Translations under genes and position numbers: made by a program
Source of the DNA: an uncultured Eubacteriales bacterium
GTDB lineage: Bacteria; Bacillota; Clostridia; Peptostreptococcales; Anaerovoracaceae
Length of the DNA stretch: 32,534 nt
NCBI GenBank assembly: GCA_949289445.1
Contig: CASEOD010000056.1
Location: 1 to 32,534 of the forward strand
Direction: 5' to 3'
Notes under the pieces: generated by a model
Databases searched by the model: none
Seen by the model: the letters and a program-made list of their open reading frames with translations, nothing else
What the model was told of the DNA's origin: nothing
Shown: positions 1 to 32,534 of the stretch, one piece after another
How positions within the stretch are numbered: position 1 is the stretch's first letter
Layout: the number at the start of each line of letters is the position of its first letter

Positions 1-2
1 AG

Positions 3-68
3 TTAGAATATTACAGTACAGATGAATTGAATCGTTTGATAGAACTGTTGAAATCTGTGGAATTATAG
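3..68 (+). CDS. parB: C-terminal end of a probable chromosome-partitioning protein ParB/Spo0J (5' truncated)
   Basis: An open frame enters from the left edge and ends at a TAG at 66-68. The visible tail reads LEYYSTDELNRLIELLKSVEL. Its YYS-x-DEL-x-RLIELL pattern resembles the C-terminal dimerisation end of ParB/Spo0J proteins. A parS-like palindrome follows five bases after the stop, and gdpP-rplI-dnaB lie downstream, which fits the origin-proximal neighbourhood of parB in Firmicutes. Only 21 residues are visible, so the call rests on tail similarity plus context. Confidence 0.6.
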   Translation, partial: LEYYSTDELNRLIELLKSVEL

Positions 69-72
69 GAAC

Positions 73-88
73 AGTTTCACATGAAACA
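73..88. promoter_or_regulatory. parS-like partition site
   Basis: The sequence AGTTTCACATGAAACA matches 14 of 16 bases of the well-known parS consensus TGTTTCACGTGAAACA. The differences are the first base and one base of the central CACGTG (CACATG). It lies directly after the probable parB stop codon. ParB normally nucleates on such sites near the origin. The central mismatch may weaken binding. Confidence 0.55.
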
Positions 89-90
89 TC

Positions 91-117
91 AATGCCTCTC
101 GTTATGAGAGGCATTTT
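91..117 (+). terminator. Rho-independent terminator of the parB operon
   Basis: A perfect 10-bp stem, AATGCCTCTC / GAGAGGCATT, encloses the 5-base loop GTTAT, and the stem runs into a short T tract. It closes the operon that ends at 68 and separates it from the gdpP promoter. Confidence 0.85.
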
Positions 118-238
118 GGATCGGTAAATTTATGCGGCAGAAATCGCTCAGAAACAGTATGCAAGATCCATTTTTTTACAAAATTTACACTTTTAAAGTA
201 AAAAAAGCGGAGTAATCAGCTGAAAATCACAAAAGCTT

Positions 239-272
239 TTGGATTTAATCGCAAGTTATGGTATACTATAAT
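239..272 (+). promoter_or_regulatory. Probable sigma-A promoter of the gdpP operon
   Basis: TTGGAT at 239-244 and TATACT at 262-267 are spaced by 17 bases. The -10 is preceded by TGG, giving an extended -10 (TG-G-TATACT), and an overlapping TATAAT lies at 267-272. The 5' leader to the ATG at 380 would be about 105 bases. The 311-base gap 69-379 also holds the parS-like site, the terminator and ATCACAA repeats at 226, 292 and (inverted) 323. I see no gene in it. Confidence 0.6.
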
Positions 273-379
273 AATAAACTTTGTGGAATTCATCACAAAA
301 TTAACACGAAGTCAGAGCTATCTTGTGATATATTAGTATATATTGCGTAATTTGCGTTGCAATTTATGAGGAAGAAAAT

Positions 380-2128
380 ATGCAGGAAACTATTTTTGGG
401 AAAGAGATTTCATCTAAGATACCTTTACCTGTCTGCATTGTAAACAGTAAGGGAAAGATCGTAAGCGCCAACGAATACATCAGTCAGGTGTTTATTTATG
501 ATGGAATAGAGAATGCGGATTTTTTCGCTTTGACGGGAATTAAGGTTTCTTCACTTTATGAGGAGACCCGGGAAAAGAAAAATCTTCGTCTGGAGCGAAA
601 CGGCAGACAGTTTAAACTGATGGTAAACAGGGAAGATGAAAGCGAAGAATCCAATCTTCTGGTTTTCTTCTACGATGATACCAATTATGAGAATCTGAAA
701 GACAGGTATAATGACGAGAAAGTCTGTGTATGCCGCATCGTCATAGATAATTATGATGAGTTTGCCGCAAGCACGCTGCCGGAGATCCGTATGCGGATCA
801 CAACTGTGGCTGACGGAATTATCAGGCAGTGGGCAGCGAAGCTCAACGGCTCTATCAATAAACTGAACAGCTCTCAGTATGTCATGTATTTTCAGAACTC
901 ATACATGGAAGAACTTATCGAAAATAAATTTTCAATTCTCGATGAAATCAGGGGAATAGAGACGGAAGCGGACTTTCCTATGAGCCTGAGCATCGGAATC
1001 GGTGTAGGCGGAAAAAATCTTGCCGCCACAGAAACGTATTCCAGAGGCGCCATGGACCTTGCACGAGGCAGAGGCGGCGATCAGGCCGTGGTTAAACGTG
1101 TCAATAAAATAGAATACTACGGCGGAAAAATGCAGACCGTTGAAAAGAGCAACAAGGGAAAATCCAGAGTGGTGGCTTACGCCCTGAAGCAGCTCATCGA
1201 ACAGTCCAAGCGTGTAGTCATTATGGGACATATGCATCCGGATATGGACTGTTTCGGAGCAGCTCTGGGAATTCACAGAGTCTGCAACATGTGTGACAGA
1301 CCTGCCTATATTCTCATCAATGAAGTGACAGAATCACTGATGGATATTTACCGACAGGCTAAAGAAAGTGATAAATATCAGTTTATTAACAGCAAGAAAG
1401 CAGAAAATATCACTGATAAAGACACTCTGGTTGTGCTGGTGGACACCCACAGACCGAGCTATGCAGAGCATGGAGAGTTGCTTTCCATGACAGACAGAAT
1501 AGTGGTTATCGACCATCACAGAAGGGCTGAAGATGCCGTACAGAATCCGACGCTTTCCTATATTGAGTCATATGCTTCGTCGACTGCTGAGCTGGTGACT
1601 GAAATGCTCCAGTACATCGCCCCGAAGAAAACTCTGATTAAGCTGGAAGCAGAAGCGCTTCTTGCGGGTATGACTGTGGATACCAACCGATTCGCCGTGA
1701 AAACGGGAGTCAGAACCTTTGAGGCGGCAGCCTGGCTCAGGCGTTCGGGAGCCGATACGGCTGAAGTAAAGAGATTCTTTCAGGTGGATATGGAGAATTT
1801 CAAACTGAGAGCAAAGTGCATTGCCGCAGCGGAATTTCATGAGGGGGGTATCGCTGTATCCATCTGTGAAGGACTCAATGAGGATGCACAGGTCATCAAT
1901 TCTCAGGTGGCTGATGAACTTCTGACCATCAAAGGGATTCGCGCCTCTTTTGTGGCCGGAAGGACTGCTCAGGGTAATACAGTGATCAGTGCCAGATCTC
2001 TGGGTGAGGTTAATGTACAGGTGATTATGGAAAAACTGGGAGGCGGCGGTCACCTGACTACGGCAGGAGCACAGACAGACTGCAGCCCAGAAGAAACGAT
2101 AGAACGGGTTTTAGAACTGACAAAATAA
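380..2128 (+). CDS. gdpP: Cyclic-di-AMP phosphodiesterase GdpP-like, without the N-terminal membrane segments
   Basis: GdpP/YybT enzymes hydrolyse cyclic di-AMP to pApA. Here a PAS-like region (about residues 12-60) is followed by a degenerate GGDEF domain (about 100-245) and a DHH/DHHA1 phosphoesterase. The DHH half shows MGH-x-HPDMD at 282-290, the DTHRPS segment and D378-H379-H380. DHHA1 carries GGGGH at 554-558. The family is usually about 650 residues with two N-terminal transmembrane helices. This one has 582 residues and starts almost directly at the PAS region. An in-frame TGA at 326-328, with no upstream ATG or GTG, rules out a longer product. GAGGAAG at 368-374 is the ribosome binding site. 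rplI follows after 16 bases, as in many Firmicutes. Confidence 0.93.
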   Translation: MQETIFGKEISSKIPLPVCIVNSKGKIVSANEYISQVFIYDGIENADFFALTGIKVSSLYEETREKKNLRLERNGRQFKLMVNREDESEESNLLVFFYDDTNYENLKDRYNDEKVCVCRIVIDNYDEFAASTLPEIRMRITTVADGIIRQWAAKLNGSINKLNSSQYVMYFQNSYMEELIENKFSILDEIRGIETEADFPMSLSIGIGVGGKNLAATETYSRGAMDLARGRGGDQAVVKRVNKIEYYGGKMQTVEKSNKGKSRVVAYALKQLIEQSKRVVIMGHMHPDMDCFGAALGIHRVCNMCDRPAYILINEVTESLMDIYRQAKESDKYQFINSKKAENITDKDTLVVLVDTHRPSYAEHGELLSMTDRIVVIDHHRRAEDAVQNPTLSYIESYASSTAELVTEMLQYIAPKKTLIKLEAEALLAGMTVDTNRFAVKTGVRTFEAAAWLRRSGADTAEVKRFFQVDMENFKLRAKCIAAAEFHEGGIAVSICEGLNEDAQVINSQVADELLTIKGIRASFVAGRTAQGNTVISARSLGEVNVQVIMEKLGGGGHLTTAGAQTDCSPEETIERVLELTK

Positions 2129-2144
2129 ACAGGAGGAAATAAAG

Positions 2145-2588
2145 ATGATAGTCATTTTGAATAGAGATGTGAAAGGAACGGGAAAAGCCGGAGAGATTGT
2201 AAAAGTCAGCGACGGATATGCGAGAAATCTGCTGCTGCCCAAGGGATATGCCACAGAGGCGACAGAGGGCAATATCAGAAGTCTGGAAAAGCAGAAAGCT
2301 CTGGCTGAACAGAAAAGAGCGGAAGACAAGGCTGCTGCTCAGGAGCTGGCTGAAAAACTGAAAGAACTCACCGTGGTGATTAAAACGAAGTCAGGTGAGG
2401 GAGGAAGACTTTTCGGTTCCATCACATCCAAGGATATTGCGGATGAGACGAAGAAACAGACAGGAATTTCTTTGGATAAGAAGAAGATACAGATGAAAGC
2501 GCCGATCAAAAATATCGGTACTTTTGAGGTGGACATAAAGCTCTATCCGGAGGTAACAGGGAAACTGACCGTGCAGGTGACAGATTAA
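2145..2588 (+). CDS. rplI: 50S ribosomal protein bL9
   Basis: The 147-residue length and the opening MIVILNRDVKGTGKAGEIVKV are diagnostic of bL9, which binds domain V of 23S rRNA near the L1 stalk. The N-terminal globular domain contains the usual DGYARNLLLPKGYA segment. A long Lys/Glu/Ala-rich helix (about residues 45-78) connects to the C-terminal domain, which has the GRLFGSIT segment. ACAGGAGG lies a few bases before the ATG. It sits between gdpP and dnaB, the classical Firmicute arrangement, and is probably cotranscribed with both. Confidence 0.98.
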   Translation: MIVILNRDVKGTGKAGEIVKVSDGYARNLLLPKGYATEATEGNIRSLEKQKALAEQKRAEDKAAAQELAEKLKELTVVIKTKSGEGGRLFGSITSKDIADETKKQTGISLDKKKIQMKAPIKNIGTFEVDIKLYPEVTGKLTVQVTD

Positions 2589-2635
2589 AAAGATATGCAG
2601 CGGCATGGAAACAGATAGATTTTAAGGAGTAGTAC

Positions 2636-3955
2636 ATGGTTGAGAGAATACCACCCCACAATGCAGAGGCGGAGAAATCCGTGCTGGGCGCTGCCATGCT
2701 GAGCAAGGATGCACTCGCTGATGTCATCGACCACGTGGGTCCGGAGGACTTTTATGATGCTGCCCATCGGGAAATCTTTGAGGTGATGGTCGATCTGTTC
2801 AGAAACAATGTCTCTGTAGATATTGTTACAGTATGCGAAGCACTGAGAAAACGCAGCGCTCTTGAAATGGTAGGGGGAAGAGCATATATTGCAGGCCTGT
2901 CGTCCTTTGCTCCTTCCACCAGCAACGCGGCGGAATATGCAAAGATCGTATCTGAAAAGGCATCGCTGAGAAGACTGATAAAAACTGCCGAAGAGATACA
3001 GGAAAAGGGCTACGAGGAATCGATGGACGCAGGCGATATTCTGGATTTTGCGGAAAAAGGCATCTTTGAGATTGCTCAGAAGGGACAGAAAAGTGATTTT
3101 TCGCCCATTAAAGAAGTTCTTCTGGAAAACGTGGCCATGATTGACAAAGCCATCGAGACTCAGGGGCAGGTAGTAGGACTGCCTACAGGTTTCAAACGAT
3201 TTGATGAGGTAACCAGCGGCCTTCACCGTTCCGATCTGATCATCATCGCGGCAAGACCTGCCATGGGAAAAACTGCTTTTGTGCTCAACATCGCTCAGAA
3301 TACCGCGGTAAAAAGCAATGCCACTGTTCTGGTTTTCAGTCTGGAAATGTCCAAAGCCCAGTTGGGCCAAAGGCTGCTCTCCATGGAATCCAGAGTTGAA
3401 ATGCAGAAACTGAAAACAGGAAACCTGGAGCGTAATGACTGGGACAGAATCAATATGGCCCTGGATTCTCTTTCCAGAACCAACCTGCATATTGATGATA
3501 CTCCCGGTATCAGTGTACTGGAGATGAAAAACAAATGCAGGAGACTGAAGGTGGAAAAGGGACTGGATCTGATTATTATTGACTATCTTCAGCTGATGAA
3601 AGGCGAGGGAAGATCCTCTGACAGTCGTCAGCAGGAGATCAGCAATCTGTCCAGGTATCTGAAGCTGCTGGCAAGAGAAATGGATTGTCCTGTCATAGTT
3701 CTGTCTCAGCTTTCAAGAGCGCCGGAACAGAGACAGGATCACAGACCGATTCTGTCTGACCTGAGAGAATCAGGCGCCATAGAGCAAGATGCGGATATGG
3801 TGGTTTTTCTCTACAGAGACGATTACTATAATCCGGATACCTCGGAAAAACCGGGTGTCTGTGAGGTGAATATCGCCAAGCACAGAAGCGGGCCTACGGA
3901 GACTATCGACCTGACGTGGGTTGCAAGATATACCAAATTCAGTGACAAGGCCTAG
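2636..3955 (+). CDS. dnaB: Replicative DNA helicase DnaB (DnaC in Bacillus naming)
   Basis: This is the hexameric replication-fork helicase. The N-terminal domain opens with the family-typical RIPPHNAEAEKSVLGA. The RecA-like C-terminal domain has a Walker A at residues 206-213 (ARPAMGKT), a Walker B in LIIIDYLQLM, the SQLSR segment, and a DLRESGAIEQDAD region before the C-terminus. At 439 residues it is normal length, with no intein. TAAGGAG precedes the ATG. The downstream DnaD protein is a plausible helicase-loading partner. Confidence 0.97.
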   Translation: MVERIPPHNAEAEKSVLGAAMLSKDALADVIDHVGPEDFYDAAHREIFEVMVDLFRNNVSVDIVTVCEALRKRSALEMVGGRAYIAGLSSFAPSTSNAAEYAKIVSEKASLRRLIKTAEEIQEKGYEESMDAGDILDFAEKGIFEIAQKGQKSDFSPIKEVLLENVAMIDKAIETQGQVVGLPTGFKRFDEVTSGLHRSDLIIIAARPAMGKTAFVLNIAQNTAVKSNATVLVFSLEMSKAQLGQRLLSMESRVEMQKLKTGNLERNDWDRINMALDSLSRTNLHIDDTPGISVLEMKNKCRRLKVEKGLDLIIIDYLQLMKGEGRSSDSRQQEISNLSRYLKLLAREMDCPVIVLSQLSRAPEQRQDHRPILSDLRESGAIEQDADMVVFLYRDDYYNPDTSEKPGVCEVNIAKHRSGPTETIDLTWVARYTKFSDKA

Positions 3956-3979
3956 AGCCTTGAGAAACGAGAGACGGTC

Positions 3980-4180
3980 ATGAAAATTACAGAAGATATG
4001 CGCGTCTGTGACATCGTAAACTTAAACGATGAGACAGAACGCATTTTTAAATCATACGGTATGGAGTGCAGCGGCTGTCCCGGCGCAGCACAGGAGACGC
4101 TTCTGGAAGCGGCTGAGGGCCACGGAGTCTCTGTTGATGCCCTGCTTCGGGATCTGAATGCAGAAGCAGAGAAAGCATAA
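3980..4180 (+). CDS. DUF1858-family small protein
   Basis: A 66-residue acidic protein carrying the DUF1858 fold seen at the N-terminus of ScdA/RIC-type proteins and as stand-alone proteins in anaerobes. The visible hallmarks are the opening ITEDMRVCDIV and the motif GMECSGCPGA, with a C-x-x-C pair. The family function is not established. A link to iron-sulfur or redox handling is often assumed from its association with ScdA. It lies 24 bases after dnaB and 50 bases before the dnaD-like gene, so it is probably in the same transcript. The ribosome binding site is weak. Confidence 0.8.
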   Translation: MKITEDMRVCDIVNLNDETERIFKSYGMECSGCPGAAQETLLEAAEGHGVSVDALLRDLNAEAEKA

Positions 4181-4230
4181 GAGGGTTGCGGTATGCGGAG
4201 AATGAAGCGCTGCAGTAAGGAAAATCATCA

Positions 4231-5508
4231 ATGAATTTTACGAAAGAAAAAATCAAAGACTTTTATCTTCTTGATTCACGAATCGAGAATATTTTTATCA
4301 ATGAATACATGCCGGCTGCGCCGGGAGATTATGTGAAGGTATTTCTTTACGCGGCCATGTATGCGGAACACAGCCTGAATATGAGTAACGAAACCATGGC
4401 AAAGCAGCTGGGACTCACAGAGAGTCAGGTACTGGAAGCCTGGGAGTACTGGGAAAAAATGGGAGCCGTAAGGAAACGTTATTTTGACGGTGAGGGAAAA
4501 ATGGACTTTACTGTGGAATTCATCAATCTGAAAGAGATGATGTACGGTAAAAGCCAGGCGCCTGCGAGAGGAGAATCCCGAAAACCTTCAGGAGACAATG
4601 TCTTTGGAAATAAGGCGGTAAAGGCCATGTTTTCCGATATAGAAAAGATTTTCGGAAGGTCCTTAAGTTCCACAGATATCAGTCAGATTCTCTCCTGGAT
4701 GACAGATTACGGGGCAGCACCGGAAATCGTTTACTTTGCGGTAAAGTACTGTGTGGGGAAAAATAAAACCAGCCTGAAATATATTGAAACTGTGGTCAGA
4801 GAGTGGACTGCCGAAGGTCTGGAAACCACGGATCAGATCAATGAGAAACTTCAGGAAATGGATGAGAAATACTACCGGTACAGAAGGGTGCTGAAGGCTC
4901 TCGGATTTACAAGAAACGCCACCGAGACCGAACAGGAAATGATGGATAAATGGTTTGATCAGATGGGTTACTCCATGGAGAAGGTACTGGAGGCATGCAC
5001 CAAAACGGCGGGAATTTCCAGCCCGAATTTTAATTATGTGAACAAAGTTTTAGAAAACTGGAGAAACGAGGCAGAAAGCAGAGGCACAGATGTCAATGCG
5101 AAGGTGGTAGTGACACAGGGGGTGCTCAATCGATATTACGATTATCTGCGTGAAAAGGCGGAAAGAGAAGCTGAAGAAAGAAAAGCTGAAATTTACGAAA
5201 AGCTGCCGAGAATCAGGGAGATCGATGAAGAGATCAGAAAGATGAGTTCTCAGCTTTCCAAAGCTTTGCTTCAGGGTTCCTCAGAGGAAGAGGGCAAGAA
5301 AATAAGCGGTGTAATGGACAGGCTGGCAGCAGAAAGGGCAGTGATTCTGACCGAAAACAACTACAAGATGGATTACACCGATATTAAGTATGCCTGCGAA
5401 AAATGCAATGATACAGGAATGACCGATTTGGGAGAACGATGCTCCTGCATCAAACAGCGTACAGAAGAGGCGGAAATATGGGTAAAACAAAAAGAATTAG
5501 AGAAATAG
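4231..5508 (+). CDS. DnaD-domain replication protein with a DnaI/DnaC-like C-terminal zinc region
   Basis: The first ~110 residues form a winged-helix DnaD-type N-terminal domain. Two DnaD/DnaB_2 repeats follow at about 130-205 and 215-285, with typical YVNKVLENWR-like endings. These proteins help load the replicative helicase during primosome assembly. From about residue 310 the sequence changes to a charged helical stretch (REKAEREAEERKAEIYEKLP, then REIDEEI) and ends with CEKCNDTG plus CSC, a four-cysteine cluster. That layout resembles the helicase-binding N-terminal domain of DnaI/DnaC loaders, but no AAA+ ATPase follows. The stop lies inside the next gene (31-base overlap with its chosen start). 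The DnaD part is secure; the loader-like reading of the C-terminus is inference. Confidence 0.85.
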   Translation: MNFTKEKIKDFYLLDSRIENIFINEYMPAAPGDYVKVFLYAAMYAEHSLNMSNETMAKQLGLTESQVLEAWEYWEKMGAVRKRYFDGEGKMDFTVEFINLKEMMYGKSQAPARGESRKPSGDNVFGNKAVKAMFSDIEKIFGRSLSSTDISQILSWMTDYGAAPEIVYFAVKYCVGKNKTSLKYIETVVREWTAEGLETTDQINEKLQEMDEKYYRYRRVLKALGFTRNATETEQEMMDKWFDQMGYSMEKVLEACTKTAGISSPNFNYVNKVLENWRNEAESRGTDVNAKVVVTQGVLNRYYDYLREKAEREAEERKAEIYEKLPRIREIDEEIRKMSSQLSKALLQGSSEEEGKKISGVMDRLAAERAVILTENNYKMDYTDIKYACEKCNDTGMTDLGERCSCIKQRTEEAEIWVKQKELEK

Positions 5509-6977
5509 GGAGAAAAATCACAAACGGCGCGGCAAAGCTTGTGACCTGGCATGACAACCTGCAGGCCAGAGTGGACAGGCTGATATTGATTCTTCAGTAT
5601 AAGATCGCATATTTCATTCATTCAAAGAGAAAAAGTCTGTCGGAAAATAAAAAAAGCATTCTGGGCCACTTTGCGGGGTTTCTGCTGGTGGCCATCGCGC
5701 TGGTGGCAGTATTCAACTATGCTACCGGTTTTCAGTATTCTTATAACGGAAAAGTGCTGGGATATGTGAAGAATCAGGAAGACGTCATTAAAGTACTGAG
5801 TCTTGTCAGTCAGGAGCTGACACAGGAATACGGCTCAAAAGTAGAAATCGATGCCAGAGACAACATCTCTTTCAGGAATGTCATTGTGCTGGATAAGGAG
5901 ATAGACGATATCGATACTGTGCTGAAACGGCTGACTTACCTTTCGGATATGGAAGCAGAAGCCTGCTGCATCTGCATAGACGGCAGACCTTTTGTGAACT
6001 GCGAAAGCGAAGAAGCAGCAAAGCAGGTGCTGAAAAGCATTCAGCAGGAGTTTATGGAAGATGACAAAGATATTGAGTATGAAAAGGTATCCTTCAAAGA
6101 AAAGGTTGAGCTGAAAAGCATTGAAACCAGACTGACCAATATCACCAGCATCAAGGCAGCCAGAGATCTGATTCTCAGCGGAGGCTCCAAAGAACTGATT
6201 TATGAGGTCAAGGCGGGAGATACCTATTACGAAATCGCAGAAAAGTACGATACCACCGTGGAGGAACTGGCAGAGCTCAATCCGGATTTGGACATCGACA
6301 CGCTGTTCCCTGGCGATGAGATCACGATCAATAAAGCCACTTCAGCTCTGACCGTCACAACGGTTGAGAAGGCAACTTATGCGGAAAAAGTGAAGTATAA
6401 GACTGAGACCAGAGAAGATGACACCATGTATGAAAACGATTCAAAGGTGATTCAGAAAGGTGCCGATGGCAAGCAGGTGGTGACCGCCAGAATTACAAGA
6501 GAAAACGGAGAGATTGTCGACAAGGATGTGCTTGAAACAGAAGTGATCCAGAAACCTGTTAAGAAGATTGTAGTCAAGGGAACCAAAAAGCTGCCGAAGA
6601 CGGCACCGACGGGAACCTTTATCATGCCTGTCAGCGGTTATACTCTGACATCAGAATTCGGCTGGCGATGGGGCAGAAATCATGACGGAATCGACCTCGC
6701 CTGCAGTACAGGCACGCCGATTCACGCTTCAGACGGAGGAACTGTCGTATATGCAGGCTGGTACAGTGGTTACGGACTGTTCATAGAAATTGATCACGGC
6801 GGAGGAATCCATTCCAGATACGGCCATTGCAGTGTGCTTAACGTGAGCAAAGGCGACAAAGTATATCAGGGACAGAAGATCGGTGAGGTTGGAAATACAG
6901 GCAATAGTTACGGATCCCACTGTCATTTTGAAATCACGGTAAACGGAACTCCGGTTGATCCTTTCGGTTATCTGTAG
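5478..6977 (+). CDS. Membrane-anchored LysM-G5-M23 murein endopeptidase
   Basis: A 499-residue cell-wall hydrolase. One transmembrane segment (about residues 58-80, GFLLVAIALVAVFNYA) follows a basic cytoplasmic stretch. The extracellular part has a LysM domain (YEVKAGDTYYEIAEKYDTTVEEL), a G5 domain (around EKVKYKTETRED to VLETEVIQKPVKKIVVKGTK) and a C-terminal M23 peptidase. The catalytic zinc ligands are H402 and D406 in NHDGID, and the H481-x-H483 motif. A longer frame begins at 5439, but ATG 5478 is preferred because GAGGCGG sits just upstream. M23 proteins of this layout cleave peptidoglycan cross-bridges. The exact bond here is unknown. Confidence 0.92.
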   Translation: MGKTKRIREIGRKITNGAAKLVTWHDNLQARVDRLILILQYKIAYFIHSKRKSLSENKKSILGHFAGFLLVAIALVAVFNYATGFQYSYNGKVLGYVKNQEDVIKVLSLVSQELTQEYGSKVEIDARDNISFRNVIVLDKEIDDIDTVLKRLTYLSDMEAEACCICIDGRPFVNCESEEAAKQVLKSIQQEFMEDDKDIEYEKVSFKEKVELKSIETRLTNITSIKAARDLILSGGSKELIYEVKAGDTYYEIAEKYDTTVEELAELNPDLDIDTLFPGDEITINKATSALTVTTVEKATYAEKVKYKTETREDDTMYENDSKVIQKGADGKQVVTARITRENGEIVDKDVLETEVIQKPVKKIVVKGTKKLPKTAPTGTFIMPVSGYTLTSEFGWRWGRNHDGIDLACSTGTPIHASDGGTVVYAGWYSGYGLFIEIDHGGGIHSRYGHCSVLNVSKGDKVYQGQKIGEVGNTGNSYGSHCHFEITVNGTPVDPFGYL

Positions 6978-7071
6978 CAAGAGAAAAGATACGCGGCAGC
7001 GGCAGTGTGATTTCATGAAATTTTATCTTTCTGCAGCATATACTTACCAATAAAGGCGGGAGGTGTATGCT

Positions 7072-7326
7072 GTGGAAAATCATTATATACAGATTGATAA
7101 CCAAAAAGAGATTAGGGTCAGCGCCGTAGTATCTGTGGAGGCGTTCGACGAAGAAACGATTCTTGCAAATCTTGCGGAGGAGGGTCTGATTATCTGCGGA
7201 CACGATCTGCATATTGAAACACTGGATTTAGAGGAAGGAAAACTGGAAGCCCGTGGAGAAATTGAGACTGTTTCCTATACGAAGAAGAAAAATAAAACAA
7301 AACTGTTTGACAGGTTTAAGAAATGA
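7072..7326 (+). CDS. yabP: Sporulation protein YabP
   Basis: An 84-residue protein of the YabP/YqfC family, needed in spore formers for proper spore assembly. Core features are the QIDNQKEIRVSAVVSVEAFDEETI segment and the HDLHIETLDLEEGKLEARGEI segment, with a basic tail. GTG at 7072 is chosen as start because GGGAGG at 7058-7063 lies at ideal distance; a GTG at 7063 overlaps that ribosome binding site. It overlaps yabQ by four bases (ATGA), so translation is coupled. The order yabP-yabQ-divIC is conserved in spore-forming Firmicutes. Confidence 0.87.
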   Translation: MENHYIQIDNQKEIRVSAVVSVEAFDEETILANLAEEGLIICGHDLHIETLDLEEGKLEARGEIETVSYTKKKNKTKLFDRFKK

Positions 7327-7613
7327 CTGCCCTGATACAGAGAGAGTTGTTTCAGCTCTTCATCATGTTTTACGGCGGGATTTCGCTGATGCTGCTTTTT
7401 GCAGGCAGGGATCGGCTTATGGTCAGATGCGGAAATCATAAAAGACTTTCTGCGGCCGTTTATTTCAGCGCATGGATCTGCGCAAGTTTTCTGTTTTACA
7501 GGTTTGCTTACAGAGCCTCTCACGGCACAGTCACAGTTTACGGGCTGCTTGCTGCGGCTGCGGGCATTTTCTTGTGGAAAAAGGTGATTTGTGGTATACT
7601 GAAAGAAAAATAA
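7323..7613 (+). CDS. yabQ: Spore cortex biosynthesis protein YabQ
   Basis: A 96-residue membrane protein with about three hydrophobic segments (residues ~8-27, ~45-62, ~70-92). YabQ is required for spore cortex synthesis in Bacillus. Sequence similarity within this small family is low, so the call leans on size, topology and position between yabP (ATGA overlap) and the DivIC-like gene. Its 3' end also carries a probable promoter for the next genes. Confidence 0.78.
   Translation: MTALIQRELFQLFIMFYGGISLMLLFAGRDRLMVRCGNHKRLSAAVYFSAWICASFLFYRFAYRASHGTVTVYGLLAAAAGIFLWKKVICGILKEK
7572..7600 (+). promoter_or_regulatory. Probable internal promoter for divIC-rnmV-ksgA-ltaS
   Basis: TTGTGG at 7572-7577 and TATACT at 7595-7600 are separated by 17 bases, and the -10 is extended (TG-G-TATACT). 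It lies within the end of yabQ, 29 bases before the DivIC-like ATG. It would let the housekeeping genes downstream be expressed without the sporulation genes. The -35 is weak. Confidence 0.45.
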
Positions 7614-7628
7614 TCAGGGAATTTACGG

Positions 7629-8036
7629 ATGAAAAAGAGAACAAAAGGGAGAGTCAGAGAGTTTGAGCAGGCAAAAATGACGCAGCCTGACAGACAGCAG
7701 AAAATTCAGGAGGAGAGTAGGAAAACCGGAAATACTGCCGGTAAAAGTGTCAGAATTAACAAAACCAGAATTATTATGACCGTTATCGTGATAATCTTGA
7801 TAGCGGTCGTTGGCATGTCGGTAAAAACAGTCTTTGATCTGCGGGCGGAGCAAAGCGACCTGAAGGAACAGAATAAAGCTCTGCTGGCAGAAAAATCAGC
7901 GCTGTCGGAAGAGCTGAAGAATGTCAATGATAAGGAATACATAGAAGAACAGGCGAGAATTCAGCTGAAGCTGATCAAGCCGGGAGAAATCTTGTACATA
8001 TTAGAGGACAAACAGGATGACGAAGAAGAAAATTAA
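7629..8036 (+). CDS. divIC: Septum formation initiator, DivIC/FtsB family
   Basis: A 135-residue bitopic protein: a basic cytoplasmic N-terminus, one transmembrane helix (about residues 48-70, RIIMTVIVIILIAVVGMSV), then an extracytoplasmic coiled coil (LRAEQSDLKEQNKALLAEKSALSEEL) and the DivIC-typical segment ARIQLKLIKPGEILY. DivIC/FtsB proteins bridge FtsL and the division synthase complex at the septum. The gene overlaps rnmV by 20 bases. The ribosome binding site is weak. Confidence 0.87.
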   Translation: MKKRTKGRVREFEQAKMTQPDRQQKIQEESRKTGNTAGKSVRINKTRIIMTVIVIILIAVVGMSVKTVFDLRAEQSDLKEQNKALLAEKSALSEELKNVNDKEYIEEQARIQLKLIKPGEILYILEDKQDDEEEN

Positions 8037-8562
8037 AGAAGTGATTATTGTAGAAGGAAGAGATGATACGGCGGCTGTAAACAGAGCCGTCGATGCTGTG
8101 ACTATAGAAACACACGGCTTCGGAATGCCCGATTCTATCTGGCCGGTGATAGAAAAGGCCTATGAGAATCAGGGTATTATTATCTTTACGGATCCGGATT
8201 ATGCGGGAGAAAAGATCAGAAGAAAAGTGAGTCAGCGTTTTCCTCTATGCAAGCAGGCTTTTCTGCCAAAAGGAAAGGCATTGAAAAAAGGAAATGTCGG
8301 TGTGGAAAATGCAAAAGCGGAGGATATTGTAGAAGCACTGGAAAAGGCAAGATGCACTTCAGCTCTTGAAAATGCAGATCCCTTTACAACAGAAGATCTG
8401 GCCGCCTGCGGGCTCATAGGCACTGCTGATGCCAAAGCGCGAAGAGAGAAGCTGGGAAACCTGCTTTCCATCGGCTACGGCAACAACAAGACCTTTTTGA
8501 AAAAGCTCAATCAGCTTGGCGTTACAAAGGAAGAATTTTATCAGAAGGTTGAAGAATTATGA
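8017..8562 (+). CDS. rnmV: Ribonuclease M5 (5S rRNA maturase)
   Basis: A 181-residue Toprim nuclease. RNase M5 trims precursor 5S rRNA in low-GC Gram-positives. The Toprim motif glutamate is in IVEGRDD near the N-terminus, and the D-x-D motif is in IIIFTDPDYAGEKIR. The region GKALKKGNVGVENA is also typical of the family. It overlaps the DivIC-like gene upstream, and its TGA overlaps the ksgA start (ATGATG). rnmV-ksgA is a conserved pair. Confidence 0.95.
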   Translation: MTKKKIKEVIIVEGRDDTAAVNRAVDAVTIETHGFGMPDSIWPVIEKAYENQGIIIFTDPDYAGEKIRRKVSQRFPLCKQAFLPKGKALKKGNVGVENAKAEDIVEALEKARCTSALENADPFTTEDLAACGLIGTADAKARREKLGNLLSIGYGNNKTFLKKLNQLGVTKEEFYQKVEEL

Positions 8563-9425
8563 TGAAGCTGTATGCCCCGTCCACAATACGGGAAATTAAA
8601 GATAAATACGGATTCAGGCTGTCTAAGAGTCTGGGGCAGAACTTTCTTACGGACAAGAATATCATAGACAAGATTATTGAAGCAACGGAAATCAGTGAAG
8701 AAGATCTTGTCATCGAAATCGGTCCCGGTATCGGTGTTTTGACAGCAGAAGCCGCACAGCGGGCAAAGAAGGTGGCAGCCATAGAGATAGACAGAAACCT
8801 GATCCCCATTCTGGAGGATACTCTGAGAGGCTTTGGCAATGTGGAAATCATCAATCAGGATGTTCTGAAAACGGATCTCAACGGGCTGATTGAAGAGGCG
8901 CAATGCTGCAGAACCAGAATTATCGGCAATCTGCCATACTATATTACCACACCGATTATCATGGGTCTTCTGGAAAGTCATGTGAAGGCTGACAGTATCA
9001 CCATTATGATGCAGAAAGAAGTGGCTGACAGGATCAAGGCCGAGCCGGGAAGCAAGGCTTATGGAGCTCTTTCAGCGGCAGTACAGTATTACTGTACTGT
9101 ATCGACTGTGGCAGCGGTGCCCAAGGAAGTATTTTTCCCGGCGCCAAAGGTGGATTCCGCAGTGCTGCGTCTGGATATCAGAGAAGAAAAACCTGTGGAG
9201 CTTTTCAGCGAAGAGCTGTTTTTCAAATGTATAAGAGCGGGTTTCGGACAGAGGCGCAAAACGCTTCTGAACTCCCTATCGCAATTAAACGATTTTACAA
9301 AGGAAGAAATCCGAGAAGCATTGGAATCAGCCGGAATTGACGAGAAGAGAAGAGCAGAGACTCTGTCTCTGAAGGAGTTTGCGGCGCTGGCGAATTCCTT
9401 ATACAAAAGGGAAAAAAGGGAATAG
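8559..9425 (+). CDS. rsmA: 16S rRNA (adenine1518/1519-N6)-dimethyltransferase
   Basis: KsgA/RsmA dimethylates two adjacent adenines in the 3' terminal helix of 16S rRNA. The 288 residues show the SKSLGQNFL opening, the SAM-binding motif EIGPGIGVLT, the acidic EIDR, and the catalytic NLPYYIT. The C-terminal domain has FGQRRKTL. Translation probably starts at 8559, overlapping the RNase M5 stop by four bases; 8562 is an equally placed second ATG. Confidence 0.96.
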   Translation: MMKLYAPSTIREIKDKYGFRLSKSLGQNFLTDKNIIDKIIEATEISEEDLVIEIGPGIGVLTAEAAQRAKKVAAIEIDRNLIPILEDTLRGFGNVEIINQDVLKTDLNGLIEEAQCCRTRIIGNLPYYITTPIIMGLLESHVKADSITIMMQKEVADRIKAEPGSKAYGALSAAVQYYCTVSTVAAVPKEVFFPAPKVDSAVLRLDIREEKPVELFSEELFFKCIRAGFGQRRKTLLNSLSQLNDFTKEEIREALESAGIDEKRRAETLSLKEFAALANSLYKREKRE

Positions 9426-9443
9426 AAAAGAGGGAATCTAATC

Positions 9444-11426
9444 ATGGAAAACTTGAAGCAGATTTACAGCAGATATTTAAAAAACAGTTTTGTCTTTTGT
9501 TTTGCCTGGGCATTTTTACTGAACTTCATCATCGAGACACTTGCCAGAAAGGGTCTTGGAGGGTTGATGTTTTTAATCGAAAGTCCTGTGGTTTTCTTGT
9601 ATAATACGGTGCTCATCTTTGCCACACTGGTAGTGGCTACCTTGTTCCGCAGGAGAGCTTTTGTAATAACCGTGGTGACAATTCTCTGGATGGCCATAGG
9701 AATTACCAACGGCGTAATCCTGATGCAGAGGATGACCCCATTTACCGTAAAGGATCTGAGCAATATCACCGACGGCGCAACTATCATTACCAATTATTTT
9801 ACGACGTCGGAACTGATCATGATCGCGGCAGGAGTGATAGTTTCCGTAACTGCCATGATTCTGCTGTGGGTCAAAGGACCGCGTAAAAAAGAGAAAGTGA
9901 ATCTGAAACGCAATATTCTGGCCGTTTTTCTTGTCATCGTATTTACCTTTGCAGGGACAATGGGACTGATTAAGGCCGGCGTGCTGAATACTTTCTTCGG
10001 TAACCTTGCCTATGCCTATGAAGATTACGGCGTACCGTACTGTTTTACCAATACATGGCTGAATACGGGAATTTCAAAACCGAAAGGCTATGATGAAAAG
10101 ATGGTCAGGGATATCTTTGACGAGGATCAGTATAATGAAGACGGAACTATGAAGCTGGTGCATACTGACGAGGATCAGGATCACCCCAATATTCTGTTTC
10201 TGCAGCTGGAATCATTTGTCGATCCGTCTCTGTTTAACAATATTGAGCTGTCTGCCGATGCAATACCGACCTTCCGGAAATTAAAGGAGGAGTATTCATC
10301 GGGAGATCTGACAGTGCCGGCCTGCGGAGCCGGAACTGCCAACACTGAGTTTGAAGTGATGACAGGGCTCAGTGTCAAATTCTTCGGTCCGGGAGAATAT
10401 CCTTTCAAGTCCATTCTCAATGAGCAGACAGGTGAAAGTATTGCTTTTGATCTGAAATCTATGGGATACGGGACTCATGCCATTCATAATCACAGAGCGC
10501 TGTTCTACAACAGAAACGAAGTGTTTGCAAATATCGGCTATGATACCTTCACTTCTCTGGAATATATGAGTGATGTGGAAAAAACGCCGAAAAACTGGGC
10601 GAAGGATAAGATTCTGACGGGTCAGATTATGGATACGCTGGAATCTACCGAAGAACATGATTATATCTACACCATTTCCGTACAGGGACACGGAAGCTAT
10701 CCGACAGAGCAGGTGATCAAGAACCCTGCCATTGAAGTGACCGAAGCACCTGATGAAACAACGAAATGGCAGTATGAGTATTATGTAAATCAGATTTATG
10801 AAATGGATCAGTTTATCAAAGAACTGACTGACACTCTGTCAGAATATGATGAAGATGTGATTCTGGTTATGTACGGAGATCATATTCCGGCTCTGGATGT
10901 GACGGAGGACAATTATAATAAAAAAGATCTGTACCAGACAGAATACATTATCTGGAGCAATTTTGACATGGAGAAGAAAGAAAAGGATTTGGCGACTTAT
11001 CAACTGGCGGCCGAAGTACTGGATCGTGTGGATATTCACACAGGTACTACTATCAAGTATCACCAGACAAAGGATCACGATTCTCCGGAATATCTTGATA
11101 ATCTGAAGACTCTGGGCTATGACATGTACTATGGAAAAGGCTATATTTATGGCGGCTGCAATCCGTTTGAACGTGTGGATATGAAACTGGGTGTTAAAGA
11201 GATTAAGATAGATAAGGTGGTCAACATCGGCGGCAAGTACTATATTAAGGGTGAAAACTTTACCGAATACAGTAAGGTGACGCTGAACGGTGAAACGCTG
11301 AAGACCATTTATCTGGGACCAAGCCTTCTGGGACTGCAGGAAGAAGTGAATCCTGACGATGCAGTGAATATGAAGGTCAGCCAGATCGATAAATCCAATA
11401 AAGAAATTATCAGCACCACTGAATAA
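9444..11426 (+). CDS. LtaS-type membrane phosphoglycerol transferase with a C-terminal Ig-like extension
   Basis: A 660-residue alkaline-phosphatase-superfamily enzyme. Five N-terminal transmembrane helices (about residues 15-35, 48-68, 72-93, 122-142, 155-176) precede an extracellular sulfatase-like domain, as in lipoteichoic acid synthases. The nucleophile is likely T298 in CGAGTANTEF. Metal ligands include the glutamate in LQLESF and D479-H480 in YGDH. After the catalytic domain, about 80 residues (from VKEIKIDKVVNIGGKYYIKG) look like an IPT/TIG-type beta domain, an addition not present in classical LtaS. The substrate is presumably phosphatidylglycerol, but glycolipid or teichoic-acid variants cannot be excluded. 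Confidence 0.85.
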   Translation: MENLKQIYSRYLKNSFVFCFAWAFLLNFIIETLARKGLGGLMFLIESPVVFLYNTVLIFATLVVATLFRRRAFVITVVTILWMAIGITNGVILMQRMTPFTVKDLSNITDGATIITNYFTTSELIMIAAGVIVSVTAMILLWVKGPRKKEKVNLKRNILAVFLVIVFTFAGTMGLIKAGVLNTFFGNLAYAYEDYGVPYCFTNTWLNTGISKPKGYDEKMVRDIFDEDQYNEDGTMKLVHTDEDQDHPNILFLQLESFVDPSLFNNIELSADAIPTFRKLKEEYSSGDLTVPACGAGTANTEFEVMTGLSVKFFGPGEYPFKSILNEQTGESIAFDLKSMGYGTHAIHNHRALFYNRNEVFANIGYDTFTSLEYMSDVEKTPKNWAKDKILTGQIMDTLESTEEHDYIYTISVQGHGSYPTEQVIKNPAIEVTEAPDETTKWQYEYYVNQIYEMDQFIKELTDTLSEYDEDVILVMYGDHIPALDVTEDNYNKKDLYQTEYIIWSNFDMEKKEKDLATYQLAAEVLDRVDIHTGTTIKYHQTKDHDSPEYLDNLKTLGYDMYYGKGYIYGGCNPFERVDMKLGVKEIKIDKVVNIGGKYYIKGENFTEYSKVTLNGETLKTIYLGPSLLGLQEEVNPDDAVNMKVSQIDKSNKEIISTTE

Positions 11427-11475
11427 AAGAAACGGGCTCTCCGTGCAGTCTGCTTTTGTAAAGGGAGGTAGAGGT

Positions 11476-12015
11476 ATGAAGACTTTAGAAACAGAACGCC
11501 TGATTCTGAAAATGTTTACGCTGGATGATGCAGAAGATGTATATGCTTATGCCAGTAATCCCAATGTGGGCCCTCATGCGGGATGGGCTCCGCATAAAAG
11601 CGTGGAGGAATCCAGAGAAGTTATCAGAACTATTTTTCTGCCGCCTGAAGCCTGGGCAATCCGGATAAAAGGTGACGACACGGTTGTAGGAGTTATTGCG
11701 CTGGAACCGGATCGGCTTCGTCCTGATGCAAACAGCAGAGAACTGGGTTATAACCTTGCAGAGGAACATTGGGGGAAAGGGTATATGACCGAAGCCGCCA
11801 GAGAGGTTCTGAGATTTGCTTTTAAGGAACTGGATCTGGATCAGGTGGGAATCTGTACAAGCAAGGTCAACAGGAGATCACAGCGAATCATAGAGAAATG
11901 CGGATTTACCTATGAAGGTACCATCCGAAGAACCTATCAGATTTACGATGGAACACTTCGGGATTCTATGGTGTTTTCCATGCTGAAAGAAGAATATGAA
12001 GAGATGAATCGGTAG
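11476..12015 (+). CDS. GNAT-family N-acetyltransferase, RimJ/RimL-like
   Basis: A 179-residue acetyl-CoA-dependent transferase. The opening LETERLILKMFTLDDAEDVYAYASNP is typical of the RimJ/RimL branch. Motif A, ELGYNLAEEHWGKGYMTEAA, binds the pyrophosphate of acetyl-CoA, and the family-typical V-N-x-x-SQRIIEKCGFTYEG follows. The frame extends to 11443, but ATG 11476 has GGGAGG just upstream. The substrate is unknown: ribosomal protein N-termini, other proteins or small molecules are all possible. It ends a transcript closed by the terminator at 12024-12068. Confidence 0.85.
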   Translation: MKTLETERLILKMFTLDDAEDVYAYASNPNVGPHAGWAPHKSVEESREVIRTIFLPPEAWAIRIKGDDTVVGVIALEPDRLRPDANSRELGYNLAEEHWGKGYMTEAAREVLRFAFKELDLDQVGICTSKVNRRSQRIIEKCGFTYEGTIRRTYQIYDGTLRDSMVFSMLKEEYEEMNR

Positions 12016-12023
12016 ACAAGAGA

Positions 12024-12068
12024 CCGCTGCAGAATAGATGAGCATCTATATTGCAGCGGCCCCTTTTT
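12024..12068 (+). terminator. Rho-independent terminator after the GNAT gene
   Basis: CCGCTGCA at 12024-12031 pairs with TGCAGCGG at 12052-12059. The stem is extended inward by TAGAT/ATCTA with two mismatches and a short loop. It is followed by CCCC and five T residues. Confidence 0.85.
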
Positions 12069-12118
12069 ATGCCCGAAAAATTTTCCCATGCAGAAATCGG
12101 ACTTATAACGTTACCTGT

Positions 12119-12168
12119 AAAAAACCCTGCTGCCTCTGCGGCAAAGCCGGACAGGAAGACAGCAGGGT
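12119..12168 (-). terminator. Rho-independent terminator of the aro operon
   Basis: ACCCTGCTG at 12124-12132 pairs perfectly with CAGCAGGGT at 12160-12168. Read on the minus strand, the stem is followed by six T residues (A run at 12119-12124). It lies just downstream of the aroB stop and faces the terminator at 12024-12068, so the two convergent operons are insulated. Confidence 0.85.
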
Positions 12169-12202
12169 CTGTTTATTAGTATACAGATAGTCTGCGAAGT
12201 TT

Positions 12203-13249
12203 TTATTTTTCTATACCTGCCTGAATGAATTGTTTCAGTTCAGAAAGAGTAATTTTTTGAAGTCTGCATTTTCCCAGCGTCTCCGGAATTACCATGGTAA
12301 TTTTATCTCCTGTGATTTTCTTATCCATCAGAGCATAACGGTACAGTTCCTCCACCTTGGAGCAGGAAACCGGATTAAAGCCCATAGAGATCAGAATATC
12401 AGTAAGTTCATCACTGATGTCCGTATCGGTGAGGCCCATTTTGTAGGCTGCCCGCGCTTCAATGATCATGCCTTTCGCGACAGCCTGACCGTGAGATACT
12501 CCGTAGGATGTGATTTTCTCAATGCCGTGGGCGATGGTATGGCCGAAATTCAGAATCTGGCGAAGTCCCATATCCCTTTCATCAGCTTCCACAAAGGATT
12601 TTTTTATGGAGACACAGCGTTCAATCACATATTCGTAATGATGGCTCTGAATATGAGGAATCAGTGATGCTTCCGAGACAGCAGCACATTTAACCGCCTC
12701 AGCAATACCGTCCTGCAGCTTTGCCGGTGGCAGGCTGTCAAAAGTCTTACAGTCACACAGAACCATGGACGGCTGCCAGAAAGCTCCCACCAGATTTTTT
12801 CCGGAAAGCAGATTGATACCGGTTTTTCCGCCAATAGAGGCATCTACGGCTGCAAGATAGGTGGTGGGGATCTGCACATAGGAGATTCCTCTCATATAAG
12901 TAGCAGCGGTAAAACCGGCCATATCGCCGACTACACCGCCTCCCAAAGCGACGATGCCGTCGGAGCGGTTGAGGCTTTCATCAGCCAAAGCTTCCAGAAT
13001 GTTGGAGTAAGTATTCAGGTTTTTAGAATGCTCTCCTGAAGGAAATACGATTTTGGAAGTGCGGTAGCCGTGCTCCATGAGAGAGGTCATGACCACCTGA
13101 GAATAAATATTGTTTACGGTGCTGTCGGTGATAATGCAGAGATGACAGGGCGGAATACAGGAACTGATATAGGCGCCTGCGTTTCTGAGAAAATCTTTTC
13201 CGATCAGTATCTCACTTGAACGATCAGTTGACACAACGAATTTTTTCAT
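12203..13249 (-). CDS. aroB: 3-dehydroquinate synthase
   Basis: AroB converts DAHP to 3-dehydroquinate, the second step of the shikimate pathway, using NAD and a divalent metal. The 348 residues include the NAD-binding ALGGGVVGDMAGFTAATYMRG, the QIPTTYLA-x-VDAS-x-GGKTG segment, and the metal-binding glutamate in GIAEAVK and histidines in LNFGHTIAHGIE. AGGAG lies upstream of the ATG. The start overlaps the end of the DAHP synthase gene by 26 bases, so the first two shikimate enzymes are translationally coupled. Confidence 0.96.
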   Translation of the reverse strand: MKKFVVSTDRSSEILIGKDFLRNAGAYISSCIPPCHLCIITDSTVNNIYSQVVMTSLMEHGYRTSKIVFPSGEHSKNLNTYSNILEALADESLNRSDGIVALGGGVVGDMAGFTAATYMRGISYVQIPTTYLAAVDASIGGKTGINLLSGKNLVGAFWQPSMVLCDCKTFDSLPPAKLQDGIAEAVKCAAVSEASLIPHIQSHHYEYVIERCVSIKKSFVEADERDMGLRQILNFGHTIAHGIEKITSYGVSHGQAVAKGMIIEARAAYKMGLTDTDISDELTDILISMGFNPVSCSKVEELYRYALMDKKITGDKITMVIPETLGKCRLQKITLSELKQFIQAGIEK

Positions 13250-14030
13250 ACTTTTTTACTCCTGATACTAAGTGGGCAAAATTCTCCAAAGTGACAGCCT
13301 GAGGTCCGTCGCAGAGAGCTGCCTTGGGCTCATTATGCACTTCAATCATGATTCCGTCTGCACCGGCAGCCACAGCAGCGGCGGCTATCGGCGGTACTAT
13401 GGATGAGATTCCTGTTCCATGGCTGGGATCGGCGATAACAGGCAGATGAGTCATTTGTTTTAAAAGAGGAATTGCATTGATGTCAAAGGTAAACCGATAT
13501 GCTTTCTCAAAGGTGCGGATTCCCCGTTCACAGAGGATCACATTGGGATTTCCATTTTTTAGAATGTATTCTGCGCTGTATAACAGCTCTTCTATGGTAT
13601 TTCCTGAGCCCCGTTTGAGCAGAATAGGTTTATGACACCTGCCGAGGGCAGTGAGCAGAGAAAAGTTCTGCATGTTCTTGGCGCCTACCTGAATCAGATC
13701 GATATCCGAAAAAAGAGGCAGATCTGAACTGTCCATAATCTCAGAAACTGTCGGAAGTCCCGTTTCTTTCCCTGCCTCCGCAAGAAGTTTCAGACCTTCT
13801 TCGCCCATACCTGCAAAGGAATAGGGGGAAGTGCGGGGCTTAAAGGCACCGCCGCGGAGAATCTGCGCGCCTGACGCCTTGACAGATTCAGCAATGGTAA
13901 AAAGCTGCTGCCGGCTTTCCACAGTGCAGGGACCGGCAATAATGCAGAGACTTCTGTCTCCGATTATGGCATTGCCAACTGAGATAACTGTGTCGGACCT
14001 ATGATTTTTTCGTGAAGTCAGTAAATCCAT
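13224..14030 (-). CDS. aroF: 3-deoxy-7-phosphoheptulonate (DAHP) synthase, type I beta
   Basis: This enzyme condenses phosphoenolpyruvate and erythrose 4-phosphate, the first step of aromatic amino acid synthesis. The 268 residues cover the TIM-barrel core: IIAGPCTVES, ILRGGAFKPRTSPYSFAG, the IQVGAKNMQNF segment, PILLKRG, and the late ADPSHGTG. This is the KDPS-like I beta class. No chorismate-mutase or ACT-type regulatory domain is attached, so allosteric control by that route is not expected. It is the first gene of an aroF-aroB operon on the minus strand. No other aro gene is in the window. Confidence 0.93.
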   Translation of the reverse strand: MDLLTSRKNHRSDTVISVGNAIIGDRSLCIIAGPCTVESRQQLFTIAESVKASGAQILRGGAFKPRTSPYSFAGMGEEGLKLLAEAGKETGLPTVSEIMDSSDLPLFSDIDLIQVGAKNMQNFSLLTALGRCHKPILLKRGSGNTIEELLYSAEYILKNGNPNVILCERGIRTFEKAYRFTFDINAIPLLKQMTHLPVIADPSHGTGISSIVPPIAAAAVAAGADGIMIEVHNEPKAALCDGPQAVTLENFAHLVSGVKKYEKIRCVN

Positions 14031-14062
14031 GACAAAAAAACTTTCCTTTATGTTATACTATA
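14029..14062. promoter_or_regulatory. Overlapping divergent promoter region between aroF and the SanA-like gene
   Basis: On the plus strand TATACT at 14054-14059 is preceded by TGT, giving an extended -10 for the SanA-like gene, with only a weak -35 (ATGACA at 14029-14034, 19-base spacing). The same short palindrome TATACTATA gives TATAGT on the minus strand (14062-14057) for the aro operon. The two -10 elements share bases, so polymerase binding may be mutually exclusive. Confidence 0.4.
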
Positions 14063-14132
14063 AACTACGGATAAAAGAATTGTATCACATTTTTCTCCGT
14101 TTTGCAAAAGACATCATAAGGAGGGGAAAAAG

Positions 14133-14843
14133 ATTAAGCGTATTTTGGGAAGACTGCTGGCGGCAGTTTTGATACTGGGTTGTATTGCCGGCGTAACCGC
14201 TATGACGATCAATAATCATGTAGTCAGTTCTGTAAAGGATAATATTCTGACTGCTTTTACAGAGGAGAAGACAGAATTGTCTTTTTCGGATATTCAGAAA
14301 CTGCAGGCGGAAGAGGCGGACTGTATTCTGGTTCTCGGTGCAGGGATTAAGGATGATGAAACTCCGACACCTATGCTGAAGGATCGGCTGGATATGGGGA
14401 TCGCATTGTATGAGGCCGGCGTGGCACCGAAAATTCTGCTTTCGGGAGATAATGGAAACATAGGGCACAATGAAATTCATGTGATGCTGAATTACGTAAA
14501 AGATGCCGGGGTGCCTGAGGAAGATATCTTCTGTGATCATGCAGGATTCTCCACCTATGATTCCATGTATCGGGCAAAAGAGATTTTCGGAGCAGAGAAT
14601 ATTATTGTGGTCACGCAGACTTATCATGAATACAGGGCTCTTTATATCGGGGAGAAACTGGGACTTTCGGTTTCGGGCGTAGCTTCGGATCAGATGAAAT
14701 ACTCAGGACAGCCTGCTCGTGAAATCAGAGAGGTGCTTGCCAGAGTAAAAGACTTTTTTAAGGTAATGGGACAGCCGGAGTCTCTCCTTGGAGGTGAGGC
14801 TATTCCCATAAACGGCAGTGGCATTATTTCTCATGGGGAGTAA
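14133..14843 (+). CDS. SanA/YdcF-like (DUF218) membrane-anchored protein, possibly with an AUU start
   Basis: The DUF218 fold is clear: DCILVLGAGIKDDETPTPML, LSGDNG, a HNEIHVM segment and VVTQTYHEYRALYIGEKLGL. An N-terminal hydrophobic helix (LGRLLAAVLILGCIAGVTA) anchors it outside the cytoplasm. SanA-type proteins affect envelope permeability; the chemistry is not settled. No ATG or GTG lies in frame upstream. The strong AAGGAGGGG at 14118-14126 is six bases before ATT at 14133, which would give the natural-looking start M-K-R-I-L-G-R. The alternative TTG at 14145 is 18 bases past the ribosome binding site. A base error turning ATG into ATT would also explain this. Confidence 0.8.
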   Translation: MKRILGRLLAAVLILGCIAGVTAMTINNHVVSSVKDNILTAFTEEKTELSFSDIQKLQAEEADCILVLGAGIKDDETPTPMLKDRLDMGIALYEAGVAPKILLSGDNGNIGHNEIHVMLNYVKDAGVPEEDIFCDHAGFSTYDSMYRAKEIFGAENIIVVTQTYHEYRALYIGEKLGLSVSGVASDQMKYSGQPAREIREVLARVKDFFKVMGQPESLLGGEAIPINGSGIISHGE

Positions 14844-14846
14844 AAA

Positions 14847-15383
14847 ATGGATTATCAGATATTTGAAATTTTATTGTTATATGCGATTTACTGTATTCTG
14901 GGATGGGTTTGCCAGGTGATGGGGTTTTCTCTTGCAGGAAAAGGATATCAGAACCGGGGATTGTGCAAAGGACCCTATCTGACGTCATACGGTCTGGGAG
15001 CACTTGCCGTGATTTTCAGTGTTGAATATACTTCTGCCAAGTTTCAGCTTGAGGGAATTCCCCTTCCTGCAAGAGCGTTCTGCGCCGGGACTGTTATTGC
15101 GCTGATTCTGGGAGTTCTGAGCATGGTGACAGTCAATGGTCTGTGCGGATCCCGTCTCATAAGGATCAGGTGGTTCCAGCCGATTCTGTGTGGATTCCTG
15201 TCTGTCATTCTCATCGTTCATCTGAATCCGCTTCTGTCTGCATATATCAGGTGGATGTCACCCTGGGTTCATCTGTTCTTTCTGCTGTTTTTCTGGATGC
15301 AGTATCTGTCTCAGCTCTTTGACGGTATATCAGGACTGCTTCGCCTTAAAAAGAAGATGCACTTTTCACAGCCGCGTGAATAA
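14847..15383 (+). CDS. CmpB-type multi-spanning membrane protein (putative ABC transporter permease family)
   Basis: A 178-residue protein with about five transmembrane helices. The segment ILGWVCQVMGFSLAGKGYQN followed by RG-x-C-x-GPYLTSYGLGAL is the hallmark of the family annotated as ABC_trans_CmpB. Despite the name, no ATPase partner is nearby and transport has not been shown. It begins three bases after the SanA-like stop, with GGGGAG as ribosome binding site overlapping that gene's end, so the two are cotranscribed and probably work at the same membrane. Confidence 0.75.
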   Translation: MDYQIFEILLLYAIYCILGWVCQVMGFSLAGKGYQNRGLCKGPYLTSYGLGALAVIFSVEYTSAKFQLEGIPLPARAFCAGTVIALILGVLSMVTVNGLCGSRLIRIRWFQPILCGFLSVILIVHLNPLLSAYIRWMSPWVHLFFLLFFWMQYLSQLFDGISGLLRLKKKMHFSQPRE

Positions 15384-15386
15384 GAT

Positions 15387-15415
15387 AAAGAAGGACGTAA
15401 AATCCTTCTTTTTTT
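15387..15415 (+). terminator. Rho-independent terminator after the CmpB-like gene
   Basis: AAAGAAGGA / TCCTTCTTT form a perfect 9-bp stem around the loop CGTAAAA, running into a T tract ending at 15415. Confidence 0.85.
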
Positions 15416-15482
15416 GTGCGGGATCTGCGGCCCCGGATAAGGCTGTTACAAGCTTTTCCAATTGATTTTGCGAGGTGAGAGG

Positions 15483-16631
15483 ATGATATATCTTGATAAC
15501 GGAGCTACTTCTTTTCCTAAACCCGGGGGAATGATAGAGGTTATGGATGACTGTATGATGAACTATTGCGGCAATCCCGGCAGATCCGGCCACCGCATGT
15601 CCATGAAGACAGGTGAAATGGTCTACAGGGCAAGAAAGCAGGTGGCCGCCTTGTTTCACATTAAAGATCCAAGCAGGCTGATTTTTACCGGGAATACTAC
15701 AGAAAGCCTTAATCTGGCTTTACGGGGATTTCTGCATGAAGGGGATCATGTGGTGACCACGGCTATGGAGCATAATTCTGTGCTTCGTCCTTTGAAAGCG
15801 CTGGAAGGATGGGGCGTATCCCACACAATCGTCAGTGCTGACAGGGAGGGACACGTCACTTCTCAGTCTATCAGCAGAGCTATCGGTGAGAACACCGCGC
15901 TTATTGTCGTAGCAGGGGCTTCCAATGTGACGGGAACGATTATGCCTCTTGAAGAGATCGGTAAAATTGCGGTAGAGCGGCATATTCCGCTTCTGGTGGA
16001 TGGAGCTCAGTGCGCCGGCTGTATGGATCTGGATGTGGAAAGACTGGGTATTTCCATGCTGGCTTTTCCGGGCCATAAAGGGCTTATGGGGCCTCTTGGC
16101 ACAGGGGGGCTTTATGTGGGAGAGAATATTGATCTGCAGCCGCTTCTTTACGGCGGTACAGGTACAGCATCAAAAAGTCGCCTGCAGCCTTTGGACTATC
16201 CTGAAGGATTTGAGGCAGGGACCATCAATGCGCCGGGAATTATCGGGCTGGGATATTCTGCATCAATACTGCAGAAAATAGGAGTAGAAGCGATTTCCTG
16301 TTATGAGCGGGAACTGATCCGTCAGTTTGACGAAGCGGTTCAGAATATGGAACAGGTGGATCTGTACGGGCCTGTACCTGAAGAAAAGACGGGAATCAGT
16401 CTGTTTAATATCAGAGGTGTCGGTTGTGAAGATGTGGCAGAGCAGCTGAGCCGCCGATTCGGCATTGCAGTGCGGGGAGGCTATCACTGTGCGGGGCTCG
16501 CCCATAAGATGATCGGTACCTGGGATCAGGGAGCGGTTCGTCTCAGTGTGGGTCCTTTCAATACGAGGAAGGATATTAAAAAAGCTGTGGATGCAGTGTG
16601 GAAAATTTCCGGGCAGGCAGGGAGTCTCTGA
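15483..16631 (+). CDS. Cysteine desulfurase-like PLP enzyme (class V aminotransferase fold)
   Basis: The 382 residues open with MIYLDNGATSFPKP, typical of the EF2568-like branch of cysteine desulfurases. The PLP lysine is K199 in FPGHKG, and the catalytic cysteine of the C-terminal loop is C336 in RGGYHCAG. It would release sulfur from cysteine as a persulfide. This branch occurs in anaerobes, often outside isc or suf operons, and the sulfur acceptor is uncertain. ATG 15483 is preferred over an upstream TTG because GAGGTGAGAGG lies just before it. No scaffold or other Fe-S assembly gene is adjacent. Confidence 0.88.
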   Translation: MIYLDNGATSFPKPGGMIEVMDDCMMNYCGNPGRSGHRMSMKTGEMVYRARKQVAALFHIKDPSRLIFTGNTTESLNLALRGFLHEGDHVVTTAMEHNSVLRPLKALEGWGVSHTIVSADREGHVTSQSISRAIGENTALIVVAGASNVTGTIMPLEEIGKIAVERHIPLLVDGAQCAGCMDLDVERLGISMLAFPGHKGLMGPLGTGGLYVGENIDLQPLLYGGTGTASKSRLQPLDYPEGFEAGTINAPGIIGLGYSASILQKIGVEAISCYERELIRQFDEAVQNMEQVDLYGPVPEEKTGISLFNIRGVGCEDVAEQLSRRFGIAVRGGYHCAGLAHKMIGTWDQGAVRLSVGPFNTRKDIKKAVDAVWKISGQAGSL

Positions 16632-16679
16632 AACTGTTGAGACAGGCAGTAAAAAAAACTTCTGAACCTATTGATTCCA

Positions 16680-16708
16680 TTGACATCAGGCACGCCGCCC
16701 TATATAAT
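16680..16708 (+). promoter_or_regulatory. Perfect-consensus sigma-A promoter of the RND exporter
   Basis: TTGACA at 16680-16685 and TATAAT at 16703-16708 are separated by exactly 17 bases. The start point would be near 16715, leaving a leader of about 108 bases before ATG 16823. The leader contains a small TCATCG/CGATGA hairpin. Confidence 0.8.
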
Positions 16709-16730
16709 TTATTGTTGTGGCGGAGTGCCT
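16688..16730. repeat. Inverted repeat enclosing the -10 element (operator or terminator)
   Basis: AGGCACGCCGCC at 16688-16699 and GGCGGAGTGCCT at 16719-16730 are complementary at 11 of 12 positions. The 19-base centre contains the TATAAT of the exporter promoter. As DNA it is placed like a repressor operator. As RNA from the upstream gene it would form a GC-rich hairpin followed by TTTTATTACTT, a possible terminator of the cysteine-desulfurase-like gene. Both roles are possible. Confidence 0.7.
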
Positions 16731-16822
16731 TTTATTACTTCGCACAGTCTGGAAAAAGAGATTCATCGTAAATAGGCGATGATATTCCGATAAATATAAT
16801 CAATGACACGGAAGGGAACATT

Positions 16823-19800
16823 ATGGCAAAACTGAGTGTAAAAAAACCATTCACTGTGTTTGTCGCGGTGATACTGATACTGATTACCGGCGCGGTGTCC
16901 TATACGAAGATGACGCCGGATCTGTTTCCGGATATTGATATGCCTTATGTGGTAGTCATTACTCCATATCCCGGGGCAACGCCGGAGAAGGTGGAAAGTA
17001 CGGTTACAAAGCCACTGGAGCAGTCCATGGCAACTCTGACGGATATCAAAAATGTTCAGTCTGTGTCCAACGCCAGTTATGCCATGATCATTCTGGAGTT
17101 TGAAAACAGTGTCAATATGGACACGGTTTCTTCGGATATTCTGCAGAAAATCAATCTGGTGGAGGGCAGCTTTGATGAGGCTGTGGGAACTTCCACCATT
17201 TTAAAAATCAATCCCAACATGATTCCGGTCAGTGTGGCTGCCGTAGGTTATGAAGGGAAAGACAGAGCGGAACTTTCTGCTTTTGTCAGTGATACTCTGC
17301 AGAACAGACTGGAGGGAACAGCCGGAGTTGCCAGCATTACCACATCAGGGATTCTGGAAGAGAAGATCAATGTAGTTATCAGTCAGGACAAGATTGACAA
17401 GATCAATCATGAGATTCTGTCTGAGATCGATGAACAGCTGGGTGAAGCGCAGCATGAGCTGGACAGCCGTAAAGCCGAGGTTGCAGAAGGAAAATCTCAG
17501 GTCTCCGAAGGAAAGAAGAAACTGGAAGAGAGCAGGAAAGAGCTGACAGCTGCCAGGCAGCAGCTGGAGGAAGGAAAAGACTTTCTCTCCCCGGAACAGT
17601 ATGAGCAGCAGCTGAAAGCTTTGGAAGATGCAGAATCCCAGCTCTCTGAGAACGAAGAGAAACTGAAAGAGACTGATGCACAGCTGGAGGAAGCCGACAG
17701 CGGACTGGCAGCGGCACAGGCTCAGCTGGATGCACAGGGTGACGAGGCAAGAGCCAATGCCGATATTGGAGAAAAGATTACGGCCGACATGATTTCGGGA
17801 ATTTTGCAGGCACAGAATTTCAGCATGCCGGCAGGTTACATTGAAGAAAACGGAAATAATTTTCTGGTCAGTGTGGGAGATCAGATTACTTCAGAAAAAC
17901 AGGCAAAAAATCTGTTTCTGTTTGATTCGGGTGTAGAATCAGTGGGAAAGATCTATCTGAAAGATGTGGCAGATGTGTTCAAAAGTGACAACGCTGATGA
18001 GCTGTACGCAAAAATCAACGGAGAGGACGGTATTGTGCTGTCTTTTTCCAAGCAATCCAATTATGCGACAGCTGATGTATGCGCCAACATTCAGGATAAA
18101 TTTCAGGAACTCTCAGAGGAATACGAGGGACTGCAGTTCACCTCTCTCATGGATCAGGGGGACTATATCAGACTGGTGGTCAGCTCCATCATCAGCAGTC
18201 TGCTTTGGGGCGCGCTGTTTGCCATTATCGTTCTGTTCCTGTTCCTCAGAGGGATAAAGCCTACCTTCATTACCCTCTGCAGTATTCCGTTCAGCCTGAT
18301 TTTTGCCATCCTGCTGATGTATTTCTCGGGGATTTCCATTAACCTGATTTCAATGTCCGGACTTGCTGTTTCAGTAGGCATGCTGGTAGATAATTCAGTG
18401 GTGGTTATTGAAAATATCGTGCGGCTGCGGCGTCAGGGCATTCCTGCGCCGAAGGCGGCGGTGGCAGGCGCAAAACAGGTGGGCGGTGCAATTACTGCAT
18501 CTACCCTGACGACAGTCTGTGTTTTCGTTCCTATTGTCTTTACCGACGGATTGACCAGACAGCTGTTTACCGATATGGCGCTGACTGTAACTTATACTCT
18601 GTTTGCAAGTCTGATCATCGCCATGACGCTGGTGCCGGCCATGTCATCACGACTTCTTGTCAATACCGGGGAATCAGAAGGGAAATTGTTCCTGACTCTG
18701 CTGGAAAAATACAGAAAATCAATCACTTTCGTGTTAAAGCATAAAGCGCCGGTTCTGGCTCTTGCTGTAGTGCTTCTGGCAGGCAGTGTATATTTGAGCC
18801 TGCAGAAAGGTTTTATATTTATGCCGGAAATGAGTTCTCCTCAGCTTCAGGCAACTCTGGAGATGGCAGAGGGAAGTACGCTTTCAGAAACAAAAGAGCA
18901 GGCGGATGAGGCGATTTCCAGAATGCAGGGAATAGACGGCATTGAAACTGTGGGCGCTATGATGTCTTCCGGAGGAATGATGATGGGTGAAAGCAGCAGT
19001 CAGACAGCCGTATCCTTTTATATCATGCTGAAAGAGGACAGCGGTATTGACAGCGGACAAGTGGCTGCACAGATTAACCGGGCCTGCGCGGATATGGAGG
19101 CTGAGGTCACTGCATCCGGAAGCTCTATGAGTGATTTTACCACAGCTCTGGGAGGTTCCGGCGTATCAGTCAATGTTTACAGCGCTGATTTGGATGATCT
19201 GCAGGATACTGCTCATCAGGTCAGCGATATGCTGGCAGATGTGGAAGGTATCGATGAGGTGGAAAGCGGCGTGCAGCAGGCTGACACAGAATATCATTTC
19301 AAAGTAAAGAAGACGGCAGCCATGGAGAAAGGACTGACCGTAGCACAGGTATATGGGGCTATTGTAGAGGCCATGACTTATGAAGATACGGCAACCACGG
19401 TGACATGGCAGGGTGATGAATATGATGTGGTGGTTTCATCAGAACTGAAAGAAGCGCTGACCATAGAGGATATCAGGAACTTGACCCTGACAGTGGATGA
19501 CGGCAGCGGAGGCGAAAAGAAGGTGAAACTCAACGATGTGGCAGAGCTGGAAGAGAAGGAGACACTTCAGGCGATCAGGAGAGATAACCAGAGCAGATAT
19601 CTGACGGTAAACGGCAGTATCAGAGATGGCTATAATGTGACCAGGGTCAGCGAGGCCGCACGGCAGGCGGCAGAAGATCTGGAGCTGCCGGAAGGGACGG
19701 TCATAGAATTTTCGGGAGAAAACGAAAGTATTATGGATGCCATGGAGGATCTGGTTCTCATGCTTCTTCTGGGTATTGTTTTCGTGTATCTGGTCATGGT

Positions 19801-20275
19801 GGCACAGTTCCAGTCTCTGAAATCACCGTTTATCATCATGTTCACCATACCCCTTGCGTTTACGGGAGGACTTCTTGCGTTACTTGCAGCCGGTATGGAA
19901 CTGAGTGTCATCGCCATGATTGGAATGATTATGCTGACCGGTATTATCGTAAACAATGGAATTGTGCTGGTGGACTGCATCAATCAGCTGCGGGGCCGCG
20001 GTATTTCCAAGAAAGAAGCCATCGTGGAGGCGGGCATGATGCGTATGCGGCCGATTCTCATGACTTCACTGACCACTGTTCTGGGACTTGTGGTGATGGC
20101 TCTGGGAGATTCGGCAGGGACAGATATGATGCAGCCTGTAGCTCTGGTCTGCATCGGAGGACTGGTCTATGCGACTCTGCTGACCCTCTATATTGTGCCG
20201 GCTGTTTATGATATGATGAATAAAGAAGAGTACAGACAGATTTCGGAAGCGGATCTGGATATCAGTGATATTTAA
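16823..20275 (+). CDS. RND-family efflux transporter (AcrB/SwrC type) with a coiled-coil insertion
   Basis: A 1150-residue inner-membrane exporter with the duplicated RND layout: a first helix (residues ~10-30), a large extracytoplasmic loop, helices 2-6 (~450-620), a seventh (~645-665), a second loop, and helices 8-12 (~985-1130). The first loop carries a long heptad-rich, Glu/Gln/Ala-rich insertion (about 197-305) predicted to be a coiled coil. At the proton-relay position helix 4 has V-D523-N524-S instead of the AcrB Asp pair, and helix 10 has N1044-N1045 where AcrB has its lysine nearby. No membrane-fusion or outer-membrane partner is adjacent, as expected in a monoderm. The substrate is unknown; related Gram-positive proteins export surfactants, lipids or drugs. 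Confidence 0.92.
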   Translation: MAKLSVKKPFTVFVAVILILITGAVSYTKMTPDLFPDIDMPYVVVITPYPGATPEKVESTVTKPLEQSMATLTDIKNVQSVSNASYAMIILEFENSVNMDTVSSDILQKINLVEGSFDEAVGTSTILKINPNMIPVSVAAVGYEGKDRAELSAFVSDTLQNRLEGTAGVASITTSGILEEKINVVISQDKIDKINHEILSEIDEQLGEAQHELDSRKAEVAEGKSQVSEGKKKLEESRKELTAARQQLEEGKDFLSPEQYEQQLKALEDAESQLSENEEKLKETDAQLEEADSGLAAAQAQLDAQGDEARANADIGEKITADMISGILQAQNFSMPAGYIEENGNNFLVSVGDQITSEKQAKNLFLFDSGVESVGKIYLKDVADVFKSDNADELYAKINGEDGIVLSFSKQSNYATADVCANIQDKFQELSEEYEGLQFTSLMDQGDYIRLVVSSIISSLLWGALFAIIVLFLFLRGIKPTFITLCSIPFSLIFAILLMYFSGISINLISMSGLAVSVGMLVDNSVVVIENIVRLRRQGIPAPKAAVAGAKQVGGAITASTLTTVCVFVPIVFTDGLTRQLFTDMALTVTYTLFASLIIAMTLVPAMSSRLLVNTGESEGKLFLTLLEKYRKSITFVLKHKAPVLALAVVLLAGSVYLSLQKGFIFMPEMSSPQLQATLEMAEGSTLSETKEQADEAISRMQGIDGIETVGAMMSSGGMMMGESSSQTAVSFYIMLKEDSGIDSGQVAAQINRACADMEAEVTASGSSMSDFTTALGGSGVSVNVYSADLDDLQDTAHQVSDMLADVEGIDEVESGVQQADTEYHFKVKKTAAMEKGLTVAQVYGAIVEAMTYEDTATTVTWQGDEYDVVVSSELKEALTIEDIRNLTLTVDDGSGGEKKVKLNDVAELEEKETLQAIRRDNQSRYLTVNGSIRDGYNVTRVSEAARQAAEDLELPEGTVIEFSGENESIMDAMEDLVLMLLLGIVFVYLVMVAQFQSLKSPFIIMFTIPLAFTGGLLALLAAGMELSVIAMIGMIMLTGIIVNNGIVLVDCINQLRGRGISKKEAIVEAGMMRMRPILMTSLTTVLGLVVMALGDSAGTDMMQPVALVCIGGLVYATLLTLYIVPAVYDMMNKEEYRQISEADLDISDI

Positions 20276-20294
20276 TTTTCAGGAGGTAGAAAAA

Positions 20295-21734
20295 GTGAAA
20301 CTGTTTGACAACAAGGTCCAGGAAACCAAATACAAGGTTCTTCGTGAAGTGGCCGTACAGACATGGAAAGGAAACGATGTATTTGCGGAATTCAATGAAG
20401 TGGCAAGCAAGGTCATTCCAAAAGATGAACCGCCTCAGCGCTGCTGCATTTACAAGGATCGGGCAGTAGTGGCAGAACGTATGCGCCTTGCCATCGGCGG
20501 AAGCAGCAAGAATAAAAATGTGGTACAGGTCATTGATATCGCCTGTGATGAATGTCCTGAGGCAGGTTATGTGGTTACGGATCTCTGCAGAGGATGTCTG
20601 GCACACAGCTGTATCGACGCCTGCAAGCTTCATGCGATTTCTATCGATGAAAATCATCGGGCAAAGATAGATAAGGTAAAATGCGTAGACTGCGGGCGAT
20701 GTGCAAAAGCCTGCAGCTACAGCGCTATACATAATTTTGAAAGACCTTGTGAGAAGGCCTGCAAGGTGGGGGCCATCTCCATGGCTGACGGCGGTGAGGC
20801 AGCCATCGACTATGAAAAATGTATCAGCTGCGGTTCCTGTGTTTACCACTGCCCTTTTGGCGCAACAGTAGACGTATCCAGTATTGTGGATGTAATAAAA
20901 TGTCTGAAGGAAAGCACCAGAAAGGATTCCAACAATCCGACCGTGGCCATCGTGGCGCCGTCTATCGGCAGTCAGTTCCTTTATGCAAATCTGGGACAGG
21001 TTATTACAGGCATTCGCAAACTGGGCTTTGCAGAGGTGCTGGAAGTTGCGCTGGGAGCAGACATGGTGGCAGGCAAGGAAGCTGAAGAACTGGTAGAGAA
21101 GGGTTTTCTGACTTCATCCTGCTGTCCTGCCTTTGTAAAGTTTATTGAAACCAGATTTCCGGATATGGTGGAAAAGGTGTCCCACAATCTGTCTCCTATG
21201 GCAGAACTGGCCAGATTCCTGAAAGAAGGACATCCTGAATATACTATCGTGTTTATCGGACCGTGCATTGCGAAAAAGGCGGAGGTCAGAAAGCCTGAAA
21301 TCAGAAAGTACGTAGATTACGCCATTACTTTTGAAGAACTGCAGGCTCTCTTTGACAGCAGAAATATTATTCTCAGGGAGCAGGAAGAAACAAAGTGGAA
21401 TCAGGCTTCCTACTACGGAAGGATTTTTGCCCGTTCGGGAGGTCTTGCCACAGCAGTCAATCAGGCTCTGAAGGAACTGGATATCAAGGATTTTGAATTT
21501 AACCCGATTTCCTGCTCCGGTATTGAAGAGTGTAAGAAGGCTCTTGCCAGAGCCAATAAAGGCGTACTGCCTCATAACTTTATTGAAGGAATGGCATGTG
21601 TCGGCGGCTGTGTGGGAGGCAGCGGCAATATGATTCGCTATGAAGACTCTCCGGAGGAGATGGAAGAACATATTGAAGAGGCAGATGCAGTGGAGATTCT
21701 GCCTAATGTGAGAAAAACGATTAACATTCTGTAA
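20295..21734 (+). CDS. Monomeric [FeFe] hydrogenase, group B-like
   Basis: A 479-residue protein with an N-terminal iron-sulfur region followed by the H-cluster domain. Ferredoxin-type clusters are visible as CRGCLAHSCIDAC, CVDCGRCAKAC and CISCGSCVYHC, plus an extra CEKAC. The H-cluster motifs are TSSCCPAF (C276-C277), GPCIAKKAE (C324) and EGMACVGGC (C435, C439), so all expected ligands are present. The variant L1 and L2 motifs (TSSCCP-x-F and GPC instead of TSCCP-x-W and MPC) resemble group B enzymes rather than the classical fermentative group A. GTG 20295 is chosen because AGGAGG lies at 20281-20286. It follows the exporter by 19 bases and precedes the sigma-54 activator by 54 bases. Its role could be ferredoxin-linked hydrogen turnover or sensing. 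Confidence 0.9.
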   Translation: MKLFDNKVQETKYKVLREVAVQTWKGNDVFAEFNEVASKVIPKDEPPQRCCIYKDRAVVAERMRLAIGGSSKNKNVVQVIDIACDECPEAGYVVTDLCRGCLAHSCIDACKLHAISIDENHRAKIDKVKCVDCGRCAKACSYSAIHNFERPCEKACKVGAISMADGGEAAIDYEKCISCGSCVYHCPFGATVDVSSIVDVIKCLKESTRKDSNNPTVAIVAPSIGSQFLYANLGQVITGIRKLGFAEVLEVALGADMVAGKEAEELVEKGFLTSSCCPAFVKFIETRFPDMVEKVSHNLSPMAELARFLKEGHPEYTIVFIGPCIAKKAEVRKPEIRKYVDYAITFEELQALFDSRNIILREQEETKWNQASYYGRIFARSGGLATAVNQALKELDIKDFEFNPISCSGIEECKKALARANKGVLPHNFIEGMACVGGCVGGSGNMIRYEDSPEEMEEHIEEADAVEILPNVRKTINIL

Positions 21735-21788
21735 GGGATTGGGAAGGCAGCCTGTCTGAGGAGAGCGCCGAAGAAAGAGGGATATAAC

Positions 21789-23648
21789 ATGGAGAATTAT
21801 TTGGCCAGAGCAGTGGAACTTTTAATGGATAATATGGATCAGGGGATTGTCTTTGTAGATGAGGAAGGCCGGATTCAGATCTGCAACCGTGTTGCCAAGG
21901 AAAGTACCGGTATTGTCGTCAACGCCCATGCCAGTCATGAAAGCGGAAGAATTCGGGAAGGTGATATAGTTATCATTGCAGATAACAATCTGGGGGAAGA
22001 TGACGGCGGCCTCGGCAGGGAAGAACTGTCATTTCTGAATCTGACCAATGATCAGATTCAGAAGGGTGACATGCTTATCGCTGTAGGCGTTTACAAAAAC
22101 AGAAAGATAGAACCGAAATACAAATATCTGCGGGAGCATTCCCTCAATATTCCCATGAAGCTGGATGTAAACTATTACGGATTTCATATCAGAGCATCCA
22201 TCGATACAGAAAAGAAGGAAACGCTGATAGAAGTCAACGACCACACCTATCGCCAGGGATATTTTTCGTCTGTGGGGAATATTGTGGTGATTGACGGCAG
22301 TACAGGAGATATCAAATTCTTTCAGGCGAAGGGATACAGCGTCAGAAATGAAGATGCGGGAAATCTGCTGCGCGGAGAACCTTACATGGCGAAGACTACA
22401 GAAAATGTAGATATCGATGTAACCGGTCTGAAATTTCTGGATCTGTTTGATCAATCCGCTCTGTCAGAACAGCTTTTTGCTGTCCTCAACGGACAGAGAG
22501 AAAAAGTCAATAATCAGCTTTATGAAATCAATAAAAGACCCTTCATCTGCAGTATTATACCGTGGAATGAAAGAGAGGAACGGGATACGGAGCAAAAACG
22601 GACAAGAGGTGTATTTCTGGTAATGCACAGTGCGGAGCAGCTGGACAGGCTGCTGGAAGACAGAAATGAAATTATCCGGCAGATAGAGGAAAATACAACG
22701 GTTCCAGACAGACGGCCGGAATTTCCGGAAGATGAATTTTCCGGTTTTATCGGAAAAAGCGGAAAGACACTGGAAGTCAAATATCTGGCGCATAAGGCTT
22801 CGAAAAATAAGTTTAACGTGCTGCTGACAGGAGAAAGCGGAACAGGAAAATCCCAGCTTGCAAGAGAAATTCACCGGGCAGGGAATCCCGATTCACCGTT
22901 TATAGAGGTAAACTGTAATGCGATTGCACCTTCCCTTTTTGAAAGTGAACTGTTCGGATATGTAGGTGGTGCATTTACCGGAGCTAAGAGTGAAGGAAAA
23001 ATCGGATTTTTTGAAGCAGCTGACAAAGGGACGATCTTTCTCGATGAAATCGGTGAAATTCCTCTGGACATTCAGGTGAAACTTCTGCATGTTCTCCAGA
23101 ACAAGATGATCTACAGGGTAGGCTCTTCCAGACCTATCAAGGTTAATGTCCGGGTGATTGCAGCCACCAACAAGAATCTGGAGGAAGAAGTGGCGCAGGG
23201 ACGTTTCAGGCAGGATCTGTTTTATCGTATCAATGTTTTTCCCATTGAGATTCCGCCCCTGAGGGAAAGAAAAGCGGATCTCTATCTGCTGATGAATCGG
23301 ATTCTGAAGAGAACCTGTGAGGAATACGATATGGAGATCAAGCAGCTTTCCGGTCAGGCTCTGCAGGAACTGCTGTCTTATAACTGGCCCGGCAATGTCA
23401 GAGAACTGGAAAACGTTATTGAGCGGGCAGTAACCCTCTGTGAATCCAATATCATATATCCGGAGCATCTGCGTCTGGGAAGAGGAGATATTCCGGTAAC
23501 CATGCGTGAGATGCTGGCAAGGGAGGAAGCCAGAATTCTGGAGATGACTCTGATGAAGCATAACGGAGATAAGCGGAAGGCGATGGAAGAACTGGATATG
23601 TCAAAGACAGTCTTCTATGATCATCTGAAAAAATATCATATTAAATAA
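21789..23648 (+). CDS. Sigma-54-dependent transcriptional activator with an N-terminal sensor region
   Basis: A 619-residue bacterial enhancer-binding protein. The N-terminal ~310 residues hold a PAS-like start (ELLMDNMDQGIVFVDEEGRIQICN) and a further PAS-like stretch near 155-290. No response-regulator receiver domain is present. The AAA+ domain has a Walker A at 348-355 (GESGTGKS), the sigma-54 contact loop GAFTGA at 394-399, a Walker B in GTIFLDEIGE and an R-finger region (FRQDLFYRINVFPI). A Fis-type helix-turn-helix ends the protein (GDKRKAMEELDMSKTVFYDH). It is probably cotranscribed with the hydrogenase. Four -24/-12 promoters between 26.1 and 31.2 kb are likely targets (inference). Confidence 0.95.
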   Translation: MENYLARAVELLMDNMDQGIVFVDEEGRIQICNRVAKESTGIVVNAHASHESGRIREGDIVIIADNNLGEDDGGLGREELSFLNLTNDQIQKGDMLIAVGVYKNRKIEPKYKYLREHSLNIPMKLDVNYYGFHIRASIDTEKKETLIEVNDHTYRQGYFSSVGNIVVIDGSTGDIKFFQAKGYSVRNEDAGNLLRGEPYMAKTTENVDIDVTGLKFLDLFDQSALSEQLFAVLNGQREKVNNQLYEINKRPFICSIIPWNEREERDTEQKRTRGVFLVMHSAEQLDRLLEDRNEIIRQIEENTTVPDRRPEFPEDEFSGFIGKSGKTLEVKYLAHKASKNKFNVLLTGESGTGKSQLAREIHRAGNPDSPFIEVNCNAIAPSLFESELFGYVGGAFTGAKSEGKIGFFEAADKGTIFLDEIGEIPLDIQVKLLHVLQNKMIYRVGSSRPIKVNVRVIAATNKNLEEEVAQGRFRQDLFYRINVFPIEIPPLRERKADLYLLMNRILKRTCEEYDMEIKQLSGQALQELLSYNWPGNVRELENVIERAVTLCESNIIYPEHLRLGRGDIPVTMREMLAREEARILEMTLMKHNGDKRKAMEELDMSKTVFYDHLKKYHIK

Positions 23649-23707
23649 CAGGGATTTCCTGATTTTCTGAGGATACGGAAATATCATGAACTCTCCCTGA
23701 CAGCGAC

Positions 23708-23751
23708 AAAACACGAAGGCGGAAGATTTTCAGCATCAGCCTTCGTGTTTT
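23708..23751. terminator. Bidirectional terminator between the activator and alr
   Basis: AAAACACGAAGGC and GCCTTCGTGTTTT form a perfect 13-bp stem around an 18-base loop. The A/T ends provide a T run on either strand. It lies between two convergent genes. Confidence 0.85.
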
Positions 23752-23804
23752 GCATGACAGTGGCTTTTCGGGACTGTGGTGCTTTTTAAAGAAAGTGCCG
23801 CCGA

Positions 23805-24923
23805 TCAGTCTGTATATTTTCTCGGAGGTCTTTCTGTCAGGCGGGCAATAATATCGTTTTTGTTGGTGCCTGCAAGGGCGGCAGCTTCCTCTATATTCAT
23901 GGAGCCGTCTTTACCGTCACCGTAGATGATGGCTTCTGTACCGCAGTGAACATCCGGAATGTGAGTAACGTCTGCTATGCACTGATCCATACAGATAACC
24001 CCTACGATAGGCGCTTTTTTACCGTTGATGACAACATATCCCTTATCCCGCAGGTATCTCGGATATCCGTCTGCGTAGCCGAAAGGCAGTGTTGCAAGGA
24101 GGCTGTCTTCGGGAGCTTTCCAAAGATAATCGTAGCTGACACCTTCTCCTTTTTTTACGCGGTGAAGCTGTGAAACTGCCGTTCGGAAAGTCAGCACCTG
24201 TTCTACATCCAGAGAGCGGATATGGAAGCCTTTCATTCCGTAAATCAGCGCGCCTGGCCGAACCATATTCAGCCAGTACTGCGGATAATCCACTGTGGCA
24301 ATGCTGTCTGCAATATGTTTATAGCGAAAACTGCATCCCCGGCTTTCCAGAACGCCGATAAAATCAGTGAACAGTTTAAACTGTTTATCGTTCTCTTCTT
24401 CATTGACCAGCGCAAGATGACTGAAAATACCTTCTACCTCCACATTCTCCGATTCAAACATACCGCAGATTTCCCGGGCAAATTCTTCTGAAGGCATACA
24501 GCCCAGACGGTGAAATCCGGTATCTACTTTTACGTGAACTTTGGCTCTGGTATTACGTTCTGCAGCCAGCCGATCCAGAATCTGCACCTGCTCCAGAGAG
24601 AAAACAGTCTGGGTGATTTTGTTTTCAACTACCATCGGCAGCAGTCTGTCAGGAGTATGGCCAAGAATAAAGAGAGGATAATCGGGATAGGCTTCCCTCA
24701 GTGACAGGGCTTCCGTCAGCGTTGCCACAGCAAGATAGGCAACGCCGCTTTTCATCAGCGCAGGCGCGATGCCGACAGCGCCGTGACCGTATCCGTTGGC
24801 CTTAACTACTGCCATGACAGCAGTTTTGGGACCTACCAGATCCGAAATCAGCTTCATATTATGTTCCATTTTTTTCAGGTCCACAATGATTTGAGTATCG
24901 CGGACATCTTTGAAAGTTACCAT
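23805..24923 (-). CDS. alr: Alanine racemase
   Basis: A 372-residue PLP enzyme interconverting L- and D-alanine. The PLP lysine is K41 in AVVKANGYGHG, and the C-terminal domain carries the catalytic tyrosine in GVSYDYLWKAPEDSLLATLPFGYADGYPR. VGVICMDQCIADVT is also family-typical. The ATG overlaps the stop of the M20 amidohydrolase (ATGGTAA), so the two are one coupled transcript. Placement behind a hydrolase and a probable sigma-54 promoter suggests a catabolic racemase, although a sole biosynthetic alr cannot be excluded from this window. Confidence 0.95.
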   Translation of the reverse strand: MVTFKDVRDTQIIVDLKKMEHNMKLISDLVGPKTAVMAVVKANGYGHGAVGIAPALMKSGVAYLAVATLTEALSLREAYPDYPLFILGHTPDRLLPMVVENKITQTVFSLEQVQILDRLAAERNTRAKVHVKVDTGFHRLGCMPSEEFAREICGMFESENVEVEGIFSHLALVNEEENDKQFKLFTDFIGVLESRGCSFRYKHIADSIATVDYPQYWLNMVRPGALIYGMKGFHIRSLDVEQVLTFRTAVSQLHRVKKGEGVSYDYLWKAPEDSLLATLPFGYADGYPRYLRDKGYVVINGKKAPIVGVICMDQCIADVTHIPDVHCGTEAIIYGDGKDGSMNIEEAAALAGTNKNDIIARLTERPPRKYTD

Positions 24924-26122
24924 GTTTTACTTTCCTCCTCCAATATTTTCAAAACTGCAGCGGCTTCCGTCAGGATGCCTGTGCGGATACATTCCTCGTC
25001 AGGATTGAATCTGTCGCTGTGAATCGGATATGCTTCTGTTTCTCCCGGGCGACGGGTTCCGATATTGTAATAAAGACCTCTGGTACCGTGACAGAAATAG
25101 GCGAAATCGTCTGCTCCCAGACTCGGTTTTGTCAGTGTATGCACATGGTTTTTGCCCAGAACTTCCTCTGCTGACTCCTTGACCCAGCTGAACAGAGTAT
25201 CGTCATTTTCCAGAGAAGGATAACTGTCGATAAAGTCCACCCTGCATTGAGCTCCATAGGCTTTTGCAATAGAAGTACAGAGAGATTCGATCTGCTCCTT
25301 GATGAAACTTCTCTGAGAGAGTTTCAGAGTGCGGATGATGCCGGAAAAAACAGTTTCTCCTGACACAATGTTGTTTTTTGTACCGCTGTTGAACCGGCCG
25401 ACTGTGATCAGGCATGCGTCCGTGGGGTCCAGTCTGCGGGTGATAATGGACTGGATACTGCTGACCATGGTACATGCAGGCAGCAGAGAGTCGATTCCGT
25501 CAGTAGGATGAGCACCGTGACAGGACTTTCCGGTAACAGTCACACAGAATTCGCAGGAAGCGGCGTTCATCGCTCCGGGAGTCAGCAGAATGCTTCCCGC
25601 ATCCACAGCGGATTCCACATGCAGACCCAGAACGCTTTTAATCTCAGGATGATTAAGGCAGCCTTCTTCGATCATCTGTCTGGCTCCGCCGACGGTTTCT
25701 TCGGAGGGCTGAAACAATAATCGCACAGATCCGGATAAATCCTGTTTTATCTCATTGAGAATCTGAGCAGTTCCCAACAGAATCGCGGTGTGGATATCAT
25801 GGCCGCAGCCGTGCATGACTCCGTCTGTCTTTGAACGGAAAGGAACATCTGTCTGCTCCTGCAGAGGCAATGCATCGATATCAGCTCTGACTGCCACTCC
25901 TTTATCTCTGTTTTTTCCGTAAATTACGGCAGAGACTCCATGGCCTGCAACATCTTTTTCAAAGGGAATTCCCAGCTCCCGCAGCCTGCTTTGAATCAGA
26001 AGGGCAGTTTTCTCTTCCTGTTCGCTGAGCTCAGGATACATGTGGATCTGTCTGCGCAGGGATACCATATCGTCAAAAATCTCGTTCGTCCGAACTTTGA
26101 TTCTCTCTAAAAGCTCTTTCAT
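24917..26122 (-). CDS. M20-family amidohydrolase (N-acyl-amino-acid/hippurate hydrolase type)
   Basis: A 401-residue zinc peptidase-fold enzyme that cleaves acyl or aminoacyl groups from amino acids. Visible motifs are AVRADIDALPLQEQTDVPF, the metal-binding GCGHDIHTA, PSEET-x-GGA and the late metal ligands in KPSLGADDFAYF. The dimerisation domain lies in between (about 185-300). The frame continues upstream to 26161, but ATG 26122 follows TTGGAGG at the right distance. The 24-base leader from the predicted sigma-54 start would end here. Substrate specificity cannot be read from the sequence. The overlap with alr suggests an alanine-containing or D-amino-acid product. Confidence 0.9.
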   Translation of the reverse strand: MKELLERIKVRTNEIFDDMVSLRRQIHMYPELSEQEEKTALLIQSRLRELGIPFEKDVAGHGVSAVIYGKNRDKGVAVRADIDALPLQEQTDVPFRSKTDGVMHGCGHDIHTAILLGTAQILNEIKQDLSGSVRLLFQPSEETVGGARQMIEEGCLNHPEIKSVLGLHVESAVDAGSILLTPGAMNAASCEFCVTVTGKSCHGAHPTDGIDSLLPACTMVSSIQSIITRRLDPTDACLITVGRFNSGTKNNIVSGETVFSGIIRTLKLSQRSFIKEQIESLCTSIAKAYGAQCRVDFIDSYPSLENDDTLFSWVKESAEEVLGKNHVHTLTKPSLGADDFAYFCHGTRGLYYNIGTRRPGETEAYPIHSDRFNPDEECIRTGILTEAAAVLKILEEESKTW

Positions 26123-26155
26123 ATGTACCTCCAATAATGTGTTTGTTATATTATA

Positions 26156-26173
26156 ATGCAAAATCCGTGCCTA
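26156..26173 (-). promoter_or_regulatory. Sigma-54 promoter (P1) of the amidohydrolase-alr operon
   Basis: The minus strand reads TAGGCACGGATTTTGCAT. GG (26171-26170) and GC (26159-26158) are spaced by exactly 10 bases, and GGCACG-N4-TTGCA matches the consensus at all key positions except the T before GG. The predicted start is near 26146. A TATAAT on the same strand (26155-26150) has only a poor -35 (TTTCAT), so a sigma-A alternative is weak. Confidence 0.75.
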
Positions 26174-26197
26174 TGAAAATAAAAGTCATAAAAAATT

Positions 26198-26215
26198 TTG
26201 GCATGAAAATTGCTT
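26198..26215 (+). promoter_or_regulatory. Sigma-54 promoter (P2) of the M19 dipeptidase
   Basis: TTGGCATGAAAATTGCTT has GG at 26200-26201 and GC at 26212-26213 with 10 bases between, giving TGGCATG-N4-TTGCT. The predicted start is near 26225, 33 bases before the ATG. A sigma-A reading (TTGGCA, 18-base gap, TATAAT at 26222-26227) also exists and must be kept in mind. Confidence 0.7.
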
Positions 26216-26257
26216 TAATGTTATAATAGAAATAATCGTGAAATTGAGGAGGTAATT

Positions 26258-27208
26258 ATGAGAATTGTCGATATGCATTGTGATACTCTGATTGAGGGGT
26301 GGAGAAAACCTGAAATCAGCTTTGTGGACGGTGACAGATCTGTCAATCTGAAGCTTTTGAAGGAACATGACTCTCTGGCACAGTTTTTTGCCATGTATCT
26401 TTCCAGATCAGAGATGAAAACCATGGATCCTTATGACATTCTGAAAGGGATTTACGGCTATTACAGCAGGGTAATGGATGAAAACAGGGATATGATTCGT
26501 CCGGTATTTTCTGCTTCTGATATTGAGAAAAATCGTGAGGAAGGGATTCTTTCGTCTTTTCTGACTGTTGAGGACGGTGTTTTTCTGGACGGAAAAATAG
26601 AAAGAGTACAGGAAGTTTATGACATGGGTGTCAGACTGATTACGCTGCTTTGGAACTTTGAGAATTCTGTGGGTTTCCCTTGCAGCGATGATCCCAAGGA
26701 ACATATGAAAGGACTGAAGCCTTTCGGTATTGAGGTTGTGGAGAAGATGAATGAACTTGGCATGATCATTGATGTATCTCATATGTCAGAAGGTGGTTTT
26801 TATGATGTGGCAAAATACAGTAAGAAACCGTTTGTTGCATCTCACTCCTGTGCCAGAGCACTGTGCAACCACAGGAGAAATCTGACTGACGATCAGCTGA
26901 AAACTCTGGGAAATGCAGGTGGCATCGTGGGAGTAAACTTTGAGTGCTCTTTCCTGAAAGAGGGATCCGACAGAGCAACGTATGATCAGATTATTGAGCA
27001 TCTTTTATACTTTAAGGATAAGGCAGGCATGGATGCTGTGGGCTTTGGTTCGGATTTTGACGGTATTGATGACAACGGAGAACTGGTTAACTACGGCGGT
27101 TTCACTACGCTGCTTGAATGCATGGAAAAACATTTTACCGATGACGAAATCGACAAGATCTGTAACGGAAACGCACTGAGAGTAATCAGAGACGTTGTCG
27201 GAAAATAA
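26258..27208 (+). CDS. M19-family (renal-type) zinc dipeptidase
   Basis: A 316-residue metallodipeptidase. M19 enzymes cleave dipeptides and often accept a D-residue at the C-terminal position. The H7-x-D9 pair is in VDMHCDT, the bridging glutamate in LTVEDGVF, and two histidine regions are IDVSHMSEGG and VASHSCARAL; the late aspartate is in VGFGSDFDGID. No signal peptide is seen, so it is cytoplasmic. GAGGAGG precedes the ATG. It is transcribed divergently from the amidohydrolase-alr operon, with back-to-back sigma-54-type promoters in a 135-base intergenic region. Confidence 0.93.
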   Translation: MRIVDMHCDTLIEGWRKPEISFVDGDRSVNLKLLKEHDSLAQFFAMYLSRSEMKTMDPYDILKGIYGYYSRVMDENRDMIRPVFSASDIEKNREEGILSSFLTVEDGVFLDGKIERVQEVYDMGVRLITLLWNFENSVGFPCSDDPKEHMKGLKPFGIEVVEKMNELGMIIDVSHMSEGGFYDVAKYSKKPFVASHSCARALCNHRRNLTDDQLKTLGNAGGIVGVNFECSFLKEGSDRATYDQIIEHLLYFKDKAGMDAVGFGSDFDGIDDNGELVNYGGFTTLLECMEKHFTDDEIDKICNGNALRVIRDVVGK

Positions 27209-27260
27209 GGGGGACACCCTGAGAAACTCTTTGGTTTAAGCACTTTTAAGAATAAAAAGA

Positions 27261-27288
27261 TTGACTTTTCTGAAATAGATGCTATAGT
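27261..27288 (+). promoter_or_regulatory. Sigma-A promoter of the small-paralogue array
   Basis: TTGACT at 27261-27266 and TATAGT at 27283-27288 are separated by 16 bases, with the start expected near 27295. It gives the three-gene array its own promoter, separate from the sigma-54 promoters around it. Confidence 0.65.
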
Positions 27289-27336
27289 TAAGTTACAAAG
27301 TAGCGATATTTTGATTTGGGAAAAGAGGTGCTTTTT

Positions 27337-27654
27337 ATGATTAGCGCAGAACCAAAGAAAATTATGGAAGCTTTTGACGATCATGCTTTTTTCAAACCCA
27401 GCGCCAAACTGGAAATGGATGCTTTTCTGGAAAAGGAAAAGCAGCGGCAGAGAGATGAAGGTGTGATCGGCGAAGATGCGGATAAACTGGACTTGGGTGC
27501 CATGAAGGGATTTGCGGTAAAGCGGTGGCAGAAGATTTTCTACGCTGTCTGCGGCGTTGTTATCGTGACCGTGATCGTTTCTGCGGTAATGATTTCCGTC
27601 ATGGTTGCACAGGGCAGGGATCTGCCTTCATTTTTAGAATTTTTGGATATGTAG
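27337..27654 (+). CDS. Small single-pass membrane protein, copy 1 of a tandem paralogue family (unknown function)
   Basis: I do not recognise this family. The 105 residues divide into a charged cytoplasmic N-domain (1-66) with DHAFFKPSAKLEMDAFLEKE followed by RQ-x-x-EGVIG, a transmembrane helix (about 69-92, FYAVCGVVIVTVIVSAVMISVMV), and a short outer tail GRDLPSFLEFLDM. Copies 2 and 3 share the N-domain, and copy 3 shares the tail pattern (GKELPAFLGFLE). ATG 27337 follows AAGAGGTG. The Lys/Glu-rich segment is predicted to be helical. Confidence 0.8.
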   Translation: MISAEPKKIMEAFDDHAFFKPSAKLEMDAFLEKEKQRQRDEGVIGEDADKLDLGAMKGFAVKRWQKIFYAVCGVVIVTVIVSAVMISVMVAQGRDLPSFLEFLDM

Positions 27655-27663
27655 CATGAATAG

Positions 27664-27699
27664 GAAACGCAGGTCATGAAAGAAAATGATCTGCGTTTC
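27664..27699 (+). other. Hairpin between paralogue copies 1 and 2
   Basis: GAAACGCAG at 27664-27672 pairs with CTGCGTTTC at 27691-27699, and inner TCAT/ATGA extend the stem around the loop GAAAGAAA. The tail TCTCTGC is too poor in T for a classical terminator. It may attenuate or stabilise the transcript and so set the ratio of copy 1 to copies 2 and 3. Confidence 0.55.
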
Positions 27700-27742
27700 T
27701 CTGCAATAGAGACAGGTTTGAATAGGGAAAGAGGTGTTTCTG

Positions 27743-27937
27743 ATGACAGAAAAGGATCCTAATAAAAAGGTAATGGAATTTTTTGAGGAGCATGCCTTTT
27801 TTAAGCCGACGGCGAAGAAAGAAATGAATGCTTATATGGAGCGGGAGAGAAAGCGGCAGGTAGAAGAGGGTATGATTGATGAGGAATCTGAAAAGATCAA
27901 TCTACAGACTGCGATAGAAAGAGAGGATGATAAATAA
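27743..27937 (+). CDS. Small soluble paralogue, copy 2 (lacks the membrane segment; unknown function)
   Basis: The 64 residues correspond only to the N-terminal domain of its neighbours: KDPNKKVMEFFEEHAFFKPT, then AK-x-EMNAYMERERKRQ and EGMIDEESEKINL. It stops after EREDDK, where copies 1 and 3 enter their transmembrane helix. Only 36 bases separate the stop from copy 3, and no remnant of a helix is encoded there, so this looks like a stable short form rather than a recent frameshift. ATG 27743 has AGAGGTG upstream. High charge suggests a soluble helical protein. Confidence 0.72.
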   Translation: MTEKDPNKKVMEFFEEHAFFKPTAKKEMNAYMERERKRQVEEGMIDEESEKINLQTAIEREDDK

Positions 27938-27973
27938 AGCTTAAATGTTGTTTTTGGGAAGGGATGTGATTTT

Positions 27974-28327
27974 ATGAAAGGGAAAGATCCGAATAAAGAG
28001 CTGATACAATATGTTGAAGATACCGGGTTCTATAAGGCTTCCGCAAGGCTGGAAATGGATGCATATCTGGAAAAGGAGAGGGAAAGACAGAAAGAAACCG
28101 GAACCATTGGAACGGATAATGTGAAGATTGATGTGAGGGAAGCAGCTCGTAACTATGATATAAAGCCATGGCAGAAGTTTTTTGTGTTTTTCGTGGCAGT
28201 GATTCTGCTTTCTCTGATTGCTGCAGCCGTTGCCGGATGCATTATCATGGGGCAGGGGAAAGAACTGCCGGCATTTCTGGGGTTTCTGGAGCATCCAATT
28301 GATTATTTTCTTGACTGGCATGAATAA
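27974..28327 (+). CDS. Small single-pass membrane protein, copy 3 of the tandem family (unknown function)
   Basis: The 117 residues repeat the family plan: KDPNKELIQYVEDTGFYKAS, then AR-x-EMDAYLEKERERQ and a KIDVREAA segment, a transmembrane helix (about 75-97) and the outer tail GKELPAFLGFLEHPIDYFLDWHE. W-Q-K-x-F just before the helix is shared with copy 1. The outer tail is longer than in copy 1. GGGAAGGGATG lies upstream of the start. The gene ends just before a convergent hypothetical gene. Confidence 0.8.
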   Translation: MKGKDPNKELIQYVEDTGFYKASARLEMDAYLEKERERQKETGTIGTDNVKIDVREAARNYDIKPWQKFFVFFVAVILLSLIAAAVAGCIIMGQGKELPAFLGFLEHPIDYFLDWHE

Positions 28328-28349
28328 AAGATATTAAACCAAATGTAAC

Positions 28350-28381
28350 AAGAGGCATCGCAAGCTAGCGCGATGCCTCTT
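28350..28381 (-). terminator. Hairpin overlapping the 3' end of the minus-strand gene
   Basis: AAGAGGCATCGC and GCGATGCCTCTT form a perfect 12-bp stem with the loop AAGCTAGC. The stop codon of the minus-strand gene lies in it. The minus-strand tail (TTGTTACATTT) is a modest terminator tail; the plus-strand tail is poorer. It separates two convergent genes. Confidence 0.6.
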
Positions 28382-28832
28382 CCAGCATTCCGGATCTTAT
28401 ATTTTCAAACTGTTTTGAAGTAATGGAAACCGGGTAGTATATTTCCTCTGAGCCGTCTTTCAGAAGGAAGACAATCCGTGCACCGATGAGACTGTCCAGG
28501 TTAGGATTCAGCGTGTTTCCCTCTCCGTTCTGAAGGCAAATATCTTTAAGTTCTTCAATCTGAAATTTTGGCTGTTTCCCTCGGGATGCATCCAGATCCG
28601 GCATGATGACTGTACCATTCTTGATATCGATACCGGCACTGAGAACGGATACAAGGATCATGATACTGAAAAGAAATAACACTGCAAAAACAATGATTGG
28701 AAGCAGCCATAACCTTGATCCTCCTCCAAGTCTCATGGCCAGAGACAGAGAGAATAACACAATGTTAATAAGGGTGAACAGAGCGGCTGTGACGGCACCA
28801 CGCTTGCTGATTACAGAAAAATGTCGGTTCAT
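28365..28832 (-). CDS. Hypothetical membrane protein with two transmembrane helices
   Basis: I do not recognise it. The 155 residues contain two adjacent hydrophobic helices (about 14-34 and 41-65), then a soluble domain of about 85 residues with IDIKNGTVIMPDL, an EELKDICLQNGEG segment and IGARIVFLLKDGSEEIYYP. The strand-rich soluble part resembles PH-like domains of bacterial membrane proteins in general shape, but this is only an impression. AAGGAG lies upstream of the ATG. It is divergent from the small gene at 28909. Confidence 0.7.
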   Translation of the reverse strand: MNRHFSVISKRGAVTAALFTLINIVLFSLSLAMRLGGGSRLWLLPIIVFAVLFLFSIMILVSVLSAGIDIKNGTVIMPDLDASRGKQPKFQIEELKDICLQNGEGNTLNPNLDSLIGARIVFLLKDGSEEIYYPVSITSKQFENIRSGMLEEASR

Positions 28833-28846
28833 TATATGATATCTCC

Positions 28847-28873
28847 TTGCTTTTTAATATGAATTCGTATAAT
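28847..28873 (+). promoter_or_regulatory. Possible promoter of the small membrane protein gene
   Basis: A consensus TATAAT at 28868-28873 is preceded by TTGCTT at 28847-28852, but the 15-base gap is short. The -10 alone is convincing; the -35 is doubtful. Confidence 0.35.
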
Positions 28874-28908
28874 ATATAAGCTGAATTTATAAGTGAAAGG
28901 ATGACATT

Positions 28909-29097
28909 ATGACTGTCAAAATTTTTATCGGCATTGCTATTATCTTAGTTTCATTCGTATACATCATGAAAAATCATGATAAATCGCTGATGGATTCTCT
29001 CATGGGAAAGAGAAAGGCCGCTATGGAAGAAATGCAGAAGCTGGCCGAACAGGAATCCTCTGATACCTCTAAAACAGACAATCCTAATCAAGATTAA
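28909..29097 (+). CDS. Small hypothetical single-pass membrane protein
   Basis: The 62 residues start with a transmembrane helix (about 4-20, KIFIGIAIILVSFVYIM) followed by a charged, probably helical cytoplasmic tail rich in Lys, Glu, Met and Asp. I recognise no family. GAAAGGATGACATT with AAAGGA gives a plausible ribosome binding site. The 3' end overlaps the convergent vanX-like gene by 14 bases. Confidence 0.6.
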   Translation: MTVKIFIGIAIILVSFVYIMKNHDKSLMDSLMGKRKAAMEEMQKLAEQESSDTSKTDNPNQD

Positions 29098-29653
29098 CAT
29101 CCAGATATCTTACCGGCAGGGTATTTTTATCATAGAAGTGCCACCATTCACCTTCGTAAGGTGTGAAGCCGGCATCTGTCATAATTTGTCTCAGAAATTC
29201 CGCGTTTTCTCTAGCCTCGCCTGTTGTCAGTGGACAATCAAGGCGGGCTTTTTCTGTAAAATCATCAAATTGGCTTGGCATGGGGATCTGACTGCCGTCA
29301 GCATTCACCAGAGTAACATCCACACATTGTCCGTTCATATGAGAGTTTTTGAATTCAGTCATGTGCTCCATATCAGGGGGATATGCGACAAAGTTATTGT
29401 CGGGAAGTAGATCCCAGAATCTCTGCTGAGCACTGACAGGACGAAATGCATCCCATACCTTTATTTTCAGACCGCGTTTTGCTGCGGCATTTTTTGCCTC
29501 AATCAGCTGTCTGGCGGTATGGCTGTCAATATAACATTCAGCGGATGTATAAACCCTGCTGCCTGTGAAATTGTCATCTGTGGCGTAGCGCAGATCGATG
29601 ATAAATTCCGGATCCAAATCCAGAAGTCTTACTAAATTCTGATATTGTTTCAT
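29084..29653 (-). CDS. VanX-type D-alanyl-D-alanine dipeptidase (M15D)
   Basis: A 189-residue zinc dipeptidase. All residues known to matter in VanX are present in register: R71 in DAFRP, H105 and D112 in SHMNGQCVD, and E169 with H172 in EWWHF. VanX hydrolyses free D-Ala-D-Ala. In resistance clusters it acts with VanH and a D-Ala-D-Lac ligase, but neither is here. This copy lies 16 bases after a membrane-protein gene, behind a predicted sigma-54 promoter, so a catabolic or recycling role is more likely than glycopeptide resistance. No signal peptide is visible. AAGGAG precedes the ATG. Confidence 0.92.
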   Translation of the reverse strand: MKQYQNLVRLLDLDPEFIIDLRYATDDNFTGSRVYTSAECYIDSHTARQLIEAKNAAAKRGLKIKVWDAFRPVSAQQRFWDLLPDNNFVAYPPDMEHMTEFKNSHMNGQCVDVTLVNADGSQIPMPSQFDDFTEKARLDCPLTTGEARENAEFLRQIMTDAGFTPYEGEWWHFYDKNTLPVRYLDVNLD

Positions 29654-29669
29654 TTGTTTTTCTCCTTAG

Positions 29670-30275
29670 TTAGTGGCTCTGAAATAATACAATGACAACT
29701 GTCAAAGGTGTTGCACAGCTCATAAAGGTGACAACTGCCAGAAATCCGTAGGCAATGGCGACAAACTTCCATTTGTTGCTGTAACCCGGCAGAACCTTAA
29801 AAGTTTTATATACGGTAACCTTCTCATCAGCTTTCATTTTCTTGTAAAATTTATCAATCTGTAAAGCCTGAATAATGCCGTCTCTGAAAAACGGAAGGAA
29901 AAAATCCGGTTTATCAGAGACATTTTTTTTCTCATCTGTATAAAATTTCACACCCATAGTATCGAATACAGCTGTTTTTACTTGTGTTAAGTCAAGTGTT
30001 CTTGATTTACGCAGCAGCCTGTTATAATAGGTGAGAGAGTTCTCATTGTAAACGCTGTAGCAGAACTTGTGACCAAAGAACAGAGTTATCAGGATTACAA
30101 ACAGCAAGGCGTACAACAGCAGAGTTAAGGGAATGTTGGTTGCTTCGTAATATTTGTCGATTTTAAAAATGATTATCTCCATCATAATGAGGAATCTGAG
30201 TAATATATAAATAAATAGGGTCAAAATAAAGGCCTGTTTTGCCAGATTGGTATAGTGATACTGAATTTTATTCAT
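29670..30275 (-). CDS. Hypothetical membrane protein upstream of the VanX-type gene
   Basis: The 201 residues have hydrophobic helices at about 14-35, 50-68 and 172-196. A soluble domain lies in between (about 72-165: NENSLTYYNRLLRKSRTLDL, with PDFFLPFF, later KTFKVLPGYSNKWKF). The arrangement recalls YcxB/PH-like membrane proteins, but I cannot assign it. AAAGGAG is upstream of the ATG. It is the first gene of a two-gene operon with the D-Ala-D-Ala dipeptidase and is preceded by a -24/-12 promoter. It could assist uptake or sensing; that is inference from context. Confidence 0.68.
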   Translation of the reverse strand: MNKIQYHYTNLAKQAFILTLFIYILLRFLIMMEIIIFKIDKYYEATNIPLTLLLYALLFVILITLFFGHKFCYSVYNENSLTYYNRLLRKSRTLDLTQVKTAVFDTMGVKFYTDEKKNVSDKPDFFLPFFRDGIIQALQIDKFYKKMKADEKVTVYKTFKVLPGYSNKWKFVAIAYGFLAVVTFMSCATPLTVVIVLFQSH

Positions 30276-30316
30276 GTAAGTTCTCCTTTATATGTAATAA
30301 ACATTACTATATACAA

Positions 30317-30334
30317 TAGCAAAAAATGTGCCTT
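30317..30334 (-). promoter_or_regulatory. Sigma-54 promoter (P4) of the membrane protein - VanX operon
   Basis: The minus strand reads AAAGGCACATTTTTTGCT (from 30334). GG (30332-30331) and GC (30320-30319) are 10 bases apart, giving GGCACA-N4-TTGCT. The predicted start is near 30307, 32 bases before ATG 30275. A weaker sigma-A alternative is TTGTAA-N17-TATTGT on the same strand. Confidence 0.68.
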
Positions 30335-30419
30335 TTTACAAGCAGGATTTAATAGCATATTCTGAAATATATTCCTAAAATCCGGAAATTGAGTTCTAAA
30401 AATAAAACAAAATAAATAA

Positions 30420-30444
30420 AAAAACGGCCATCTTGGCCGTTTTT
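30420..30444. terminator. Bidirectional terminator after the secreted-protein gene
   Basis: AAAAACGGCCA and TGGCCGTTTTT form a compact stem with a three-base loop and A/T tracts on both sides. It terminates the minus-strand gene at 30453-31010. The remaining bases between 30335 and 30420 are AT-rich, and I see no gene there. Confidence 0.85.
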
Positions 30445-30452
30445 AAAAGATA

Positions 30453-31010
30453 TTAACTTAAAGCTTTAAAATATGCAAATGCATATGGAGAATATACCCA
30501 AGCATCTACACTATCAGAATCTAACGGATCATTGCAGTAATTTGCCCAAGCAACTTTTCCTTGGCTTTGATTAGTATAAACTACTTTGGTCTTATAAGGC
30601 ACATAAAGATTCCCCCAAACACCAACTGTAACTTTTTTTCTGTTAGAAAGATTTACGGCACTGGATGGCAATGATGACAACTTTGTTTTGGATTGCAGTA
30701 CATAGCCTTTTAGATCTCCAAATTCAACCTCATAACAGTAAGTACCCACAGATTTTTTATAGGCCATATAGGTATTCTTTCCTAGAATTGCAGTCATTGA
30801 AGTACCACTTGAACTTGTGAAAGTCCAAGGCGTATTACAGCCGGAATCCTTGTAAACTGTAACTGCGCCGTTAAGAGTATAAGGATTACCATCAAGGGTG
30901 ACGTACTGCGTAGCACCATAACTCTGACTATTTGAAAATACAGTAATCATGGAGAGTAATAAAAAAATACTCAGGGAAATTGCAGTCAATCTCTTTAGTT
31001 GTTGTTTCAT
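30453..31010 (-). CDS. Small secreted protein with a signal peptide, possibly SH3b-like
   Basis: The 185 residues start with a clear signal peptide (KQQLKRLTAISLSIFLLLSM, cleavage likely near SYGA/T). The mature ~150 residues are rich in Ser, Tyr, Val and Thr and have three cysteines. Segments such as GAVTVYKDSGC and GDLKGYVLQSKTKL resemble bacterial SH3-like repeats that bind cell walls, but the match is weak. ATG 31010 is chosen because GAAAGGAG lies just upstream; the frame itself runs 55 codons further. The gene is clearly more AT-rich than the operons at 2-24 kb, which may point to recent acquisition. Confidence 0.72.
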   Translation of the reverse strand: MKQQLKRLTAISLSIFLLLSMITVFSNSQSYGATQYVTLDGNPYTLNGAVTVYKDSGCNTPWTFTSSSGTSMTAILGKNTYMAYKKSVGTYCYEVEFGDLKGYVLQSKTKLSSLPSSAVNLSNRKKVTVGVWGNLYVPYKTKVVYTNQSQGKVAWANYCNDPLDSDSVDAWVYSPYAFAYFKALS

Positions 31011-31050
31011 AGTTGTCTCCTTTCTATTAAAATAAACAAACAATGTGGTT

Positions 31051-31078
31051 ATTACAAATTGTATAAACGATTTGTAAT
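31051..31078. repeat. Inverted repeat: operator or sigma-54 enhancer site candidate
   Basis: ATTACAAAT and ATTTGTAAT are perfect 9-base arms with a 10-base centre. The site is 41-68 bases upstream of the secreted-protein ATG and 107-134 bases upstream of the -24 element of P3. The second distance is typical for binding sites of sigma-54 activators. The 312-base gap 31011-31322 otherwise holds P3, a leader peptide frame and AT-rich sequence. Confidence 0.5.
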
Positions 31079-31184
31079 AGCTTTTAGTAATTTTAGTATA
31101 ACAGATAATAAGGTTATATTGGGTCGTAGTTAGAAACGTTTTGTATGAACTTTTTGAAAATTCGGTCAAACACATAATACGAAG

Positions 31185-31202
31185 TTGGCATAAATTTTGC
31201 TT
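31185..31202 (+). promoter_or_regulatory. Sigma-54 promoter (P3) of the spmA/spmB-like genes
   Basis: TTGGCATAAATTTTGCTT has GG at 31187-31188 and GC at 31199-31200, with 10 bases between them, giving TGGCATA-N4-TTGCT. It is nearly identical to P2 over 18 bases. The predicted start is near 31212, leaving a leader of about 111 bases. A sigma-A reading (TTGGCA, 16-base gap, TAAAAT) is possible but poorer. Confidence 0.75.
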
Positions 31203-31242
31203 TAGTTAAAATTGTCATAATAAACTGGCGGAAAGGAGGTTT

Positions 31243-31272
31243 ATGTATCTCACTAAAACAAGAGATACCTAA
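31243..31272 (+). other. Possible leader peptide and hairpin in the spmA-like mRNA leader
   Basis: AAAGGAGG at 31232-31239 precedes ATG 31243, which opens a nine-codon frame, M-Y-L-T-K-T-R-D-T, ending in TAA. The spacing of three bases is short. Within it GTATCTC (31245-31251) can pair with GAGATAC (31262-31268). It lies about 30 bases after the predicted sigma-54 start and 50 bases before the spmA-like ATG. Confidence 0.4.
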
Positions 31273-31322
31273 AAACTTACGCAATCATAATATGCGAAAT
31301 TTTATCTAGGAGGAAAGAAATT

Positions 31323-32039
31323 ATGATGAACTATATTTGGGTGGCACTGGCTGTCATCGCAGTAATTGCCGGCGGCGTTACTGGAACTATGGATGCAGTT
31401 CTGCAGAATATTTTCGATTTTGCGCAGTCTGCTGTAGATATTGCTTTTAGCTTGATTGGTATCATGGCATTCTTCTGCGGTTTGATGAGAGTAATGCAGG
31501 AGGCAGGTCTCTGCGAAAAGCTTGGTAAAGCTATCTCTCCTGTTATGCGACTTCTGTTCCCTGGAGTACCGGCAGATCACCCTGCTAACTCCGCAATGGC
31601 TCTGTACTTTGCCGCAAACATTCTGGGTATTGGTAATGCAGCAACTCCGTTCGGCCTGAAGGCTATGCAGGAGCTGCAGACTCTGAATAAGACAAAGAAC
31701 ATTGCAACTGATGCACAGGTTATGCTGCTGGCTGTTGCAACTACTTCCATCACTCTGATTCCGGTAACTGCTATCGGTTTGCGTGCAGGTATTCAGTCTG
31801 CTGGAGCTGCTGAAATCATCGCACCGGTTATCATTGCAACTACGATTTCTACTGTAACAGGTATCTTCTTTACCATCGTTTTCGGCAAGATGAAGAGATT
31901 CAAGTATGACTACATCATCGAAAAAGAAATTGCAGCAGGCACCATTGAGATCAACGAAGATTATATCGGAAATGATCCGATCGTTCTGCCTGAAAACTAT
32001 AAATCCAAAAAAGTTGCAGAAGAAAAAGTTTCATGGTAA
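31323..32039 (+). CDS. SpmA-like membrane protein (nucleoside-recognition/Gate domain)
   Basis: A 238-residue protein with about five transmembrane segments. The Gate-type core is visible in LIGIMAFFCGLMRVMQEAGL, in HPANSAMALYFAANILGIGN followed by AATPFGLKAMQEL, and in LLAVATTSITLIPVTAIGLR, all typical of SpmA. In Bacillus SpmA and SpmB act in spore core dehydration, but Gate-domain pairs also occur as presumed transporters. It is longer than Bacillus SpmA because of a charged C-terminal tail. AGGAGG precedes the start. It lies behind a sigma-54 promoter, not an obvious sporulation promoter, and is followed by the spmB-like partner after 12 bases. Confidence 0.85.
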   Translation: MMNYIWVALAVIAVIAGGVTGTMDAVLQNIFDFAQSAVDIAFSLIGIMAFFCGLMRVMQEAGLCEKLGKAISPVMRLLFPGVPADHPANSAMALYFAANILGIGNAATPFGLKAMQELQTLNKTKNIATDAQVMLLAVATTSITLIPVTAIGLRAGIQSAGAAEIIAPVIIATTISTVTGIFFTIVFGKMKRFKYDYIIEKEIAAGTIEINEDYIGNDPIVLPENYKSKKVAEEKVSW

Positions 32040-32051
32040 GGAGGTAAGAAC

Positions 32052-32534
32052 ATGACAGCAGTATTAGAAGCAATTTCCGTATGGGCGATTCCCGTTGTAG
32101 TAGCAGCCGTATGTTTTTACGCAATTTGTAAAAAGGTTCCTGTATACTCTGTGTTTACAGAAGGAGCGAAAGAAGGTTTTTCTACGGCCATTATGATTAT
32201 TCCGTATCTAGTTGCCATGCTTTGTGCTATCGGTATGTTCAGAGCATCCGGTGCCATGGACTGGCTCTGTGACCTTCTGAATCCTATCACCAGCTTAATC
32301 GGTCTTCCTGCAGAGGTTCTGCCGATGGGTATTATGAGATCCTTTTCTGGCGGTGGAGCTGAATCTTTGATGGTAGATTTATTGAAAGAATATGGCACTC
32401 AGTCTCAGATCGGCCGAATCGCATCTGTAGCACTGGGTTCCACAGAGACAACTTTCTACATTGTAGCAGTTTACTATGGTTCAATCGGCGTTACCAACGC
32501 AAGACAGTCCATCGCAGCAGGTCTGCTGGGCGAC
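32052..32534 (+). CDS. SpmB-like membrane protein (3' end outside the window)
   Basis: The 161 visible codons encode about four hydrophobic segments with the SpmB hallmarks FTEGAKEGFSTAIMIIPYLVAM, the P-x-EVLPMGIMRSFSGGGAESLM stretch, and GSTETTFYIVAVYYGSIG. It is the partner of the SpmA-like protein and has a strong TAAGGAGG ribosome binding site. The frame is open to the last base, and Bacillus SpmB is only slightly longer, so little is missing. Confidence 0.88.
   Translation, partial: MTAVLEAISVWAIPVVVAAVCFYAICKKVPVYSVFTEGAKEGFSTAIMIIPYLVAMLCAIGMFRASGAMDWLCDLLNPITSLIGLPAEVLPMGIMRSFSGGGAESLMVDLLKEYGTQSQIGRIASVALGSTETTFYIVAVYYGSIGVTNARQSIAAGLLGD

Follow-up and report, generated by a model that had tools for sequence, protein, structure and literature searches.

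The window (the whole 32,534-nucleotide stretch of gut-bacterial DNA that was analyzed) carries a set of genes whose putative functions are assigned from protein families only. A sigma-54 activator (enhancer-binding protein) of 619 amino acids is encoded at 21789..23648 on the plus strand (PF00158, 216.7 bits), and both its open reading frame and the intact GAFTGA motif claimed for it were verified. On the minus strand lie a predicted alanine racemase gene (alr, 23805..24923; TIGR00492, 312.2 bits against a cut-off of 168) and a gene for an M20 amidohydrolase/peptidase (24917..26122; PF01546; TIGR01891, 331.2 bits against a cut-off of 153.75), whose ATG start at 26122 was picked by homology. 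An M19 dipeptidase is encoded on the plus strand at 26258..27208 (PF01244, 279.6 bits). The minus strand further encodes mem155 (28365..28832), a small membrane protein that is a conserved member of the cluster and belongs to no Pfam family; a VanX/DdpX-type D-Ala-D-Ala dipeptidase (vanX, 29084..29653; PF01427, 119.6 bits), which scores 141.2 bits with the DdpX-type model PRK10178, below the cut-off of 176; and a 201-residue membrane protein at 29670..30275 that is EbsA-like at a score below threshold (PF17255, 22.2 bits, cut-off 25.9). Two Gate-domain membrane proteins, gateA (31323..32039; PF07670, 53.2 bits) and gateB (32052..32534; PF07670, 46.8 bits), the latter truncated by the contig end, follow on the plus strand.

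The original prediction placed four sigma-54 promoters in this cluster, and GGCA-N6-TTGC was found exactly at all four places: P1 before M20-alr (26158..26171, minus), P2 before the M19 dipeptidase (26200..26213, plus), P4 before the EbsA-like gene and vanX (30319..30332, minus), and P3 before gateA-gateB (31187..31200, plus). P2 and P3, described as nearly identical over 18 bases, agree at 15 of the 18. The short distance to a start codon that had been claimed for each holds for P1, P2 and P4 (50, 59 and 58 nt from the start of the 17-mer) but not for P3, which lies 137 nt before its start codon and therefore does not have a short leader. In that gateA leader no consensus base pairs for an RNA element were found, and an Rfam search of the window gave no match.

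Motif counts in the window did not settle whether these sites are real. With the loose pattern TGGCAC-N5-TTGC and up to two mismatches, the window holds 37 sites versus 28.0 expected, a count reached by 7 of 100 shuffles and thus not above chance. The stricter GGCAY-N5-TTGCW occurs 50 times genome-wide versus six times for the reversed pattern, an imperfect control because reversal alters dinucleotides; five of the 50 sites are in the window: the four promoters P1-P4 plus a fifth site at 28794, which falls within an open reading frame. The matter was decided instead by conservation. Loss of GG-N10-GC in relatives, which had been named as counter-evidence, was not observed: the exact motif occurs within 220 nt upstream of 49 of 53 orthologues (M20, 10/11; M19, 13/14; EbsA-like, 12/14; gateA, 14/14; the window is included in these counts, and locus L061 is entered twice for EbsA-like and gateA), versus none of 26 before two internal genes used as controls, vanX (0/11) and gateB (0/15). 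Within the same distance it precedes, among the other controls, alr in 2 of 13 cases, the activator gene in 1 of 11 and mem155 in 3 of 13, the last being relatives (L066, L097 and L101) in which mem155 has a predicted sigma-54 promoter of its own. The sequence conservation lends strong support to the prediction that a local and conserved set of genes is served by sigma-54 promoters at P1-P4.

The idea that all four are ordinary sigma-A promoters that happen to look like sigma-54 sites draws on P2, which can be read as TTGGCA-N18-TATAAT, and on matches to TATAAT at five of six positions near P1, P3 and P4. Across orthologues, however, the -10 match varies from 3 to 6 of 6 and the spacing shifts, whereas the sigma-54 motif remains exact. 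Of 13 M19 regions, only two (the window and L096) have a perfect TATAAT at 15-19 bp from the TTGGCA position, while GGCA-N6-TTGC is present in 13 of 14, so the sigma-A caveat that had been attached to P2 and P3 is weakened. An enhancer-type site near the promoters, described below, also speaks against the sigma-A reading, which we consider very improbable.

The original prediction also listed absence of rpoN as evidence against itself. This is literally the case in the present assembly, in which neither a domain search nor a protein search found rpoN, but the assembly is only 84.8% complete. The gene is present in 12 of 12 other congeners, in 11 of which it adjoins gap, and gap is likewise missing here. 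Given this incompleteness, the missing gap gene and a genome that encodes 17 full sigma-54 activator domains, we read the absence of rpoN as an assembly gap. Sixteen of these domains belong to activators other than the local one, and these could also act on the cluster.

Between P4 and P3 lies a candidate enhancer (30372..30408, no strand assigned), which the earlier note had missed. It consists of two 16-bp palindromes (GTCCgAAAATtcGGAC), the second degenerate, with starts 21 bp apart. The pair scores 21.3, versus 5.0 for the second-best place in the window and a maximum of 13.9 in 100 Markov copies of the window. It is the top match in 12 of 12 loci with the EbsA-like/gateA pair, four of which were outside the training set; a second, paralogous gateA/EbsA-like copy in L061 is without it. 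A scan for the pair by itself pointed to four intergenic places, each with a sigma-54 promoter at a distance of 68-87 bp; the scan of the genus overall was barely above its control (27 places versus 21), and 9 of the 15 places inspected fall inside open reading frames. The pair also revealed another predicted sigma-54 promoter elsewhere in this genome, upstream of the gene of an S11 D-Ala-D-Ala carboxypeptidase. Both pair and promoter are found upstream in six of six close orthologues of this gene, the own genome counted, and the pair is absent in four of four remoter S11 genes. The regulon thus extends beyond the compact local set first claimed, as this distant gene carries the same arrangement.

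Control by the neighboring activator, as originally proposed, is borne out in part: P4 and P3 carry the candidate enhancer, a kind of site found with distant relatives of the activator as well, but P1 and P2 do not. Between positions -500 and +150 relative to the M19 start, 14 loci contain no tandem palindromes of whatever sequence, and the P1/P2 regions of these loci have no half-site in common. Only L065 (12.1) and L101 (11.7) have single half-sites there that exceed 11.3, the 95% null value, and these lie deep in neighboring sequence. Because P1 and P2 are without such an enhancer, we infer which activator serves them. Two activators could share the cluster, the local one acting through the palindromes on the EbsA-like gene and vanX, on gateAB and on the distant carboxypeptidase gene, and another acting on M20-alr and M19. 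This division would fit the palindrome-free P1/P2 regions and the 17 activator domains of the genome, as well as a paralogous gateAB-ldcA locus that has sigma-54 promoters near a different activator and is without this palindrome site. Yet the activator gene remains beside alr, M20 and M19 in most relatives, and in L100 an exact motif precedes the activator gene with M19 directly behind it; we regard two activators as unlikely.

The activator itself is conserved in its C-terminal stretch, although Pfam reported no HTH there, and its N-terminal region falls in no Pfam family. In an alignment with 10 relatives, GAFTGA in the window protein corresponds to RAFTGA in L103. The protein scores 351.9 bits with the PrdR model NF041552, below the curated 795. 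A predicted structure of the sensor region has a mean pLDDT of 70.8, and comparison of this model with the PDB gave no match at E <= 0.001 and weak partial matches to PAS domains; this structure was not relied on. Relatives of the N-terminal region were found in 13 stretches outside the genus. All 13 have lysA near the activator relative, and in 11 of them lysA is immediately preceded by an exact sigma-54 motif. In eight, a palindrome pair next to the activator gene or the target promoter scores higher than all ten shuffles, and such sites occur between an activator of this type and lysA; in the other five the pair is not in the expected place. The further partner genes are uneven among the 13 (ldcA, 5; gateAB, 3; M20, 3; dppA, 3; dapF, 3; alr, 1). 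The lysA products pass TIGR01048 in four of four tested, and dapF passes TIGR00652.

Judged by predicted functions and sites, P1-P4 are probably promoters of a catabolic regulon, under an activator, for the use of stem peptides from peptidoglycan and of D-amino-acid dipeptides. We assign this reading a probability of roughly 0.7. The N-terminal region of the activator would sense a wall-derived ligand, and the protein would bind the palindromes and open sigma-54 polymerase complexes. The S11 carboxypeptidase would release D-Ala; peptide or diaminopimelate would cross the membrane through GateAB, with possible help from the EbsA-like protein; the VanX-type, M19 and M20 enzymes would cleave the peptides; and Alr would turn D-Ala into L-Ala. 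In relatives, LdcA, DapF and LysA may convert tetrapeptide and diaminopimelate to lysine, and the resulting amino acids would be fermented. The same genes could instead serve remodelling of the cell's own wall or a response to wall-active antibiotics, with the VanX-type dipeptidase, racemase and carboxypeptidase adjusting peptidoglycan. VanX-type and Alr proteins are indeed encoded, alr matches the VanT-G catalytic model, albeit below its cut-off (295.9 bits versus 460), and sigma-54 has been argued to control the cell exterior (Francke et al. 2011, PMC3162934). The VanX model NF033115 is clearly missed, however (79.9 bits, far below the curated 320), no D-Ala-D-Lac ligase was found among the 10 window proteins scanned, and LysA, DapF, LdcA and DppA in relatives suggest breakdown. 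Remodelling in place of feeding is quite improbable.

The E. coli ddpXABCDF operon resembles the catabolic regulon proposed here in placing a D-Ala-D-Ala dipeptidase and uptake genes, a transporter, under sigma-54 and an enhancer-binding protein; it differs in being a single operon with the general nitrogen regulator NtrC and an ABC transporter (PMC8743547), whereas the present system has several operons and a different activator and includes Gate-domain proteins, Alr, M19 and M20. A D-Ala-D-Ala dipeptidase also appears among sigma-54-linked groups, but in gamma-Proteobacteria (PMC12316311). The clostridial regulons of Nie et al. 2019, sorted into 39 groups of enhancer-binding proteins, share the local activator, the promoter consensus and amino-acid or peptide breakdown; XcyR (malY-pepT) and YpdR bear the label peptide degradation, and the DioR target list contains argE (PMC6615313). 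The present regulon is set apart from these groups by the operon content in Table 1 of that study, where none includes alr, M19, vanX, lysA, dapF, ldcA or a Gate pair. In Bacillus thuringiensis, the diaminopimelate decarboxylase gene HD73_1649 is listed as sigL-linked, but with a poor promoter match, under lysine biosynthesis and with an activator that is not known (PMC4428206). The portions of the sigma-54 regulon literature searched held no description of this regulon. Like gateA and gateB, YjiG and YjiH of E. coli are two adjoining Gate-domain membrane proteins, and gateB matches the model PRK10519 weakly (41.2 bits, below the cut-off of 111); gateAB differs in its predicted sigma-54 control and its linkage to lysA, ldcA and alr. 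The yjiGH genes presumably adjoin the dipeptidase gene iadA.

More tentatively, and at somewhat less than even odds, the activator family may be a dedicated switch for eating cell wall, spread thinly across Clostridia, that couples sensing of stem peptides or diaminopimelate to their release, uptake by the Gate pair and conversion to lysine and alanine. Under such a switch, the sensor region would be of an undescribed kind, and the Gate pair would represent a new type of transporter for diaminopimelate or wall peptides. Gut bacteria are surrounded by abundant peptidoglycan, and the regulon suggests substrates that can be tested for Gate-domain membrane pairs, about which little is known. If the reading is true, a readable activator site would mark genes for stem-peptide and diaminopimelate breakdown, making diet predictable in uncultured amino-acid fermenters, and the clostridial sigma-54 regulons, so far concerned with free amino acids, would come to include wall peptides.

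Each of the four sites originally predicted to be sigma-54 promoters is intergenic and reads exactly GGCA-N6-TTGC: P1 (26158-26171, minus strand) before M20-alr, P2 (26200-26213, plus strand) before the M19 dipeptidase gene, P4 (30319-30332, minus strand) before an EbsA-like gene and vanX (VanX/DdpX-type dipeptidase), and P3 (31187-31200, plus strand) before gateA-gateB, which encode Gate-domain membrane proteins. Loose motif matching within the window gave a count no better than chance; genome-wide, GGCAY-N5-TTGCW occurs at 50 sites versus 6 for the reversed pattern, an imperfect control. The conservation proposed as a check was borne out in relatives, where orthologous loci keep the exact motif upstream of M20 (10/11), M19 (13/14), EbsA-like (12/14) and gateA (14/14); the counts for other cluster genes were vanX 0/11, gateB 0/15, alr 2/13, the small membrane protein gene mem155 3/13 and the activator gene act 1/11. 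A sigma-A reading, the caveat attached to the prediction, is not conserved across relatives: 2 of 13 M19 regions have a TATAAT without mismatch at a spacing of 15-19 bp. The assignment of P1-P4 as sigma-54 promoters is nearly certain. P1 and P2 are arranged back to back (26158-26213), with 4 to ∼43 bp between the 14-mers in relatives. Since this gap is 28 bp in the window and 4 bp in locus L061 (around 9919-9950), the space separating them is small or nil, and simultaneous binding of two polymerases is hardly possible in L061.

Absence of rpoN had been named as evidence against the prediction. None was found in the organism's own assembly (162 contigs totalling 2.14 Mb, with a completeness of 84.8%; the window is all 32,534 bases of contig C56), but rpoN is present in all 12 other congeners. 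The gene gap, which adjoins rpoN in 11 of these 12, is likewise absent from the assembly; in the twelfth, rpoN lies 169 bases from a contig end. Sigma-54 activators are very numerous, with 17 full domains in the own 2.1 Mb assembly and 54 protein matches in congener G129 (4.7 Mb).

Fourteen related, non-redundant loci (L061-L069, L096, L097, L100, L101 and L103) have all or some of the genes act (21789-23648, plus strand), alr, M20, M19, mem155, vanX, EbsA-like, gateA and gateB together, some of them rearranged or lost. L102 contains part of the activator only. L066 is on a contig of Emergencia sp. 1XD21-10, and L067 is from Aminicella lysinilytica, a member of Anaerovoracaceae. M20 was not found in L062 and L064, where the promoter sits before alr instead, and mem155 has moved next to gateA with its own promoter in L066, L097 and L101. 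In L100, act carries the exact motif with M19 immediately behind it; in L103, M20 follows mem155 and the EbsA-like promoter differs from the motif at one base; in L067, EbsA-like comes after M19. Immediately upstream of act, 20265-21734 encodes a monomeric [FeFe] hydrogenase (TIGR04105, 540.9 of 450 bits), a homologue of which lies ∼5 kb away in G129. Three look-alike small proteins, two with a membrane segment, are encoded in tandem at 27337-28324 and share the motif AKxEM(D/N)A(F/Y)(L/M)E; the two tested had no Pfam match.

The interval separating EbsA-like from gateA contains a pair of tandem palindromes (30372-30408), a candidate enhancer with consensus GTCCGAAAATTCGGAC and starts 21 bp apart. 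With a matrix trained on nine loci, the best match was the EbsA-like/gateA site in all 12 loci with that gene pair (scores 15.8-38.9). Outside the training set, the window scored 21.3, L061 29.3, L064 25.9 and L068 15.8, and the maximum in 100 Markov copies of the window was 13.9. In Aminicella, part of the training set, the pair is located before gateA; the matrix scan found none at a second, paralogous EbsA-like/gateA copy in L061. The window's pair starts ∼40 bp from the -24 element of P4 and ends ∼780 bp short of P3; the ORF lying in that interval (30453-31175) seems to encode a signal sequence and matches no Pfam family; in relatives without the inserted gene, the enhancer-P3 gap is 346-511 nt. 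The gateA leader is 62-182 nt long (window: 31201-31322), and a GCAAT(T/C)AT stretch together with a GCG/CGC-type element ahead of the ribosome site recurs in many relatives; a search for consensus pairing found none. At P1/P2, no such pair was found in any of 14 loci searched, which counts against a shared activator.

Of 391 genomes in the class, 14 were hit at E <= 1e-20 by a profile covering roughly the N-terminal 300 residues of the activator; besides the window's own genome and G072, these are 12 that do not belong to the genus. The 13 stretches from those 12 encode activators 36-45% identical, and all contain a lysA homologue, with the exact sigma-54 motif immediately before it in 11; in L219 and L222, a variant of it differing at one base precedes dapF. 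Other partners are ldcA (5), gateAB, M20, dppA and dapF (3 each) and alr (1). Scanned with the matrix trained on near loci, eight of the 13 (L218, L221, L223-L226, L229 and L230) have a pair near either the activator or the target promoter that beats all ten of their own shuffles, with a spacing of 19-20 bp; such a pair did not exceed the shuffles in L219, L220 and L227, and the best pair was elsewhere in L222 and L228. We assign the pair to this activator mainly because one activator type keeps one site type over such distance.

Scanning 13 genomes of the genus for the pair with up to two mismatches yielded 27 places in 12 genomes versus 21 for the reversed control, so the scan as a whole is barely enriched. 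Seven are cluster sites (seven genomes) and one precedes dapF-lysA in G072, adjoining its activator. Fifteen of the other 19 were inspected (those left out are in G120, G123, G124 and G126): nine fall within ORFs and six are intergenic. Two intergenic places (L141, L142) have no sigma-54 motif pointing at a gene; at four, a motif 68-87 bp away is directed at one, namely three orthologous S11 D-Ala-D-Ala carboxypeptidase genes (G129, G121, G128) and a G121 amidohydrolase gene (Pfam PF07969; PRK09061, 255.6 of 340 bits), which we take to be D-aminoacylase-like. Close orthologues of the carboxypeptidase (at least 52%) occur in six genomes, including the own one (C47:4681-6351), and all six have both the pair (20.9-33.3) and the sigma-54 motif; the pair was absent from the four remoter S11 genes examined. 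When 16 stretches of the own genome surrounding activators and sigma-54 sites were scanned, a pair above 12.0 turned up on C47 alone. Judged from sequence, P3, P4 and the carboxypeptidase likely form a regulon of the local activator; control of P1/P2 by the same activator is plausible.

By family, the expected targets of the recurrent enzymes are D-Ala-D-Ala, D-amino-acid dipeptides, the tetrapeptide L,D bond, diaminopimelate and D-Ala, which corresponds to peptidoglycan stem-peptide chemistry; LdcA reaches the Pfam S66 threshold and falls below the PRK11253 cut-off. A second sigma-54-type locus in the own genome (L202, C28:36000-47000) comprises gateA-gateB-ldcA and an Asp/Glu-type racemase gene, with an EbsA-like gene facing, an M20 gene nearby and a different activator near; the palindrome pair was not found there. 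Wall-peptide catabolism is a likely predicted function, within which the reaction order, the substrates assigned to GateAB and to the EbsA-like protein, and the activator's ligand are presumptive. E. coli ddpXABCDF provides a precedent (PMC8743547). Overall, we place at about 70% the probability that the cluster belongs to a sigma-54 regulon through which this organism would catabolize peptidoglycan stem peptides and D-amino-acid dipeptides.
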